Assembly: GCA_027451345.1 (NCBI GenBank)
Contig: DAIDJO010000095.1
Span: forward strand, 1 to 64,000
Reading direction: 5' to 3'
Source of the DNA: Solirubrobacterales bacterium
GTDB lineage: Bacteria; Actinomycetota; Thermoleophilia; Solirubrobacterales; Solirubrobacteraceae
Length of the DNA: 64,000 bases
Shown: one piece after another, positions 1 through 64,000 of the stretch
Numbering within the stretch: the first letter of the stretch is position 1
Layout of the letters: every line of letters begins with the position of its first letter
Program-made: the position numbers and the translations under genes
The notes under the pieces: model-generated
The model's input: only the letters and a program-made list of their open reading frames with translations
Databases searched by the model: none
Told to the model about the DNA's origin: nothing

Positions 1-1040
1 GCGTAGAAGACGCTCTGCCCCTCGTAGTCCTCCAGGCCGGCCACGGGGAGCCGGCGATACATCGCCCCGGTGGCGAGCAGCACGGCCCGCGCCTCGATGC
101 AGTGCTCCTCCTCCATCCGCACGACGTGGCGCCCCTCCCCCGGCTCGAGCGCGATCGCTCGGTACGGCGTCGCCGTGCGGGCGGCGAACTTGCGCGCCTG
201 GGCGATCGCGCGCATCGACAGCTCGGCGCCGCTGATGCCGGCCGGGAAACCGAGGTAGTTCTCGATCCGCCGCGAGGTGCCCGCCTGGCCGCCGAGCGAG
301 CCGGCCTCGATCACGAGCGTGTCGAGCCCCTCGGAGGCGCCGTACACGGCGGCGCCGAGCCCGGCGGGACCGGCCCCGACGACGAGCAGGTCGACGCTCT
401 CCCGCGGCGCGAGCTCGAGGCCGATCCCGAGCGCCCGGAAGACCTGGCCGGGCGTCGGTCCCCAGAGGTCCTCGCCGCCGGGGAGGCGCACGAGCGGCAG
501 CGGCTCCCCGCCGAGGGCCTCGACGATCGCCCGCGCCCCGGGGTCGCGCTCGACGTCCCGGAAGTCGAACGGCAACCGGGCATGGCGCACCCACTCGACG
601 AGCGCCCGGGTCTCCTCCATCGACCATGGGCCGAGGATCTCGACCCCGATGCCGTCGACCTCCTGCAGCACCTCGCGCCGCGCGATGAACGTGCTGATGA
701 TCAGCTCCGCGAGCGGCTCGTCGTCGGCCATCAGCTCGCGCAGCGCCTCGCGTTCGACGGCGATGTAGCGCATCGGCGCCGTGACCACCGCGGTGAGGTA
801 CACGGTCTGTCCGGAGAGCAGGTTGATCTCGCCGAGGAAGCCACCGGCCCCGTGGCGGATGATCTCGTTCCCGTCGGCGTCGGTCACCGCGGCCTCACCC
901 TCGAGGATCGCGATCAGCGGGTAGCGGGCGTCCCCCACCCGGTAGAGGACGTCTCCGACGGCGGCGGTGCGCTCCTCGCCGCGAGCGCGGAGCCGGTCGA
1001 ACTGGGCGGGTGAGAGGACCGGCCGTGTCGGGGCGCTCAT
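1..1040 (-). CDS. FAD-dependent thioredoxin reductase-like protein with N-terminal cyclic-nucleotide-binding domain (3' end beyond window)
   Basis: Minus-strand translation from ATG at 1040 gives a CNBD (LYRVGD...GEINLLSGQTVYLTAVV) then LLVVGAGPAGLGAAVYGASEGLDTLVIE (FAD dinucleotide-binding); open to the window edge. Confidence 0.85.
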   Translation of the reverse strand, partial: MSAPTRPVLSPAQFDRLRARGEERTAAVGDVLYRVGDARYPLIAILEGEAAVTDADGNEIIRHGAGGFLGEINLLSGQTVYLTAVVTAPMRYIAVEREALRELMADDEPLAELIISTFIARREVLQEVDGIGVEILGPWSMEETRALVEWVRHARLPFDFRDVERDPGARAIVEALGGEPLPLVRLPGGEDLWGPTPGQVFRALGIGLELAPRESVDLLVVGAGPAGLGAAVYGASEGLDTLVIEAGSLGGQAGTSRRIENYLGFPAGISGAELSMRAIAQARKFAARTATPYRAIALEPGEGRHVVRMEEEHCIEARAVLLATGAMYRRLPVAGLEDYEGQSVFY

Positions 1041-1351
1041 GCCGCCAGCGGGGACGGCGGGATCCGCGTCTGCCCCCGGATCTCGGGGATGAGCAGGCCG
1101 ACCTCATCGACGAAGCAGAAGCTCCACTCCTCGCCGGGCTCGAGTGAGCGGATGAGCGGATGAGCGTCCCCTCGCGCGTGCCGGCTGGCGTGCTGCCCGG
1201 GCGAGGAGTCGCAGCATCCGACGTGCCCACAGGTCAGGCAGATCCGCAGATGCAGCCATTTGCCGCCGTCCCGCAGACAGTCCTCGCACCCCTCCACGGA
1301 CTCCGGCAGTTCGGTGATCGCAATCTGATCGAGGTGTGAGCACGAGGCCAT
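1037..1351 (-). CDS. UBP-type zinc finger protein
   Basis: 104 aa; C/H pattern CSHLDQ...CEDCLRDGGKWLHLRICLTCGHVGCCDSSPGQHASRHARGDAHPL typical of zf-UBP; ATGA overlap with the reductase gene. Confidence 0.85.
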   Translation of the reverse strand: MASCSHLDQIAITELPESVEGCEDCLRDGGKWLHLRICLTCGHVGCCDSSPGQHASRHARGDAHPLIRSLEPGEEWSFCFVDEVGLLIPEIRGQTRIPPSPLAA

Positions 1352-1414
1352 CGATCGGTCTCCTCAGGTCGGGTGGTTACAGCATGACGAACCCGTCAAA
1401 CTGGCCCGCAGACG

Positions 1415-2662
1415 ATGGCCGAGATCGACGTTCCCGAGCCGTTTCACTCCCGCGCGGTCGCGCTCGACCGCGCGGATCGCCTCGCCGCCCTCCGGGACGA
1501 GTTCCTCCCCGCCGAGGGCGTGATCGCCTACCTCGACGGCAACTCCCTCGGACGGCCGCTGCGGGTGACGGCCGAGCGGACCGCCGCGTTCATCCGCGAG
1601 GTCTGGGGGACCCGCCTGATCCGGGCCTGGGAGGAGGGCTGGATGGATCTGCCGACCGTCGTCGGTGACCGGATCGCCCGCCACGCCCTCGGCGCGGCCG
1701 CGGGCCAGACGGTGGTCGGCGATTCGACCACGGTGCTGCTCTACAAGCTGCTGCGCGCCGCCGTCGAGGCGCGCCCGGGACGCGACGTGATCATCGCCGA
1801 CACCCACAATTTCCCGTCCGATCGCTTTGTCGTCGACGCGGTCGCCCGCGAGTGCGGGCTCGAGGTCCGCTGGCTGGAGCCCGATCCGCGCGGCGCGGTC
1901 ACCCCCGCCGAGCTCCGCGCGGCGCTCGACGAGCGGGTCGCCGTGGTCGAGCTCAGTCACGTCGCCTACCGGTCGGGCGCGATCGCCGACCTGGCGGAGG
2001 TCACCCGCGCCGCCCACGCCGTGGGCGCGCTGGCGCTCTGGGACCTCTGTCACTCGACGGGCGTCGTCGAGCTCGCGCTCGACGACGACGCGGTCGATCT
2101 CGCCGTCGGCTGTACGTACAAGTACCTGAACGGCGGCCCCGGGGCGCCCGCCTTCGCCTACGTCGCCGCGCGGCTGCAGGACGTGCTGCGCCAACCGATC
2201 GAGGGCTGGATGGGTGCCGCGGACCCGTTCGCGATGGGGCCGGTGTACGAGCCGGCGCCGGGGATCCGGCGCGTGATCAGCGGGACGCCGCCGGTCGTGG
2301 GCATGCTCCCGGTGAGCGACATGCTCGCGCTGCTCTCGACCACGGACATGCGGGCGGTGCGGGAGAAGTCCTCGGCGCTCACCGCGTTCGCGATCGCCTT
2401 CGCCGATGAGCGACTCGCCCGCTTCGGTGTCACGCTCGCCTCCCCGCGGGAGCCGGAGCGCCGCGGCGGCCACGTGATGCTCGAGCATCCCGCGGCGGCC
2501 GCGCTCGTCGCCGAGCTGTGGGAGCTCGGCGTGATCCCGGACTTCCGGCCGCCGGACGGGCTGCGGATCGGGCTCTCACCGCTCTCGACGAGCTTCCTCG
2601 AGGTGGCCGAGGGCCTCGCCGTCCTCGAGCGGCTGCTCACCCGCCGGCATGGCCACAACTGA
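1415..2662 (+). CDS. kynU: kynureninase / class V aminotransferase family
   Basis: YLDGNSLGRP near the N terminus and PLP-lysine region VGCTYKYLNGGPGAPAF. Confidence 0.85.
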   Translation: MAEIDVPEPFHSRAVALDRADRLAALRDEFLPAEGVIAYLDGNSLGRPLRVTAERTAAFIREVWGTRLIRAWEEGWMDLPTVVGDRIARHALGAAAGQTVVGDSTTVLLYKLLRAAVEARPGRDVIIADTHNFPSDRFVVDAVARECGLEVRWLEPDPRGAVTPAELRAALDERVAVVELSHVAYRSGAIADLAEVTRAAHAVGALALWDLCHSTGVVELALDDDAVDLAVGCTYKYLNGGPGAPAFAYVAARLQDVLRQPIEGWMGAADPFAMGPVYEPAPGIRRVISGTPPVVGMLPVSDMLALLSTTDMRAVREKSSALTAFAIAFADERLARFGVTLASPREPERRGGHVMLEHPAAAALVAELWELGVIPDFRPPDGLRIGLSPLSTSFLEVAEGLAVLERLLTRRHGHN

Positions 2663-2806
2663 CCTGCCCGGCCTGGGCGCGGCCGAGCCACGGGGCACCG
2701 GCGGCGGCGACGCCGCTGTGTCGGCACGCCGCTCGCAGGGACCGTCCGCTTCACGGCCCGCTCCGCCCGGATGCGCGCGACGCTGTCCGGGGGACGCTCG
2801 GTCTGC

Positions 2807-3370
2807 CTACGCTCGCGCGAGCGCCCGCAGCCGCTCGACCCCGTCCTGGACGGCGTCCTCGAAGCGCTGATCGGCGTCGCGCTGCCATCGCTCGAACGCG
2901 AAACGGAACACCGCGATGCCCGCGTCGGCGGTGAGCCGGGCGGCCGAATCCTCGACGCCTCGCCGGCGCAGCGCATCGGCGAGCACGGCCGCGAGCGTGG
3001 CCAGCTTGATCAGCTCGCGCTCCTGCAGCTCCGGGTTGGCCTCGATCACCGATCGGCGCTTGAGCGAGTGCGGGCGGCGCTCGGCGTCGAAGATCGCGTC
3101 GGCCGCCCGCAGGCCGTTGGCGATCGCCTCGATCGGGGTCGCCGACGCGGGTGCATCGTCGACCCCGCCGACGATCAGCCGTTGCAGCTCCTCGGAGCCT
3201 CGGAAGAGCACCTCGCGCTTGTCGGCGAAGTGGCGGAAGAAGGTGCGCTCGGTGAGACCGGCGCGCTCGGCGATCTCGGCGACCGTCGTCTGCTCGTACC
3301 CGCGCTGCCCGAAGAGCTCGAGCGCGGCCTGCTGCAGACGCCCGGCCGCGTCCGGTTCCCAACGGCCCAT
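2807..3370 (-). CDS. TetR family transcriptional regulator
   Basis: MGRWEPDAAGRLQQAALELFGQRGYEQTTVAEIAERAGLTERTFFRHF, TetR N-terminal HTH; the ORF could start upstream at 3409 but 3370 gives a standard N terminus. Confidence 0.85.
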   Translation of the reverse strand: MGRWEPDAAGRLQQAALELFGQRGYEQTTVAEIAERAGLTERTFFRHFADKREVLFRGSEELQRLIVGGVDDAPASATPIEAIANGLRAADAIFDAERRPHSLKRRSVIEANPELQERELIKLATLAAVLADALRRRGVEDSAARLTADAGIAVFRFAFERWQRDADQRFEDAVQDGVERLRALARA

Positions 3371-3392
3371 GACCCATCCGATCCTAGCAGCC

Positions 3393-3442
3393 ATGACAGT
3401 TGCTGCCATCGCGTGCTAGCCTGATGACAGTCAATGACATCA
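3393..3442. promoter_or_regulatory. Twin imperfect palindromes (putative TetR operators)
   Basis: ATGACAG-TTG-CTGCCAT at 3393-3409 and TGATGACAGTCAATGACATCA at 3422-3442 in the divergent intergenic region. Confidence 0.5.
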
Positions 3443-3491
3443 GCGTCGGCGCGGACCACCGGCGGCGCACCATTCCCAGGAGGACTTCAAC

Positions 3492-4409
3492 ATGCGCGTA
3501 TTCGTCACGGGCGCTTCCGGCTGGATCGGATCGGCCGTCGTTCCCGAGCTTCTCGCCCACGGCCACCAGGTCCTCGGACTGGCCCGGTCAGACGCCGCCG
3601 CCGAGCGCGTCACCGCCTCCGGGGGGGAGGTGCTGCGCGGCGACGTCCAGGACCTCGAGATTCTGCGGGCGGGCGCCGAGCAGGCTGACGCCGTCATCCA
3701 CCTCGCCTTCCGCCACGACATCGCGTGGACCGGCCACTTCGAAGAGGCTGCCGCATCCGATCGCCGAGCGATCGCCACGTTCGGGGAGGTGCTCGCCGAC
3801 ACCGGCCGGCCGCTCGCCATCGCCTCCGGCGTCGCCGGACTGACGCCGGGCCGGGCCGCGACCGAGCGGGATCACCCCGACGACCAGGTGAGCCCCCGCG
3901 CCGCCTCCGAGCGTGCCCTGCTCGCGCTCGCCGATCGCGGCGTGCGGTCGATGAGCGTGCGCTTCGCGCCGACCGTGCACGGCGCCGGCGACCATGGGTT
4001 CATCGCCCAGATCATCGAAGCGGGTCTCAGGCATGGCGCCGCCGGGTATCTCGGCGACGGCGCCAACCGCTGGCCCGCCGTGCACCGCGGCGACGCTGCC
4101 CGGCTCGTGCGCATCGCCATCGAGCGGGCGCCCGCTGGCTCAGTCCTCCACGCCGTGGCCGAGGAGGGCGTGCCGATGCGGGACATCGCCGCGGCGATCG
4201 GGCGGCGCTTCGCGCTGCCGACGGCCGCGATCTCGGCCGATGAGGCGCAGGCGCGCTTCGGCTTCATCGGCCGGTTCGTCGCTCTCGACATGCCCGCCTC
4301 GAGCGCGGCCACGCGGGAACTGCTCGGCTGGGAGCCCGTGGGCCCCACCCTGATCGAGGACATCATGACCGGCGCCTATGCAGGCGGCGCCGCTCCGCAA
4401 CAGCGATGA
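3492..4409 (+). CDS. NAD-dependent epimerase/dehydratase (extended SDR)
   Basis: MRVFVTGASGWIGSAVVPELLAHGHQVLGLARS, Rossmann GxxGxxG. Confidence 0.9.
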   Translation: MRVFVTGASGWIGSAVVPELLAHGHQVLGLARSDAAAERVTASGGEVLRGDVQDLEILRAGAEQADAVIHLAFRHDIAWTGHFEEAAASDRRAIATFGEVLADTGRPLAIASGVAGLTPGRAATERDHPDDQVSPRAASERALLALADRGVRSMSVRFAPTVHGAGDHGFIAQIIEAGLRHGAAGYLGDGANRWPAVHRGDAARLVRIAIERAPAGSVLHAVAEEGVPMRDIAAAIGRRFALPTAAISADEAQARFGFIGRFVALDMPASSAATRELLGWEPVGPTLIEDIMTGAYAGGAAPQQR

Positions 4410-4434
4410 CGGTCGGGCCGAGCCGGAGCGCCGA

Positions 4435-5931
4435 TCAGCCGCGGAAGGTGAGAATCGCCGCGGTCGCGGGAGCTACTGTGACCGCATAGGCGCCGGAGTG
4501 CGGAGCGACCGTGTGCGTGACGGGGGAGCCGCTCAGCTGCCCCGTCTGCTCTGAGAGCGTCCGGCCGCCGAGCGTCACTCCGCCCGTGGCGGCCAGGCCG
4601 CCGGCTCCGCCGCTGAGCGTCTCGAGGGTGCCGGGCCCGGTCCCACCCCGGATGGCCACCGCACGCGGCCCGGTGCCGACGTTGGTGATGACGACGTGCG
4701 TCTGCCCCTGCGGGGTCCGGTCGGCCCAGGCGAGCAGCCCGCCCGGCAGCCCTCCGATCCGCAGCATCCTCGAGCCGGGCGGGGTGAGCTCCGCGAAGGC
4801 GACCAGTCCGTAGTACTCGGGTTGCACCTGGACCCGCCAGCCGGCGGAGGTGTGGGTCGTCTGGATCAGGTTCTGAGCGGTGAACGGCCGGCTCTGGATG
4901 TTGACGCCGTTGATACCGGCCTGCGCGTACAGGGGCAGGATGTTCAGCGCCCAGAGCGCGGGACCGAGCGTGTTGGTGACGCCCGGCTGGCCGCCGCAGG
5001 TGATCGAGTTCATCTCGTCGACCCGCAGGCCGACCCCGTGCCGGCGGGCGAGGCTCTCCCATGTGGCGAGTCCCGAGGCGAGCGTCTGCAGGGACTGCGG
5101 CGCGAACAGCTCGCTCTCCTGTGGCGGCGCCGCCGCGCAGCGGGTCGACTTCAGCGGGTAGGTGTGCACCGTCAGGAGCGCCAACCGGCGCGTCCCGGCC
5201 AGGAACGCGCCGACGTAGGGCAGCGAGTCGAGGCTCGTGTACCCGGGGCCGGCCAGCCGCACGGAGGGGAGCGAGCTGGCGATCTGGTTCCACTGCGAGG
5301 CCATGTCGAGCAGCGTGTAGCTCTTGGGCCGCCCGCGCACCGCGATCCCGGCCGGGGTGTGGTAGAAGGGAAAATGGGAGTACAGCTCGGGCTCGTTGCC
5401 GAGCTCGAAGGTGAGCGGCTGGTGGCTGAGCGCGTGACCGATGCCGCGCACCTCCGCCTGGTCGATGCGGACGTTCGACGCCTCCATGTTGAGGCCGACG
5501 ATCACGTGCGCGTGCAGATCGGCGGCCAGCCGGGCGGTGACCGCAGCCCAGGTCGGGGTGATGGTGAAGCGCACCCACGGCGGCTGCTTCATCCCCGGGA
5601 TCGGCCACCAGCTCCAGTCGGTGCTGTCGCCGCCGATGCGCAGGCTGAAGCCGCCCTCGGGCGCGAGGTTGAGCAGCGTCTGCTCGAAGGCGCGATCGGG
5701 CTGCTTGGGGTTGGTGCCGACCTCCTGCTCGACGTTCCAGTACTCCGTCGCCAGCCCGACGAAGCCGGCCGGCACGGGCGGACCGACGGGCTGCCCGGTC
5801 ACGGTCGCGGTGACCGGCGCGACGGCCGCCCGAGCCCGGCGGTCCGGGACTCCGACGAGGGCCAGAGCCGCGACGAGGACGCCGGCCACCAGAGCGAGAA
5901 GCCGCGCGGGAGGGTTCAGCCGGAGCGACAT
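4435..5931 (-). CDS. Secreted glycoside hydrolase, GH79-like
   Basis: N-terminal signal sequence; GLATEYWNVEQ...LRIGGDSTDWSWW...VGLNMEASN...FELGNEPELYSHF pattern of GH79 proteins. Confidence 0.75.
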   Translation of the reverse strand: MSLRLNPPARLLALVAGVLVAALALVGVPDRRARAAVAPVTATVTGQPVGPPVPAGFVGLATEYWNVEQEVGTNPKQPDRAFEQTLLNLAPEGGFSLRIGGDSTDWSWWPIPGMKQPPWVRFTITPTWAAVTARLAADLHAHVIVGLNMEASNVRIDQAEVRGIGHALSHQPLTFELGNEPELYSHFPFYHTPAGIAVRGRPKSYTLLDMASQWNQIASSLPSVRLAGPGYTSLDSLPYVGAFLAGTRRLALLTVHTYPLKSTRCAAAPPQESELFAPQSLQTLASGLATWESLARRHGVGLRVDEMNSITCGGQPGVTNTLGPALWALNILPLYAQAGINGVNIQSRPFTAQNLIQTTHTSAGWRVQVQPEYYGLVAFAELTPPGSRMLRIGGLPGGLLAWADRTPQGQTHVVITNVGTGPRAVAIRGGTGPGTLETLSGGAGGLAATGGVTLGGRTLSEQTGQLSGSPVTHTVAPHSGAYAVTVAPATAAILTFRG

Positions 5932-5977
5932 GCGAGCGACAGGATAGGCGAGGGCGGCGGCGGCGGAGCCGGTCGCC

Positions 5978-7120
5978 TCACCCGGCGGCGAGGGCGGAAC
6001 GCCGGCGGGTGGAGCTCCGGGCGACGAGGCGGGTGGGGACGGTGATCTGCGGGTCGGCCGGCGCCCGGCCCTCCACCACCTCGATCAGCAGCTCGGCGGC
6101 CCGACGGCCGATCTGATCCGGGTACAGGTTGAGCCCGGTGAGGCGTGGGCTCGTCGGCTCATCGCCGGAGCCGGTGGCGCTCACCGCGAGCAGCAGGTCC
6201 TCGGGCACGGCGATCCCGAGCGTGCGGGCGGCCATGAGCGCCCCGACCCCGATCCGGTCATACGTGGCGTAGATGGCATCCGGGCGGTCGCTCGAGGCGA
6301 GCAGGTCGAGCGCCGCGGCGTAGCCGGCGTTCTCGGTGAGCTCGGCGCCGACCTGGGTGACGCACGGCGCCATCGCGTGGCGCTCGCACCACTCCCGGTA
6401 GGTCGATTCGACGTCGATGTTGTAGGACATGCGCGCCGGGTTGGCCAGCAGCGCGATCCGCCGGGCGCCGCGCCGGGCGAAGTGGTCGAGCACGGAGCGG
6501 ACCCCCGCGCGGTGATCGTTGTCCACCCAGGGGATGGCGTCCTCGACGCCGAGGCTCCGGCCCGTCGAGACCAGCGGGGTCCCCGCGTCGAGCAGCCGGC
6601 GGACGACCGGGTCCTCGGCGACGGGGTCGACGACGAGCGCGCCGTCGAGGGGCAGGGCGCCGATCGCCGCGCCCGGCTCGGCGGCCGTGAGGACGAGGGC
6701 ATAGCCCGCCCGCAACGCCGCCATGCTGGCGGCCATCATCAGCTGGGTGAAGTAGGTGAAGTCCGAGAAGCGCACCACCGACGGGTCCGTCTCGGAGATG
6801 AACAGCCCAAGCAGTCCGCTGCGGCCGCCTCCGAGGCTGCGGGCCGCCATGCTCGGCCGGTACCCGAGGCGCTCAGCCACCCGCCGGACGTGATCACGGG
6901 TCTCCTGCGGCAGCCGGCCCTTGTCGTTGAGCGCGTGCGAGACCGTCGTCACGGACACCCCGGCCGCCTCGGCGACCTCGCGGATGCCGACGCGTCCGTT
7001 GCCGACGCGGCCGCTGCCGATCCGGCCGTCGGCGACCGGGTCGTCGGCGCCGCCGCGGGTGGCGCCGCCGCGGGTGGCGCCGCCGCGGTTGCTCCCCTCT
7101 CCTGTGCTCCTGCCGGTCAC
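5978..7120 (-). CDS. LacI family transcriptional regulator
   Basis: VGIREVAEAAGVSVTTVSHALNDKGRLPQETRDHVRRVAERLGYRPSMAARSL, LacI HTH plus periplasmic-binding-like domain. Confidence 0.95.
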   Translation of the reverse strand: MTGRSTGEGSNRGGATRGGATRGGADDPVADGRIGSGRVGNGRVGIREVAEAAGVSVTTVSHALNDKGRLPQETRDHVRRVAERLGYRPSMAARSLGGGRSGLLGLFISETDPSVVRFSDFTYFTQLMMAASMAALRAGYALVLTAAEPGAAIGALPLDGALVVDPVAEDPVVRRLLDAGTPLVSTGRSLGVEDAIPWVDNDHRAGVRSVLDHFARRGARRIALLANPARMSYNIDVESTYREWCERHAMAPCVTQVGAELTENAGYAAALDLLASSDRPDAIYATYDRIGVGALMAARTLGIAVPEDLLLAVSATGSGDEPTSPRLTGLNLYPDQIGRRAAELLIEVVEGRAPADPQITVPTRLVARSSTRRRSALAAG

Positions 7121-7145
7121 GGGCGGAAGCTTAGGCGGCGACGAC

Positions 7146-7206
7146 TTGACATGCCAAAGCGTTTTCGCTTAAGTTCGCCGCGAGGGCCTGAAAAAGCGTT
7201 TTTTCA
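7146..7206 (+). promoter_or_regulatory. Promoter with two LacI-type operators
   Basis: TTGACA at 7146-7151; CCAAAGC|GTTTTCG centred 7160/7161 and near-perfect 18-bp palindrome TGAAAAAGC|GTTTTTTCA at 7189-7206. Confidence 0.65.
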
Positions 7207-7219
7207 CCGAGGAGGAAGA

Positions 7220-8197
7220 GTGTCGACGATGCCCCAGAGCGACCCGACGATGTGGAGCAGCTTGCTGCACTCCGGTCTGGTCGGCTCCTTCATGCGCCTG
7301 CCCCACGTCGCGCCCGAGGCCGCCGCGCTCCGCGACGCGCAGGCTCGCGCCGCCATCTACGGGATCCCCTTCGACGCCACCAACATCAGCCGAACCGGCG
7401 CCAACTACGGGCCGCGCGGCATCCGCGAGGTGTCCTGCCAGTTCCTCACCTACAACGCCACGCTCGACTTCGACCTGGTCGAGGCGCTCAATCCGGTCGA
7501 CTGCGGTGACTGCGACATCATCCTGGCCAACGCCGAGCGCACCTTCGCCAACGCGCAGCGCGACATCGGCGCGATCCTCGACGCCGACGCCCTGCCGGTC
7601 ACCTTCGGGGGCGACCACTCGATCACGATCCCCGCGGTCCGGGCCGTGCGCGAGCGCGTGAGCGACCCGGGCCTCGTGCTGATCGACATGCACCTCGACA
7701 CCGCGCCCGACGTGGGCGGCGAGGAGCTCAATCACTGCTGCCCGATCACCCGAGCCGTCGACGCCGGCTTCGACCCGACGAGGATCGCCCTCGTCGGCAT
7801 CTCGGGCTGGATGAACCCCAAGACCGAGATCGCGTACTGCCGTGAGCGCGGTATCCGCGTCATCTGGCTCGAGGACATCTGGGAGCATGGCACCGCCTGG
7901 GCCGTCGACCAGGCCCTCGAGGTCGCGGGAGCCGGGAACGGCACCTATCTCTCCTTCGATGTCGACTCGCTCGACGCTGCGTACGCGCCCGGCACGTGCT
8001 GCCCGTCGCCCGGAGGCCTGACGACGCGCGAGGCGATCGAGCTCGTGCGCGGCGTCTCGCGGCCGGGTCTGGTCGGGGTGGACGTCGTCGAGGCCGCGCC
8101 GAGCCTCGACGGCACGCCGACCACGTCCCTGATCGCCGGCCGGATCGCGCTGGAGGCCATGGCCTTCCACGCCGGCGCCGGATCCACCCATTCGTGA
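7220..8197 (+). CDS. Ureohydrolase (agmatinase/arginase family; substrate uncertain)
   Basis: GTG start after GGAGG; metal motifs GGDHS, IDMHLD, SFDVDSLDAAYAPGT. Confidence 0.85.
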   Translation: MSTMPQSDPTMWSSLLHSGLVGSFMRLPHVAPEAAALRDAQARAAIYGIPFDATNISRTGANYGPRGIREVSCQFLTYNATLDFDLVEALNPVDCGDCDIILANAERTFANAQRDIGAILDADALPVTFGGDHSITIPAVRAVRERVSDPGLVLIDMHLDTAPDVGGEELNHCCPITRAVDAGFDPTRIALVGISGWMNPKTEIAYCRERGIRVIWLEDIWEHGTAWAVDQALEVAGAGNGTYLSFDVDSLDAAYAPGTCCPSPGGLTTREAIELVRGVSRPGLVGVDVVEAAPSLDGTPTTSLIAGRIALEAMAFHAGAGSTHS

Positions 8198-8210
8198 GGA
8201 GGAGCAGGAG

Positions 8211-9845
8211 ATGACGACACAACCGTCCACGAGCCAGCCCTCGGCGCCCGCGCCCGGGCTGTTCACCCGCAAGGCGACCGGCCTCGTCCGCGAGGGTCGC
8301 ACCCGGGACGCGCTCTTCTACAACCTGCTGTGGTCGAGCGTCGCCCTGACCTTCGCCTTCTACTGGCTCTTCGCCGCCTTCTACCCCGGGTCCAACGCCC
8401 TGATCACCTTCCTGATCGCCGCCGCGCTCGGGCTGCCGGGCGCGTTCCTGTACGCGATGCTCAGCCAGCTGATGCCGCGGACCGGGGGTGACTACGTGTT
8501 CAACAGCCGCTCGCTGCACCCGGCGATCGGCTTCGCCGGGAACTTCTCCTACTCGTTCTGGCTCGCCGTCGTCATCGGCGTGTACACGACGTACATCGCC
8601 TCGTACGGCTTCGGGGCGTTCGGCCGGATGATGGCCGGCTTCGGCGCCGGATCGGGCTGGCTGTCCTTCGGCAACTGGTTCTCCACGCACTGGGGCCTGT
8701 TCATCACAGGGACGGTCGTCCTCATCCTCTCCGCCGTGATGTTCGCGGTCGGCGGCGTCCGGCTCTTCTTCCGGATCCAGGCCGCCTGCTTCGCGCTGTT
8801 CATGATCGGCGCGGTGCTCGTGCCGGCCGTGGTCGGCCTCGTCGGCAGCCACGCCGGCTTCCTCGCGCACTTCAACAGCTACGCGCAGCACCTCGGGACC
8901 CGGAACGCGGTGGCGGCGCTCGTCGCCTCCTCGAACAAGGCCGGCTTCACGCATCCGGCGTTCAGCTGGGCCCTGACGCTGCGGGCCATCTCCGTCTTCT
9001 GGTTCATCTTCGGCTTCATCTTCTCGAGCAACTACTTCGCGGGCGAGATCCGGCTGCAGAAGCGCACCCACATCTACTCGATGCCGGGCGCCGTCCTGCT
9101 CGCGGTGATCGTGCTGCTGATCATGGTCCCGACCTTCGACCACATCATCGGGTACGACTTCAGCGCCCGGCTCGGCCTCGCCAGCCCCGCCGCCTACGGC
9201 TTTGCCGGCGGAGCACCGGCCTACCCTGAGCTCATCGGGATCGCGGCCAACAGCCCCGTCATCGGCATCATCGCCATCCTCGGCTTCACGATCGGCCTCG
9301 TCGTGTGGCTGCCCCAGACGCTGCTGCTCGTCAGCCGCAACATGTTCGCCTGGTCCTTCGACCGAGTGATGCCCGACAAGCTCTCCTCGGTGGACTCCCG
9401 CTCCGCCTCCCCGCTGTGGGCGATCGGCACGATGCTCGTCCTGTCGATCGCGAGCACCGCCATCTACTCGTTCACCACCTGGTTCAGCTCGCTCTCGGCG
9501 CTGCTCGGCCTGACGCTGCCGCTGCTCGTCACGGCGGTCTCCGGCATCCTCCTGCCGTATCGCCGCCGCGACCTCGTGGAGAACTCCCCGTACAGCCGCC
9601 GGGTCGCCGGCGTGCCGCTGCTGACGCTCGTCGGCGGTCTGGCGCTGATCGGCTTCAGCTGTGCGGTCGCGGTGCTGCTCTGGGATCCGGGGTCGGGCGC
9701 CAGCCTCCAGGACAACCCCGGCAAGCTCGAGCTCGCCGTGATCGTCTACGCCGTGGGGGTCGCCATCTGGTTCATCGCGCGGGCGGTCCGGCGCAACCAG
9801 GGCATCGACATCGACCTCTCCTACCGCGAACTGCCGGCGGCCTGA
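8211..9845 (+). CDS. APC-superfamily amino acid/amine permease
   Basis: 544 aa, about 12 hydrophobic segments; GLPGAFLYAMLSQLMPRTGGDYVFNSR motif. Confidence 0.85.
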   Translation: MTTQPSTSQPSAPAPGLFTRKATGLVREGRTRDALFYNLLWSSVALTFAFYWLFAAFYPGSNALITFLIAAALGLPGAFLYAMLSQLMPRTGGDYVFNSRSLHPAIGFAGNFSYSFWLAVVIGVYTTYIASYGFGAFGRMMAGFGAGSGWLSFGNWFSTHWGLFITGTVVLILSAVMFAVGGVRLFFRIQAACFALFMIGAVLVPAVVGLVGSHAGFLAHFNSYAQHLGTRNAVAALVASSNKAGFTHPAFSWALTLRAISVFWFIFGFIFSSNYFAGEIRLQKRTHIYSMPGAVLLAVIVLLIMVPTFDHIIGYDFSARLGLASPAAYGFAGGAPAYPELIGIAANSPVIGIIAILGFTIGLVVWLPQTLLLVSRNMFAWSFDRVMPDKLSSVDSRSASPLWAIGTMLVLSIASTAIYSFTTWFSSLSALLGLTLPLLVTAVSGILLPYRRRDLVENSPYSRRVAGVPLLTLVGGLALIGFSCAVAVLLWDPGSGASLQDNPGKLELAVIVYAVGVAIWFIARAVRRNQGIDIDLSYRELPAA

Positions 9846-9846
9846 G

Positions 9847-10824
9847 GTGCCGTTCCTGCGCCGCAGAGGGGGTGACGCGGACGGTGCGACCGTCCGCGTC
9901 TACTACGCCTCCGACATCCACGGCTCCGATGTGCTGTGGCGGAAGTTCCTGAACGCCGCGCAGGCGTACAACGTCTCCGTGCTGATCATGGGCGGCGACC
10001 TCACCGGCAAGGTCGTCGTCCCGCTCGTCGAGCACGCCGACGGCTACCACGTCGAGCTCTTCGGGGTCAGCACGGTGGTCGGCCCCGATGAGCTTGAGGA
10101 GACGGAGAACCGGATCCGGGCCAACGGGATGTACCCGCACCGCATGAGCCCGGAGGAGGTCTCCCGGGTGGCGAGCCTCGACGAGGACGCGAAGGAGGCA
10201 TGGTTCGCCGACGTCATGCGGGTCACGTTCGGTCGGTGGCTCGCCCTGGCCGATGATCGCCTGAGCCCGGAGACCCGGTGCTTCGTGATGCCCGGCAACG
10301 ACGACCCGGAGGGCGTCGACCGGGCGATCGAGGAGGCGGTGAAGGTCGAGGCGTGCGACGACCGCGTCGTCGAGTTCGCCGGCCACACGATGATCTCACT
10401 CGGGTACGCGAACCGCACCCCGTTCGACTCCCCCCGGGAGCTCGACGAGGACGAGCTGCTGCGCCGGATCAGCCGCCTGGCCGACGAGGCGGGGGACATG
10501 TCGCGCTGTATCTTCAACCTGCACGTGCCGCCGTACAACTCCTCGCTCGACACGGCCCCCGCCCTCACCGACGACCTCGAGGTGATCATGTCGGGCTCGG
10601 CGCCGAAGATGATCCCCGTCGGCTCAACCGCGGTGCGCGAGGCGATCGAGCGCTACCAGCCGCTGCTGGCCCTGCACGGGCACGTCCATGAGAGCGCGGG
10701 AGCCACCCGGATCGGACGCACCCTGTGCATCAACCCGGGCAGCGACTACCACACGGGCCGCATCTCGGGCTGCCTCATCCAGCTGCGGCCCGACAAGGTC
10801 GTGCACCAGTTCGTCGCGGGCTGA
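9847..10824 (+). CDS. Metallophosphoesterase
   Basis: YYASDIHGSDVLWRKF, GGDLTG, PGNDD, LHGHVHES motifs. Confidence 0.9.
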   Translation: MPFLRRRGGDADGATVRVYYASDIHGSDVLWRKFLNAAQAYNVSVLIMGGDLTGKVVVPLVEHADGYHVELFGVSTVVGPDELEETENRIRANGMYPHRMSPEEVSRVASLDEDAKEAWFADVMRVTFGRWLALADDRLSPETRCFVMPGNDDPEGVDRAIEEAVKVEACDDRVVEFAGHTMISLGYANRTPFDSPRELDEDELLRRISRLADEAGDMSRCIFNLHVPPYNSSLDTAPALTDDLEVIMSGSAPKMIPVGSTAVREAIERYQPLLALHGHVHESAGATRIGRTLCINPGSDYHTGRISGCLIQLRPDKVVHQFVAG

Positions 10825-10827
10825 GGC

Positions 10828-11298
10828 CTATTCGGGCGCGCTCGGCCGGCTGCGGCCCAGCACGATCATCGTCCGGGTCGCGATCACCTTCGGACCGCGC
10901 CCCTGCCCCCGGCGGATGCGGTCGACGACGTTCTTGAGATGCTCGAGGTCCCTGACCCGGACGTGCGCGAGCGCGTCGGGATCGCCGGCGAGCGTGTAGG
11001 ACTGGACGAGCTCGGGCAGGTCGACGACGGCGTTGTCCACGTCGCTCACCTGCAGGCCGGGGGCGAACCGAAGCTCGATGAACGCCTCGATCTGCTCACC
11101 CAGCTGCCGCTCGTCCAGGGTCAGCGTGTAGCCCTGGATCACGCCGCTGGCCTCGAGGCGCTCGATCCGCCGCCGCACCGCCGGCGCGGAGAGTCCGGCG
11201 AGCCGGCCGACCTCGCTGGCCGACCGCCGGGCGTCCGACCGCAGCAGAGCGACGATCCGTTGGTCGGTTGCGTCGAGTTCGCCGCGCACGGCTTTCAA
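10828..11298 (-). CDS. Lrp/AsnC family regulator
   Basis: LDATDQRIVALLRSDARRSASEVGRLAGLSAPAVRRRIERLEASGVIQGYTLTLD. Confidence 0.95.
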   Translation of the reverse strand: MKAVRGELDATDQRIVALLRSDARRSASEVGRLAGLSAPAVRRRIERLEASGVIQGYTLTLDERQLGEQIEAFIELRFAPGLQVSDVDNAVVDLPELVQSYTLAGDPDALAHVRVRDLEHLKNVVDRIRRGQGRGPKVIATRTMIVLGRSRPSAPE

Positions 11299-11301
11299 TT
11301 A

Positions 11302-11328
11302 TGAACGCGCTTCCCGCTTTCGCGTTCA
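11302..11328. promoter_or_regulatory. Inverted repeat TGAACGCG-N11-CGCGTTCA, putative Lrp-family operator
   Basis: Perfect 8-bp arms between divergent lrp-like and E1 genes. Confidence 0.55.
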
Positions 11329-11355
11329 CCATCGAACGTCGCCTGGCGCCAAGCC

Positions 11356-13722
11356 TTGTCATCCCGGGATCCGCCGTTTGACAATGCGCTCGTGACGCTC
11401 GCGGAACCCGACATCGACGTCCGGACGCTCGAGGCCGTGCAGGACCGCGTCCTGTGGCTGGCGACGTCCATCATCCACCACGCCAACAAGGTGCGGTCGA
11501 CACCGTCGGGCGTGAAGGTCGGCGGGCATCAGGCCTCATCGGCCTCGATGGTCTCGATCATGACGGCGCTCTGGTTCGCCCACCTCGACGCGCGGGATCG
11601 CGTGTCGGTCAAGCCGCACGCCTCCCCCGTCCTGCACGCGATCGAGTACCTGCTGGGCCAGCTCGACCCGAGGTACCTCACCACGCTGCGGGAGTTCGGT
11701 GGGCTGCAGAGCTACCCGTCCCGCCTGAAGGACCCCGTTCCGGCCGACTTCTCCACCGGGTCGGTCGGGATCGGCGCGACGGCGACCATCTGGAGCGCGG
11801 TGGCCCACCGGTACGTGGCCGGACACTTCGACGTCGCCCGGGGCGGCCGACAGGTCGCCCTCGTCGGCGACGCCGAGCTCGACGAGGGCGCGATCTGGGA
11901 GACCGTCGTGGATCCGGTTGTCGCGCGGCTCGGCGAGGTGCTCTGGATCGTCGACCTCAACCGCCAGTCACTGGACCGGATCGTCCCGGACATGGCGGTG
12001 GGGCGGATCGAGGCGATGTTCCAGGCCGCCGGCTGGCACACGGTGACGGTGAAGTACGGCCGCTGGCTGCGTGAGCTCTTCGAGCGCGACGGCGGCGAGG
12101 CCCTGCGCCGGCGCATCGACCACATGCCCAACGAGGAGTACCAGCGCCTGCTGCGCTCGTCCCCGGCCGAGCTGCGGGAGCGGCTGCCGGGCAGCGGCCG
12201 AGGCAGCCGCGAACTGAAGACGCTCGTCGGCCATCTCGACGACGACGAGCTCTCGCGCGCGATCCGGGATCTCGGGGGCCACGATCTGCTCGATCTGCTC
12301 ACGGCGCTGGCGGAGACCGATACGGTGGCCGACCGGCCGTCCGTCATCTTCGCCGACACGATCAAGGCGTGGCGACTGGCGACGCAAGGCCACCCGGCGA
12401 ACCACTCCGCGCTGCTCTCGCACCGTCAGTGGGAGGAGCTCGCCGCCGTCACCGGCGCCGACCCGGCCGACCCCTGGGCGCTCTTCTCCCCCGGCACCCG
12501 CGAGGCGGAGTTCTGCGCCGCCGCCGCCGAGCGCCTGCGCCGCGAGCCGACGCCGCTGCGCCCGACCCCGGCCGTCCCGCCCCAGCTCGGCCGCGACCAC
12601 GTCGGGACCGGCTCGACGCAGCAGGCCTTCGGGCGCTTCTTCGTCGACCTCGCCCACGGCGCGCCCGAGCTCGCCGCCCACGTCGTCACCGTCAGCCCGG
12701 ACGTCGCCTCCTCCACCAACCTCGGCGGGTGGATCAACCGCGTCGGCATCTGGCACCTCGGGGAGCGCATCGACTGGTTCGCCGACGACTCCGACACGCT
12801 CGTGCGCTGGCGCGAGACCGAGCACGGACAGCACATCGAGCTCGGCATCGCGGAGGGTAACCTCGTCGGACTGCTCGGTGAGCTCGGACTGACCTGGTCG
12901 CGCGACGGGCAGGCGCTGCTGCCGATCGGGACGATGTACGACCCGTTCGTCAACCGCGCGCTCGAACCGTGGTCGTTCGGGATCTACGCGGGCGGGCAGT
13001 CGATCCTCGTCGGCACCCCGTCCGGCGTCACCCTCGCTCCCGAGGGCGGGGCGCACCAGTCGATCATCACCCCGTCCGTCGGGCTCGAGCAGCCCCGCTG
13101 CACCGCCTGGGAGCCCGCCTTCGCCCAGGACCTGGAATGGACGCTGCTGCACGCGCTCGGCCAGCTCGGCCGTCCGGATGGCACCGCCGCGTACTTCCGG
13201 CTGAGCACGCGGCCGATCCCCCAGGAGCTCGCCGCGGTGCCCGATGATCCGGCGTGGCGCGAGGAGCGCCGCCGGCAGGCGCTCGCCGGCGGCTACCGGC
13301 TGCGCAGCGCCCGCGACCGGCCGGCGGTGACGCTCGTGGGGGTCGGAGCGCTGATGCCGGAGGTGATCGCCGCCGCCGATGCGCTGGCCTGCGCCGGCAT
13401 CGGCAGTGATGTCGTGTGCCTCACCTCCCCCGACCTGGTGTTCCGCGCCTGGCAGGCGAGCCAGGGGCTCGGGACGGGGTCAAGCGAGGTCCTCGACGTT
13501 CTGTTCCCCGTCGAGCGGCGCGCCCCGATCATCACCGTGCAGGACGGCCACCCGCACACCCTGAGCTTCCTGGGCGCGATCCGGTACGTCCCCGTGGCCT
13601 GCCTCGGCGTGACCGACTTCGGCCAGTCCGGCGACGTGGATGATCTCTACCGGTATTTCGGGATCGACACCGAGACCATCGTCAGCGCAGCGATCGACCT
13701 GATGGGAGAGGGCCAGCCGTGA
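11356..13722 (+). CDS. Single-chain transketolase-like 2-oxoacid (pyruvate) dehydrogenase E1
   Basis: 788 aa with N-terminal TPP domain (ASMVSIMTALWFAHLDARDR, VALVGDAELDEGAIWE) and C-terminal Pyr/transketolase domains; followed directly by E2. Confidence 0.75.
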   Translation: MSSRDPPFDNALVTLAEPDIDVRTLEAVQDRVLWLATSIIHHANKVRSTPSGVKVGGHQASSASMVSIMTALWFAHLDARDRVSVKPHASPVLHAIEYLLGQLDPRYLTTLREFGGLQSYPSRLKDPVPADFSTGSVGIGATATIWSAVAHRYVAGHFDVARGGRQVALVGDAELDEGAIWETVVDPVVARLGEVLWIVDLNRQSLDRIVPDMAVGRIEAMFQAAGWHTVTVKYGRWLRELFERDGGEALRRRIDHMPNEEYQRLLRSSPAELRERLPGSGRGSRELKTLVGHLDDDELSRAIRDLGGHDLLDLLTALAETDTVADRPSVIFADTIKAWRLATQGHPANHSALLSHRQWEELAAVTGADPADPWALFSPGTREAEFCAAAAERLRREPTPLRPTPAVPPQLGRDHVGTGSTQQAFGRFFVDLAHGAPELAAHVVTVSPDVASSTNLGGWINRVGIWHLGERIDWFADDSDTLVRWRETEHGQHIELGIAEGNLVGLLGELGLTWSRDGQALLPIGTMYDPFVNRALEPWSFGIYAGGQSILVGTPSGVTLAPEGGAHQSIITPSVGLEQPRCTAWEPAFAQDLEWTLLHALGQLGRPDGTAAYFRLSTRPIPQELAAVPDDPAWREERRRQALAGGYRLRSARDRPAVTLVGVGALMPEVIAAADALACAGIGSDVVCLTSPDLVFRAWQASQGLGTGSSEVLDVLFPVERRAPIITVQDGHPHTLSFLGAIRYVPVACLGVTDFGQSGDVDDLYRYFGIDTETIVSAAIDLMGEGQP

Positions 13723-15122
13723 CCGACATCCTGATGCCGAAGCTCTCCGACTCGATGGAGCGCGGCACGATCATCTCGTGGTTCAAGGCCGATGGTGAGA
13801 CGGTCCGAGCCGGCGAGGAGCTGCTCGAGATCGAGACCGACAAGTCCACCGCCCCCTACGAAGCCGAGGCCGACGGCGTCCTCGAGGTCCTCGCGCCCGT
13901 CGGAGCCACCGTCGAGGTGGGTGAGGTCATCGCGCGTCTGGGCGCCGCGGGGGCCGCACTCGCCGAGGAGCCCGTGCTCGAGGAGGAGGCCGCGGTGGCC
14001 GAGGAGCTCGCACTCGACGAGGCGCCCGCGTCGGCCGGGGGTCCCGCACTCGAGGCGCCCGCGTCGGCCGGAGGTCCCGCACTCGAGGAGGAACCCGTGC
14101 TCGACGAGGAGCTCGCGCTGACCGCGGGTGCCGTTCCCGCCGGCGGGGGCTCGCCCCTTGCCGATGGGCCGGACCGCCGTGCCGGCCAGCCGACGCCGCT
14201 CGCCCGCCGCGTTGCGGCCGCGCACGGCGTGGCGCTCGAGACGGTCACCGGGAGTGGGCCGCTCGGACGGATCACCCGCGCTGACGTCCTGCGCACCGCC
14301 GGGATCACGGACGTGCCCGGCGCCGCCCAGCCCGGCTGGGGATCGCCCCCTCGCCTCTCCCCCAACTCCGCCCTCGGGTCCGGCGTCCCCCACCCACCGA
14401 CCCCCAACGGGTCGGTCGCCTCCGCGGCGAGCGCCGGCACGCATCGCCAGGAGCTCTCCCGTCTGCAGCAGCTGATCGCGCGGCGCATGGTGGAGGCGAA
14501 GGCCACCGTCCCCCATTTCCAGGTCCAGACCGAGGTGATGATGGATGCGGCCCTCGAGCACCGCGCCCAGCTGAAACGGGTGGCCCGTGAGGGGGACCGG
14601 GTCCCGTCCGTGAACGACCTGATCGTCAAGGCGTGCGCGCTCGCGCTGCGGTCCCACCCCCTCGCCAACGGCTCGTACCGGGACGACGGCTTCGAGCTGC
14701 ACGAGCGCATCAACATCGGCGTCGCGGTGGCGGCCGAGGGGGCACTCGTCGTGCCGACCGTGTTCGACGCCGCGACGAAGTCCCTCGGGGAGATCGCCGC
14801 CGAGGTGGCGCGCCTCGCCGCTCGGGTCCGCGCCGGGACGATCACCCCGGCCGAGCTCGACGGCGGCACGTTCACGGTCTCGAACCTCGGCATGTTCGGG
14901 ATGACCGCCATCACCCCCGTCATCAACCCGCCGCAGGCGGCGATCCTCGGCGTCGGAGCGATCCGTCCGACGCTCGCCCGGGTGGACGGAGCCATCATCG
15001 AGCGCTCGTTGCTGACCCTCACCCTCTCCTGTGATCACCGGATCCTGTACGGCGCCGACGCCGCCCGCTTCCTGGCGGAGATCCGGGAGCTGCTCGAGAC
15101 GCCGCTGCGCCTCGCCCTGTAG
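13719..15122 (+). CDS. Dihydrolipoamide acyltransferase (E2), one lipoyl domain
   Basis: MTDILMPKLSDSMERGTIISWFKADGETVRAGEELLEIETDKS; C-terminal catalytic SCDHRILYGADAARFL. Confidence 0.93.
   Translation: MTDILMPKLSDSMERGTIISWFKADGETVRAGEELLEIETDKSTAPYEAEADGVLEVLAPVGATVEVGEVIARLGAAGAALAEEPVLEEEAAVAEELALDEAPASAGGPALEAPASAGGPALEEEPVLDEELALTAGAVPAGGGSPLADGPDRRAGQPTPLARRVAAAHGVALETVTGSGPLGRITRADVLRTAGITDVPGAAQPGWGSPPRLSPNSALGSGVPHPPTPNGSVASAASAGTHRQELSRLQQLIARRMVEAKATVPHFQVQTEVMMDAALEHRAQLKRVAREGDRVPSVNDLIVKACALALRSHPLANGSYRDDGFELHERINIGVAVAAEGALVVPTVFDAATKSLGEIAAEVARLAARVRAGTITPAELDGGTFTVSNLGMFGMTAITPVINPPQAAILGVGAIRPTLARVDGAIIERSLLTLTLSCDHRILYGADAARFLAEIRELLETPLRLAL
14022..14087 (+). repeat. 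Two tandem 33-bp repeats in the E2 linker
   Basis: gcgcccgcgtcggccgg[g/a]ggtcccgcactcgag x2, encoding APASAGGPALE twice. Confidence 0.9.
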
Positions 15123-15142
15123 CGCCCGACGATAATTCGGCC

Positions 15143-15799
15143 GTGGAGTGGCTACGCGTCGGCGACCGGCTCGAGCCGCAGGAGGAGCTCGCCCTCACCA
15201 CGTCGCTGCTCGAGCAGGTGGCCCGCGGTGAGCGGGGACGCACACTGCGCGCCTGCCGACCGGCGCCGACGGTGGCCTTCGGACGGCTCGACGCTCGGCG
15301 ACCCGGCTTCGACTCGGCGCGCGCGCGCGCCGAGTCGCACGGCCTCATGCCGGTCATTCGCGCCGCCGGCGGACACGCCGTGGCCTATGACGAGGGCTCC
15401 ATCGTCGTCCAGCTGTTGCACCCCGAGCCGACGTGGCCGACCCCGATCGAGCGGCGCTACGCCGAGCTGACGGAGCTGCTCGTCGCCACGCTCGAGCGCG
15501 TCGGCGTGCCGGTCGAGGTCGGTGAGCTGCCGGACGAGTACTGCGCGGGCCGCTTCAGCCTGCACCTGCCCGATGGACCGAAGGTCGCCGGCCTGGCTCA
15601 GCGGGCGCTCCGACGGGCGTCGATGACCGCGGCGATCGTCGTCGTGGAGGCCTCGGACGCCCTGCGTCAGGCGGTGATCGAGATCTACGCCGCGCTCGAG
15701 CTGCCGCTCGACCCCGCCACCGTCGGCGGGATCCGGGACCGCCACCCGGAGGCCACGCCCGAGGCGGTGATCGACGCGCTGATGGTGGCGAGTCACTGA
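15143..15799 (+). CDS. Lipoate-protein ligase A family protein
   Basis: RACRPAPTVAFGRLDARRPGF...VIRAAGGHAVAYDEGSIVVQLLHP, BPL/LplA-like fold motifs. Confidence 0.8.
   Translation: MEWLRVGDRLEPQEELALTTSLLEQVARGERGRTLRACRPAPTVAFGRLDARRPGFDSARARAESHGLMPVIRAAGGHAVAYDEGSIVVQLLHPEPTWPTPIERRYAELTELLVATLERVGVPVEVGELPDEYCAGRFSLHLPDGPKVAGLAQRALRRASMTAAIVVVEASDALRQAVIEIYAALELPLDPATVGGIRDRHPEATPEAVIDALMVASH
15310..15337. repeat. Perfect 28-bp palindrome with (GC)7 core inside the LplA-like gene
   Basis: cgactcggcgcgcgcgcgcgccgagtcg equals its own reverse complement. Confidence 0.9.
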
Positions 15800-15833
15800 G
15801 CACCCTCGGTGCGCCCGAGCGCGGTGGACCGAG

Positions 15834-15887
15834 GCGCCCCGGTTGCCCGACGCGCCCCCGTTGCCCGACGCACCCCGGTTGCCCGAA
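15834..15887. repeat. Three tandem 18-bp repeats in a convergent intergenic region
   Basis: gcgccccggttgcccgac / gcgcccccgttgcccgac / gcaccccggttgcccgaa. Confidence 0.9.
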
Positions 15888-15903
15888 GCGCCCTGAACGC
15901 CGC

Positions 15904-17268
15904 TTACGCGGGCCGCGGCTCCTTCTTGCCGGGGTTGAAGAGCCCCTTCGGATCGAGCGCGCGCTTCACCGCCTCGTGCGCCGCGACCGCCGGCTCCGAC
16001 CACTGACCGAGCAGCTGCCCGCCCTTCAGCAGGCCGATGCCGTGCTCGCCGCTCACGGTTCCGCCGAGCTCGCGCGCCAGGTCGAACAGCGCGGTGGCGG
16101 CCGCCTCGGCCCGGCGGGCCTCCTCGCGGTCGCCCGGGTCGAAGAGATAGGAGACGTGAAGGTTGCCGTCGCCGGCATGACCCCAGGAGGTGGCCTCCAC
16201 GCGGTGGGCCTCGCCGATCTCGAGCGACCGGGTGATCGCGTCCTCGAGGCGGTCGAGCGGCACGGCGATGTCCTCGGCGAGCTTCTCGCCCTTGGCGGCC
16301 CGCACCGCGAGCGAGACGCCACCCCGCCAGCGCCAGAGCACCTTCGGGTCCTGGGCGGCGGCGGTGTCGCCGAGCGCCTCGAGCAGCTCGTCGCGCTCGT
16401 GCTCGCTCTCGGCCTCACAGATCACCATGAACGCCACGTCGCGCGCGTCCAGGAACGGTGGCGGCGCATAGGCCAGGCAGGTGCCCTGCAGGTACTCGAT
16501 GGTGGCCGGCACCACGCCCGAGCCGAGCGCGGCCTCGATCGCCCGCACCCCATCGGGGATCGAGCTGTACGTGGCGGCCACCGGGATCGCCATGGGGGGC
16601 GCCGGCACCAGCCGCAGCCAGGCCGCCGTGATCACGCCGAGCGTGCCCTCGCTGCCGATCAGCAGCGACCGCAGGTCATAGCCGGCGACGTCCTTGCGCA
16701 CGGGACCGCCGAAGGTGGCGAGCTCCCCCGGCGCGATCACGGCCTCGACACCGGTCACCCACCGTGAGGTGACGCCGTACTTGAACGCGTGCGGGCCGCC
16801 CGCGTTCGTGGCGAGGTTGCCGCCGATCTGCGACTGCTCGGGCGCGCCGGGGTCGGGTGGGAAGAGCAGCCCGTTCTCCCGCGCCAGCCGCTGCACCGTC
16901 GCGGTCGTCACGCCCGCCTCGACCTCCATCCGCCAGAGCAGTGGATCGAACGAGCGCACCCGGTTGAGCCGCTCGAGCGACACGGCCACCGACGGTCGCG
17001 GGTCGATCGGGACGATCCCGCCCGAATAGCCGCTCGCCCCGCCGACCGGCACGATCGGGACGTCCTGCGCGTATGCCCAGGCGACGACCTCCCGCACCTC
17101 CTCGGCGCTCGCCGGCTTCACCATCACCGGCGCCCGACCGCCGACGCCGCTCGCGTCGCTCAGCCAGACGTCCCGCTCGACGTTCGCCTCCCCCACGAGC
17201 CGCGCGCAGGCCTCAACAAGGAGGTCGGTCACCGCCGCTCGCCGTCCACCGCCCGCTGCGTCGCTCAT
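15904..17268 (-). CDS. FAD-linked oxidase (glycolate/lactate oxidase GlcD-type)
   Basis: VPVGGASGYSGGIVPIDPRPSVAVSLERLNRV, GGNLATNAGGPHAFKYGVT, GTVSGEHGIGLLK. Confidence 0.9.
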   Translation of the reverse strand: MSDAAGGGRRAAVTDLLVEACARLVGEANVERDVWLSDASGVGGRAPVMVKPASAEEVREVVAWAYAQDVPIVPVGGASGYSGGIVPIDPRPSVAVSLERLNRVRSFDPLLWRMEVEAGVTTATVQRLARENGLLFPPDPGAPEQSQIGGNLATNAGGPHAFKYGVTSRWVTGVEAVIAPGELATFGGPVRKDVAGYDLRSLLIGSEGTLGVITAAWLRLVPAPPMAIPVAATYSSIPDGVRAIEAALGSGVVPATIEYLQGTCLAYAPPPFLDARDVAFMVICEAESEHERDELLEALGDTAAAQDPKVLWRWRGGVSLAVRAAKGEKLAEDIAVPLDRLEDAITRSLEIGEAHRVEATSWGHAGDGNLHVSYLFDPGDREEARRAEAAATALFDLARELGGTVSGEHGIGLLKGGQLLGQWSEPAVAAHEAVKRALDPKGLFNPGKKEPRPA

Positions 17269-17590
17269 CCGGTCAAGCGTGCCACGTCATCGACCCCCGC
17301 GGCTCGTCATGCTGCCTTGACCACGCCCTGCCGCTGACCGCCCCGACCCACCAGACTGCGGGGTCACCGCGTCGGAGACCGGAAGCGATGGGAGTTCTGT
17401 GCAGAAATCTGCGTATTTCGCCCTACATCTCGGGTTCGAGGGGTCGGCGGGGCGCTCACCACGCCAGGCCCGCGGCCGTGAACCCGCCACTCCCGCTCAG
17501 CGTCACCCACCGCGCCACCCACGCACGGACCGACAACGTTGTGCTGTTTGCCTCTTGACCTGGTCGGACGTGGTTGGTTATGGTTGTTCA

Positions 17591-17638
17591 CGCGCGTTTG
17601 GGTGGTCGTTTTGACCACAACCGCGCGCTAAGGCGCGG
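17591..17638. promoter_or_regulatory. Dyad-symmetry region upstream of the rhamnose operon
   Basis: GTGGTC-GTTTT-GACCAC at 17602-17618 within a longer imperfect repeat (cgcgcgtttg...accgcgcg), then CCGCGC-N6-GCGCGG at 17621-17638; TTGACC at 17555-17560 upstream. Confidence 0.5.
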
Positions 17639-17641
17639 ATA

Positions 17642-19246
17642 GTGGACAACCGGGTTGAGGGACCCGTCGAACAGATGGAGGGGAGGGTGCAGGTGTCGGA
17701 CGGCCGCTCGGCGGATGGGACGAAGGAGCAGCAGACGGAGTTTGATGCGGAGCCGATCCTCGGCGTCTCCCACGTGACGAAGTCCTTCGGCGCCGTCGCC
17801 GCGATCTCCGACGCATCGATCTCCCTTCATCGGGGCGAAGCCCACGGTCTGGTCGGTGAGAACGGCGCCGGCAAGTCAACGCTCGTGAAGATGCTGGCCG
17901 GCGTGCACCAGCCCGACAGCGGCCAGATCACGATCGATGGCGTCCCCGTGACCCTAGGTAGCCCGGCCGCCGCGCGCGACGCCGGCATCGCCGTGATCTA
18001 CCAGGAGCCCACGATGTTCCCGGACCTGAGCGTCGCGGAGAACGTCTTCATGGGCCGGATGCCGAGGCAGAGCGGGGGCCGGCTAGACCGCGACAGCATG
18101 CGGCGACAGGTCATCACGGTGCTCGAGATGCTGGACGTCCGGCTCGATCCCGACCGCGCAGCGCGCGGCCTGTCGATCGCAGACCAGCAGATTGCCGAGA
18201 TCGCCAAGGCGCTGACCCTCGACGCGCGCGTCCTGGTGATGGACGAGCCGACCGCGGCGCTCTCCGCCGCCGAGGTCGAGCGTCTCGCGCGCGTGATCGA
18301 GACGCTCCGTGCACGCGACGCGGCCGTGCTCTTCATCTCCCACCGACTCGATGAGATCTTCAACATCTGTCAGCGCGTCACCGTGATGCGAGACGGACGA
18401 TCGGTCCTCGCGCGGCCCGCCGGCGATCTGACGAGCGACGAGCTCGTGCGGGCGATGGTCGGGCGCGACGTCGAACATCGTCAGCTGACGCGGGGCGCGA
18501 TCGGTGACGTGGTCCTCTCCGTCGACCGCCTCACCCAGGAGGGCAACTTCGTCGACATCAGCTTCGAGCTCCGCGCCGGGGAGATCGTCGGACTCGGGGG
18601 CCTCGTCGGGGCCGGCCGCACGGAGATCGCCCAGGCCATCTTCGGGATCGAACGCTACGACGCCGGCTCGGTGACCGTCGCCGGTCAGCCCCTGAAGAAG
18701 GGGTCCCCCAGCGCCGCGATGCAGGCCGGGATCGCCCTCGTTCCCGAGGATCGCCGCCAGCACGGGCTCGTCATGGACGAGTCGATCGAGCGCAACGTCC
18801 TGCTCGCCTCCCTCGCGAGCGTGACTCGCCGCGGGCTGATCGCCGGCGAGCTCGCCCGCGAGACATCGAAAACCTGGCTCGACCGCCTGCAGGTGAAGTA
18901 CGGACGGCTCTCGGACCCGGTGACCACGCTCTCCGGCGGCAACCAGCAGAAGGTCGTCCTCGCCAAGTGGCTGCGCCGGAACCCGCGGGTGATCATCGTC
19001 GACGAACCGACCCGCGGCATCGACGTCGGTACCAAGGCGGAGGTCCATCGCTTGCTCGAGGAGCTCGCCGAGCAGGGGGTTGCCGTGCTGGTGATCTCCT
19101 CCGAGCTCCCCGAACTGCTGCTCCTCGCCGACCGGATCCTGGTCATCCGCGAGGGCCGCCTCGTGCGGGAGATCCCACGCGCCGCGGCGAGCGAGGAGAG
19201 CGTCATCGCCGCCGCAGCGGGCGCCTACACGGAGCAGGCGGCATGA
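17642..19246 (+). CDS. Sugar ABC transporter ATPase, two nucleotide-binding domains (rhamnose importer)
   Basis: Two Walker/LSGGNQQ-type halves (GENGAGKSTLVKMLAGVHQP; LSGGNQQKVVLAKWL); position in rhamnose operon; exact start uncertain. Confidence 0.88.
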   Translation: MDNRVEGPVEQMEGRVQVSDGRSADGTKEQQTEFDAEPILGVSHVTKSFGAVAAISDASISLHRGEAHGLVGENGAGKSTLVKMLAGVHQPDSGQITIDGVPVTLGSPAAARDAGIAVIYQEPTMFPDLSVAENVFMGRMPRQSGGRLDRDSMRRQVITVLEMLDVRLDPDRAARGLSIADQQIAEIAKALTLDARVLVMDEPTAALSAAEVERLARVIETLRARDAAVLFISHRLDEIFNICQRVTVMRDGRSVLARPAGDLTSDELVRAMVGRDVEHRQLTRGAIGDVVLSVDRLTQEGNFVDISFELRAGEIVGLGGLVGAGRTEIAQAIFGIERYDAGSVTVAGQPLKKGSPSAAMQAGIALVPEDRRQHGLVMDESIERNVLLASLASVTRRGLIAGELARETSKTWLDRLQVKYGRLSDPVTTLSGGNQQKVVLAKWLRRNPRVIIVDEPTRGIDVGTKAEVHRLLEELAEQGVAVLVISSELPELLLLADRILVIREGRLVREIPRAAASEESVIAAAAGAYTEQAA

Positions 19247-20298
19247 CGGCGACCGACACCGACGCCACGGTGATCACACCGCAGGCCCCGGCCGCGCGGG
19301 AGCATCGCCTCGCCGCGACGATCGCGCGCTTCCGCCCCGGGGTGATCGCCCTGGTGATCCTCGTCATCTTCGGACTCACGACGATCCGCAACGCGAACTT
19401 CGCCACCGGGGCGAGCATCCAGGCGATCCTCTCAATCGCCGCCGTCTACATGCTGCTGGCGATCGGCGAGGCCATGGTGATCATCACCCGCAATGTCGAT
19501 CTGTCGATCGGCTCGACCCTCGGCCTCTCCGCCTTCGCCGTGGGCGAACTGTTCACCCACGACCCGCACACCTCGATCGCCGTCGCCTTCCTCGTCGGCA
19601 TCGGCATCGGCGCGGCCTGCGGAGCACTCATCGGCGTGATCACCACACTGATCCGGGTGCCGAGCCTGGTCGTGACGCTGGCCGCGCTCTACGTGATCCG
19701 CGGTTTTGTCAACATCATCGGCAGCGGTATCCAGATCGAGCCGAGCGTCTTCCCACAGAGCCTCGTCACGTTCGGCTATTCGACGGTCATCGGCATCCCG
19801 TGGATGTTCCTGATCGTCGTCGCGGTCGCACTCGCCGCCGCCTACTGGATGTACGCCTACCCCGCCGGTCGTGAGCTCTACGCGATCGGGTCCAATCCAG
19901 CCGCGGCCGCGCTCGCCGGTATCCCCACCACGCTCCGCGTCTTCACCGTGTTCGTGATCAGCGGCGCGCTCGCCGGGCTCGGCGGCGTGCTCTTCGACGC
20001 CCAGGTGGCCACGGTCAACTCGACCGCCGGCACCGGTTATGAGCTGATCGTCGTCACCGCCGTGGTCGTCGGCGGCGTGGCGATCTTCGGCGGCAGCGGC
20101 AGCGTCATCGGCGCTGTCCTCGGCGCGATCCTCCTGCAGGTCATCAACCAGGCGCTCGTCGCCGCCCGCATCTCCTCCTTCTGGGACCAGGCCATCGCCG
20201 GGGCACTGCTCCTCGCCGCCATCTCCTTCGATCGGCTGCTCGCCGTGCGGGCCGCCCGTGCCCTCGTGGCCGAGAAGGGCGTCAGCTATGTCGAGTGA
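19243..20298 (+). CDS. Sugar ABC transporter permease (rhamnose importer)
   Basis: Hydrophobic; GEAMVIITRNVDLSIGSTLGLSAFAVG EAA-type permease; ATGA overlap with ATPase. Confidence 0.88.
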   Translation: MTATDTDATVITPQAPAAREHRLAATIARFRPGVIALVILVIFGLTTIRNANFATGASIQAILSIAAVYMLLAIGEAMVIITRNVDLSIGSTLGLSAFAVGELFTHDPHTSIAVAFLVGIGIGAACGALIGVITTLIRVPSLVVTLAALYVIRGFVNIIGSGIQIEPSVFPQSLVTFGYSTVIGIPWMFLIVVAVALAAAYWMYAYPAGRELYAIGSNPAAAALAGIPTTLRVFTVFVISGALAGLGGVLFDAQVATVNSTAGTGYELIVVTAVVVGGVAIFGGSGSVIGAVLGAILLQVINQALVAARISSFWDQAIAGALLLAAISFDRLLAVRAARALVAEKGVSYVE

Positions 20299-21307
20299 GT
20301 CGAGGGGACGAGTCCGGGCGCGCGGACTCGTGCGCTGGGAATCGGCGCTCGTGGTGATCCTCATCGCCGTCGTCCTCTTCGGCGTGGCCGAGAGCTCGAC
20401 CTTCTGGTCGACCACCACGATCTTCTTCGGCGGGCTCGACATCGGCCAGGTGGCGATCATGGCCCTGCCGATGACGATGATCATCCTCACTGGGGAGATC
20501 GATCTCTCGGTGGCGTCGATGCTCGGCCTCGGCTGCGCCGTCTTCGGCTACGCCTTCGAGCACCACACCGGGGTTGTCGGCGCCATGCTGATCGCCCTTG
20601 CCGTGGGCGCGATCGGCGGAGCCCTGAACGGGTTCCTCGTCGCCCGCGTGGGACTGCCCTCGATCGCCGTGACGATCGGGACGCTCACGATGTTCCGCGG
20701 GATCGCGGAGATCCTGCTCGGCCAGAGCGAGGTGAGCGGCTTCCCACCGTCGCTCGAGCAGATCGGCATCGCTCCGATCTTCCTGCACCTCGCCTACCCG
20801 TTCTTCTTCTTCCTCGTCCTCGCCGCGATTTACGGCGTGGTGGTGCACCGCACGGCCTTCGGCCGGTCGCTGTACGCCATCGGCCTGAATACCGAGGCGG
20901 CCTTCTTCGCGGGGATCCGCGTCAGGCGCACGAAGTTCCTGCTCTACGTCGTCTCCGGCGTGATCTGTGCCGCCACCGGAATCATCTACTCCCTGCAAGC
21001 GGCCTCCGCGATCTACACGGCCGGCACGGGACTCGAGCTGAACGTCGTCGCCGTCGTGCTGTTCGGCGGGATCTCGATCTTCGGCGGCCGTGGGTCGGTC
21101 ATCGGGGTCGTGCTGTCGGTGATCATCGTCGGCCTCACCGAGGTCGCCTTCACGACAATCAACATCAGCTCGCAGGAGCAACAGGTGATCTTCGGTGGCC
21201 TGCTGCTGCTGAGCGTTGTGGTCCCCAACGTCGGCGAGGTCCGCAATCGGATCCGCGGCCGCGTGCGGCGCGCCGCCCCTCCCGTCTCCGCCGGGGGTGG
21301 CCTATGA
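20288..21307 (+). CDS. Sugar ABC transporter permease (rhamnose importer)
   Basis: MTMIILTGEIDLSVASMLGLGCAVFGY; overlaps the preceding permease. Confidence 0.88.
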   Translation: MSSESRGRVRARGLVRWESALVVILIAVVLFGVAESSTFWSTTTIFFGGLDIGQVAIMALPMTMIILTGEIDLSVASMLGLGCAVFGYAFEHHTGVVGAMLIALAVGAIGGALNGFLVARVGLPSIAVTIGTLTMFRGIAEILLGQSEVSGFPPSLEQIGIAPIFLHLAYPFFFFLVLAAIYGVVVHRTAFGRSLYAIGLNTEAAFFAGIRVRRTKFLLYVVSGVICAATGIIYSLQAASAIYTAGTGLELNVVAVVLFGGISIFGGRGSVIGVVLSVIIVGLTEVAFTTINISSQEQQVIFGGLLLLSVVVPNVGEVRNRIRGRVRRAAPPVSAGGGL

Positions 21308-21348
21308 GTCTTCGAGTTCGCTGCGATCTCTCACTGCGCAGCCTCGAG

Positions 21349-21383
21349 TCGGCACCCGGATGCCAGTGGCCTCCGGGTGCCGA
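21349..21383 (+). promoter_or_regulatory. Stem-loop upstream of the solute-binding-protein gene
   Basis: tcggcacccgga-(11 nt)-tccgggtgccga, perfect 12-bp arms. Confidence 0.75.
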
Positions 21384-21415
21384 GGGGTACGTCCAATCAA
21401 ACGAAGGAGAGGTCA

Positions 21416-22453
21416 GTGAGATTCTCTACCCGTAACTACGCGCGCGCGGCCGTGGGTCTGGCGGCCGGGCTCAGCCTGGCCGTCGGCGGCACGGCGTTGG
21501 CGTCGACTCACCACAGCATCAAGAAGGGACTGCTCGTCTACGCGATCCCGAAGGACACGGTCAACCCGTACGAGGTGATCGCGGACAACGGCATCAAGAA
21601 GGCCCTCGGTCAGCTCGGCGGCAAGGTCGTCGTCTCGAGCGGAACCCAGGACACCGCCGCAGCGCAGCAGCCCGGCATCCAGGCGGCCATCCAGGCCCAC
21701 GCCAACGCGATCATCATCGCAGCCGATGACCCAAGCGCCCTCTGCCCGCAGCTCGCCCAGGCGCAGGCAGCCGGCATCAAGGTGATCTCGTTCGACTCCG
21801 ACGTCACCTGCAAGAACCACCTGTTCATCAACCAGGCGAACACCAAGCAGATCGGTGCCAGTGAGGTCGACCTGCTGGGCAAGGAGATCGGCTACAAGGG
21901 CCAGATCGCGATCCTCTCGGCGGTCTCGACCGCGACCAACCAGAACGCCTGGATCAAGTACATGAAGCTCGAGCTGAAGAAGAAGAAGTACCGCGGCATG
22001 AAGCTCGTCAAGATCGTCTACGGCAACGATGATCCGACCACGTCGCTCACCGTGCTCCAGGGTCTGCTCTCCGCCTACCCGCACCTGCGCGGGATCATCT
22101 CCCCGACGACCGTCGGCATCTCGACCGCGGCCCAGTATCTCGATACGCACAAGTCGCTGCTCAAGCACCTGACGCTGACCGGCCTCGGCCTGCCGTCGCA
22201 GATGAGGAAGTACGTGCTTGACGGCACCGTGAAGGAGTTCGAGCTGTGGAACCCGGCCAACCTCGGGTACCTCGCCGGCTACGCCGCCGCCAACCTCGCC
22301 TCCGGCACGCCGCTGAAGGCCGGGGCAACGTTCTCGGCCGGAAAGCTCGGCAAGTACAAGATCCTGCCGCCCGCCGGCGGGGTCGGACTGTCCGTGGTCC
22401 TCGGGCCGCCGACCGTCTTCAACAAGGCCAACATCCGGAAGTTCAACTTCTAG
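21416..22453 (+). CDS. Sugar ABC transporter substrate-binding protein
   Basis: GTG start after gaaggagagg; signal sequence; periplasmic-binding-protein fold (VSSGTQDTAAAQQPGIQAAIQAHANAIIIAADDPSAL). Confidence 0.88.
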   Translation: MRFSTRNYARAAVGLAAGLSLAVGGTALASTHHSIKKGLLVYAIPKDTVNPYEVIADNGIKKALGQLGGKVVVSSGTQDTAAAQQPGIQAAIQAHANAIIIAADDPSALCPQLAQAQAAGIKVISFDSDVTCKNHLFINQANTKQIGASEVDLLGKEIGYKGQIAILSAVSTATNQNAWIKYMKLELKKKKYRGMKLVKIVYGNDDPTTSLTVLQGLLSAYPHLRGIISPTTVGISTAAQYLDTHKSLLKHLTLTGLGLPSQMRKYVLDGTVKEFELWNPANLGYLAGYAAANLASGTPLKAGATFSAGKLGKYKILPPAGGVGLSVVLGPPTVFNKANIRKFNF

Positions 22454-22460
22454 ACACCTT

Positions 22461-22502
22461 CCCACTGGCTCCCCGGTCCCGCTGGACCGGGGAGCCAGTG
22501 GG
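22461..22502 (+). terminator. Strong intra-operon stem-loop after the substrate-binding-protein gene
   Basis: cccactggctccccggtcc-cgct-ggaccggggagccagtggg, perfect 19-bp arms; begins 7 bp after the stop. Confidence 0.75.
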
Positions 22503-22527
22503 CCCCTTCTCCTCTGATCCTCCACCG

Positions 22528-23976
22528 ATGACCGACCAGACCACCCGTGAGCTCTTCCTCGAGCCGTCCGTGTCCGCCCGCCGAGTGCGGCCCGCCATCG
22601 GGCTCGTGGCCGGCGGCCTGGGCGCATACTGGCCGCAGTTCCCGGACCTGCTCCCCACCCTCCAGCGCTCCGCGCGCACCGTGGCGGAGCGGCTGCGTGG
22701 CTTCGATGCCGACATCACCGATGCGGGCTTCATCTCGGACCCGACCGAGGCGGCGACCGCGGCGGAGCGGCTGCGGCTGGCCGGCTGTGACCTCGTCGTC
22801 ATGTTCATGACGACGTACATGACCTCCGACATGGTGGTCCCGATCGCCCAGCGCGCAGGCGCGCCGGTGCTGCTGCTCAACCTGCAGCCGAGCGAGGCGA
22901 TGGACCACGCGAACTTCGATACCGGGAAGTGGCTCGCCTACTGCGGGGCCTGCCCGCTGCCCGAGGTGGCGAGCGCCTTCGAGCGCTGCGGCATCCCGTT
23001 CCGCTCCGTCTCCGGGTACCTGGCCGACGAGCGGGCGTGGGCGCGCATCGAGCGCTGGGTACGGGCCGCCGCGGTCCGGCGCGTCCTGCGCAGCGGCCGG
23101 CACGGGCTGATGGGCCACCTGTATCCCGGAATGCTCGACGTCGCCACCGACGTGACCCTCGTGCCCGCCAACCTCGGCGGGCACGTGGAGATCCTCGAGT
23201 TCGACGACCTGCGGGTGCGGGTCGCCGGTGTCTCCGACGACGCGGTCGACGCCCAGCTCGAGCGCGTCCGCGAGATGTTCGAGCTCGACGGCTCGGTCGA
23301 GGCCGACGACCTCAGCTGGGCGGCGCGCGTCGCCCTCGGACTCGGCGAGCTCGTGCGCGATTTCCGGCTCGATTCGCTCGCCTACTACCACCGCGGCCTC
23401 GAGGGTGAGCTGCACGAACGACTCGGGGCGGGCATGATCCTCGGCGCCTCCCTGCTCACCGCCGCCCATGTGCCCGCCTGCGGTGAGTACGAGCTGCGCG
23501 CCTCGCTGGCGATGCTGATCATGGACCGGCTCGGCGCCGGCGGGTCGTTCACGGAGATCCAGGCGCTCAACTTCACCGACGGCGTCGTCGAGATGGGACA
23601 CGACGGGCCGGCCCACGTCGGCATCTCGGAGCGTCGGCCGCTGCTGCGGGGGCTGGGCGTCTACCACGGCAAGCGCGGGTACGGGGTCTCGGTCGAGTTC
23701 GATGTCGCCCACGGGCCGGTCACCGCGCTCGGGCTCACGCAGATGCGTGACGGCCGCTACCGCATGGTCGTCTCCGAGGGCACCGTCGTCGGGGGACCGC
23801 TGCTGGAGATCGGGAACACGACCTCCCGGGTGGACTTCGGGCGTGATCCCGGCGAGTGGTGCGACGCCTGGGCGGCGACGGCCGTCAACCATCATTGGGC
23901 GCTCGGCACCGGCCATCGCGCCGCCGATCTGCGGGCGGTCGCCGAGCTGCTCGACCTGGAGCTCGTGGTCGTATGA
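22528..23976 (+). CDS. L-fucose/L-arabinose isomerase-family protein
   Basis: 482 aa; IGLVAGGLGAYWPQFPDLLPTLQRSARTVAERLRGFDADITDAGFISDPTEA and C-terminal region resembling FucI/AraA-like proteins. Confidence 0.7.
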   Translation: MTDQTTRELFLEPSVSARRVRPAIGLVAGGLGAYWPQFPDLLPTLQRSARTVAERLRGFDADITDAGFISDPTEAATAAERLRLAGCDLVVMFMTTYMTSDMVVPIAQRAGAPVLLLNLQPSEAMDHANFDTGKWLAYCGACPLPEVASAFERCGIPFRSVSGYLADERAWARIERWVRAAAVRRVLRSGRHGLMGHLYPGMLDVATDVTLVPANLGGHVEILEFDDLRVRVAGVSDDAVDAQLERVREMFELDGSVEADDLSWAARVALGLGELVRDFRLDSLAYYHRGLEGELHERLGAGMILGASLLTAAHVPACGEYELRASLAMLIMDRLGAGGSFTEIQALNFTDGVVEMGHDGPAHVGISERRPLLRGLGVYHGKRGYGVSVEFDVAHGPVTALGLTQMRDGRYRMVVSEGTVVGGPLLEIGNTTSRVDFGRDPGEWCDAWAATAVNHHWALGTGHRAADLRAVAELLDLELVVV

Positions 23977-24296
23977 GCTCCGTGCAACGGGTCTGTTTCG
24001 TCATGCGGGTGCGCCCGGAGGCGATGGAGGAATACCGGCGCCGACACGCCGAGGTGTGGCCGGACATGCTCGAGGCGCTGCGCCGCACCGGCTGGCGCAA
24101 CTACTCGCTGTTCGCCTCCGGCGACGGGATGGTGATCGGCTACGTCGAGACCGACGACTTCCAGGCGGCGCTCGACGCGATGCAGGAGGAGCCGGTGAAC
24201 GCGCGCTGGCAGACCGAGATGGCGCCGATGTTCGAGGTCCAGGCCGCTCCGGACACCAGCCTCGTCCGACTCGAGGAGATCTTCCACCTTGAGTGA
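23973..24296 (+). CDS. rhaM: L-rhamnose mutarotase
   Basis: RVCFVMRVRPEAMEEYRRRHAEVWPDMLEALRRTGWRNYSLF; ATGA overlap. Confidence 0.9.
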   Translation: MSSVQRVCFVMRVRPEAMEEYRRRHAEVWPDMLEALRRTGWRNYSLFASGDGMVIGYVETDDFQAALDAMQEEPVNARWQTEMAPMFEVQAAPDTSLVRLEEIFHLE

Positions 24297-25794
24297 CCCG
24301 CGCGCCACCTACGCCGCCGCCGATCTCGGCGCCGAGTCGGGCCGGGTCATCCTCGGCCACCTCGGTGACGGGACGCTGACGCTCGAGGAGGTCCACCGCT
24401 TCCCCAACACGCCCGTCACCCTGCCCGATGGGATCCACTGGAACCTGCTCACCCTGTTCGAGCAGATCCGTCACGGCCTCGAACTGGCGGTCACCGGGCG
24501 TGGCGGGCTCGACGGAATCGGGGTCGACGCCTGGGGCGTCGACTACGGCCTGCTCGACGGCGAGCACCGCCTGCTCGGGATCCCCTACCACTACCGTGAC
24601 GCCCGGACCGACGGGATGATCGAGCTGGCGGAGCGGCGGCTCGCCCCGGAGGCGCGCTACGCCCGCACCGGCATCCAGACGATGCCAATCAACACCGTCT
24701 TCCAGCTGCTGGCCGAGCGCGACAGTCCAGCGCTCGCCGCGGCCGAGCGCATCGCCCTGATCCCGGACCTCATCGGCCTGTGGCTGACGGGGGAGCTCGT
24801 CAACGAGTCGACGATCGCCTCCACGACCGGGCTGCTCGACGCCCGCACCGGCGGTTGGGCGCGAGACACGGCCGACGCGCTCGGGCTGCCCGGACGGATC
24901 TTCGCGGGGCCGACCGTCGAGCCCGGCTCGGCGCTCGGGACGGTGCGCGACGAGCTCGAGAGCCTGGGTGGCCTGCCCGTCTGGAACGTCGCCGCCCACG
25001 ACACCGCCTCCGCGTTCGTCGCCGCGCCGGTGAGCTCGCCCCACGCCGCGATCCTCTCCTCGGGCACCTGGTCGCTGCTCGGGGTCGAGGTCGATGCCCC
25101 GGTGCTCGACCGTGCCGCACTCGCCGCGAACCTCACCAACGAGCGCGGTCTCGGAGGGACGATCCGACTGCTGCGCAACGTGATGGGGCTGTGGCTCGTA
25201 CAGGAGTGCCGCCGCCGGTGGTCTGAGCAGGGACTCGACCTCGACTACACCGAGCTGGGCCGACTGGCCGGGGACGCCGGCGAGGCCGACCCGCTCTTCG
25301 ACCCCGACCATCCGGATCTCCTGCACCGGGGCGACATGCCGTCACGGATCGCACGGCTCTGCGCCGCGGCGGGCCAGCCGGCGCCGGCCGATCCCGGCCA
25401 GGTCGTGCGCTCGATCCTGCTGTCCCTCGCCTGCAAGTACCACGTCGTGCTGCGCCGGCTGGAGGGCGTCAGCGGCCGAAGCTTCGACGTGATCCACGTC
25501 ATCGGCGGTGGCGCGCGCAACCGGGTGCTCTGCCAGCTCACCGCCGACATCACCGGCCTGCCCGTGGTCGCCGGGCCCGTGGAGGCCACCGCACTCGGAA
25601 ACATCCTCGTCCAGGCCCAGGCCTCCGGGCAGCTCGGGTCGTTGCGCGAGATGCGCGCTCTCGTCACCTCGGCCTGCGCCCTCGAGCGCTTCGAACCGTC
25701 CGCCGACGGGCGGGCCGGCGCCGTCTTCGAACGGTTCCTCGCCGTCACCGGCCTGAGCCCTGCCCTCCCCGAACCGACCCTCGCCCGAACATGA
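24289..25794 (+). CDS. rhaB: Rhamnulokinase (FGGY family)
   Basis: AADLGAESGRVILGHL...GIGVDAWGVDYGLLD...VIGGGARNRVLCQLTADITGLPVVAGPVEATALGN. Confidence 0.9.
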   Translation: MSDPRATYAAADLGAESGRVILGHLGDGTLTLEEVHRFPNTPVTLPDGIHWNLLTLFEQIRHGLELAVTGRGGLDGIGVDAWGVDYGLLDGEHRLLGIPYHYRDARTDGMIELAERRLAPEARYARTGIQTMPINTVFQLLAERDSPALAAAERIALIPDLIGLWLTGELVNESTIASTTGLLDARTGGWARDTADALGLPGRIFAGPTVEPGSALGTVRDELESLGGLPVWNVAAHDTASAFVAAPVSSPHAAILSSGTWSLLGVEVDAPVLDRAALAANLTNERGLGGTIRLLRNVMGLWLVQECRRRWSEQGLDLDYTELGRLAGDAGEADPLFDPDHPDLLHRGDMPSRIARLCAAAGQPAPADPGQVVRSILLSLACKYHVVLRRLEGVSGRSFDVIHVIGGGARNRVLCQLTADITGLPVVAGPVEATALGNILVQAQASGQLGSLREMRALVTSACALERFEPSADGRAGAVFERFLAVTGLSPALPEPTLART

Positions 25795-26948
25795 ACCCAA
25801 CCCAGACCCTCACCGACGCCCTCGCCGAGCTCAGCATCGAGACCCCCTCGTGGGGCTACGGCGACTCCGGTACCCGCTTCGCCGTCTTCCCTCAGCCGGG
25901 CCGGCCCCGCGACGTCCACGAGCGGCTGCAGGACGCGGCCGAGGTGCACCGGCTGACCGGCTCGGCGCCACGCGTGGCCCTGCACTTCCCCTGGGACGCC
26001 ACCGACGACTACGCCGCCCTGCGCGCCCACGCCGAGTCACTCGGGCTCGGGATCGGCGCCGTGAATCCGAACCTGTTCCAGGATCCCAGGTACAAACTCG
26101 GATCGGTGACACACCCGGACCCGGCGGTGCGCCGCGCCGCCACCGACCACCTCCTCGAGTGCGTCGAGATCGCCACCGCCCTCGGCTCCACCGCGCAGTC
26201 GCTGTGGCTCGCCGACGGCACCAACTACGCCGGGCAGGACGACCTGATGGCCCGCCGTGGCCGCCTGCTCGGCTGCCTGCACGAGGTCTACACCGCACTG
26301 CCGGAGGAGCAGGAGCTGCTCGTCGAGTACAAACCGTTCGAACCGGCCTTCTACGCGACCGACATCCCGGACTGGGGCTCGGCGGTGCTCATCTGCCACG
26401 AGCTCGGCCCGCGGGCGCGGGTGCTCGTCGACTTCGGTCACCACCTGCACGGCACCAACGTCGAGCAGATCGTCGCGCAGCTCGCCGCCGTCGGCCGTCT
26501 CGGCGGCTTCCACTTCAACAACCGCAAGTACGCCGATGACGACCTGATCGTTGGCTCGACCAACCCGTTCGAGCTGTTCCTCGTCTTCTGCGAGCTGATC
26601 GGATCCGGGCAGCCGCTCCCGCGGCTGACGATCGATCAATCCCACAACGTCGAGAACAAGGTCGAGGCGATGCTGCTGAGCGTCGTCAACCTGCAGGAGG
26701 CGTACGCCAAGGCGCTCCTCGTCGACCGGGAGGTCCTGGCGCACCGCCAGCGGGAGGGCGACGTGCTGGGCGCCCACGAGGTGCTGCTCGACGCCTACGC
26801 CTCCGATGTCCGCCCCCTCTGCGCCGCCGCCCGAACCGCTCGGGGGGCCTCCGCGAACCCCCTGGAGGAGTTCCGCGCCTCCGGCTACACCGAGCGCCGG
26901 GCGGCCGAGCGTCAATCTGGAACCACCACTGTGAAAGGCCTGTCATGA
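25791..26948 (+). CDS. rhaI: L-rhamnose isomerase (RhaI-type, TIM barrel)
   Basis: ELSIETPSWGYGDSGTRFAVFPQPGRPRDVHERLQDAAEVHRLTGSAPRVALHFPWD; FHFNNRKYADDDLIVGSTNPFELF. Confidence 0.85.
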   Translation: MNPTQTLTDALAELSIETPSWGYGDSGTRFAVFPQPGRPRDVHERLQDAAEVHRLTGSAPRVALHFPWDATDDYAALRAHAESLGLGIGAVNPNLFQDPRYKLGSVTHPDPAVRRAATDHLLECVEIATALGSTAQSLWLADGTNYAGQDDLMARRGRLLGCLHEVYTALPEEQELLVEYKPFEPAFYATDIPDWGSAVLICHELGPRARVLVDFGHHLHGTNVEQIVAQLAAVGRLGGFHFNNRKYADDDLIVGSTNPFELFLVFCELIGSGQPLPRLTIDQSHNVENKVEAMLLSVVNLQEAYAKALLVDREVLAHRQREGDVLGAHEVLLDAYASDVRPLCAAARTARGASANPLEEFRASGYTERRAAERQSGTTTVKGLS

Positions 26949-29032
26949 GCGTGACCACCCGAATCGTGAACCCGATCCCGAACGAGTGGGACGACGCCGC
27001 CGCGGCGCAGGCGACCACGACCCTGCAGCAGGTCGTGTTCGCCTCCCATCTGCTCGGGGGCAACCGCGCCCTGGCGAACTTCGGAGGCGGCAACACCTCG
27101 GCCAAGGGCGCCACGGTGGACCATGTCGGCCGTGAGATCTCCTCCATCTGGGTGAAGGGGTCGGGCAGCGACCTCGCCACCATGTCGGACCGCGACTTCA
27201 CGCCGCTGCGCCTCGAGGAGGTGCTGCCGCTGTTCGAGCGCGACGAGATGAGCGACGAGGAGATGGTCGCCCACCTCGCCCGCTGCCAGATCGATCCGGC
27301 CGCACCGCGCTCCTCGATCGAGACGCTGTTGCATGCGTTCATCCCGGCCGCCCACGTCCACCACACGCACCCCGACGCGATCAACGTCCTGGCCTGCTCG
27401 GCGGACGGGCGAGAGCTCATCCACGAGTGCTTCGGCGACGCCGCGGCCTGGGTCGAGTACATCCGTCCGGGCTTCACCCTGGCCAAGCAGGTCGGTGCCG
27501 CCGTGCGCGAGAACCCGGAACTCGGGCTCGTCGTGCTCGGCAAGCACGGGCTCGTCGTGTGGGGGGACACGGCCCGGGAGGCCTACGAGCGCACCGTCGC
27601 CATCTGCAATCAGGCGGCTGACTTCGTCAACGCGCGCGCGGCCGGTGCGGTCCGCTTCGGCGGCCCGGGGACGGGTGGGCGGCTCGACGCCGACCAGCGC
27701 CGAGCGACGCTGCAGGCGATCCTTCCGACCCTGCGCGGCGCCGTCTCCTCGCAGACGGCGAAGATCCTCCTCACCGATCTGTCCGAGTCCGCCTGTGAGT
27801 TCGTCGACTCGGCGCAGGCCGGATCACTCACCGGGATCGGCGCGGCCTGCCCGGACCACCTCGTCCACACCAAGCGCCTGCCCCTGTGGGTCCCCTATGA
27901 CCCGGCAGCGGACGACCTGCACGTGCTGCGACGCCGCATCGTCGAGGGCGCCGCGCGCTACCGGGAGGAATACCGCGCGTATTTCGAGCAACACGCCGCC
28001 GCGGGCGACATGATGGCCGACCCCGACGCGCGCGTGGTTCTCATCCAGAACGTCGGGCTGGTGGCGGTCGCTCCGACGCTGAAGAACGCCCGCATCTCCC
28101 GCGACCTCTACCACCGGGCGATCGAGGTGATGGCGGGCGCCGGCGCGGTGTCGCAGTTCGTCTCGCTGACGGCAGCCGAGAGCTTCGCCATCGAGTACTG
28201 GCCGCTCGAGCTCTACAAGCTGTCGCTCGCCCCGAAGCCGGGCGAGCTGCAGGGGAAGGTCGCCCTCGTCACGGGCGCCGCCGGCGGCATCGGCCACGCG
28301 ATCCTGCGGACGCTCGCGGCCGCGGGTGCGGCGGTGGTGGGCTTCGACATCGACGCGGACGGCGCCGCGCAGGCGGTCGCCGAGTTCGGCGACCTCGGCG
28401 TCGCCGTCTCCGGCGACGTCACCGACGAGTCGGCGGTGGGCGACGCCTACGCAGCGGCGGTGGCCGCCTTCGGCGGCGTGGACATCGTCGTCTCCAACGC
28501 GGGCATCGCCTCGAGCGCTCCGGTGAGCGAGACGACCCTCGCCGAGTGGAACCGCAACCAGAGTGTGCTGTCCACCGGCTACTTCCTCGTCGCGCGCGAG
28601 GCGTTCCGCATGCTCGAGGCCCAGGGCATCGGGGGCTCGATCGTCTTCGTCGCGTCGAAGAACTCGCTCGTCGCGGGGCCGAACGCCTCCGCCTACTCGA
28701 CGGCCAAGGCGGCCGAGCTCCACCTCGCCCGCTGCCTGGCGGCGGAGGGGGGCGCGGCGTCGATCCGGGTCAACACCGTCAACCCCGACGCGGTGCTCCA
28801 GGGCTCGCGGATCTGGGACTCGAGCTGGCGCACGGAGCGCGCGGAGGCGTACGGCATCGATCCCGAGCAGCTCGAAGAGCATTACCGTAAGCGGACCGTG
28901 CTCGGCGTCAACGTCACCCCCGAAGACATTGCCAGCGCCGTGCTCCACTTCGCCTCGACGGCACGCTCGGGCAAGAGCACCGGCAACCTCCTGAACGTCG
29001 ACGGCGGCGTGCCCGCCGCCTTCCCCAGGTAG
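26945..29032 (+). CDS. Bifunctional rhamnulose-1-phosphate aldolase / short-chain (lactaldehyde) dehydrogenase
   Basis: 695 aa; N-terminal class II aldolase (HVHHTHPDAINVLA); C-terminal SDR (GKVALVTGAAGGIGHAILRTLAAAGAAVVGFD, SAYSTAKAAE). Confidence 0.92.
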   Translation: MSVTTRIVNPIPNEWDDAAAAQATTTLQQVVFASHLLGGNRALANFGGGNTSAKGATVDHVGREISSIWVKGSGSDLATMSDRDFTPLRLEEVLPLFERDEMSDEEMVAHLARCQIDPAAPRSSIETLLHAFIPAAHVHHTHPDAINVLACSADGRELIHECFGDAAAWVEYIRPGFTLAKQVGAAVRENPELGLVVLGKHGLVVWGDTAREAYERTVAICNQAADFVNARAAGAVRFGGPGTGGRLDADQRRATLQAILPTLRGAVSSQTAKILLTDLSESACEFVDSAQAGSLTGIGAACPDHLVHTKRLPLWVPYDPAADDLHVLRRRIVEGAARYREEYRAYFEQHAAAGDMMADPDARVVLIQNVGLVAVAPTLKNARISRDLYHRAIEVMAGAGAVSQFVSLTAAESFAIEYWPLELYKLSLAPKPGELQGKVALVTGAAGGIGHAILRTLAAAGAAVVGFDIDADGAAQAVAEFGDLGVAVSGDVTDESAVGDAYAAAVAAFGGVDIVVSNAGIASSAPVSETTLAEWNRNQSVLSTGYFLVAREAFRMLEAQGIGGSIVFVASKNSLVAGPNASAYSTAKAAELHLARCLAAEGGAASIRVNTVNPDAVLQGSRIWDSSWRTERAEAYGIDPEQLEEHYRKRTVLGVNVTPEDIASAVLHFASTARSGKSTGNLLNVDGGVPAAFPR

Positions 29033-29045
29033 GCCCGGCGGTGGA

Positions 29046-29801
29046 ATGAGGATCGCGCTCTTCATCACCTGCCTCGGAGACACCCTGTTTCCGAGGACGG
29101 GCCAGGCGACGGTCGCGATCCTCGAGCGCCTCGGTCACGCCGTGCGGTTCCCCGCCGGCCAGACGTGCTGCGGCCAGATGCACGTCAACTCCGGCTACGC
29201 GGCGCAGGCGACGGGGCTGCTCGAGCGCTTCGTTCGCGTCTTCGGAGACGACGGCGTCGACGCCGTTGTCTCCCCGTCCGGGTCGTGCGCGGCGATGGTT
29301 CGCCACCACTACCCCCGGCTCGCCGAGGAGGCGGGCGATGCCGGGTTGCGGGAGGCGGTGGCAAGCCTGGCCCCGCGGGTCTTCGAGCTCTCCGATTTCC
29401 TCGTCGGTGAGCTCGGCGTCGAGGATGTCGGCGCGTACTTCCCCCACCGTGTCACCTACCACCCGAGCTGCCACGCGACGCGGGTGCTGCAGGTGGGCGA
29501 CGCACCGCTGCGACTGCTGCGTCGGGTACGCGGGATCGACCTGCAGGAGCTGCCCGAGGCGGCCGCCTGCTGCGGCTTCGGGGGCACGTTCGCCGTCAAG
29601 AACGCGGACGTGTCCGCGGCGATGCTGACCGACAAGATGGAGGCGATCCTCGGCACCGGGGCGGAGGTCTGCACGGCGCTCGACAGCTCGTGCCTGATGC
29701 ACATCGGCGGCGGCCTGCAGCGGCAGCGCAGCGGCGTCCGCACGCTGCACCTGGCCGAGATCCTCGCCTCGACCGACGCCGGGGGCCCCGCGCATGCCTG
29801 A
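29046..29801 (+). CDS. lutA: L-lactate utilization protein LutA (CCG-domain Fe-S oxidoreductase subunit)
   Basis: IALFITCLGDTLFPRTGQATVAILERLGHAVRFPAGQTCCGQMHVNSGY; AACCGFGGTFAVKN. Confidence 0.93.
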   Translation: MRIALFITCLGDTLFPRTGQATVAILERLGHAVRFPAGQTCCGQMHVNSGYAAQATGLLERFVRVFGDDGVDAVVSPSGSCAAMVRHHYPRLAEEAGDAGLREAVASLAPRVFELSDFLVGELGVEDVGAYFPHRVTYHPSCHATRVLQVGDAPLRLLRRVRGIDLQELPEAAACCGFGGTFAVKNADVSAAMLTDKMEAILGTGAEVCTALDSSCLMHIGGGLQRQRSGVRTLHLAEILASTDAGGPAHA

Positions 29802-31215
29802 CACCGGCTTTCCCGCCGCGGCGCGCACCGCGCTTGCGGACACACAGCTGCGGCGCAACCTGCACGTGGCCACCCACACGATTCGCGACAAGCGCCTGCG
29901 CGCGGTCGCCGAAGTGCCGGACTGGGAGGAGCTGCGCGAGGCCGGCCGCCGGATCAAGCAGCACGCGATGCGCCACCTCGACGAGCATCTGGAGACGCTC
30001 GAGGCCGCCGTCCAGCGCGCCGGTGGCACCGTCCATTGGGCGGCCGACGCGACGGCGGCCAACCGCATCGTCGCCGACCTGATCGCCGCCACCGGCGAGC
30101 GCGAGGTGGTGAAGGTCAAGTCGATCCTCACGGACGAGATCCGGTTGAACGACGCCCTGCGGGCGCGGGGCATCACCGCCCACGAAACCGACCTCGCCGA
30201 GCTCATCAACCAGCTGAGCGGGGACACCGCCTCGCACATCCTCGTGCCCGCCATCCACCGCAACCGGGCGGAGATCGGCGAGCTGTTCCGCCGCCACCTG
30301 CCCGACGCGGGGGACCTGAGCGACGACCCGCGCGCGCTCGCGGGCGCGGCGCGGGCCTACCTCCGCGACCTGTTCCTCGCCTCCCGCGTCGCGGTGAGCG
30401 GGGCGAACTTCGCGATCGCCGAGACCGGGACGGTCGGCGTGGTCGAGTCCGAGGGCAACGGCCGCATGTGCCTGACACTGCCAGACACGCTGATCACCGT
30501 CATGGGCATCGAGAAGGTGCTGCCGCGCCTGGCCGACCTCGAGGTCATGCTGCAGCTGCTCCCCCGCTCCTCCACGGCGGAGCGGATGAACCCGTACACC
30601 TCGCTGTGGACCGGGGTGACCCCGGGGGACGGACCCCGTGCCTTCCATCTCGTGCTCCTCGACGGCGGCCGCACGAATGCGCTGCGCGACACGACCGGGC
30701 GCCAGGCTCTGCACTGCATCCGCTGCTCGGCCTGCCTGAACGTCTGCCCGGTCTACGAGCGCACCGGCGGGCACGCCTACGGCTCGGTGTACCCCGGACC
30801 GATCGGGGCCATCCTGACCCCGCAGCTGACCGATCTGCACGGCGGCCGCACCCTGCCCTGGGCCTCGTCGCTGTGCGGCGCCTGTTACGAGGTCTGCCCG
30901 GTGAAGATCGATATTCCGACGGTGCTCATCCACCTCCGCGGCCGGATCGTGGCCGGCGGACAGGCGGCCCCGAGGATGGAGGACCGCGCCGAACACGCCG
31001 GGATGCGAGCCGCGGCGGCGACGTTCCGGCGACCGTGGCTCTACCGTCTCGCGCAGCGCGTGGGCCTGCCCGTCGCCCGACGGTTGGTGCGCCACGAGCG
31101 CCTCATGGCCGCCCTGCCCGGCCCGCTCGGACGCTGGGGGGCGGTGCGTGATCTCCCCGCTCCGCCGGCCGAGACCTTCCGCGACTGGTGGCGCGGGCGG
31201 GAGGAGACGCCGTGA
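29794..31215 (+). CDS. lutB: L-lactate utilization protein LutB (4Fe-4S subunit)
   Basis: LHCIRCSACLNVCPVYERTGGHAYGSVYPGPIGAILTP; SSLCGACYEVCPVKIDIP. Confidence 0.93.
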   Translation: MPDTGFPAAARTALADTQLRRNLHVATHTIRDKRLRAVAEVPDWEELREAGRRIKQHAMRHLDEHLETLEAAVQRAGGTVHWAADATAANRIVADLIAATGEREVVKVKSILTDEIRLNDALRARGITAHETDLAELINQLSGDTASHILVPAIHRNRAEIGELFRRHLPDAGDLSDDPRALAGAARAYLRDLFLASRVAVSGANFAIAETGTVGVVESEGNGRMCLTLPDTLITVMGIEKVLPRLADLEVMLQLLPRSSTAERMNPYTSLWTGVTPGDGPRAFHLVLLDGGRTNALRDTTGRQALHCIRCSACLNVCPVYERTGGHAYGSVYPGPIGAILTPQLTDLHGGRTLPWASSLCGACYEVCPVKIDIPTVLIHLRGRIVAGGQAAPRMEDRAEHAGMRAAAATFRRPWLYRLAQRVGLPVARRLVRHERLMAALPGPLGRWGAVRDLPAPPAETFRDWWRGREETP

Positions 31216-31916
31216 GCGACCGCGCACTGGTCCTCGGCCGCATCCGCAGCGCGCTGGCCGACGTCCCGGCGGACGAGCCCTCAGCGTGGTCGTGGGCCGA
31301 GGACCCGGACCCGGCCGCGGCCTACCGTCGTGGTCGCCGCGACGAGGACCGGGCCGTCCTGGTCGAGCGCTTCCTCGAGCGCTGCGGGGAGTATTCGGCG
31401 ACGGTGCAGCGCTGCGAGGAGCCCTCGCTGGTGGCGGCGCTCACCGCCATCTGCGAGCGTCATGCCGTCCGGACCCTCCTCGTCCCCCCGGGCTTCGACG
31501 AGCATCGGCTGCCGCCGGACCTCGCGATCGAACGCGATGATCCACCGCTCTCGGTCGAGCGACTCGATATCGGCGACGCTGTGCTCACCGGCTGCGCCGT
31601 GGCGATCGCCGAGACCGGCACGATCGTCCTCGACGGCGGGCCCGGGCAGGGCCGCCGGGCGCTCAGCCTCCTTCCCGACCTGCACGTCGTCATCGTCGAC
31701 GCGGACCGGATCGTGAGCGGGGTGCCCGAGGGGGTCGACGCACTCGCCGCGGCCGTGACCGAGCGCCGCCCGCTCACGCTCATCTCCGGCCCGTCGGCGA
31801 CCTCCGACATCGAGCTGACCCGGGTGGAGGGCGTGCACGGCCCCCGGCGGCTCGAGGTTCTCGTCGTCGCGCCGTCCGGCGAGGATCCATACTGGGCCGC
31901 AGCGGAGCGAGGGTGA
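31212..31916 (+). CDS. lutC: L-lactate utilization protein LutC (LUD domain)
   Basis: LTGCAVAIAETGTIVLDGGPGQGRRALSLLPDLHVVIV; GTG start overlapping lutB stop. Confidence 0.9.
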   Translation: MSDRALVLGRIRSALADVPADEPSAWSWAEDPDPAAAYRRGRRDEDRAVLVERFLERCGEYSATVQRCEEPSLVAALTAICERHAVRTLLVPPGFDEHRLPPDLAIERDDPPLSVERLDIGDAVLTGCAVAIAETGTIVLDGGPGQGRRALSLLPDLHVVIVDADRIVSGVPEGVDALAAAVTERRPLTLISGPSATSDIELTRVEGVHGPRRLEVLVVAPSGEDPYWAAAERG

Positions 31917-32743
31917 TGAGCAGACGAGACGCAACTCAGCGCGAGCCGATGCTCGCCGAGGCACGCCGGGCGGCGATCGCCGACATGCTCCGCGCCGCCG
32001 GGTCGGTCACCGTGGGCGAGGTGCAGGAGCAGCTCGGCGTCTCCCCGATGACCGCGCGGCGCGACCTGGCCGAGCTGTCACGGCGCGGGCTGGCACACCG
32101 CACCCACGGCGGCGCGGTGGTGCCGTCGATCTCCGTCCACGAGGACTCGTTCACCCAGCGTCTGGAGACCGAGACGAGCGCCAAACGCCTGCTGGCGGAT
32201 GCCGCGGTCGAACTCCTCGCTCAGCGGGACGCCGTCTTCCTCGACTCCTCGACCTCGAGCTATTTCGTCGCCCGGCGGATCCTCGATCTCGGCTTCGAGA
32301 TCACGATCGTCACCAACAGCCTGCCGATCGCCCAGCTCGTCGCCGCCCAGGCGCCCCCCAACATCGAGCTCGTGTGCGTGGGCGGGCTGCTGCGCACCCT
32401 GAGCCAATCCTTCGTCGGGCCGCACGCGATCCGCACGATCGAGGGCCATTTCACCGACCACGCCTTCTTCAGCATCAAGGCGGTGATGGAGAACGGCCAG
32501 CTCGCCGACGTCGACCCGCTCGAGGCGGAGGTCAAGCGGGCGATGATCGCCCACGCCAACCAGGCCGTGCTGCTGATCGACCACACGAAGCTCACCACGC
32601 GAGGGCTGAACGCCATCGGCCCCGTCTCCGATGTCTCGCTCGTCCTCGCCCACGGCGCGGGTCCCTCCGACCTGCGTCGGTTCCAGGCGCTCGGTGTTCC
32701 GGTCCGGGTGGCGAGCGAGCGCCTCGGGGCGTCGCTGAACTGA
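31913..32743 (+). CDS. DeoR/GlpR family regulator, likely rhamnose operon regulator
   Basis: RRAAIADMLRAAGSVTVGEVQEQLGVSPMTARRDLAELSRRGLAHRTHGGAV; overlaps lutC end. Confidence 0.9.
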   Translation: MMSRRDATQREPMLAEARRAAIADMLRAAGSVTVGEVQEQLGVSPMTARRDLAELSRRGLAHRTHGGAVVPSISVHEDSFTQRLETETSAKRLLADAAVELLAQRDAVFLDSSTSSYFVARRILDLGFEITIVTNSLPIAQLVAAQAPPNIELVCVGGLLRTLSQSFVGPHAIRTIEGHFTDHAFFSIKAVMENGQLADVDPLEAEVKRAMIAHANQAVLLIDHTKLTTRGLNAIGPVSDVSLVLAHGAGPSDLRRFQALGVPVRVASERLGASLN

Positions 32744-32883
32744 GCGGCGCCCGCCATGCGCAGGACGGCTGACCGTCTCTCGGTGTTGCCGGGCCACCGT
32801 TCGGCGCGCAGAACAGCCGCGAGCGGGGTAGTGGCGCCTCAACTTCCGCATGGATGGCGGATCACCGAAGGAGGCGCGGGGAA

Positions 32884-33636
32884 ATGGGATGGAAGCTGGT
32901 TGATCGCGTGACCGGCCTGGTCGCGACACCGCTGGTGCTCGCCGCGCTGCTGCCGGCACAGGCGTCGGCCGCCTCGGGGCCGACCGACACGAGTCCGCCG
33001 GTCGTCTCGACCGCATCCGGGCAGCCGCCGGCGGTGGGCGACACGCTCACGGTCACCTCCGGGACGTGGAGCGGGAGCCCGACGCCACAGGTCTACGCCT
33101 ACACGTGGTGGGACTGCACGCCGGGCGGCGGCTCGGGCACCGATTGCACGGAGATTGCCGCGGCGGGCTCGGACTCGACGACGTACACGCTCACGGCGGC
33201 CGATGTCGGCCGGCAGGTGCAGGTCGACGTCTACGTGGACAACGGCGAGCACGCCTCCGCGTGGAGCAACCTCACGGCGACCGTCGCGGCGACGCCGACG
33301 CTGCTCGGGGCACCGCAGGTGCTTGGCGCCGCGCGCGCCGGCGCCACCCTGCGTGCCGCGCCCGGGACCTGGGCGGGCACCCCGACCGCCTACCGCTATT
33401 CGTGGTGGGCCTGTCCACCCCATCGGGCGTGCACCCTGATCCCGGAGGCCCCTTCGAGTCGTCTCAGCGTCCGCGGCGCCGAGGTCGGCAACCGGATCGA
33501 GGTGCAGGTGGTGGCGTCCAATGCCGCCGGCGCGAGTCGGCCGGCGCGGTCGGCGGCCACGGCGCCGGTGCCCGCCCGGCGCCGCTCGAGGCGGCTGATG
33601 CGTCCGCATCGGCGCCCGTCCCTGTTGCTGTTCTGA
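32884..33636 (+). CDS. Predicted secreted protein with two Ig-like repeats
   Basis: Signal-like N terminus ending ASAAS; repeated pattern (V)GDTLTVTSGTWSGSPT..YTWWDC / AGATLRAAPGTWAGTPTAYRYSWWAC; basic C terminus. Confidence 0.6.
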   Translation: MGWKLVDRVTGLVATPLVLAALLPAQASAASGPTDTSPPVVSTASGQPPAVGDTLTVTSGTWSGSPTPQVYAYTWWDCTPGGGSGTDCTEIAAAGSDSTTYTLTAADVGRQVQVDVYVDNGEHASAWSNLTATVAATPTLLGAPQVLGAARAGATLRAAPGTWAGTPTAYRYSWWACPPHRACTLIPEAPSSRLSVRGAEVGNRIEVQVVASNAAGASRPARSAATAPVPARRRSRRLMRPHRRPSLLLF

Positions 33637-33670
33637 CGCCGTCGGGGGTGCGCCGCTAGCATCCCGCGCC

Positions 33671-34273
33671 GTGAGCGCAACCTCTCCCGCGGTGCGTGAG
33701 GGTCTCCTGCGCCGCGGGCTCCGGCTCGAGTATCTGACCCTGAGCTGGAACGTGGTGGGGGTCGTGGTTCTCGCCCTGACGGCGGCGGCCTCCGGCTCGG
33801 TGGCACTCGCCGGATTCGGCGTCGACTCCCTGATCGAGATTGTCGCCTCGAGCGTCGTCGTCTGGGAGCTGCGGGGCGAGGAGGGGTCGCGGCGCGAGCG
33901 GATCGCCCTGCGCATCATCGCGGTGGCCTTCGGCGTGCTCGCCCTCTACATCGCCATGCAGGCGACCGTGACGCTGGCGGGCGGCGCACGTCCCCACCGT
34001 TCGACGCTCGGCGTGGCCTGGCTCGCCGTCACCGTCGCCGCGATGTGGCTGCTCGCGTACGGCAAGCACCGCACCGGCGACGCGCTGCAGAACCGGGTCC
34101 TGATGACCGAGGCGCGGGTGACGGTGATCGACGGCGCGCTCGCGGCCACCGTGCTCGTCGGTGTGGCGCTGAACGCCGCGCTCGGCTGGTGGTGGGCAGA
34201 CCCGCTCTCCTCGCTCGTCATCCTCGTCTACGGCGTGCGCGAGGCGCGGCACGCCTGGGGCGAGGCGGCCTGA
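33671..34273 (+). CDS. Cation diffusion facilitator-like membrane transporter
   Basis: LTAAASGSVALAGFGVDSLIEIVASSVVVWEL and about 5-6 TM segments. Confidence 0.75.
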   Translation: MSATSPAVREGLLRRGLRLEYLTLSWNVVGVVVLALTAAASGSVALAGFGVDSLIEIVASSVVVWELRGEEGSRRERIALRIIAVAFGVLALYIAMQATVTLAGGARPHRSTLGVAWLAVTVAAMWLLAYGKHRTGDALQNRVLMTEARVTVIDGALAATVLVGVALNAALGWWWADPLSSLVILVYGVREARHAWGEAA

Positions 34274-34294
34274 CGGACGCGAGGCCGCCGCGCG

Positions 34295-34843
34295 ATGGTC
34301 GCCAAGCTCATCGCGCTCGTGCTCCCGCTCGGGCTCGACACCTTCGCCGTCTGCTGTGCCCTGGGCCTGGCCGGCATCCCGGCGGCCCGCCGGGGACGGA
34401 TCTCCCTGATCATGGTCGTCTTCGAGGCGGGGATGCCGCTCGTCGGCGTGGCGATCGGAGCCCCGCTCGGACACGCGATCGGCGGCGACGCCGCGTACCT
34501 CGCCATCGGGGTGCTCGCCCTGTTCGGCGGCTACACGCTCCTCACCGATGAGGATGAGGAGCGGGCCGGGGGCCTGCTCGACGCGTCCGGTTGGGCGCTC
34601 CTGGCCCTCGGGCTGAGCGTCAGTCTCGACGAGCTCGCCGTCGGCTTCGCCCTCGGGCTGCTCCGCCTTCCCGTCGGGATCGTGATCGCGGCTATCGCCG
34701 CCCAGACCGTGGCCGTCTCGCAGCTCGGGCTGGGCTTCGGTGCGCGCCTCGGGGAGCGGGCGCGGGAGCGCGCCGAACAACTCGCCGGGCTCACTCTCGT
34801 CGGGCTCGCCGCCGTGCTCCTCGCCGAGCGGCTCCTCGCCTGA
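34295..34843 (+). CDS. MntP-like putative manganese efflux protein
   Basis: LVLPLGLDTFAVCCALGLAG ... LALGLSVSLDELAVGFALGLL duplicated motif, 6 TM. Confidence 0.75.
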   Translation: MVAKLIALVLPLGLDTFAVCCALGLAGIPAARRGRISLIMVVFEAGMPLVGVAIGAPLGHAIGGDAAYLAIGVLALFGGYTLLTDEDEERAGGLLDASGWALLALGLSVSLDELAVGFALGLLRLPVGIVIAAIAAQTVAVSQLGLGFGARLGERARERAEQLAGLTLVGLAAVLLAERLLA

Positions 34844-34876
34844 CACCCGCGTGACCATGAATAGACGACGGCGACT

Positions 34877-35404
34877 TTGGCTATGTACCAGGTTGTGGCT
34901 GTACCTGACACCCATGAGCGACTGCTCAACCTCCTCGAGGAGCACGGCGCGCAGTACCGGCTGATCGACCATCGGCCGGAGGGCCGCACCGTCATCGCCA
35001 GCGAGCTGAGGGGCCATTCGCTGCGCGAGGCGGCCAAATGCATCGTCCTGCGAGTCACCGCCGGCAAGCGGGCGTCCCGCTATGTGCTCGCCGTCGTGCC
35101 CGGGAACCGACGCGTCGACGTCGAGGCGGTCAAATCGCTCTTCGGTGCCACCTCGGTCGGGTTCGCCCAGCGTGAGATCGCGGAGCGGCTGGCCGGCTCG
35201 GTCTCCGGCAGCGTCCTGCCGTTCTCCCTGCACCCCGAGCTCGCGCTCGTCGTCGACCCCGAGGTCCTCGACGTCCCGATGCTCTACTTCAACGCGGCAC
35301 GCCTGGACCGCTCGATCGGGCTGCGCGCCGAGGACTACGCACGGATCGCCCGGCCGCGGGTGGCGCCGATCGCGCTGCGCGAGGCGCCCGCCCTCGCCGC
35401 CTGA
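34877..35404 (+). CDS. YbaK/EbsC family (aminoacyl-tRNA deacylase-like) protein
   Basis: RLIDHRPEGRTVIASELRGHSLREAAKCIVLRV ... SVSGSVLPFSLHPELALVVD. Confidence 0.85.
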   Translation: MAMYQVVAVPDTHERLLNLLEEHGAQYRLIDHRPEGRTVIASELRGHSLREAAKCIVLRVTAGKRASRYVLAVVPGNRRVDVEAVKSLFGATSVGFAQREIAERLAGSVSGSVLPFSLHPELALVVDPEVLDVPMLYFNAARLDRSIGLRAEDYARIARPRVAPIALREAPALAA

Positions 35405-35419
35405 GCGATCCCGCCGCCC

Positions 35420-35791
35420 TCAGCGGAAGTACTCCGGCCGGCTCACGTAGGTGTCGGAGACGAACATCACGCCGGAGCGCTCCTCGAACAGCTCGCGCAG
35501 ACCGGCGAGGACCGCCTCGGCCCGCGCGTCGGGCATCACCGCGATGAGCAGGGAGAGCGTGTCGGTGTCGTTGAAGAGCAGTCGGCCGTGGTGGTAGCCG
35601 TGATGCCCGAATCCGGAGACCCCGGAGAGGCTCGTGTAGCCGGTCACCCCGGCGTGGCGCAGCAGGTTGGCCACCAGCGACGTGTCCGCGCTGCGAACCA
35701 CGACCTCGACCTTCGTCATGCGCGTGAGCCCGTCGCGCGCCGCGGGCTCCTGTCCCGTGACGCCACCGGCGTCGGATCGATTCGTGCTCAT
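35420..35791 (-). CDS. PII-like regulatory protein of DAB operon
   Basis: TKVEVVVRSADTSLVANLLRHAGVTGYTSLSGVSGFGHHGYHHGRLLFNDTDTLSLLIAVMPDARAEAVLAGLRELFEERSGVMFVSDTYVSR; PII-like ferredoxin fold/T-loop pattern; ATGA overlap with dabA. Confidence 0.8.
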   Translation of the reverse strand: MSTNRSDAGGVTGQEPAARDGLTRMTKVEVVVRSADTSLVANLLRHAGVTGYTSLSGVSGFGHHGYHHGRLLFNDTDTLSLLIAVMPDARAEAVLAGLRELFEERSGVMFVSDTYVSRPEYFR

Positions 35792-38583
35792 GTGTTCGTC
35801 TCCCGTGTGTGGATGGTGGCGGGGTGCCAGGGCGCCCAGTCTCCGGCCGGCGTGCGCCGCACCCACGGCCGGTCGGCCTCGTCACGGACGACCAGCGCGA
35901 CCCACTCGCCGTCGAGATAGTGCCGGAGCAGGTCGTTGCGCTCGACGAGCCGCCGCACGCGCTCCAGGGGCGCCTGGACGGCGTACAGCGCTCGCATCGG
36001 CTCGTGATGGAGCTCCGGCCCCGCTGCCACCGACTGCCACGGCAGCCCGAGCCGCAGGTCGCCGGCGTGCCCCTGCAGGACGCCGATGGTGCCGATCACG
36101 TTGTGCAGCGTCTTGTCCCCCGCTCCGAGCACCTCCGGGTCGGTCGTCGAGAAGTAGTACTGGGCGTTGATCCACTGGATGACGAGGCCCGGAGCGGTGA
36201 GGATCGTCTCCAGCGCCGTCCCGTCCGGATCGGCGCGCCAGTCATAGGAGTGCAGGAAGGTTCGGCATTCGAGGTCGAGCCCCGAGACCATCTCCCCCGG
36301 GCCGACGATGAAGGCGGCGTGACGGGCGAGTCCCCACTCGGGCCGGATCTGGGCCCAGTCTCGGGCGCGGCGCCGGGGGTGGTCGGCGCCGGGAAGGCGG
36401 GCCGCGCGCTCGAGCGCGAGCGCGCGGCCCGCGCGGTCCAGGGCGTCCTGCAGCGTGGCGACGTCATCCCGATGGCTTGCCGGGATCAGGTGGTGGTCGA
36501 GGATGCGGACCCGGTCGGTCGCCGTGTCGTGCTCGGCGGCCAGGAACCAGGTGTCCGGAGGGATCGCGATCCCGCGCCCGGCGAGGGCCTCGCGCAGGTC
36601 GGCTCGGTTGAGCAGCGCGCAGGCGATGCGGGCGTTCGGGCCGCCGCGCTGGCCACCGCAGGCGCCGCAGTCGAGCGCGGCCTCGTACGCGTTGTTCTCG
36701 GTGGCGGACCCGTGCCCGGTGATGAGCACCAGGCGGGCGAACTGCTCGACGAGGCCGAAGGAGCGCAGGGCGAACTCCGCCCAGTCGAGCTGCTCGGCGG
36801 GGTCGTAGCCCAGTGAGGTGGCCCGTGCCACGCGTCGGGCGTGGCCCTCGGCGCCGAGATCGAGCGCGTCGGCGAGCGACGGCTCCTCGCCCGCGAGGGC
36901 GCAGCGGCGCAGGCGCTCGCTCTCCGCCTCGGAGAGCCCGGGCCGCGCGAGATGGGCGCGGATCGCCTGGCGCTCGGCGGCGGCGACGATCGCCTCCGCC
37001 TCGACGGGCCCGGGGGCGTGCGCGACCGGCTCGGTGCGACGGGCCAGGGCGGCCGCGGCGAGGTGAGCGCGAGCTGTCCCGTAGCCCTCCGGGAGGACGG
37101 TCTTCAGCAGGGCGAGTGGCCCGGCCAGCCAGCCCCCCGCCTCGGCGAGCGCGAAGGGCGCGGCCAGGTCGTCCTTGGCGGCGTGAAAGGCGCCGTTGAC
37201 CGCCGCGGCGCGGCGCTCGGCGAGGATGCTCCGTGCCGCGTCGACCTCCTCCCCCGGCGAGACGCGCTCGCTCACCGACTTGGTCGGGGTGAGCGGCACC
37301 GGGCAGAGCCTCGCCCCGTGCGCGGAGTGCAGGGCGTGGTAGCGGATGACCAGCTGGTAGAAGCCGGCGAACCCGAACGTTCGGATGTTCCCCTGGGCCT
37401 CGAGGTGGCGACGCAGGCCCTCGGACCGCGCATCGATGCAGAACACCGCCTGGGCCGCAGGACGCGTCGGTGGGGTGGGCGGCGCGGGTCGACCCAGCGT
37501 CGCGAGCAGCTGATCCCGGTAGTGCCACTCGTAGGCGTCGAGCCAGACCCAGCCATACGCCGACTCCGGCAGGAGCGCGAGCAGGGCGACGAGTCCCGCC
37601 AGCTGCTCGGGCTCTGCGTCGGCCTGTCCCAGTGACGCCGCCAACCCGGACGCCAACCGGGACGGGTCCTCACCGGTCGCCGGCTCGGCCCCCGCGTGCG
37701 CCTCAACGAGCGCGCGGAGCGCCGCGACACCGTCGGGGAGCCGGCGACCGGCGGCCTGCTCGACGAGCGCGGCCTCGTAGGTCAGCCGAAGCGCGAGCAG
37801 GTCGCAGAGGTCGGCCGGGTGCGGGGCCTGGTCGGCGTGCTCCTCGCGCCATTTGATGTGGCTGCCGAACCCGGGCAGCCGGGCGAGCTGCGCCCGCAGC
37901 TCGCCCGTTTGCTCCGGAGATGGGATGCGGAGCCGCGCGAGGGCGGAGAGGATCGCGTCCTCCGGGCGCTCGGGCAGCTCGGCGAAGCGTCGGCGCTCGA
38001 CCCCGAGACGCCGCAGGGCCGGGTCGTGGGGCACGAGGGCGCGCCAGACCGCATACAGCCCGGCCTCGCGGCCGGGCATCGGCACCGCCGCGCCGGTCGT
38101 GTCGCAGAAGGCGGCACACCACTTCGCCACCTGTTCGTCGACGACTGGTGCCACCGCCGTGTCGAGGAGCCGGTCGCACCACTCCCCCGCGCCGCGCGGG
38201 ACGGTGCGCGGTGATGGCTCGTCGGTTCGGTGCAGGAGGGCGGCCCGCAGCGCGGCAACCGGGTTGAGCCGCCCCCCACCGAGGATGATGTCCGGATGCT
38301 CGGCGAGGGTGGGGACGCGGCGCCGCAGCGCCGCGTCCAGGTCGGCGTCGGTGATCCGCCCGGCCGCGTACCAGCCGTGGAACTGCGCGAGGGCCGGGCG
38401 CCCCCGCACGCCGAGCAGCGGCCCGGCGAGCGCGACCGCGTCCTCGAACGGCCGGTCCTCCAGGTCTCCGAGTGGGTTGACGGCGACGAAGGTCTCGAGC
38501 GGCCAGGTCGCGTGCAGGATCCGCGCTGCCGCACCGATCTGCGCCCGCAGACGGGAGCGCTCGGCGTCGGTTGGCGGGGTCAT
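35788..38583 (-). CDS. dabA: DUF2309/DabA family inorganic-carbon transporter subunit
   Basis: AQAVFCIDARSEGLRRHLE and LITGHGSATENNAYEAALDCGACGGQ contain the conserved Cys/Asp and His/Cys zinc-site residues; MTPPTDAERS start at 38583 overlaps the dabB stop. Confidence 0.93.
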   Translation of the reverse strand: MTPPTDAERSRLRAQIGAAARILHATWPLETFVAVNPLGDLEDRPFEDAVALAGPLLGVRGRPALAQFHGWYAAGRITDADLDAALRRRVPTLAEHPDIILGGGRLNPVAALRAALLHRTDEPSPRTVPRGAGEWCDRLLDTAVAPVVDEQVAKWCAAFCDTTGAAVPMPGREAGLYAVWRALVPHDPALRRLGVERRRFAELPERPEDAILSALARLRIPSPEQTGELRAQLARLPGFGSHIKWREEHADQAPHPADLCDLLALRLTYEAALVEQAAGRRLPDGVAALRALVEAHAGAEPATGEDPSRLASGLAASLGQADAEPEQLAGLVALLALLPESAYGWVWLDAYEWHYRDQLLATLGRPAPPTPPTRPAAQAVFCIDARSEGLRRHLEAQGNIRTFGFAGFYQLVIRYHALHSAHGARLCPVPLTPTKSVSERVSPGEEVDAARSILAERRAAAVNGAFHAAKDDLAAPFALAEAGGWLAGPLALLKTVLPEGYGTARAHLAAAALARRTEPVAHAPGPVEAEAIVAAAERQAIRAHLARPGLSEAESERLRRCALAGEEPSLADALDLGAEGHARRVARATSLGYDPAEQLDWAEFALRSFGLVEQFARLVLITGHGSATENNAYEAALDCGACGGQRGGPNARIACALLNRADLREALAGRGIAIPPDTWFLAAEHDTATDRVRILDHHLIPASHRDDVATLQDALDRAGRALALERAARLPGADHPRRRARDWAQIRPEWGLARHAAFIVGPGEMVSGLDLECRTFLHSYDWRADPDGTALETILTAPGLVIQWINAQYYFSTTDPEVLGAGDKTLHNVIGTIGVLQGHAGDLRLGLPWQSVAAGPELHHEPMRALYAVQAPLERVRRLVERNDLLRHYLDGEWVALVVRDEADRPWVRRTPAGDWAPWHPATIHTRETNT

Positions 38584-40187
38584 GCTCTCACCTGCTCGCG
38601 GGGCCGCAGGACCGGCAGCGGGAGCGCGACCCGGCGCCCGCCCGCCGCTCGAGGGATCGGCGCCGAGCGCGGACCACCGACGTGGCCGGCATCGAGCGCA
38701 CGGACGTAGAGCTCGGCGCGTGCCCACTCGACGCGCCGTGCCATCACGAGCCACACCGCCATCCCCCCGACCGGCAGCAGGCCGAGCCAGGGGCTCACGG
38801 CGGCACGGACGCCGTGCACCGCGGGGGCGAGGAAGGCATCGGCACCGGCGATCAGGCCGGCGTAGGCCAGGCAGGCGCCGCCGAGGACGAGCAGACCGCC
38901 CGCGGCGCGCCCCGGCGTCGCCCGCAGCCAGCCGTGGGCCAGGAGGGCGCCGGTGGCCCAGGCGAAGGCGAAGAGCACCACTGCCCCCGGGTGGGCGAGC
39001 GCACCCGAGGCGAACGTGGCGAGCGCGAGGGCGAGGGCGGCGCCCGGGACGAGCGCCGCGGCGAACGCCCGGGCCGTGCCGGTCCAGCGCACACCGGCGG
39101 GAGCGGGCGCCGGCACGACCCGCCGGCGCTTGTCGTTGTGGACGACCGAGTCCGCCCCGAGGAAGAGCGTCGCCTTGTAGAGCCCGTGCCCCGCGAGGTG
39201 GAAGATGGCCGCCGCGGGCACGCCGAGGCCGCAGGCCATCACCATGAAGCCCATCTGGCCCATCGTCGAATGGGCGAGCGCACCCTTGACGTCGGGTTTG
39301 GCGAGCATCAGCACCGTGCCGTACAGCGCCGTGGCGCCGCCGACCGTGAAGGCGAGGTAGGTGGCCGCCGGCGTGGCGCCGAAGAGCGGCGCGAAGCGTA
39401 CGAGCAGGAAGCCTCCGGCGTTGACCAGGCCGGCGTGCAGGAAGGCCGAGACCGGCGTCGGGGCGGCAAGTGTGGCGGGCAGCCAGCGCTGCAGGGGCAG
39501 CTGTGCGGAGCGTCCCATCGCCGCCACCACGATCAGGCAGGCCACGATGGTGCCCGCGCCGATGCCGAGCACGTGGTGGCGGCCGAGGGCGAGCGTGGCG
39601 GCGTGCAGCCGCCGCAGGTCGAGATCACCGACCGTGCACCAGGCGAGCACTCCGGCGGCGAGGAGCGCGCAGTCGCCGACTGCGAAGGCGGCGGCGGTGC
39701 GGCGCAGCCCGAGCCGGGCGGCCGGGAGATCGCGCCGCTGCGCGAGCAGGCGGAGCAGCCCGATCCCACTGAACAGCCAGGCGGCGATCAGGCCGCTGAG
39801 CGTCGCGGCGCAGACGAGCGCGCAGACCGCCGCGGTCGTCACCCCGAACCAGGCGATCAGCCGGGCCTGGCGTGGGTCGCCGGAGAGGTAGCGGCTGGCG
39901 AAGAGCTGCACCATCAGGCTGACGGTGAGGACGAGCAGGAGCATCACCACCGACAACCGGTCGGCGTAGAGCCCGAGCGTCGCGTCGCCCGCGGAGTTGG
40001 TGAGGACCGCCGATACGGGCCCGGCGCTGAGGATGTGCACCGTGACGAGAACGGTGAGCGCGAGGGCCACCGCGGCGAAGCCCGCCCCGACGCGTCCGGC
40101 GCCGTCCTCCAGTCGCGGGCCGGAGGCGGCGCAGAGGAGGCCGCCGATCATCGGCAGCGCCACGATGGCGAGGATCAGGGCGCTCAT
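38580..40187 (-). CDS. dabB: DabB, NuoL/MrpA-like proton-conducting membrane subunit
   Basis: Multi-TM; LRRLHAATLALGRHHVLGIGAGTIVACLIVVAAMGRSAQLPLQRWLPATLAAPTPVSAFLHAGLVNAGGFLLVR, NADH:quinone antiporter motif. Confidence 0.92.
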   Translation of the reverse strand: MSALILAIVALPMIGGLLCAASGPRLEDGAGRVGAGFAAVALALTVLVTVHILSAGPVSAVLTNSAGDATLGLYADRLSVVMLLLVLTVSLMVQLFASRYLSGDPRQARLIAWFGVTTAAVCALVCAATLSGLIAAWLFSGIGLLRLLAQRRDLPAARLGLRRTAAAFAVGDCALLAAGVLAWCTVGDLDLRRLHAATLALGRHHVLGIGAGTIVACLIVVAAMGRSAQLPLQRWLPATLAAPTPVSAFLHAGLVNAGGFLLVRFAPLFGATPAATYLAFTVGGATALYGTVLMLAKPDVKGALAHSTMGQMGFMVMACGLGVPAAAIFHLAGHGLYKATLFLGADSVVHNDKRRRVVPAPAPAGVRWTGTARAFAAALVPGAALALALATFASGALAHPGAVVLFAFAWATGALLAHGWLRATPGRAAGGLLVLGGACLAYAGLIAGADAFLAPAVHGVRAAVSPWLGLLPVGGMAVWLVMARRVEWARAELYVRALDAGHVGGPRSAPIPRAAGGRRVALPLPVLRPREQVRA

Positions 40188-40233
40188 GGTCGTCCCCCGC
40201 ATGGAGAGGAACTGCGGGCACGCCGCCTCACCA

Positions 40234-40608
40234 TCAGTGGACTCCCTCCAGGCAGTGCGCAGGCAGCGCGCGGCCGTCGAAGCCCCCGAGCCGCCGAAGG
40301 ATGTAGGGGTCGTGAACGATGCAGTAGAGCGAGCGCCCGCGGCTGAGCTCGGCGCGGATGTGCTCGGCCACCTCGTTGGCCGCCGTGCTGCGTCCGGCCG
40401 CGGAGGTGACATCGATCAGGATGTCCGGCGGTGGCGAGGCGAACCGGTGCGCCCAGGGTCCGAGCACGAGCGGGCGGGGGTCGTCGACCCGCTCGCCGAG
40501 GCCGGTCCGTGGCGTCCCGGCCTGCTCCTCCTCCCCCGCCGACTCCGCGAGGCGCTCCTCCCTCCAGTGCCGCTCGTCCGTCACGGCGTCCGATCGCTGA
40601 CCTGACAT
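40234..40608 (-). CDS. Uncharacterised small protein, first gene of the DAB operon
   Basis: About 124 aa, ATG at 40608 preceded by GGAGG; PDILIDVTSAAGRSTAANEVAEHIRAELSRGRSLYCIVHDPYILRRLGG; same strand as dabBA. Confidence 0.7.
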   Translation of the reverse strand: MSGQRSDAVTDERHWREERLAESAGEEEQAGTPRTGLGERVDDPRPLVLGPWAHRFASPPPDILIDVTSAAGRSTAANEVAEHIRAELSRGRSLYCIVHDPYILRRLGGFDGRALPAHCLEGVH

Positions 40609-40644
40609 TACGTTCCTCCGTTCGCGAGCCACTTAACGTGATTC

Positions 40645-40674
40645 ACAATAGGCGAATTCCAAAACGTCTGTCAA
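40645..40674 (-). promoter_or_regulatory. Sigma70-like promoter of the DAB operon
   Basis: Minus strand TTGACA (40669-40674), 18-bp spacer, TATTGT (40645-40650); GTGATTCAC palindrome at 40638-40646. Confidence 0.65.
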
Positions 40675-40713
40675 GGGGTAGGAATCAACGATCCCTCGTC
40701 GTACCCTGTGGCG

Positions 40714-41025
40714 ATGGCCGAGTGGACGTTCCTCACCAACCACGCCCACGTCCTGCTCTGCGTCGCGCGCGATCCCGGGGTGCGGCTGCGCGACGTGGCC
40801 GCGACCGTCGGGATCACCGAGCGGGCGGCGCAGAAGATCGTCGCCGACCTGGTGGAGGCGGGCTATCTGGAGCGTGAGCGCGAGGGGCGGCGCAACCGGT
40901 ACCGCCTGAACACCGATCTCCCTCTCCGCCACCCGATGGACCGCGAGCATCCGGTCGGGGAGATCATCGAGGTCTTCACGGGCGTCGAGCCCACCGGCCA
41001 CCCGGCTGAGCGGCCCGCTGTGTGA
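40714..41025 (+). CDS. Winged-helix (MarR-like) transcriptional regulator
   Basis: HAHVLLCVARDPGVRLRDVAATVGITERAAQKIVADLVEAGYLEREREGRRNRYRLN; divergent from the DAB operon. Confidence 0.85.
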   Translation: MAEWTFLTNHAHVLLCVARDPGVRLRDVAATVGITERAAQKIVADLVEAGYLEREREGRRNRYRLNTDLPLRHPMDREHPVGEIIEVFTGVEPTGHPAERPAV

Positions 41026-41178
41026 ACGCCCTCGGCACCGACGGTGCGCAGCGTGACGCCGGTGTCCGGGCCGCCGATCGTGCAGTCCGACGCTCGCTGC
41101 AGGTTCAGATCCTTGATTGCTCAGCCCAATGACGCGCCCAGGCAATCGCCCATCCGTGGCGCCGCGCCGGCTCGACGG

Positions 41179-41805
41179 CTACGGATCGACCGGGGCGCGA
41201 GGAGCGCCGAACAGCAGGTCGACGTAGCCGTCGGCGATCTCCGCCGGGGAGAGTCGCCCGCGCGGGCGGTACCACTGCGCGGTGTGGTTGACCATGCCGA
41301 GCAGGGCGGCGAGGGCGAGACGCTCGTCGGCGACTCCGAGGCGACCGGCGGCGTGCAATGGCGCGATCAGGCCCTCCAGCATCTGCTCGAACCGCTTGCG
41401 GTCCTCGCGGATGCGCCGCCAGCGGGCACCGCGCTCGATGACATGGCGTTCCTGCTGGAAGACGAGCATGTGATCGCGGTGCTCGGTCACGTGCTCGACC
41501 CAGAGCCGCACGAGCGCACGCAGCTGCGCGTCGGGCTCCGCCGCCTCGGCGAGCAGCACCCGGGCGCGCTCGAGCAGCGGACCCATCAGCTGGTCGCAGA
41601 TCAGCTCGAGCAGCTGCTCCTTGCTGCCCACGTAGTGGTAGATGCCACCGGCGGCGAGATCGATCGATGCGGCCAGCTCCTGGATCGTCGTCTGGTCGTA
41701 GCCGCGGTGGGCGAAGACCCGGGCGGCCGCGCGCACCACCGCGTCCTGCCGGCGGTCGTAGCGCTCGCGCAGGCGGGGACGGGTCGGTCGGGTGGTGGCG
41801 GCCAC
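41179..41805 (-). CDS. TetR family regulator
   Basis: RRQDAVVRAAARVFAHRGYDQTTIQELAASIDLAAGGIYHYVGSKEQLL. Confidence 0.92.
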   Translation of the reverse strand: MAATTRPTRPRLRERYDRRQDAVVRAAARVFAHRGYDQTTIQELAASIDLAAGGIYHYVGSKEQLLELICDQLMGPLLERARVLLAEAAEPDAQLRALVRLWVEHVTEHRDHMLVFQQERHVIERGARWRRIREDRKRFEQMLEGLIAPLHAAGRLGVADERLALAALLGMVNHTAQWYRPRGRLSPAEIADGYVDLLFGAPRAPVDP

Positions 41806-41892
41806 AGCACGATGCTAGCCGAACAGTGAACATCGCCTCGGTTTCCGTACCAATCTCCGTTCTTCGAATGGCTGTTCTGATAATGTCTGCCC

Positions 41893-43026
41893 ATGATCTT
41901 CGAACTCCCCGACGAGACCCGCCTGCTCCAGCGCACGGTGCGCGAGTTCGCCCAGAGCGAGGTGGCCCCCGCCGCCGAACACCTCGACGCCACCAAGTCC
42001 TTCCCCTATGAGATCGTCGCCCAGATGGGCGAGCTCGGCTGGATGGGGATCCCCTTTCCCGAGGAGGTCGGCGGCGCGGGCGGCACGACCCTGCAGTACG
42101 CGATCGCCGTCGAGGAGCTCACCCGCGTCGACTCGAGCGTCGCCATCACCCTGTGCGCCCACACATCGCTCGGCGTGCAGCCGATCTACCTCTTCGGCTC
42201 GGAGGCCCAGAGGGAGCGCTACCTCCCCGACCTGTGCGCGGGTCGCAAGCTCGGAGCCTTCGGACTGACGGAGCCGGGCGCCGGCTCCGACGCGGGCAAC
42301 ACGCTCACCCGTGCGCGCCTGCACGACGGCGAGTGGGTGATCGATGGCGCCAAACAGTTCATCACCAACGCCGGGACGACGATCTCGGGCCACGTGGCCA
42401 TCACCGCGCGGACGGGGCAGGACGAGATCTCGAACCTGATCGTGGAGAACGGCACCCCCGGGTACGAGCAGGGCGAGCCGTACCGCAAGATGGGCTGGCA
42501 TGCCTCCGACACGCGCCCGCTCACCTTCGAGAACTGCCGTGTCCCCGAGGAGAACCTGCTCGGCCCGCGCGGCAACGGCTTCAGGCAGTTCCTGAAGGTG
42601 CTCGACATCGGCCGCATCGGCGTGGCCGCCATGGGCGTGGGTCTCGCACAGGGCGCGCTCGACCAGGCCATCGCCTACGCGAAGGAACGTCAGGCCTTCG
42701 GTCAGAGCATCGGCAAGTTCCAGGCGATCCAGATCAAGCTCGCCGACATGGCGACCGAGATCGAGGCGGCCCGGCTGCTCGTCTACAAGGCCGCGTGGCT
42801 GAAGGACGAGGGCCGCGACTTCTCGCTCACCGCGGCCCAGGCGAAGCTGAAGACCGGCCGGCTCGCGGTGCGCTGCGCCGATGAGGCGGTCCAGATCCAC
42901 GGCGGCTACGGGTACATCGAGGAGTACCCGATCTGCCGCTTCTACCGGGACGCGAAGATCCTCACGATCGGCGAAGGGACCGACGAGATCCAGCAGATGG
43001 TCATCGCCCGGAGCCTCACGGCATGA
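41893..43026 (+). CDS. Acyl-CoA dehydrogenase (isovaleryl-CoA dehydrogenase-like by context)
   Basis: GAFGLTEPGAGSDAGNTLTRARL; VRCADEAVQIHGGYGYIEEYPICRFYRDAKILTIGEGTDEIQ. Confidence 0.92.
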   Translation: MIFELPDETRLLQRTVREFAQSEVAPAAEHLDATKSFPYEIVAQMGELGWMGIPFPEEVGGAGGTTLQYAIAVEELTRVDSSVAITLCAHTSLGVQPIYLFGSEAQRERYLPDLCAGRKLGAFGLTEPGAGSDAGNTLTRARLHDGEWVIDGAKQFITNAGTTISGHVAITARTGQDEISNLIVENGTPGYEQGEPYRKMGWHASDTRPLTFENCRVPEENLLGPRGNGFRQFLKVLDIGRIGVAAMGVGLAQGALDQAIAYAKERQAFGQSIGKFQAIQIKLADMATEIEAARLLVYKAAWLKDEGRDFSLTAAQAKLKTGRLAVRCADEAVQIHGGYGYIEEYPICRFYRDAKILTIGEGTDEIQQMVIARSLTA

Positions 43027-43952
43027 CGGACGCGCTCCCGGACACGGTGTGCATCCGGGAGGTCGGGCCACGCGACGGCTTCCAGAACGAGCCCGAGGTG
43101 ATCCCGACCGACGCGAAGGTGCGGCTGATCGACCGGCTGGCGCGCACCGGTCTGCGCCGCCTCGAGGTCACCTCGTTCGTGCGGCCCGACGTGATCCCCC
43201 AGCTCGCCGACGCGACCGAGGTGCTGCGGCGGATCGACGTCCCCCCCGGCATCGCGGTGACCGTGCTCATCCCCAACGAGCGCGGGTTCGAGCTCGCGCT
43301 GCCCCTGCGCGAGCACTTCAGCGAGATCAACGGCTTCCTGAGCGCCTCCGAGACCCACAACCGCCACAACGTCAACCGCACGGTGGCGGAGTCGCTCACC
43401 GGGCTCGAGCGGGTGATCGGGCGCGCCCGCGAGGAGGGACTGCGGGCCGAGGGGGTGATCTCGACCGCCTTCGGCTGCCCGTACGAGGGCGAGGTCCCCG
43501 CCGAGCGGGTGCTCGCCATCGCCCGGCGGCTGGTCGAGGCCGGGGCGCAGGAGATCGCCTTCGGTGACACGACCGGGATGGCCAACCCCCGCCAGGTGAG
43601 CGCGTTCTTCGCTCAGGCGCGGGAGGCGCTCGGGCCGGCGGTCGAGCTGACGGCGCACTTCCACAACACGCGCGGCCAGGGCCTCGCCAACGTGCTCGCG
43701 GCGCTGCAGGCGGGCTGCGCGTCGTACGAGTCGAGCTTCGGCGAGCTCGGCGGCTGCCCCGTGCCCCCCGGGGCGACGGGGAACATCGCGACCGAGGACC
43801 TCGTCTCGATGCTCGAGGAGATGGGGATCGCCACCGGCGTCGATCTCGACGCGCTGCTCGCCGCGGCCGCGGCCGTCCGCGAGGTGCTCGGCCGGCCGCT
43901 CGGCTCCCACACCCTCACCGCCGGGCCGGTGAACTGGCACCGCAGCGCATGA
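43023..43952 (+). CDS. Hydroxymethylglutaryl-CoA lyase
   Basis: CIREVGPRDGFQNEPEVIPTDAKVRLIDRL; YESSFGELGGCPVPPGATGNIATEDLV. Confidence 0.92.
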   Translation: MTDALPDTVCIREVGPRDGFQNEPEVIPTDAKVRLIDRLARTGLRRLEVTSFVRPDVIPQLADATEVLRRIDVPPGIAVTVLIPNERGFELALPLREHFSEINGFLSASETHNRHNVNRTVAESLTGLERVIGRAREEGLRAEGVISTAFGCPYEGEVPAERVLAIARRLVEAGAQEIAFGDTTGMANPRQVSAFFAQAREALGPAVELTAHFHNTRGQGLANVLAALQAGCASYESSFGELGGCPVPPGATGNIATEDLVSMLEEMGIATGVDLDALLAAAAAVREVLGRPLGSHTLTAGPVNWHRSA

Positions 43953-45825
43953 TCGGCCCGGTCCTGATCGCCAACCGCGGGGAGATCGCGGTTCGCGTCG
44001 CTCGCACCGCCCACGCGAACGGATTGCCCGTGGTGGCGATCCACACCCCCGCCGACGCGGGCGCGCTGCACGTCGAGGTGGCCGACAGCGCCGTGATGGT
44101 CCCCTCCTACCTCGACATCGATGCGGTGATCGACGCCGCGCAGCGGGCCGGCGCGCGCTCGGTCCACCCCGGGTACGGGTTCCTCTCCGAGAACGCCCGC
44201 TTCGCCCAGGCCGTCGCCGACGCCGGCCTGACCTGGATCGGGCCGCCCCCCGAGGCGATCGCGCTGATGGGGGACAAGGCCCGAGCCAAGCGGTTCGCGC
44301 GCGAGGCGGGCGTGCCCGTCGTCCCCGGCCTGGAGGCCGATGACCTCGATCTGGAGGACCTGCGCGGGTTCTGCGCCGAGCACGGCTTTCCCGTCGTGAT
44401 CAAGGCGCTCGCCGGCGGCGGCGGCAAGGGCATGCGCGTCGTGCGGGCGGCCGAGGAGCTCGACGCCTCCCTCGACGCGGCACGACGGGAGGCGACGGCC
44501 GCCTTCGGCGACGGGCGCGTGCTCATCGAACGCTACCTCGAGCGCCCGCGCCACATCGAGGTGCAGGTGCTCGCCGACCGCCACGGCAACGTCATCCACC
44601 TCGGCGAGCGCGAGTGCTCGCTGCAGCGCCGCCATCAGAAGGTCGTCGAGGAGGCCCCCTCACCGGTGATCGACGCGGAGCGCCGCGCCCGGATGGGGCA
44701 GGCCGCGATCGCGCTGGCGCGACGCTGCGGGTATGAGAGCGCCGGCACGATCGAGTTCATCACCCCCGCCGACGGGCACGAGTTCTTCTTCCTCGAGATG
44801 AACACGCGACTGCAGGTCGAGCACCCGGTGACCGAGCTCGTCTACGGGGTCGACCTCGTCCAGGAGCAGTTGCGGGTCGCCGCCGGACGGCCCCTCACCC
44901 TCGACCAGGCCGCGCTCGTCCCGCGCGGGCACGCCGTCGAGGCGCGACTGTACGCGGAGGACCCGAGCCACGGCTTTCTCCCCTCGACCGGGCTGATCCG
45001 CGCCTATCGCGAGCCGGTGGACGCCGGGGTGCGGGTCGATTCCGGGGTCCGGCAGGGGACCGAGGTGGGGACCGCATATGACCCGATGCTCGCGAAGGTG
45101 ATCGCCCACGGGCCCGACCGTGAGACGGCGCTCCAGCGCCTCGACCGCGCGCTCGCCACGTTCGATCTCGTCGGGGTGAGCACGAACGCCGCCTTCACCC
45201 GCGCGCTGATCGCGCGCGATGACGTCCGGGCCGGGGAGCAGGACACCGGGCTGCTCGAGCGTGTGCTCGCCGAGCTCGACAGCGCCCCGCCGGCGGACCT
45301 CGTCCCCGCCGCGATGCTCGCCGCCGCCGGGACCAGCCGCCCGGCCGGGCCCTGGCGGCGCGCGCTCGCCGACCGCCCGGAGGCGCGGGTGGGCGACGGG
45401 CGGGTCCGCCTCGGCGACGTCGCCTGGGACGCGGCGATCCGGTGGGATGCGGGCCAGCGGGCCCGCATCACGCTCGACGGGATCGAGCGACGTTACGCCG
45501 TGGTGGTGAGCGAGGAATGCGTGTGGATCGCGCGAGACGGCCACCACCTCGCCGTGCGCACCGCGGTCCCCGCGCGCTCGGAGGGCGGTGTCCTGCACGG
45601 GTCACTCGAGGCGCCGATGCCGGGCACCGTCCTGCTCGTCGAGGTGGCCGACGGCGAGGCGGTGCAGCCGGGCGACCTGCTGCTCGTGCTCGAATCGATG
45701 AAGATGGAACTCTCGATCACGGCGCCGCACGCGGGCGTCGTCGCCGGCCTGTCGCTGCAGCCGGGCGACCGGGTGGCGCTCGGTCAGCCGCTCGTGGCGA
45801 TCCTCGACCCGGAGGAGGAGACGCG

Positions 45826-45829
<4 letters not shown>
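43949..45829 (+). CDS. Acyl-CoA carboxylase alpha subunit (biotin carboxylase + BCCP; methylcrotonyl-CoA carboxylase-like)
   Basis: [35 protein letters not shown]; biotinylation motif [12 protein letters not shown]. Confidence 0.93.
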
Positions 45830-47355
<1,526 letters not shown>

Positions 47356-47376
47356 GGCCCAGGAGGCCCGAGAGAC

Positions 47377-48165
47377 ATGAACGACGACGCACCCGTCCGC
47401 TACGAGTCCACCGGCGCGGGAATCGTGACCATCACGATGGACGATCCGGACACCCGCAACGCGCTGTCCGACGCGATGCTCGACGCGCTGATCGTCGCCC
47501 TGGAGCGGGCGCGGGACGACGAGGGCGTGCGCTGCGTCGTGCTCGCCTCGAGCCACGCCACGGTGTTCAGCTCGGGCGGGGACCTCGGCGGGTTCGCCGC
47601 GGAGGTGCCGCTCGCCCACAAGCACCTCGCCACCGAGCGGTTCCCCCGCCTGTTCACGCTGATCGGCTCGCTCGGCAAGCCGACCGTCTGCGCGGCGCGC
47701 GGCCACGTGCTGGCCGGCGCGCTCGGCCTGGCGCTCGCCTGCGACCTCGTCGTCGCCTCCGACCGGGCCACGTTCGGCACGCCCGAGATCAACGTCGGCG
47801 TCTTCCCGTTCATGATCATGGCGCTCATCTACCGCAACGTCGGGCGCAAGAAGACCAACGAGCTGCTTCTGCTCGGGGAGCGGATCGACGCCCACGAGGC
47901 GGCGAGGATCGGGATCGTCAACCGGGTCGTGCCCGACGACGGCTTCGATGCCGCCGTCGCCGACTGGGCGGGACGGCTCGCCGCGAAGTCCCCCCTGCTG
48001 ATGCGGCTCGGCAAGGACGCGATGTTCCGTCAGCAGGACATGGCGCTCGCCGACGCGCTCGACTTCCTGCACGCGCAGCTGACGCTCGCCTTCGCCACCG
48101 AGGACATCCGGGAGGGCGTGCAGGCCTTCTTCGAGAAGCGCGAACCGGTCTGGCGCGGCCGTTGA
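47377..48165 (+). CDS. Enoyl-CoA hydratase (methylglutaconyl-CoA hydratase-like by context)
   Basis: GIVTITMDDPDTRNALSDAMLDALIVAL; ARGHVLAGALGLALACDLVVAS. Confidence 0.9.
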   Translation: MNDDAPVRYESTGAGIVTITMDDPDTRNALSDAMLDALIVALERARDDEGVRCVVLASSHATVFSSGGDLGGFAAEVPLAHKHLATERFPRLFTLIGSLGKPTVCAARGHVLAGALGLALACDLVVASDRATFGTPEINVGVFPFMIMALIYRNVGRKKTNELLLLGERIDAHEAARIGIVNRVVPDDGFDAAVADWAGRLAAKSPLLMRLGKDAMFRQQDMALADALDFLHAQLTLAFATEDIREGVQAFFEKREPVWRGR

Positions 48166-48183
48166 GCGGCGGGTCCCGTTGGT

Positions 48184-48627
48184 GTGGCGATGCGGCTGAG
48201 TGATGAGGAGGCCCTCGCCCGGCTGAGGGCGCACGACCACGGCGTCCTCTGCACCGTGCACCCGGAGCGCGGCGTCGACGTCATCCCGGTCGTCTACGTC
48301 ATCGATCCCGACGGATACGTCGCGATGCCGATCGACCGCGTCAAGCCGAAGCTCGCCCCCCGCCTACAGCGCGAGCGCAACCTCGAGCGCGATCCACGGG
48401 CCGCGCTGCTCGCCGATCGGTGGGACGCGAGCGACTGGACGAAGCTCTGGTGGGTACGGGCGCAGCTGCGGCACGAGCCCGACCCCGGCGAGCGCGAGCC
48501 GGCGCTTGCCGCGGACTTGGCCGCGCGCTACCCCCAGTACGGGGGCGAGGCCCCGTTCGTGCGGCTGCTCGTGCTGCGGATCGTCGGGCTCACCGGGTGG
48601 GCGGGGACCGAGGACGCCGCGAGCTGA
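48184..48627 (+). CDS. PPOX-class (F420/flavin-dependent) oxidoreductase
   Basis: LRAHDHGVLCTVHPERGVDVIPVVYVIDPDGYVAMPIDRVKPK; YPQYGGEAPFVRLLVLRIVGLTGW. Confidence 0.82.
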   Translation: MAMRLSDEEALARLRAHDHGVLCTVHPERGVDVIPVVYVIDPDGYVAMPIDRVKPKLAPRLQRERNLERDPRAALLADRWDASDWTKLWWVRAQLRHEPDPGEREPALAADLAARYPQYGGEAPFVRLLVLRIVGLTGWAGTEDAAS

Positions 48628-48650
48628 GCGGCTCGCCGACACGTTCTGGC

Positions 48651-49019
48651 CTACCCGGAGAACTCTCCCTCGGGTGAGATCCGCACGACGGTTCTGACCC
48701 CCGCTTCACCGAGCACGGCGAGGAACCGTGGGGTGATCGCGACCGGTCCGTCCACCTCGATCCGCGCGGGATGATCGACGAGGTGACGCAGCACCGTGGG
48801 CAGGTGGGGTCCACCGCGCGCCACCGAGACCTCGAAGACCTCATCGCGCTGGTCAAAGGCGAGGGCCTGCAGGGCCATCCGCGTCGCCTCCCGGCGCGTG
48901 ATCGTCACCTCCTCCTGAGGGTCGGTGACCTCGATCGTGACGGGGGCGTTGTACAGCTCGATGGTGAGCCGCTCAAGGTATGCTGCCCAGCTGTCACGCG
49001 GCAGTTCTCGCGTAACCAT
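48651..49019 (-). CDS. DUF5335-like protein
   Basis: MVTRELPRDSWAAYLERLTIELYNAPVTIEVTDPQEEVTI; family name assigned from memory. Confidence 0.6.
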   Translation of the reverse strand: MVTRELPRDSWAAYLERLTIELYNAPVTIEVTDPQEEVTITRREATRMALQALAFDQRDEVFEVSVARGGPHLPTVLRHLVDHPARIEVDGPVAITPRFLAVLGEAGVRTVVRISPEGEFSG

Positions 49020-49190
49020 CTCTGTCCCTCCCGCCTCGGTTGTGCCCGTCAGGTTCTGCCTGTCAGGTTCTTGTTAACGGAGTCGGAGGACCGCGTACAG
49101 CGCGATTCCGTGCAGCTCCGTCGGCGGTAACCCGCAGCTCCGATCAGCACTCCTGCGGATGCCCGGAGCGGCCGCGCGTGCGACGTTGCA

Positions 49191-50561
49191 GTGGACAGGT
49201 CAGCGGCCGTGTTCCAGACTCGCGTCACAGATTCCGGCTTCCCCATTCCTCCGGCTCTCACCGAGGAGCTGAGGCCGGCGCTGACCGCTCGGCAGGTCCG
49301 GGCTGAGGCCGAGCGATGCCTGCTCTGCGGCGTGCCCGAGGCGCCGGCCCCGTGCGTCGTCGCATGCCCGGCCGACGTCGACATACCGGCCTTCATCGAG
49401 TCGCTCGCCGGCGATGACCCCGACAGCGCGGCGACGACGGTCTTTGCGGCCAACCTGTTGAGCGGGACCTGCGCGCGCTGCTGCCCGGTGGAGGTGCTCT
49501 GTGAGGCGGGATGCGTGCTCAGTCGGGAGGCTCGACGACCGATCGAGATCGGGGCGTTGCACCGCTATGCCGCCGACTGGGGCCTTGCCCGGCCGCCGGC
49601 CAGGCGTGCGCCGGTGAGCCGGCGCGACGAGCGCGTCGCCGTGATCGGGGCGGGCCCCGGCGGCCTCGCCTGCGCCGGCGAGCTGGCCGCGAGCGGCTTC
49701 GCGGTGACCGTCTACGAGGCGCGCGGCGAGCCCGGGGGGCTCGTGCGCCGAGCCATCGCGCCCTACCGCCAGCTGAACGAGCCGCTGCCCGCCGAGACCC
49801 AGATGATCGCCGAGCTCGGCGCCGAGCTTCGCTTCGGCCACCCGATCGAGAGCGCGGAGGCCCTGCACGCCCTCGAGGCAGAGTGCGAGGCGATCGTGCT
49901 GGCCGTGGGCATGGGCGCAGACGTCACGGTCGACTATCCCGGGGACCACCTGCCCGGGGTGTGGACCTCGCTGCACTTCATCGAGCAGGTGAAGGCGGGG
50001 CGGGTCACCGACATCGGCCAGCGGGTGCTGGTCATCGGTGGGGGCAACACCGCCGTCGACGTCGCTCGCATCGCGGTCCGCCTCGGGGCGGGTGAGGTGA
50101 CCATGGTCTACCGTCGCGGGGAGGCGCAGATGCCCGCCTACGCCCACGAGGTCGCCGAGGCCAAGGCGGAGGGCGTGCGCCTCGAGGTGCTGACCGATGC
50201 GCTGCGGTTCCTCGGCACGGACCGACTCACCGGGGTCGAGCTGCGGCGCACCCGACTGCAGCCCGACGGCGGCGGCAGGCCGCGACCCCAGGCGCTCGAG
50301 GGCACCGAGTTCGTGATGCCCGCGGACACCGCGATCACCGCGATCGGCCAGCAGCCGCGCCGCGAGCTGCTCAGCTGGGTGGACGGGCTGGTGCTGCGCA
50401 ACGGCCTTCCCGAGGTGGACCCTGCCAGCGGGCGCACCGCCAATCCGAAGTACTACGCGGGCGGGGATGTCGTCAACGGCGGGGACACCGTCGTCGAGGC
50501 GGTTCGCTGGGGCAAGCTGATCGCGGGAGCGATCGCACAGCGAGCGGAGAGACGGCCATGA
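49191..50561 (+). CDS. GltD-like NAD(P)H/FAD oxidoreductase with N-terminal Fe-S domain
   Basis: CLLCGVPEAPAPCVVACPADVDIPAFIE..CARCCPVEVLCEAGCV; VAVIGAGPGGLACAGELAASGFAVTVYE; VIGGGNTAVDVARIA. Confidence 0.9.
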   Translation: MDRSAAVFQTRVTDSGFPIPPALTEELRPALTARQVRAEAERCLLCGVPEAPAPCVVACPADVDIPAFIESLAGDDPDSAATTVFAANLLSGTCARCCPVEVLCEAGCVLSREARRPIEIGALHRYAADWGLARPPARRAPVSRRDERVAVIGAGPGGLACAGELAASGFAVTVYEARGEPGGLVRRAIAPYRQLNEPLPAETQMIAELGAELRFGHPIESAEALHALEAECEAIVLAVGMGADVTVDYPGDHLPGVWTSLHFIEQVKAGRVTDIGQRVLVIGGGNTAVDVARIAVRLGAGEVTMVYRRGEAQMPAYAHEVAEAKAEGVRLEVLTDALRFLGTDRLTGVELRRTRLQPDGGGRPRPQALEGTEFVMPADTAITAIGQQPRRELLSWVDGLVLRNGLPEVDPASGRTANPKYYAGGDVVNGGDTVVEAVRWGKLIAGAIAQRAERRP

Positions 50562-50812
50562 GCACGCCGTCCGCCGCCGCACGTCCCGTCAAGGATCTCG
50601 AGCCGAGACGGTACCGCCACGGCGATGCCGTGCTGACCACCTACCGGGGCTGGTGCAAGGGCTGTGACCTCTGCATCAGGTCATGCCCGTCCGGGATCCT
50701 CGCCCTGGCCGATGATGACCGGATCGAGGTCACGGACATCTCGCGCTGCATCTTCTGCGGGATCTGCGTGGTTCGCTGCCCCGACTTCGTCTTCGAGCTC
50801 GACCGCAACTGA
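50558..50812 (+). CDS. 2-oxoacid:acceptor oxidoreductase delta subunit (ferredoxin-type 2x[4Fe-4S])
   Basis: YRGWCKGCDLCIRSCPSGIL; ISRCIFCGICVVRCPDFVFEL. Confidence 0.9.
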   Translation: MSTPSAAARPVKDLEPRRYRHGDAVLTTYRGWCKGCDLCIRSCPSGILALADDDRIEVTDISRCIFCGICVVRCPDFVFELDRN

Positions 50813-50825
50813 AAGCGAGGGCGAC

Positions 50826-51956
50826 GTGCAACAGCTGATTCAGGGCAACGAGGCGTGTGCACTGGGCGCTGTGGCGGCCGGCTGCTCGTTCTTCGCGGGC
50901 TACCCGATCACCCCGTCGAGCGAGATCATGGAATGGATGTCGCGCCTGCTGCCCCCTCGCGGCGGGGTGTTCATCCAGATGGAGGATGAGCTCTCCTCGA
51001 TGGGTGCGGTGATCGGCGCGAGCTGGACCGGGGCGAAGGCGATGACCGCCACCTCGGGCCCCGGGTTCACGCTCATGCAGGAGCACATCGGCTACGCGGC
51101 GATGACCGAGACCCCGTGCGTGATCGTCGACGGGCAGCGCGTCGGGCCGAGCACCGGGATGCCGACGTCCCCCGCCCAGGGGGACGTCATGCAGGCCCGC
51201 TGGGGTTCGCACGGCGACCGGGCCGCGATCGCCCTCACCGCCTCATCGGTGCTGGACACCTACACGATGACGATCGAGGCGTTCAACATGAGCGAGCGCT
51301 ACCGCCTTCCGGTGGTGCTGCTGCTCGACGCCACGCTCGCCCACATGCGGGAGAACGTGATCCTCCCGGACATTCCGATCGTCAACCGGTCGCGACCGGG
51401 GTCGATCGACGACTTCGCTCCGTTCGGCTCACCCGAGTTCCTGCCCCTGGGAGCGGGCGCCCGGTTCACCGTCAGCGGACTGTCGCACGACGAGGCGGGG
51501 CACCAACGGGCCGCGAAGAGTGACGCCGGGGAGCGCCTCACGCGGCGCGCGATCGAGCGGGTCGCCGCGGACGCCGAGCGGATCACGCTCACCCGCCAGG
51601 AGGCGTTGGACGACGCCGAATTGGTCCTGGTCGCCTACGGGATCACCGCCCGGGCGGCACGCGCCGCCGTGCACCAGCTGCGTGCCGAGGGGATTCCGGC
51701 CGGCCTGTTGGAGCTGCAGACGCTGTGGCCGTTTCCCGCTGAGCTGGTCGGCTCCGTGGCCCGCAACGCGCGCGCCGTGGTGGTCGCCGAGCTCAACCTC
51801 GGGCAGGTGGTGACGCTGGTGAGTGCGGTGGCGGGCACGACGCCCGTCCATCACCTGGGCCGGATGGATGGCGCGCTGCTCGAACCGGACGCGATCGCCG
51901 CGGCCGGCCGCACGGCGTTGCACGACGCGGTCCAGGAGGTGGGAGCGGCGCGATGA
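50826..51956 (+). CDS. 2-oxoacid:acceptor oxidoreductase alpha subunit (KorA-like)
   Basis: GTG start; GNEACALGAVAAGCSFFAGYPITPSSEIMEWM; TATSGPGFTLMQEHIGYAAM. Confidence 0.92.
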   Translation: MQQLIQGNEACALGAVAAGCSFFAGYPITPSSEIMEWMSRLLPPRGGVFIQMEDELSSMGAVIGASWTGAKAMTATSGPGFTLMQEHIGYAAMTETPCVIVDGQRVGPSTGMPTSPAQGDVMQARWGSHGDRAAIALTASSVLDTYTMTIEAFNMSERYRLPVVLLLDATLAHMRENVILPDIPIVNRSRPGSIDDFAPFGSPEFLPLGAGARFTVSGLSHDEAGHQRAAKSDAGERLTRRAIERVAADAERITLTRQEALDDAELVLVAYGITARAARAAVHQLRAEGIPAGLLELQTLWPFPAELVGSVARNARAVVVAELNLGQVVTLVSAVAGTTPVHHLGRMDGALLEPDAIAAAGRTALHDAVQEVGAAR

Positions 51957-52774
51957 GACACGGAGAGCATCTGCGGGCGTACCTTCGCGAGGAGGCGATG
52001 CCGAACGTCTGGTGTCCGGGCTGTGGCCACGGCAACGTGATGGGAGCGCTGACACGCACCTTCGACCGCATGCAGCTCGACCTCGACGCGACGGTGGTGA
52101 TCGGCGGCATCGGCTGCGCCAGCCGGATGCCGTTCTTTCTCAACACCAACGCCATGCACACGACGCACGGACGCGCCTTGACCTTCGCGACCGGGGTCAA
52201 GCTCGCCCGCCCCGAGTTGACCGTGCTGGCCGTCATGGGTGACGGGGACGCGCTCGCGATCGGGGGCAACCACCTGATCCACGCGTGCCGACGCAACATC
52301 GACGTGACCGCGCTGGTCCTCAATAACGGCATCTACGGGATGACGGGTGGGCAGCTCGCTCCCTCGACGCCGCAGAGCTTCCGCTCAACCACCAGCGCGC
52401 TCGGAAGCATCGAGTCACCGTTCGACACGGTCGAGCTGGCGCTCGCCGCCGGAGCGACGTACGTCGCACGCGCCACGACGTTCGACTTCGACGAGATGCC
52501 CCAGATGATCGAGGCGGCGATCCGCCATCCGGGATTCGCCCTGGTCGAGATCCTCAGCCAGTGCCCGACCTACTTCGGGCGGCTGAACAAGCTCGGCGAC
52601 GGCCGTGCGCTGCTGGACTACGAGAGGGATCACACCGCGCCGCTCGAGGGGATCACGCGGGAGGAACTGGCCGGGCAGCTGCCGATCGGGGTCTTCCGCG
52701 AGGAGATCCGGCCTGAGTACACGCGCCAGTACGCCGCGCTCTGCGACCGGGCCCGGAGGGCGGGCAATGGCTGA
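51953..52774 (+). CDS. 2-oxoacid:acceptor oxidoreductase beta subunit (KorB-like, TPP)
   Basis: MPNVWCPGCGHGNVMGALTRTF; TVLAVMGDGDALAIGGNHLIHACRRNIDVTALVLNNGIYGMTGGQLAPSTP. Confidence 0.93.
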   Translation: MRHGEHLRAYLREEAMPNVWCPGCGHGNVMGALTRTFDRMQLDLDATVVIGGIGCASRMPFFLNTNAMHTTHGRALTFATGVKLARPELTVLAVMGDGDALAIGGNHLIHACRRNIDVTALVLNNGIYGMTGGQLAPSTPQSFRSTTSALGSIESPFDTVELALAAGATYVARATTFDFDEMPQMIEAAIRHPGFALVEILSQCPTYFGRLNKLGDGRALLDYERDHTAPLEGITREELAGQLPIGVFREEIRPEYTRQYAALCDRARRAGNG

Positions 52775-53354
52775 GCTCAACACCCGCAACGGGCAGGTGG
52801 TGGGCTCCGCGCTCGCCACACGGGTGCAGACGGGGATCCGGATCGCGGGCCGCGGCGGGCAGGGCGTCATGCTCGCCGGCCTGCTGGTCGCCCAGGCGGC
52901 GATCGATGACGGGCTCGAGGTCGTCCAGACGCAGAGCTACGGCCCCGAGGCGCGGCTGGGCGCCGCCAAATCCGACGTGATCCTGTCCCATGAGCCCATC
53001 GCCTACCCGGAGATCGGCGCGCCCGACCTCTTCCTCTGCCTCTCCCACGACGCCTTCACGGCCTATGGCCACGACATCGCACCGAACACGCGGCTGATCA
53101 TGGACGCGCGGGCCGCGCGCGGGCTCGACGTCGGCGAGGCGGTTCTGGTCCCCATGGTCGACACCGCCCGTGACTGCGGCGCGATCATCGCCGCCAACAT
53201 CGTCGGTCTCGGCTTCCTCGTGGGCATGACCGACGTGGTCTCCGAGCGGTCACTGCGGCGGGCTCTGGCCGCCCGGGCGCGACCCGAGTCGCTGGAGAGC
53301 AACATGCGCGCGCTGGACGCGGGATTGGCGCTGGCGGCGGAGCGCCGTCTGTAG
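52767..53354 (+). CDS. 2-oxoacid:acceptor oxidoreductase gamma subunit
   Basis: GIRIAGRGGQGVMLAGLLVAQAAIDDGLEVVQTQSYGPEARLGAAKSDVILSHEPIAYP. Confidence 0.92.
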   Translation: MAELNTRNGQVVGSALATRVQTGIRIAGRGGQGVMLAGLLVAQAAIDDGLEVVQTQSYGPEARLGAAKSDVILSHEPIAYPEIGAPDLFLCLSHDAFTAYGHDIAPNTRLIMDARAARGLDVGEAVLVPMVDTARDCGAIIAANIVGLGFLVGMTDVVSERSLRRALAARARPESLESNMRALDAGLALAAERRL

Positions 53355-53613
53355 GCGATTGACCTCAAACGCTGCCGCTCCCGACCGCATCGCGGTTACG
53401 GTGGCCGTTCCGCACAACGAGGGCTCGCCGTGAACGCTGATCTGATCAGGTGCCGGACGATGATGGGACACGCGGCCGCGTCGCGGTTGCATGTCGACGG
53501 GCCGTCACCGCGACTGGCCCTGGGTCGTGGCTGGCCGGAGAGCCGCTCTACGGGGCGACCGGCTGGCGGGAAATTGAGCGTTGGGAGATCCTGCTGAACG
53601 CCCCTGGCGCAGT

Positions 53614-54372
53614 TCAGCTGAGGGCCTGCGGGTCGGCCGCCAGCCCGGGCAGCCAGCCCGCGGCGTCGCGCCGGAACGCTTCCGGCGCGAGGGCGCCGGC
53701 GCCCGCCGGAACGGCGCCGAGCAGCGGCACCGGGTGGGCGGCGAGGTAGGCGCGGTTGCTGAGCTCGATCGGGTCGGGCTCCTCGGGCCAGGCGCCGATG
53801 ATCGCGCCGTGGATCGGCACTCGCCGCCGCTGGATGGCCTCGAAGGTGAGCTCGCTGTGGTTCAGGGTCCCGAGCGCGGCGCGGCAGACGACGATGGCGG
53901 CCACCGACGTCTCCCCCTGCTCGATCAGCCCCGCCGCCATGTCGGGCAGCGTGTGCCCGGCGCCGTCGAGCTGGACGAGAAGCCCGCCGGCGCCCTCGAC
54001 GAGCAGGTGATCCACCGTCGCCGCGATCCGGCGGATGGTCTCGAGGTGGGTCGCGAGCGGTGGGAGCTCGACCCCCTCCCGCTCTGCGGCGGCCACCGGA
54101 GCCATCGGGTGGAGGAGCCGGATGCCCTCGTGGACGTTCTCGAGCCCGCCGAGCGTGCGGACGACGTCGATGTCACCGCGGCCGTCCTCGAGCCCCGCTT
54201 GCGTCGGCTTGTAGACGGCGACCGTCCGGCCGGCGGCGCGCAGCGCGGCGCCGATCGCGGCCGTGGCGATCGTCTTGCCGACCCCGGTGTCGGTGCCGGT
54301 GACGAAGAGCAGGCGCGGGAGCGGTGCCGGCGGGGCGAGTGGCCCGGCGTCAGAGGGTGGGGCGCCCATCAC
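53614..54372 (-). CDS. bioD: Dethiobiotin synthase
   Basis: LLFVTGTDTGVGKTIATAAIGAALRAAGRTVAVYKPTQAG; LLVEGAGGLLVQL. Confidence 0.93.
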   Translation of the reverse strand: MMGAPPSDAGPLAPPAPLPRLLFVTGTDTGVGKTIATAAIGAALRAAGRTVAVYKPTQAGLEDGRGDIDVVRTLGGLENVHEGIRLLHPMAPVAAAEREGVELPPLATHLETIRRIAATVDHLLVEGAGGLLVQLDGAGHTLPDMAAGLIEQGETSVAAIVVCRAALGTLNHSELTFEAIQRRRVPIHGAIIGAWPEEPDPIELSNRAYLAAHPVPLLGAVPAGAGALAPEAFRRDAAGWLPGLAADPQALS

Positions 54373-55547
54373 GGGCGCCCCGCCAGCGGTCCCACGGCGG
54401 CCGGCGACCGCTCGGCGCCCTCCCGCGCGGTGGCGGCCGCAAGCGCCGCGGCGGCCGCCGCTGCGTCGGGGTCGAGGTCGGCACGGGCGGTCAGGCGCAG
54501 CCGCGAGATGCCGTCCGGCACGCTCGGGGGCCGGAAGCAGCCGACGAGCACGCCCGCGCGCTAGAGCCCGTCGGCGGCCTCGGCGGCCGCCTCGGGGTCG
54601 CCGACCGGGATCGACTGCACCGCGCCGGCGCTCCGGGGGATGTCGGCCGCGGTCGCGATCACCGCCGCGAGCGCGTGAAGCCGCTGCACTCGGTCCGGTT
54701 CATCGAGGATGACGCGGCAGGCGGCGGCCGCCGCAGCGGCGGCGGCCGGAGCGAGGGCGGTATCGAAGAGGAACGTCCGCGCGGTGTTCACCAGGTGCTC
54801 GCGCACGGCGGCGGGACCCAGGACCGCGCCGCCCTGGCTGCCGAGCGCCTTGGAGAGGGTGGCGGTGACGACCACGTGCCCGGCGCCCGCCAGGCCGGCG
54901 GCGTGGACGGCGCCCCGTCCGTCCCCCGCCACGCCGATGCCGTGCGCCTCATCGACGATCAGCAGCGCGTCGTGCCGCGCGCAGAGTGTTGCGGTGGCCG
55001 CCAGGTCGGCGGCGTCGCCGGAGACCGAGTAGACCGACTCGACCGCCACGAGCGCACGGGCCTCGGCGCGCGTGCGCAGCGCCCGCTCGAGCGCGTCGAG
55101 GTCGGCGTGGGGAACGACCTGCACCGGCGAGCGGGAGAGCCGAGCGCCGTCGATCAGCGACGCGTGCACGTGCGCGTCGGTGATGAGCAGCGTCTCGGCG
55201 CTGCCCAGCGCGGTGAGGACGCCGAGGTTCGCCGCGTACCCGCTCGAGAAGACCAGACAGCTCGGTTGGCCGGTGAGCCGGGCCAGCTCGTGCTCGATCT
55301 CCTCGTGCGCCTGCGTCGTGCCGACGACGACGCGCGAGGCGCGGGCACCGGCGCCGAAGCGGGCGAGGGCCGCCGCGGCCGCCTCGCGCAGGCGCGGGTC
55401 GGCGGCCAGGCCAAGGTAGTCGTTGGAGGCGAGATCCAGGAGGTCGGTGCGGCCCGCGGGGCTGCGCTCCGAATCGGTCCGGCGCACCCGGTGGCACCGC
55501 TCGCGCTCGGCCGCCGCCGCCGCCAGCCAGTCCTGCATCGCCCCCAT
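54369..55547 (-). pseudogene. bioF: 8-amino-7-oxononanoate synthase interrupted by in-frame TAG at 54561-54563
   Basis: LDLASNDYLGLAADPRLREAA...DEAHGIGVAGDGRGAVHAAG...VVTATLSKALGSQGG; after ADGL*, the same frame continues RAGVLVGCFRPPSVPDGISRLRLTARADLD (BioF C terminus). Confidence 0.88.
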
Positions 55548-56932
55548 CAGCCGTGCACCTCGGCGACCGCGCCGACGATCGCTGCGCCGATCGCCTCGAC
55601 CTCACCGGGCTCGCACACGTACGGCGGCATCGTGTAGACGAGATCCCGGAAGGGACGCACCCAGACACCGCGGGCGAGCGCGGCGCGGGTCACCGCCACC
55701 ACGTCCACCGGCTCGCGCAGCTGCACGACCCCGACGGCGCCGAGGACCCGCACGTCCGCCACCGAGCCGAGCTCCCGCGCCGGCTGCAGCGCGTGAGAGA
55801 GACCGCGGCCGATCGTCCCGACGCGGTCGAGCAGCGCCTCGTCGAGCAGGTCGAGGGACGCACCGGCGACGGCGCAGGCGAGTGGGTTGGCCATGAACGT
55901 CGGACCGTGCAGCAGCGCCGGCTGCGGCGAGGCGGTGATGGCCTCGGCCACCCGGCCGCTGCAGAGCACCGCGGCGAGGGTCATGTATCCGCCCGTCAGC
56001 GCCTTGCCGACGCACATCACATCGGGTGCCACACCGGCCCAGTCGCCGCCGAACCACCGGCCCGTCCGCCCGAAGGCGGTGGCGATCTCATCGGCGATCA
56101 GGAGCAGCCCATGCTCGTCGGCGAGCCGCCGCAGCGCGATGAGACACGCGGGCGGATAGACGTGCATGCCGCCGGCGCCCTGGAGCACCGGCTCGACGAC
56201 GATCGCCGCCAGGGTGTCGGCGTGACGCGCGATCAGCTCCTCCGCCTCGGCGGCCCAACGACGGAGCTCGGCGGAGCCCGGGTCGGCCGGGTCGGCCGGG
56301 TCGGCCGCGTCGGTCGGGTTGCCCAGGTCGGCGAGCGTGCCGCCCGCCGTCGCCGCCGCCGGGGGGCGCGGGAGGAAGAGCTGGTCGGCGACGAGTCCCG
56401 GGAAGAGCGAGTGCATCCCGTCGACCGGGTCGCACAGGCTCATCGCGCCGGTCGTGTCGCCGTGATAGGCGCCGCGCAGCGCGGCGAAGCGCTGGCGCTG
56501 CGGCGCCCCGGCCGCCGCCTGATACTGGACCGCGAGCTTCATCGCGACCTCGACCGACACCGACCCCGAGTCGGCGAAGAACACGTGGCCGAGCGGCCCC
56601 GGCGCCCGCTCGACGAGCCGCTCGGCGAGCGCGACCGCCGGCTCGTGGGTGAGGCCGCCGAACATCACGTGGCTGAAGCGGTCGACCTGTCCGCGCACGG
56701 CCGCGTCGAGGACGGGGTGGCGGTACCCGTGGATCGCACACCACCAGGAGCTCATCGCGTCGATCACCTCGTGGCGCTCCCCGCGCGGGGACTCGAGCGT
56801 CAGCCGCACGCCTCCGGCGGCGAGGACCGCGTAGGGATCCGGCCCGCGCAGCGGCGCGTAGGGATGCCACACCAGGCCGCGGTCACGATCCGTGAGCGAC
56901 CTCACCGTGCGCGCCGGCGCCACGTCACGCAC
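55547..56932 (-). CDS. bioA: Adenosylmethionine-8-amino-7-oxononanoate aminotransferase
   Basis: HPYAPLRGPDPYAV; SSWWCAIHGYRHPVLDAAV; FGRTGRWFGGDWAGVAPDVMCVGKALTGGYMTLAAVL. Confidence 0.93.
   Translation of the reverse strand: MRDVAPARTVRSLTDRDRGLVWHPYAPLRGPDPYAVLAAGGVRLTLESPRGERHEVIDAMSSWWCAIHGYRHPVLDAAVRGQVDRFSHVMFGGLTHEPAVALAERLVERAPGPLGHVFFADSGSVSVEVAMKLAVQYQAAAGAPQRQRFAALRGAYHGDTTGAMSLCDPVDGMHSLFPGLVADQLFLPRPPAAATAGGTLADLGNPTDAADPADPADPGSAELRRWAAEAEELIARHADTLAAIVVEPVLQGAGGMHVYPPACLIALRRLADEHGLLLIADEIATAFGRTGRWFGGDWAGVAPDVMCVGKALTGGYMTLAAVLCSGRVAEAITASPQPALLHGPTFMANPLACAVAGASLDLLDEALLDRVGTIGRGLSHALQPARELGSVADVRVLGAVGVVQLREPVDVVAVTRAALARGVWVRPFRDLVYTMPPYVCEPGEVEAIGAAIVGAVAEVHG
56281..56316. 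repeat. 9-bp tandem repeat (about 4 copies) inside bioA
   Basis: ggtcggccg x3 then cgtcggtcg; encodes (PAD)n on the minus strand. Confidence 0.85.
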
Positions 56933-56951
56933 CGCGTCCGCGTGCCGGGGC

Positions 56952-58022
56952 TCACGCGTTGGGCGCGAGCTCGGTGCCGGCGCCCCGCCGCCGCAGCGCC
57001 ACCTCCGGCGTCCGCGCCGCGGCGATCTCCCCGGCGTCGTGCCCGGAGGAGCGCACGCGGAACCCGGCGTCGGCGATCATCTCGAGGTCCGCGGCGGCCG
57101 CCTGCCCCTCGCTCGTCAGATAGTCCCCGAGGAAGAGCGAGTTGGCCAGGTGCAGCGCGACCGGTTGCAGCGAGCGCAGATGCATCTCTCGGCCGCCGGC
57201 CATGCGGATCTCGCGATCCGGGCAGGTGAAGCGGGCGAGCGCGAGGATGCGCAGGCAACGCAGCGGCGTGAGCAGCGAGGTCCCGGCGAGCGGCGTGCCG
57301 TCGAAGGGCATCAGGAAGTTCACCGGGATCGAGTCGCTGTCGAGCTCGCGCAGCGCGAAGAGGGTGTCGATCACCTCGTCGTCGCTCTCCCCCATCCCGA
57401 CGATCAGCCCCGAGCACGGTGACAGACCGGCCTGCTTGGCCCGCTGCACCGTCTGCACGCGGTCGTCATAGGTGTGGGTGCTGCAGATCTCGGCGTAGCG
57501 GGACTCGGCCGTGTTGAGGTTGTGGTTGTACGCGTCCACGCCGGCGGCCTTCAGCATCTCCGCCTGGCCGTCGCGCAGGAGGCCGAGGCAGGCGCACACC
57601 TCGACGTGCGGGTGCTCGGCCTTCAGCTCGTCGACGAGCTCGGCGAACCGCTCGACGTCGCCGGCGCTCGGGCCGCGGCCACTGGCCACCATGCAGATGC
57701 GCGAGGCGCCGCCCTCGATGCCGGCCCGCGCCTGAGCCAGAGCCTCCTCCTGGGGGAGCCAGCGGTACTTCAGGACGTCGGCCTCGGAACCGAGGCGCTG
57801 CGAGCAGTAGCCGCAGTCCTCCGGGCAGAGACCCGATTTCAGGTTGACGAGGTAATTGACCTTCACCCAGTCGCCGAAGTGCTCCCGGCGCAGGCGCGCG
57901 CCCGCGGCGACCAGGTCCATGACCTCCTCGTCGGGGGCGGCGAGGATCGCACGAGCGTCGTTACGGCTCAGCACCGCGCCCCCGAGTTGCTGATCGGCGA
58001 GGTCGTTCCAGTTGGCGGCCAT
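56952..58022 (-). CDS. bioB: Biotin synthase (radical SAM)
   Basis: [54 protein letters not shown]. Confidence 0.96.
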
Positions 58023-58057
58023 GTTCTGAAGCCTACCGTCGCGGCCCGATCGGCGGC

Positions 58058-59837
58058 TCACACGCGCGAGCGGGCCCGGCCCTCGCCTACAGCCGTGGGC
58101 CCCGGGACGGTGCCGAACAGCACCGTCCGGTTGCGGCCGCCGCGCTTGGCCTCGTACATGGCGGCGTCCGCCTCGGCGATCAGGCGCTCGCTCGTGCCGC
58201 CGGCGGTGAGCGTGCTGACCCCGGCCGAGACGGTGAGCGGCCCCACGTCGACGAACGGGGCCGAGGCGATCGCGGCTCGGACCTGGTCGGCGGCCGTGAA
58301 GGCGTCCTCACCGTCGGTCTCGGCCAGGATCCAGGCGAACTCCTCCCCGCCGATCCGCGCCACCGTCTCGCTCCGGCGCGCCTGAGCGCTCAGCCGGGCG
58401 CCGAGCTCGTGCAGGACGCGATCGCCCACCGGGTGGCCGTGGATGTCGTTGACGCGCTTGAAGTTGTCGAGGTCGAGCAGGACGAGGCTGAGCGGGCGCC
58501 CGTGGCGCTGCGCCCGGGCGATCTCATTGGCGAGGCTCTGGTCGAACCACTGCCGGTTCGGCAGGCCGGTGACGGCGTCGGTGGTGGCCTGATGGGTCAG
58601 GGTCTGCCACGCCTCGGCGTTGCCGATGGCCAGCTGGACGAGGTCGGCGAAGCTCTCGAGTGGCTCGAGCATCTCCGGTCCGGCCCGGTCCGGGTCGGCC
58701 GAGGCGGTCGCGAGGGCGCCCCACAGGCGTCCGTTGACGCGAATCGGCGCCGCCGCGCCCGCACGCAGGCCACGATCCCGGAACGGCGCCGTCTGCGGGG
58801 GATGCTCCCCGTAGTTGACGGCGGCCGCGCGTCCCGTGCGCAGGACCGCGCCCGTCGCCGTCCGGTCGCCGGGCACGACCGTGACCTGCCCGCCCCCCCT
58901 CCGTCAGCGGGGGGTCGATCGCGAGCAGCCCGGCGGTGCCGCTGGGATCGAAGCGGAAGACCATCGCCATCTCGAGGTTGAAGAGCTTCCGCAGGTGCGC
59001 CGTGACGGAGCCGGCGACGGCGGCCGGCGTGGCGTGGTCGGCGACGAGCCGCGCGACGTCGCGCAGGGCGGCGGCCGTCGCCTCGTTGCGGCGCTGCTCG
59101 GTGATGTCGATGCAGATGACCATCCCGGCGTTGATCGCTCCATCGCTCTCGCGCACCGGCCCCGCGCGGAGGCTGAAGACGCGGTGCCCGATGTCCCGCT
59201 GCCAGGAGACCGACCGGCCCGCCAGCGCCGCGTGGTAGCGCGGCTCGAGCTCGGCCGCCAACGCCGCCGGGAAGGCCTCGTGCAGCATGCGGCCCTCGAG
59301 CGTCTCGCGCGTGTAGCCGAACAGCTCGAGCTCCTCGCCGTCTGCGACGAGGAAGCGCAGGTCGGCATCGAACAGCAGCACGAAGCCACCGGGCACGCTG
59401 CGGACGAGCGCGCGGTAGCGGTCGCTGCTCAGTGCGGCGGCCCGCTCGGCCCGGACCCGCGCGCTGATGTCGGCGACGAGCACGTGGAAGCCGCGCCCCT
59501 CGCCCGCGACGAGGTCCGGCACATACGAGGCCTGCGTGTACCGGGTGGCGCCGCTCGTGTCGACGAGCGTGCGCTGGAACTCCTGAGCCTCGCCGGCGAG
59601 CACCCCCTCGATGTGGGGGAGGTTCCTGGCATAGAGCTCGGGGCCGAGCAGGTCGCGGATGTGCTTGCCGTGCAGCTCCTCCGGGGTCACGCCGAACCAG
59701 TCGACGTACGCCCGGTTGGCGACACGGTTGCGGCACGCTCGATCCCAGTAGGCGACCATCGCTGGAAGATGGTCGATCACCCCCAGCAGCTCGTCCAGCT
59801 CGCCGCGCGGAGCCGATCGCTGCTCGTCAATGGTCAA
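58058..59837 (-). pseudogene. PAS-PAS-GAF-GGDEF diguanylate cyclase, frameshifted at a 7-G tract (58893-58899)
   Basis: N-terminal ORF 59837-58524 carries PAS domains and ...GTAGLLAIDPPLTEGG, then loses homology; the other frame continues GGQVTVVPGDRTATGAVLRTGR...[21 protein letters not shown] (GGEEF). Confidence 0.82.
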
Positions 59838-59950
59838 GAAAATGGCACCCCACCGGAGACTACCCTTTCACCGGTAATCGCCTGGCGGGATGGGAAATTG
59901 AGGCCGCCGCCGGGCCGGCGGTCCGCTGACCGCCGGCCGGCCTGGCCGGG

Positions 59951-60889
59951 TCAGCGCACCACTGGTTCGACCTGCCCGAGCAGCTCGAGCGACCGGCGGT
60001 CGGGCATGCCCTCCCAGTCGCCCGAGACGGTCACGGCCAGGGCACCGGCCGCGACGGCGGTCGCGAGCCGTCGCTCGACGGGCGCGCCCAGGACCAGCTC
60101 CGCCAGGTACCCGGCGACGAACGCATCGCCGGCGCCAACGGTGTCGAGCACGGCCACGCTCAGCGCCGGGACCTCGTGGGTGGTGTGATCGATCCGGGCC
60201 AGGCAGCCGGCGGCGCCGAGCGTGATGATGACCTGGGTGGGGCCGAGCGCCTCCAGCGCGAGCGCCGATTCCAGGGGGTCGATGGTCCCGGTCACGATCG
60301 CCGCCTCCTGCGCTCCGGCGAACACGACGTCGGACTGGGCCACGGCGGCCGTCAGCGCCGGCGCGGCGGCGGTCTCGTCCCACAGCGCGCGGCGGTAGTT
60401 GAGGTCGAAGCTGACGGTCACGCCCGCCGCCCGTGCCACCGCGACCGCGTGCGCGATGGCCCGGGCGGGGTCATCGCCCAGGGCGAGCGTGATGCCGCTG
60501 GCATGGAAGACGGCGGCGTCCGCGACGAGCGCATCGGGGATGTCGGAGGCACAGAGGTGCGATCCGGCGCTGCCCTGACGGAAGTACTCCACGCGGCCCC
60601 GCTGGGGGGCGGGCCGCCAGCGGATCATCAGTCCGGTCGGCGCCGGATCGGTCGTGGCCGCCGCCTCCACCTGTTCGGCGCGGAGTTCGCGCCTGACCAG
60701 GGCGCCCGCGGCGTCGTCGCCGAGCCGCCCGATCCAGACCGCGGGCACGCCGAGCCGCCGCACCCCGATCGCGACGTTGGACTCCGACCCGCCGATCCCG
60801 AACGCCATCGCCTCTCCGGCCCGCGGGACGCCCGGCGTCGACTGGACGAGCAGTCCCATCGTCTCGCCGGCGGTGACGAGCCCCCTCAC
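59951..60889 (-). CDS. PfkB family sugar kinase (2-keto-3-deoxygluconate kinase-like)
   Basis: FGIGGSESNVAIGVRRLGVPAVWIGRLGDDAAG; VLDTVGAGDAFVAGYLAEL; GTGA overlap with the upstream dehydratase. Confidence 0.88.
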   Translation of the reverse strand: MRGLVTAGETMGLLVQSTPGVPRAGEAMAFGIGGSESNVAIGVRRLGVPAVWIGRLGDDAAGALVRRELRAEQVEAAATTDPAPTGLMIRWRPAPQRGRVEYFRQGSAGSHLCASDIPDALVADAAVFHASGITLALGDDPARAIAHAVAVARAAGVTVSFDLNYRRALWDETAAAPALTAAVAQSDVVFAGAQEAAIVTGTIDPLESALALEALGPTQVIITLGAAGCLARIDHTTHEVPALSVAVLDTVGAGDAFVAGYLAELVLGAPVERRLATAVAAGALAVTVSGDWEGMPDRRSLELLGQVEPVVR

Positions 60890-62523
60890 AGCACGGCTCC
60901 CAGCTGCCACGGCACGAATTCCTCGTCGCCCACGCCGAACTCCTCGCTCTTCGTGCGTCGACCCGAGGCCACGGCGATGATCTCCTCGAACAGCCGCTCG
61001 CCGAGCTCGCTGACCGTCGCGCTGCCGTCGAGCACGGCGCCGCAGTCGACGTCCATGTCATCGCGCATCCGCCTGTAGAGCTCACTGGTCGAGGCGAGTT
61101 TCAGGCTCGGCGCGAGCCGGCAGCCGAAGACCGAGCCCCGCCCGGTGGTGAAGGCGACGATGTTCGCCCCCCCGGCCACGATCCCCGTCACCGACACCGG
61201 GTCGTAGCCGGGCGTGTCCATGAAGACCAGGCCGTGCTCGGTCACGGGCTCGGCGTAGCGGTAGACGGCGCGGAGCGGCGTCGTTCCCCCCTTGGCCACG
61301 GCGCCGAGCGACTTCTCCTCGATCGTCGTGATCCCGCCCGCGCGGTTGCCCGGGGATGGGTTGCTCTGCAGGCTCTCCCCCTGCGCGGCCGTGTAGCGCT
61401 CCCACCAGGCGACCCGGTCGAGCAGCGCCGCTGCCACCTCCGGCGAAGCGGCGCGCCGCGTGAGGAGGTGCTCCGCCCCATGGATCTCCGGTGTCTCCGC
61501 CAGCACCGCGGTGCCTCCGGCCGCCACCAGGCGGTCGACGGCGGCGCCCAGCACGGGGTTGGCGCTCACCCCCGACCAGCTGTCCGAGCCGCCACAGTTG
61601 AGACCCAGGATGAGCGCGGCGAGCGGTAGCGGCGTCCGCCTGCGCTCCAGGTCGGGCAGCAGCTCGCGCACCTGGTGGATTCCTCGCCGGACGGATGCCG
61701 CCGAGCCCCCGAGCTCCTGGATCACGAGCGGCGCCACGAGCCCGAGGCCGTCGGTCAGCTCCGCCATCTGGTTGACCTCGCAGCCGAGACCGACGAGCAC
61801 GACTCCACCGACATTGGGGTGTCGGGCATATCCGGTGAGCGTGCGTCGCAGGAGCGCCAGCCCCTCGCCGTCGGCGGCCAGCCCGCAGCCGGTGCCGTGC
61901 GTGATGGGGAGCACGCCGTCGACCCCCGGGTGCTCCGCGAGGCCGTCGGGCCCCGAGAACGCCGCGGCGATCCGCTTCACCACGGTCGCCGAGCAGTTGA
62001 CGGTGCTGATGATCGCCAGGTGGTTGCGGGTGCCCGCGCGGCCGTCGGAGCGGAGAAAGCCGTCAAAGGTGCGTCCCTGCGCCGTCCCCTGAGGGGATGT
62101 CCATTCGACCGGCGCGTCAACCGGCCCGAAGCGCGAGCCGTCGCCGCCCGCCGGCGAACGGAGGTTGTGCTCGTGCACGTGCTCGCCGGCGCGAATCCCG
62201 CGCGTGGCCAGGCCGATCGGCTGACCGTACTTGCGGACCTCGCTCCCGGCCGGCAGGTCTGTCAGCGCGAGTTTGTGCCCGCGGGGGATCGCCTCACGGA
62301 CGGTGAGGTGCCGGTCACCGACGAGCACCTCCTGGCCGGCCGCGAGGTCGACGCAGGCCAGGCCGACGGGATCGCCCGCCGCGAGCGTGACGACGGCGTC
62401 GTGCGGGCCGGTTGACACGGTCACCGGCTCAACGTCCAACTGGCCCGGGAGGAGCGCAGGGAACGGTGCCCGGTCGCCCGGATCGGTACCATCCGGGCGT
62501 AGGTGAACGGTCTGCGGCCACAC
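60886..62523 (-). CDS. UxaA/GarD family sugar-acid (altronate/galactarate) dehydratase
   Basis: N-terminal SAF-like domain, GYARHPNVGGVVLVGLGCEVNQ, LGLNCGGSDSWSGVSANPVLGAAVD, GNRAGGITTIEEKSLGAVAKGG. Confidence 0.92.
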   Translation of the reverse strand: MWPQTVHLRPDGTDPGDRAPFPALLPGQLDVEPVTVSTGPHDAVVTLAAGDPVGLACVDLAAGQEVLVGDRHLTVREAIPRGHKLALTDLPAGSEVRKYGQPIGLATRGIRAGEHVHEHNLRSPAGGDGSRFGPVDAPVEWTSPQGTAQGRTFDGFLRSDGRAGTRNHLAIISTVNCSATVVKRIAAAFSGPDGLAEHPGVDGVLPITHGTGCGLAADGEGLALLRRTLTGYARHPNVGGVVLVGLGCEVNQMAELTDGLGLVAPLVIQELGGSAASVRRGIHQVRELLPDLERRRTPLPLAALILGLNCGGSDSWSGVSANPVLGAAVDRLVAAGGTAVLAETPEIHGAEHLLTRRAASPEVAAALLDRVAWWERYTAAQGESLQSNPSPGNRAGGITTIEEKSLGAVAKGGTTPLRAVYRYAEPVTEHGLVFMDTPGYDPVSVTGIVAGGANIVAFTTGRGSVFGCRLAPSLKLASTSELYRRMRDDMDVDCGAVLDGSATVSELGERLFEEIIAVASGRRTKSEEFGVGDEEFVPWQLGAVL

Positions 62524-62606
62524 GCTGTGCCAACTCCTGCATCCTGGGGAGCATACCCCCGCGCAGTGTCAGCCCGTGAACCCGGCCGCCGGGTGCATCG
62601 TTGACC

Positions 62607-64000
62607 GTGGAGCGCCCGAACTTCCTGTTGGTGTACACCGACCAGCAGCGCTTCGACGCCCTTGGGGTCAATGGCAACTCGGTCATCCAGACACCGCATA
62701 CGGATGCCCTCGCCCGCACGGGGAGCAACTTCCGGAACATGTACGCCGCCAGCCCGAACTGCATGCCGTCGCGGGCGGCGTTCGCCACGGGCCGCTACCC
62801 CCATGTCAACGGGGTGCGGTGGAATGGCATGCGCCTCCCGGCTCACGAGGTGACCTTCATGCAACGGTTGGCCGATGCCGGATATGACACGGTGCTGTAT
62901 GGCAAGTTGCATCTGTCTCCGCACCAGTCCAGGCGCGGCGATGACCCGACGTTCGGCTTTGGGATCGCCAACATCGCCGAGAATCTCCGTCCCCATGCCC
63001 ACAGCGCGTATCGCGACTGGCTGAGTGCCAACTATCCGGATCATGTGGACGACGCTCGGCTCGTCACCTATGACGACTCCCTGCAGGTGTGGGTCCGCAG
63101 CCTTCCGGCCGAGGCACACTTCTCGTCGTGGGCGGGCAACGAGATGGTGAGCTTTCTCGAGTCGGGTCCGCGAGAGCCATTCTTCGCGACGGTGTCATTC
63201 GTCGACCCGCACCATCCGTTCGCGCCTCCGGAACCCTATGCGTCGATGTACGACCCCGGGGATGTGCCGCAGCCCTCCTACACACCGGGGGAGCTCGATG
63301 ACAAGCCGCCTCACTTCCTGGATGCGCACGTCGGGAAGGTTGACCTCGTGCTGGGGCTGGCGGCGAACCGCAAGGGTGTCGGGAGCCTGCCCCGGACGAG
63401 GGCTGACCTCCGTCAGGTCGACGCGGAGATGTGGGGCCGTCTCGTCGCTCATTACTACGGGATGGTGACTCTGATCGACGATCAGGTCGGACGGGTGATG
63501 GCCGCGCTCGGGGATCTGGCCGATCGCACCGTCGTCATCTTCATGTCCGACCATGGTGAACTGCTGGGCGACCACGGCCTGCTGTTCAAGGGGCCCCACC
63601 ACTATGACTGCCTCCTGCGCGTCCCGACGATCATCCGCGTTCCCGGAGCGCCACCGCGCCAGGTCGACGGACTCGTGGAGCAGATTGACATCACCTCCAC
63701 CATCCTCGAGCTCGCCGGGATCGAACCGGCCGCCGGGATGCAGGGCACCTCGCTCGTGGACACGCTGCTCGGCCACCCGGGGGAGGGCCGTGAATCGGTG
63801 CTGGTCGAGCGGACCGACCTCTACTGGGAGCTCGACATGCGCACCGTGCGCACCGCGCAGTGGAAGCTGACGCATTACGCCGGGCGAGAGTTCGGCGAGC
63901 TGTTCGATCTTGCCAATGACCCGGGTGAACTGGTGAATCGCTGGGACGATCCGGCGTATCGCACGGTCAGGAGTGATCTGGTGAGTCACCTCGTGGACCG
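62607..64000 (+). CDS. Sulfatase (type I, partial at window end)
   Basis: GTG start; PNFLLVYTDQQRFDALGVNGN; formylglycine motif CMPSRAAFATGRYPHVNGVRWNG; VIFMSDHGELLGDHGLLFKG; open to window edge. Confidence 0.9.
   Translation, partial: MERPNFLLVYTDQQRFDALGVNGNSVIQTPHTDALARTGSNFRNMYAASPNCMPSRAAFATGRYPHVNGVRWNGMRLPAHEVTFMQRLADAGYDTVLYGKLHLSPHQSRRGDDPTFGFGIANIAENLRPHAHSAYRDWLSANYPDHVDDARLVTYDDSLQVWVRSLPAEAHFSSWAGNEMVSFLESGPREPFFATVSFVDPHHPFAPPEPYASMYDPGDVPQPSYTPGELDDKPPHFLDAHVGKVDLVLGLAANRKGVGSLPRTRADLRQVDAEMWGRLVAHYYGMVTLIDDQVGRVMAALGDLADRTVVIFMSDHGELLGDHGLLFKGPHHYDCLLRVPTIIRVPGAPPRQVDGLVEQIDITSTILELAGIEPAAGMQGTSLVDTLLGHPGEGRESVLVERTDLYWELDMRTVRTAQWKLTHYAGREFGELFDLANDPGELVNRWDDPAYRTVRSDLVSHLVD

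What the first reader, a model, noticed from the sequence alone, without database searches (positions are those of the whole stretch)
35420..40608. DAB-type CO2/bicarbonate accumulation operon with a PII-like gene in an apparently heterotrophic actinobacterium
DabA keeps the zinc/carbonic-anhydrase-like residues (CID and GHG...CGACGG) and DabB is NuoL-like. A PII-like protein closes the operon; genes overlap by ATGA (35788-35791, 38580-38583). Established: DabAB accumulates inorganic carbon, and bicarbonate/adenylate-responsive PII-like proteins occur beside carbon transporters in autotrophs. No RuBisCO or carboxysome genes are visible here, so the system may serve anaplerosis under low CO2 with PII-like feedback.
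Basis: partly seen in the sequence, partly recalled or inferred. Interest (0 to 1): 0.62.

Follow-up and report, generated by a model that had tools for sequence, protein, structure and literature searches.

The report
Regulated CO2-trapping operon in RuBisCO-free bacterium
An actinobacterium in which no Calvin-cycle enzyme RuBisCO was found carries an apparently intact membrane machine that turns CO2 into bicarbonate, together with a bicarbonate-sensor-like protein and a regulator gene; this is a well-annotated new example of a known system rather than a new kind of system.

Summary
On the minus strand lie an uncharacterised small ORF, dabB, dabA and a PII-like gene, with ATGA overlaps at 38580-38583 and 35788-35791. 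All zinc-site, proton-path and coupling residues mapped onto the solved DAB2 complex are kept (one Lys to Arg). The PII-like protein is closest, by sequence and predicted fold, to CPII of Thiomonas, crystallised with ADP/AMP and bicarbonate. No RuBisCO was found in this 85%-complete genome. In 146 genomes of the family, 12 have DabA, 18 have RuBisCO and none has both; none of 14 genomes with this PII-like gene has RuBisCO. So the heterotroph reading is supported. Most of it is already known: DABs occur in heterotrophs, and Halothiobacillus DAB1 has the order dabB, small membrane-protein gene, dabA, PII. What I add: a divergent MarR-type regulator conserved beside DAB operons across phyla; a conserved TTGACA promoter with a candidate operator in its spacer; a conserved small ORF; coexistence of DAB with beta-carbonic anhydrase, said to be rare; and a leucine-degradation-type biotin carboxylase operon next door here, with a pyruvate carboxylase next door in one relative. 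New member of a known kind; moderate interest.

The parts
35420..35791 (-). CPII-type PII-like protein, 123 aa, last gene of the operon
   Evidence: PF00543 E 2.9e-20; best PDB 5d4n/5d4l CPII E 4e-20; AlphaFold model, Foldseek top hits all CPII, prob 1.00
35788..38583 (-). dabA, beta-CA-like vectorial CO2 hydration subunit, 931 aa
   Evidence: PF10070 E 5e-237; profile hit to DabA2 9rd0_A E 3e-242 with zinc site and Glu444 equivalents kept
38580..40187 (-). dabB, NuoL-like proton-conducting subunit, 535 aa (in-frame alternative ATG at 40202)
   Evidence: PF00361/PF00662; profile of DabBs hits 9rd0_B first, E 6e-97; S247, H251, K301, S307, H330, H334, K338 invariant
40234..40608 (-). small conserved ORF of unknown function upstream of dabB (alternative GTG start at 40584)
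   Evidence: no Pfam/NCBIfam match; homologues upstream of dabB in L032, L075, L115, L116, L117, L118, L127 with 14 invariant residues
40645..40674 (-). TTGACA-N18-TATTGT promoter with conserved ACG...TTCG candidate operator in the spacer
   Evidence: only promoter-like site in 40200-41100, 0 in shuffles; L060 26-mer finds it as the best of 64 kb, 21/26 with next best 15; counterparts upstream of other DAB operons
40714..41025 (+). MarR/winged-helix regulator, 103 aa, divergent from the operon (outside the finding's coordinates)
   Evidence: PF12802 E 6e-8; close homologues in the DAB neighbourhood of other loci of Actinomycetota, Bacillota and a Spirochaetota MAG

Best explanation
This is a proton-motive-force-driven vectorial carbonic anhydrase (DabA plus DabB). 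It hydrates CO2 in the cytoplasm and holds it as bicarbonate in an organism that does not fix CO2 through RuBisCO. The bicarbonate supplies biotin-dependent carboxylases: pyruvate carboxylase/PYC-OADA-type enzymes and acyl-CoA carboxylases, one in the adjacent leucine-degradation-type operon. Output is probably controlled twice: the divergent winged-helix protein represses the operon by binding a palindrome-like element between -35 and -10, and the CPII-type protein reads bicarbonate and adenylates and restrains the pump when bicarbonate is ample, which would limit futile cycling with the cell's beta-carbonic anhydrase. Shown here: the genes, conserved catalytic residues, conserved neighbours, conserved promoter element, absence of detectable RuBisCO and presence of beta-CA. 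Inferred: activity, ligand binding, repression, brake function and the carboxylase sink.
For: DabA zinc ligands C382/H624/C639, the D384-R386 dyad and E481 match DabA2 C351/H524/C539, D353-R355 and E444 (roles from PMC13144422). DabB keeps all seven proton-path residues tested by mutation in DabB2. No RuBisCO in the own genome; DabA and RuBisCO never together in 146 family genomes; none in 10 other DAB+PII genomes outside the family. Two PYC_OADA matches in the own genome and no PEPC. Biotin carboxylase and carboxyltransferase at 43949-47355; pyruvate carboxylase beside DAB in L081. CPII as nearest solved protein. Regulator and promoter element conserved. Canonical beta-CA (CMDSR...HTDC) in the own genome.
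Against: Nothing was measured. The genome is 85% complete, so RuBisCO could be missing by chance, although the family pattern makes this unlikely. CA and DAB-type MpsAB together gave no growth benefit in staphylococci (PMC8552792), so the physiological need is unclear. Close relatives (L060, L075, L119, L121) and Nocardiopsis (L031) have the DAB without the PII-like gene, so PII is not obligatory. Adjacency of the carboxylase operon is not conserved across loci.
Confidence: 0.7

Rival explanations
1. The operon serves autotrophic CO2 fixation that was not seen: RuBisCO lies in the missing 15% of the genome, or another CO2-fixation pathway is used.
For: Genome 85% complete; some relatives in the family carry RuBisCO; a 2-oxoacid:ferredoxin oxidoreductase operon lies at 50871-53354.
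Against: 0 of 12 DabA-bearing family genomes, 8 of which are at least 90% complete and at most 5% contaminated, has RuBisCO; 10 further DAB+PII genomes lack it. 2-oxoacid:ferredoxin oxidoreductases are common in heterotrophic actinobacteria (own knowledge).
Confidence: 0.08
2. The complex imports bicarbonate with Na+ (as proposed for S. aureus MpsAB) or mainly handles ions/pH, rather than hydrating CO2.
For: MpsAB was proposed to be a Na+/HCO3- symporter (PMC13144422 introduction, citing others); DabB is homologous to Mrp subunits.
Against: The complete zinc site and Asp-Arg dyad needed for DAB2 activity are kept; DAB2 appears sodium-independent (PMC13144422).
Confidence: 0.15
3. The PII-like gene is a general nitrogen PII or an unrelated rider, not a regulator of this pump.
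For: Several DAB operons of the same clade lack it; no interaction evidence.
Against: Best match is CPII, not GlnB/GlnK; it follows dabA in 12 other loci of several phyla and in H. neapolitanus (PMC4633670).
Confidence: 0.15

Closest known systems
Halothiobacillus neapolitanus DAB1 operon (nuoL/dabB1, small TM hypothetical, DUF2309/dabA1, PII/SbtB homologue, small hypothetical; PMC4633670)
   Same: Same order dabB-dabA-PII
   Different: Autotroph with RuBisCO and carboxysome genes around it; an extra TM gene between dabB and dabA; here a small ORF before dabB and a divergent MarR-type gene
H. neapolitanus DAB2 complex (PDB 9rd0; PMC13144422)
   Same: Both subunits homologous; catalytic, proton-path and finger-motif glutamate residues conserved
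   Different: DabA is 931 aa against 870; DabB Lys235 is Arg226; host without detectable RuBisCO; PII-like gene attached
CPII of Thiomonas intermedia (PDB 5d4l-p, 5drk, 5ds7)
   Same: Closest solved relative by sequence (E 4e-20) and model fold (prob 1.00, 40% identity); much of the glycine-rich loop is shared
   Different: CPII is carboxysome-associated in an autotroph; here a genome without detectable RuBisCO
Staphylococcus aureus MpsAB(C) (PMC6689103, PMC8552792)
   Same: DAB homologue supplying inorganic carbon in a heterotroph
   Different: S. aureus has no carbonic anhydrase; here a canonical beta-CA coexists; no PII is mentioned in the MpsAB text I searched (PMC8552792)

Membership tests
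DAB / DIC-accumulating complex | DabA PF10070 with Cys2His zinc site and Asp-Arg dyad | tested here: met
   C382, H624, C639, D384, R386 invariant and aligned to 9rd0_A
DAB / DIC-accumulating complex | NuoL-like DabB with proton-path residues | tested here: met
   S247, H251, K301, S307, H330, H334, K338
DAB / DIC-accumulating complex | DabA finger-motif glutamate (Glu444) | tested here: met
   E481, nearly invariant in A1, aligned to E444
DAB / DIC-accumulating complex | Energy-coupled Ci accumulation, rescue of CA-null E. coli | not testable with these tools
   needs an experiment
CPII (carboxysome-associated PII-like) | Sequence and fold closest to CPII among PII proteins | tested here: met
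CPII (carboxysome-associated PII-like) | Location in a carboxysome/RuBisCO operon | tested here: not met
   no RuBisCO found in the genome; so filed as CPII-like, not carboxysome-associated
CPII (carboxysome-associated PII-like) | Binds ADP/AMP with bicarbonate | not testable with these tools
   needs calorimetry or a crystal structure
SbtB (cyanobacterial) | C-terminal redox R-loop with two cysteines | tested here: not met
   P0001 contains no cysteine
Heterotrophic DIC supply of the MpsAB kind | No RuBisCO in the host | tested here: met
Heterotrophic DIC supply of the MpsAB kind | Carbonic anhydrase usually absent | tested here: not met
   canonical beta-CA in the own genome; all 12 DabA-bearing family genomes have a PF00484 match

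The most novel reading that the evidence does not exclude
A self-contained inorganic-carbon homeostasis module of RuBisCO-free bacteria (repressor with its own operator, small protein, DAB, CPII-like sensor) has spread across Actinomycetota, Bacillota and others. The CPII-like protein acts as a brake that lets a vectorial carbonic anhydrase coexist with an ordinary one, so CPII signalling is not a carboxysome feature but a general bicarbonate-set-point device.
Probability: 0.3. Interest if true: 0.55.

Novelty: new member of a known kind. Interest (0 to 1): 0.36.

Why it matters
It makes a tidy test of why bacteria that do not fix CO2 by RuBisCO keep a CO2-concentrating pump, and of what the PII-like gene that follows dabA is for when there is no carboxysome. 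The conserved regulator and promoter element give a direct handle on when such pumps are switched on.

Tried and rejected
Replacement of carbonic anhydrase by DAB: rejected for this genome, which keeps a canonical beta-CA. Hidden RuBisCO: searched in the own genome, the family and 19 other DAB genomes; of those 19 only Halomicrobium (L046) and a Nitrospirae MAG (L034) matched. Function of the small ORF: no family, no credible solved relative (the only profile hits were short, presumably chance matches to a plant-virus coat protein) and a low-confidence model (pLDDT 66), so no fold search was run on it. Regulon of the regulator: the operator pattern with one mismatch gave 3 sites in the genome, and of these only the DAB one has known context; a paralogue of the regulator sits on contig C75 beside genes that I did not identify further. 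Acid-mine-drainage origin of several MAG relatives: suspected from isolate labels, the paper search found nothing. The CPII and DAB discovery papers are not in the library.

Full report
What is there. The minus strand between 40608 and 35420 carries four genes read in one direction: a small ORF (40234-40608), dabB (38580-40187, or from the in-frame ATG at 40202), dabA (35788-38583) and a PII-like gene (35420-35791). Pfam gives DabA 789 bits, the NuoL-type Proton_antipo_M and _N domains for DabB, and P-II 73 bits for the last gene. The small ORF has no family, yet homologues with 14 invariant residues lie just upstream of dabB in seven other loci, so it is very probably a real, undescribed member of the operon.

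Is the machine intact? A profile of 13 DabAs matches the solved DabA2 (9rd0_A) over almost its whole length. The zinc ligands Cys351, His524 and Cys539 of DabA2 correspond to C382, H624 and C639 here; the Asp353-Arg355 dyad to D384-R386; and the transmembrane finger glutamate Glu444 to E481. In DabB the seven polar residues whose mutation impairs DAB2 (S256, H260, K310, S316, H339, H343, K347) are S247, H251, K301, S307, H330, H334 and K338, all invariant in the alignment. Lys235 is replaced by Arg226. The residue roles are taken from PMC13144422. The complex should therefore work as a proton-motive-force-driven vectorial carbonic anhydrase; that is inference from conservation, not a measurement.

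The PII-like protein. Sequence search and profile search both put CPII of Thiomonas first. A model from nine window and locus sequences (mean pLDDT 77, the loop at residues 60-73 uncertain) gives the CPII entries as the top Foldseek hits, including those solved with ADP, AMP and bicarbonate. It contains no cysteine, so it lacks the redox loop of cyanobacterial SbtB. Ligand binding is not shown here.

Autotroph or not? RuBisCO is not found in the held genome (85% complete). In 146 genomes of the family DabA occurs in 12 and RuBisCO in 18, with no overlap; by chance 1 to 2 would be expected, so this is no proof of avoidance, but it shows that the DABs here are not tied to the Calvin cycle. The PII-like gene at strong scores occurs in G000, G041, G113 and (a fragment at a contig end) G115, none with RuBisCO, and in ten named genomes outside the family search (Pseudonocardia, Geodermatophilus, Curtobacterium, other Actinomycetota, Bacillota, a Spirochaetota MAG), again none with RuBisCO. 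The family is probably Solirubrobacteraceae: locus L092, titled as that family, appears to be the same 5012-base contig as G051:C116. The own genome has two PYC_OADA matches but no PEPC.

Carbonic anhydrase. Fan et al. (PMC8552792) write that MpsAB and carbonic anhydrase rarely coexist in one species and argue that coexistence would waste bicarbonate. Here the genome has a beta-CA with the canonical CMDSR...HTDC ligands, all 12 DabA-bearing genomes of the family have a PF00484 match, and so do 9 of 12 DAB genomes outside it, the exceptions being three Bacillota MAGs. This is a mild exception to the published rule and gives the PII-like protein a plausible job as a brake, but DAB operons without PII also live beside a CA, so the link is not proven.

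Regulation. A 103-aa winged-helix (MarR-type) gene starts at 40714 on the plus strand, divergent from the operon and outside the finding's coordinates. Close homologues sit beside DAB operons in Actinomycetota, Bacillota and a Spirochaetota MAG, mostly divergent, in L094 upstream in line and in L084 and L096 downstream. Between the two genes is one sigma-70-type promoter, TTGACA-N18-TATTGT, at 40674-40645. The 26 bases at the same place in L060, used as a query, find this site as the best of all positions in the 64 kb (21 of 26, next best 15), and no shuffled query of 2000 scored as well at the site. Across 15 loci the consensus is TTGACA.aCG.....AatTCG..aaT (a few, such as L033 and L094, are weak or tied best hits; no clear site was found in L076, L084, L095, L101, L115 and L118). 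The half-sites ACG and TTCG in the spacer look like an operator for a repressor; binding is inferred.

Neighbours. Immediately beyond a TetR gene, at 41893-48165 on the plus strand, is an operon of acyl-CoA dehydrogenase, hydroxymethylglutaryl-CoA lyase, biotin carboxylase/BCCP, carboxyltransferase and enoyl-CoA hydratase, which reads as leucine/isovalerate degradation with a bicarbonate-consuming 3-methylcrotonyl-CoA carboxylase (pathway assignment by gene content, not by an equivalog hit). A biotin-synthesis-type operon follows at 53614-58022 (gene calls; identities from the sequence by eye). The carboxylase neighbour is not conserved at other DAB loci, except that L081 has a pyruvate carboxylase divergent from its DAB. 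I treat this as suggestive only.

History. In a DabA tree the window falls with Pseudonocardia, Nocardiopsis and G113 (99/98 support), while DABs of four genomes that belong or appear to belong to its own genus (L060, L075, L119, L121) form a sister group without PII. DabA identity is 65% to Pseudonocardia and about 51% to the two same-genus proteins aligned. Either two DAB lineages existed in the group or one was acquired horizontally; GC content of the operon (0.72-0.77) does not stand out.

Verdict. To the extent the held literature allows me to judge, the regulator, promoter element, small ORF and CA coexistence in this group are the new details; they raise it above routine but do not make a new kind.

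Noticed in passing
window 41893-48165 (+): Leucine-degradation-like operon with biotin carboxylase and carboxyltransferase next to the DAB operon; a possible bicarbonate consumer.
   Followed up: partly
window 53614-58022 (-): Apparent biotin synthesis operon (bioD, bioF, bioA, bioB by sequence), about 13 kb from the DAB operon.
   Followed up: no
window 49332-53354 (+): 2-oxoacid:ferredoxin oxidoreductase alpha, beta, gamma genes with a ferredoxin and a GltD-like NAD(P)-binding protein.
   Followed up: no
L081 2-2962 (-): Pyruvate carboxylase gene divergent from a DAB-PII operon in a Bacillota MAG; the PII gene there appears frameshifted.
   Followed up: partly
L125 5762-6313 (+): A beta-carbonic anhydrase gene about 2.4 kb from a CPII-like gene fragment at a contig end (G115).
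   Followed up: no
L032 9479-9952 (-): A second copy of the MarR-type regulator downstream of the DAB operon in Pseudonocardia, beside what looks by eye like a TerC-type membrane protein gene.
   Followed up: no
L119 10005-10058: Two neighbouring copies of the AATTCGCTA-like element upstream of the DAB operon.
   Followed up: no
L026, L027, L029, L030: Long ORFs of several hundred aa with three weak PII-like repeats each in family genomes; unexplained and possibly an artefact of the search profile or of GC-rich frames.
   Followed up: no
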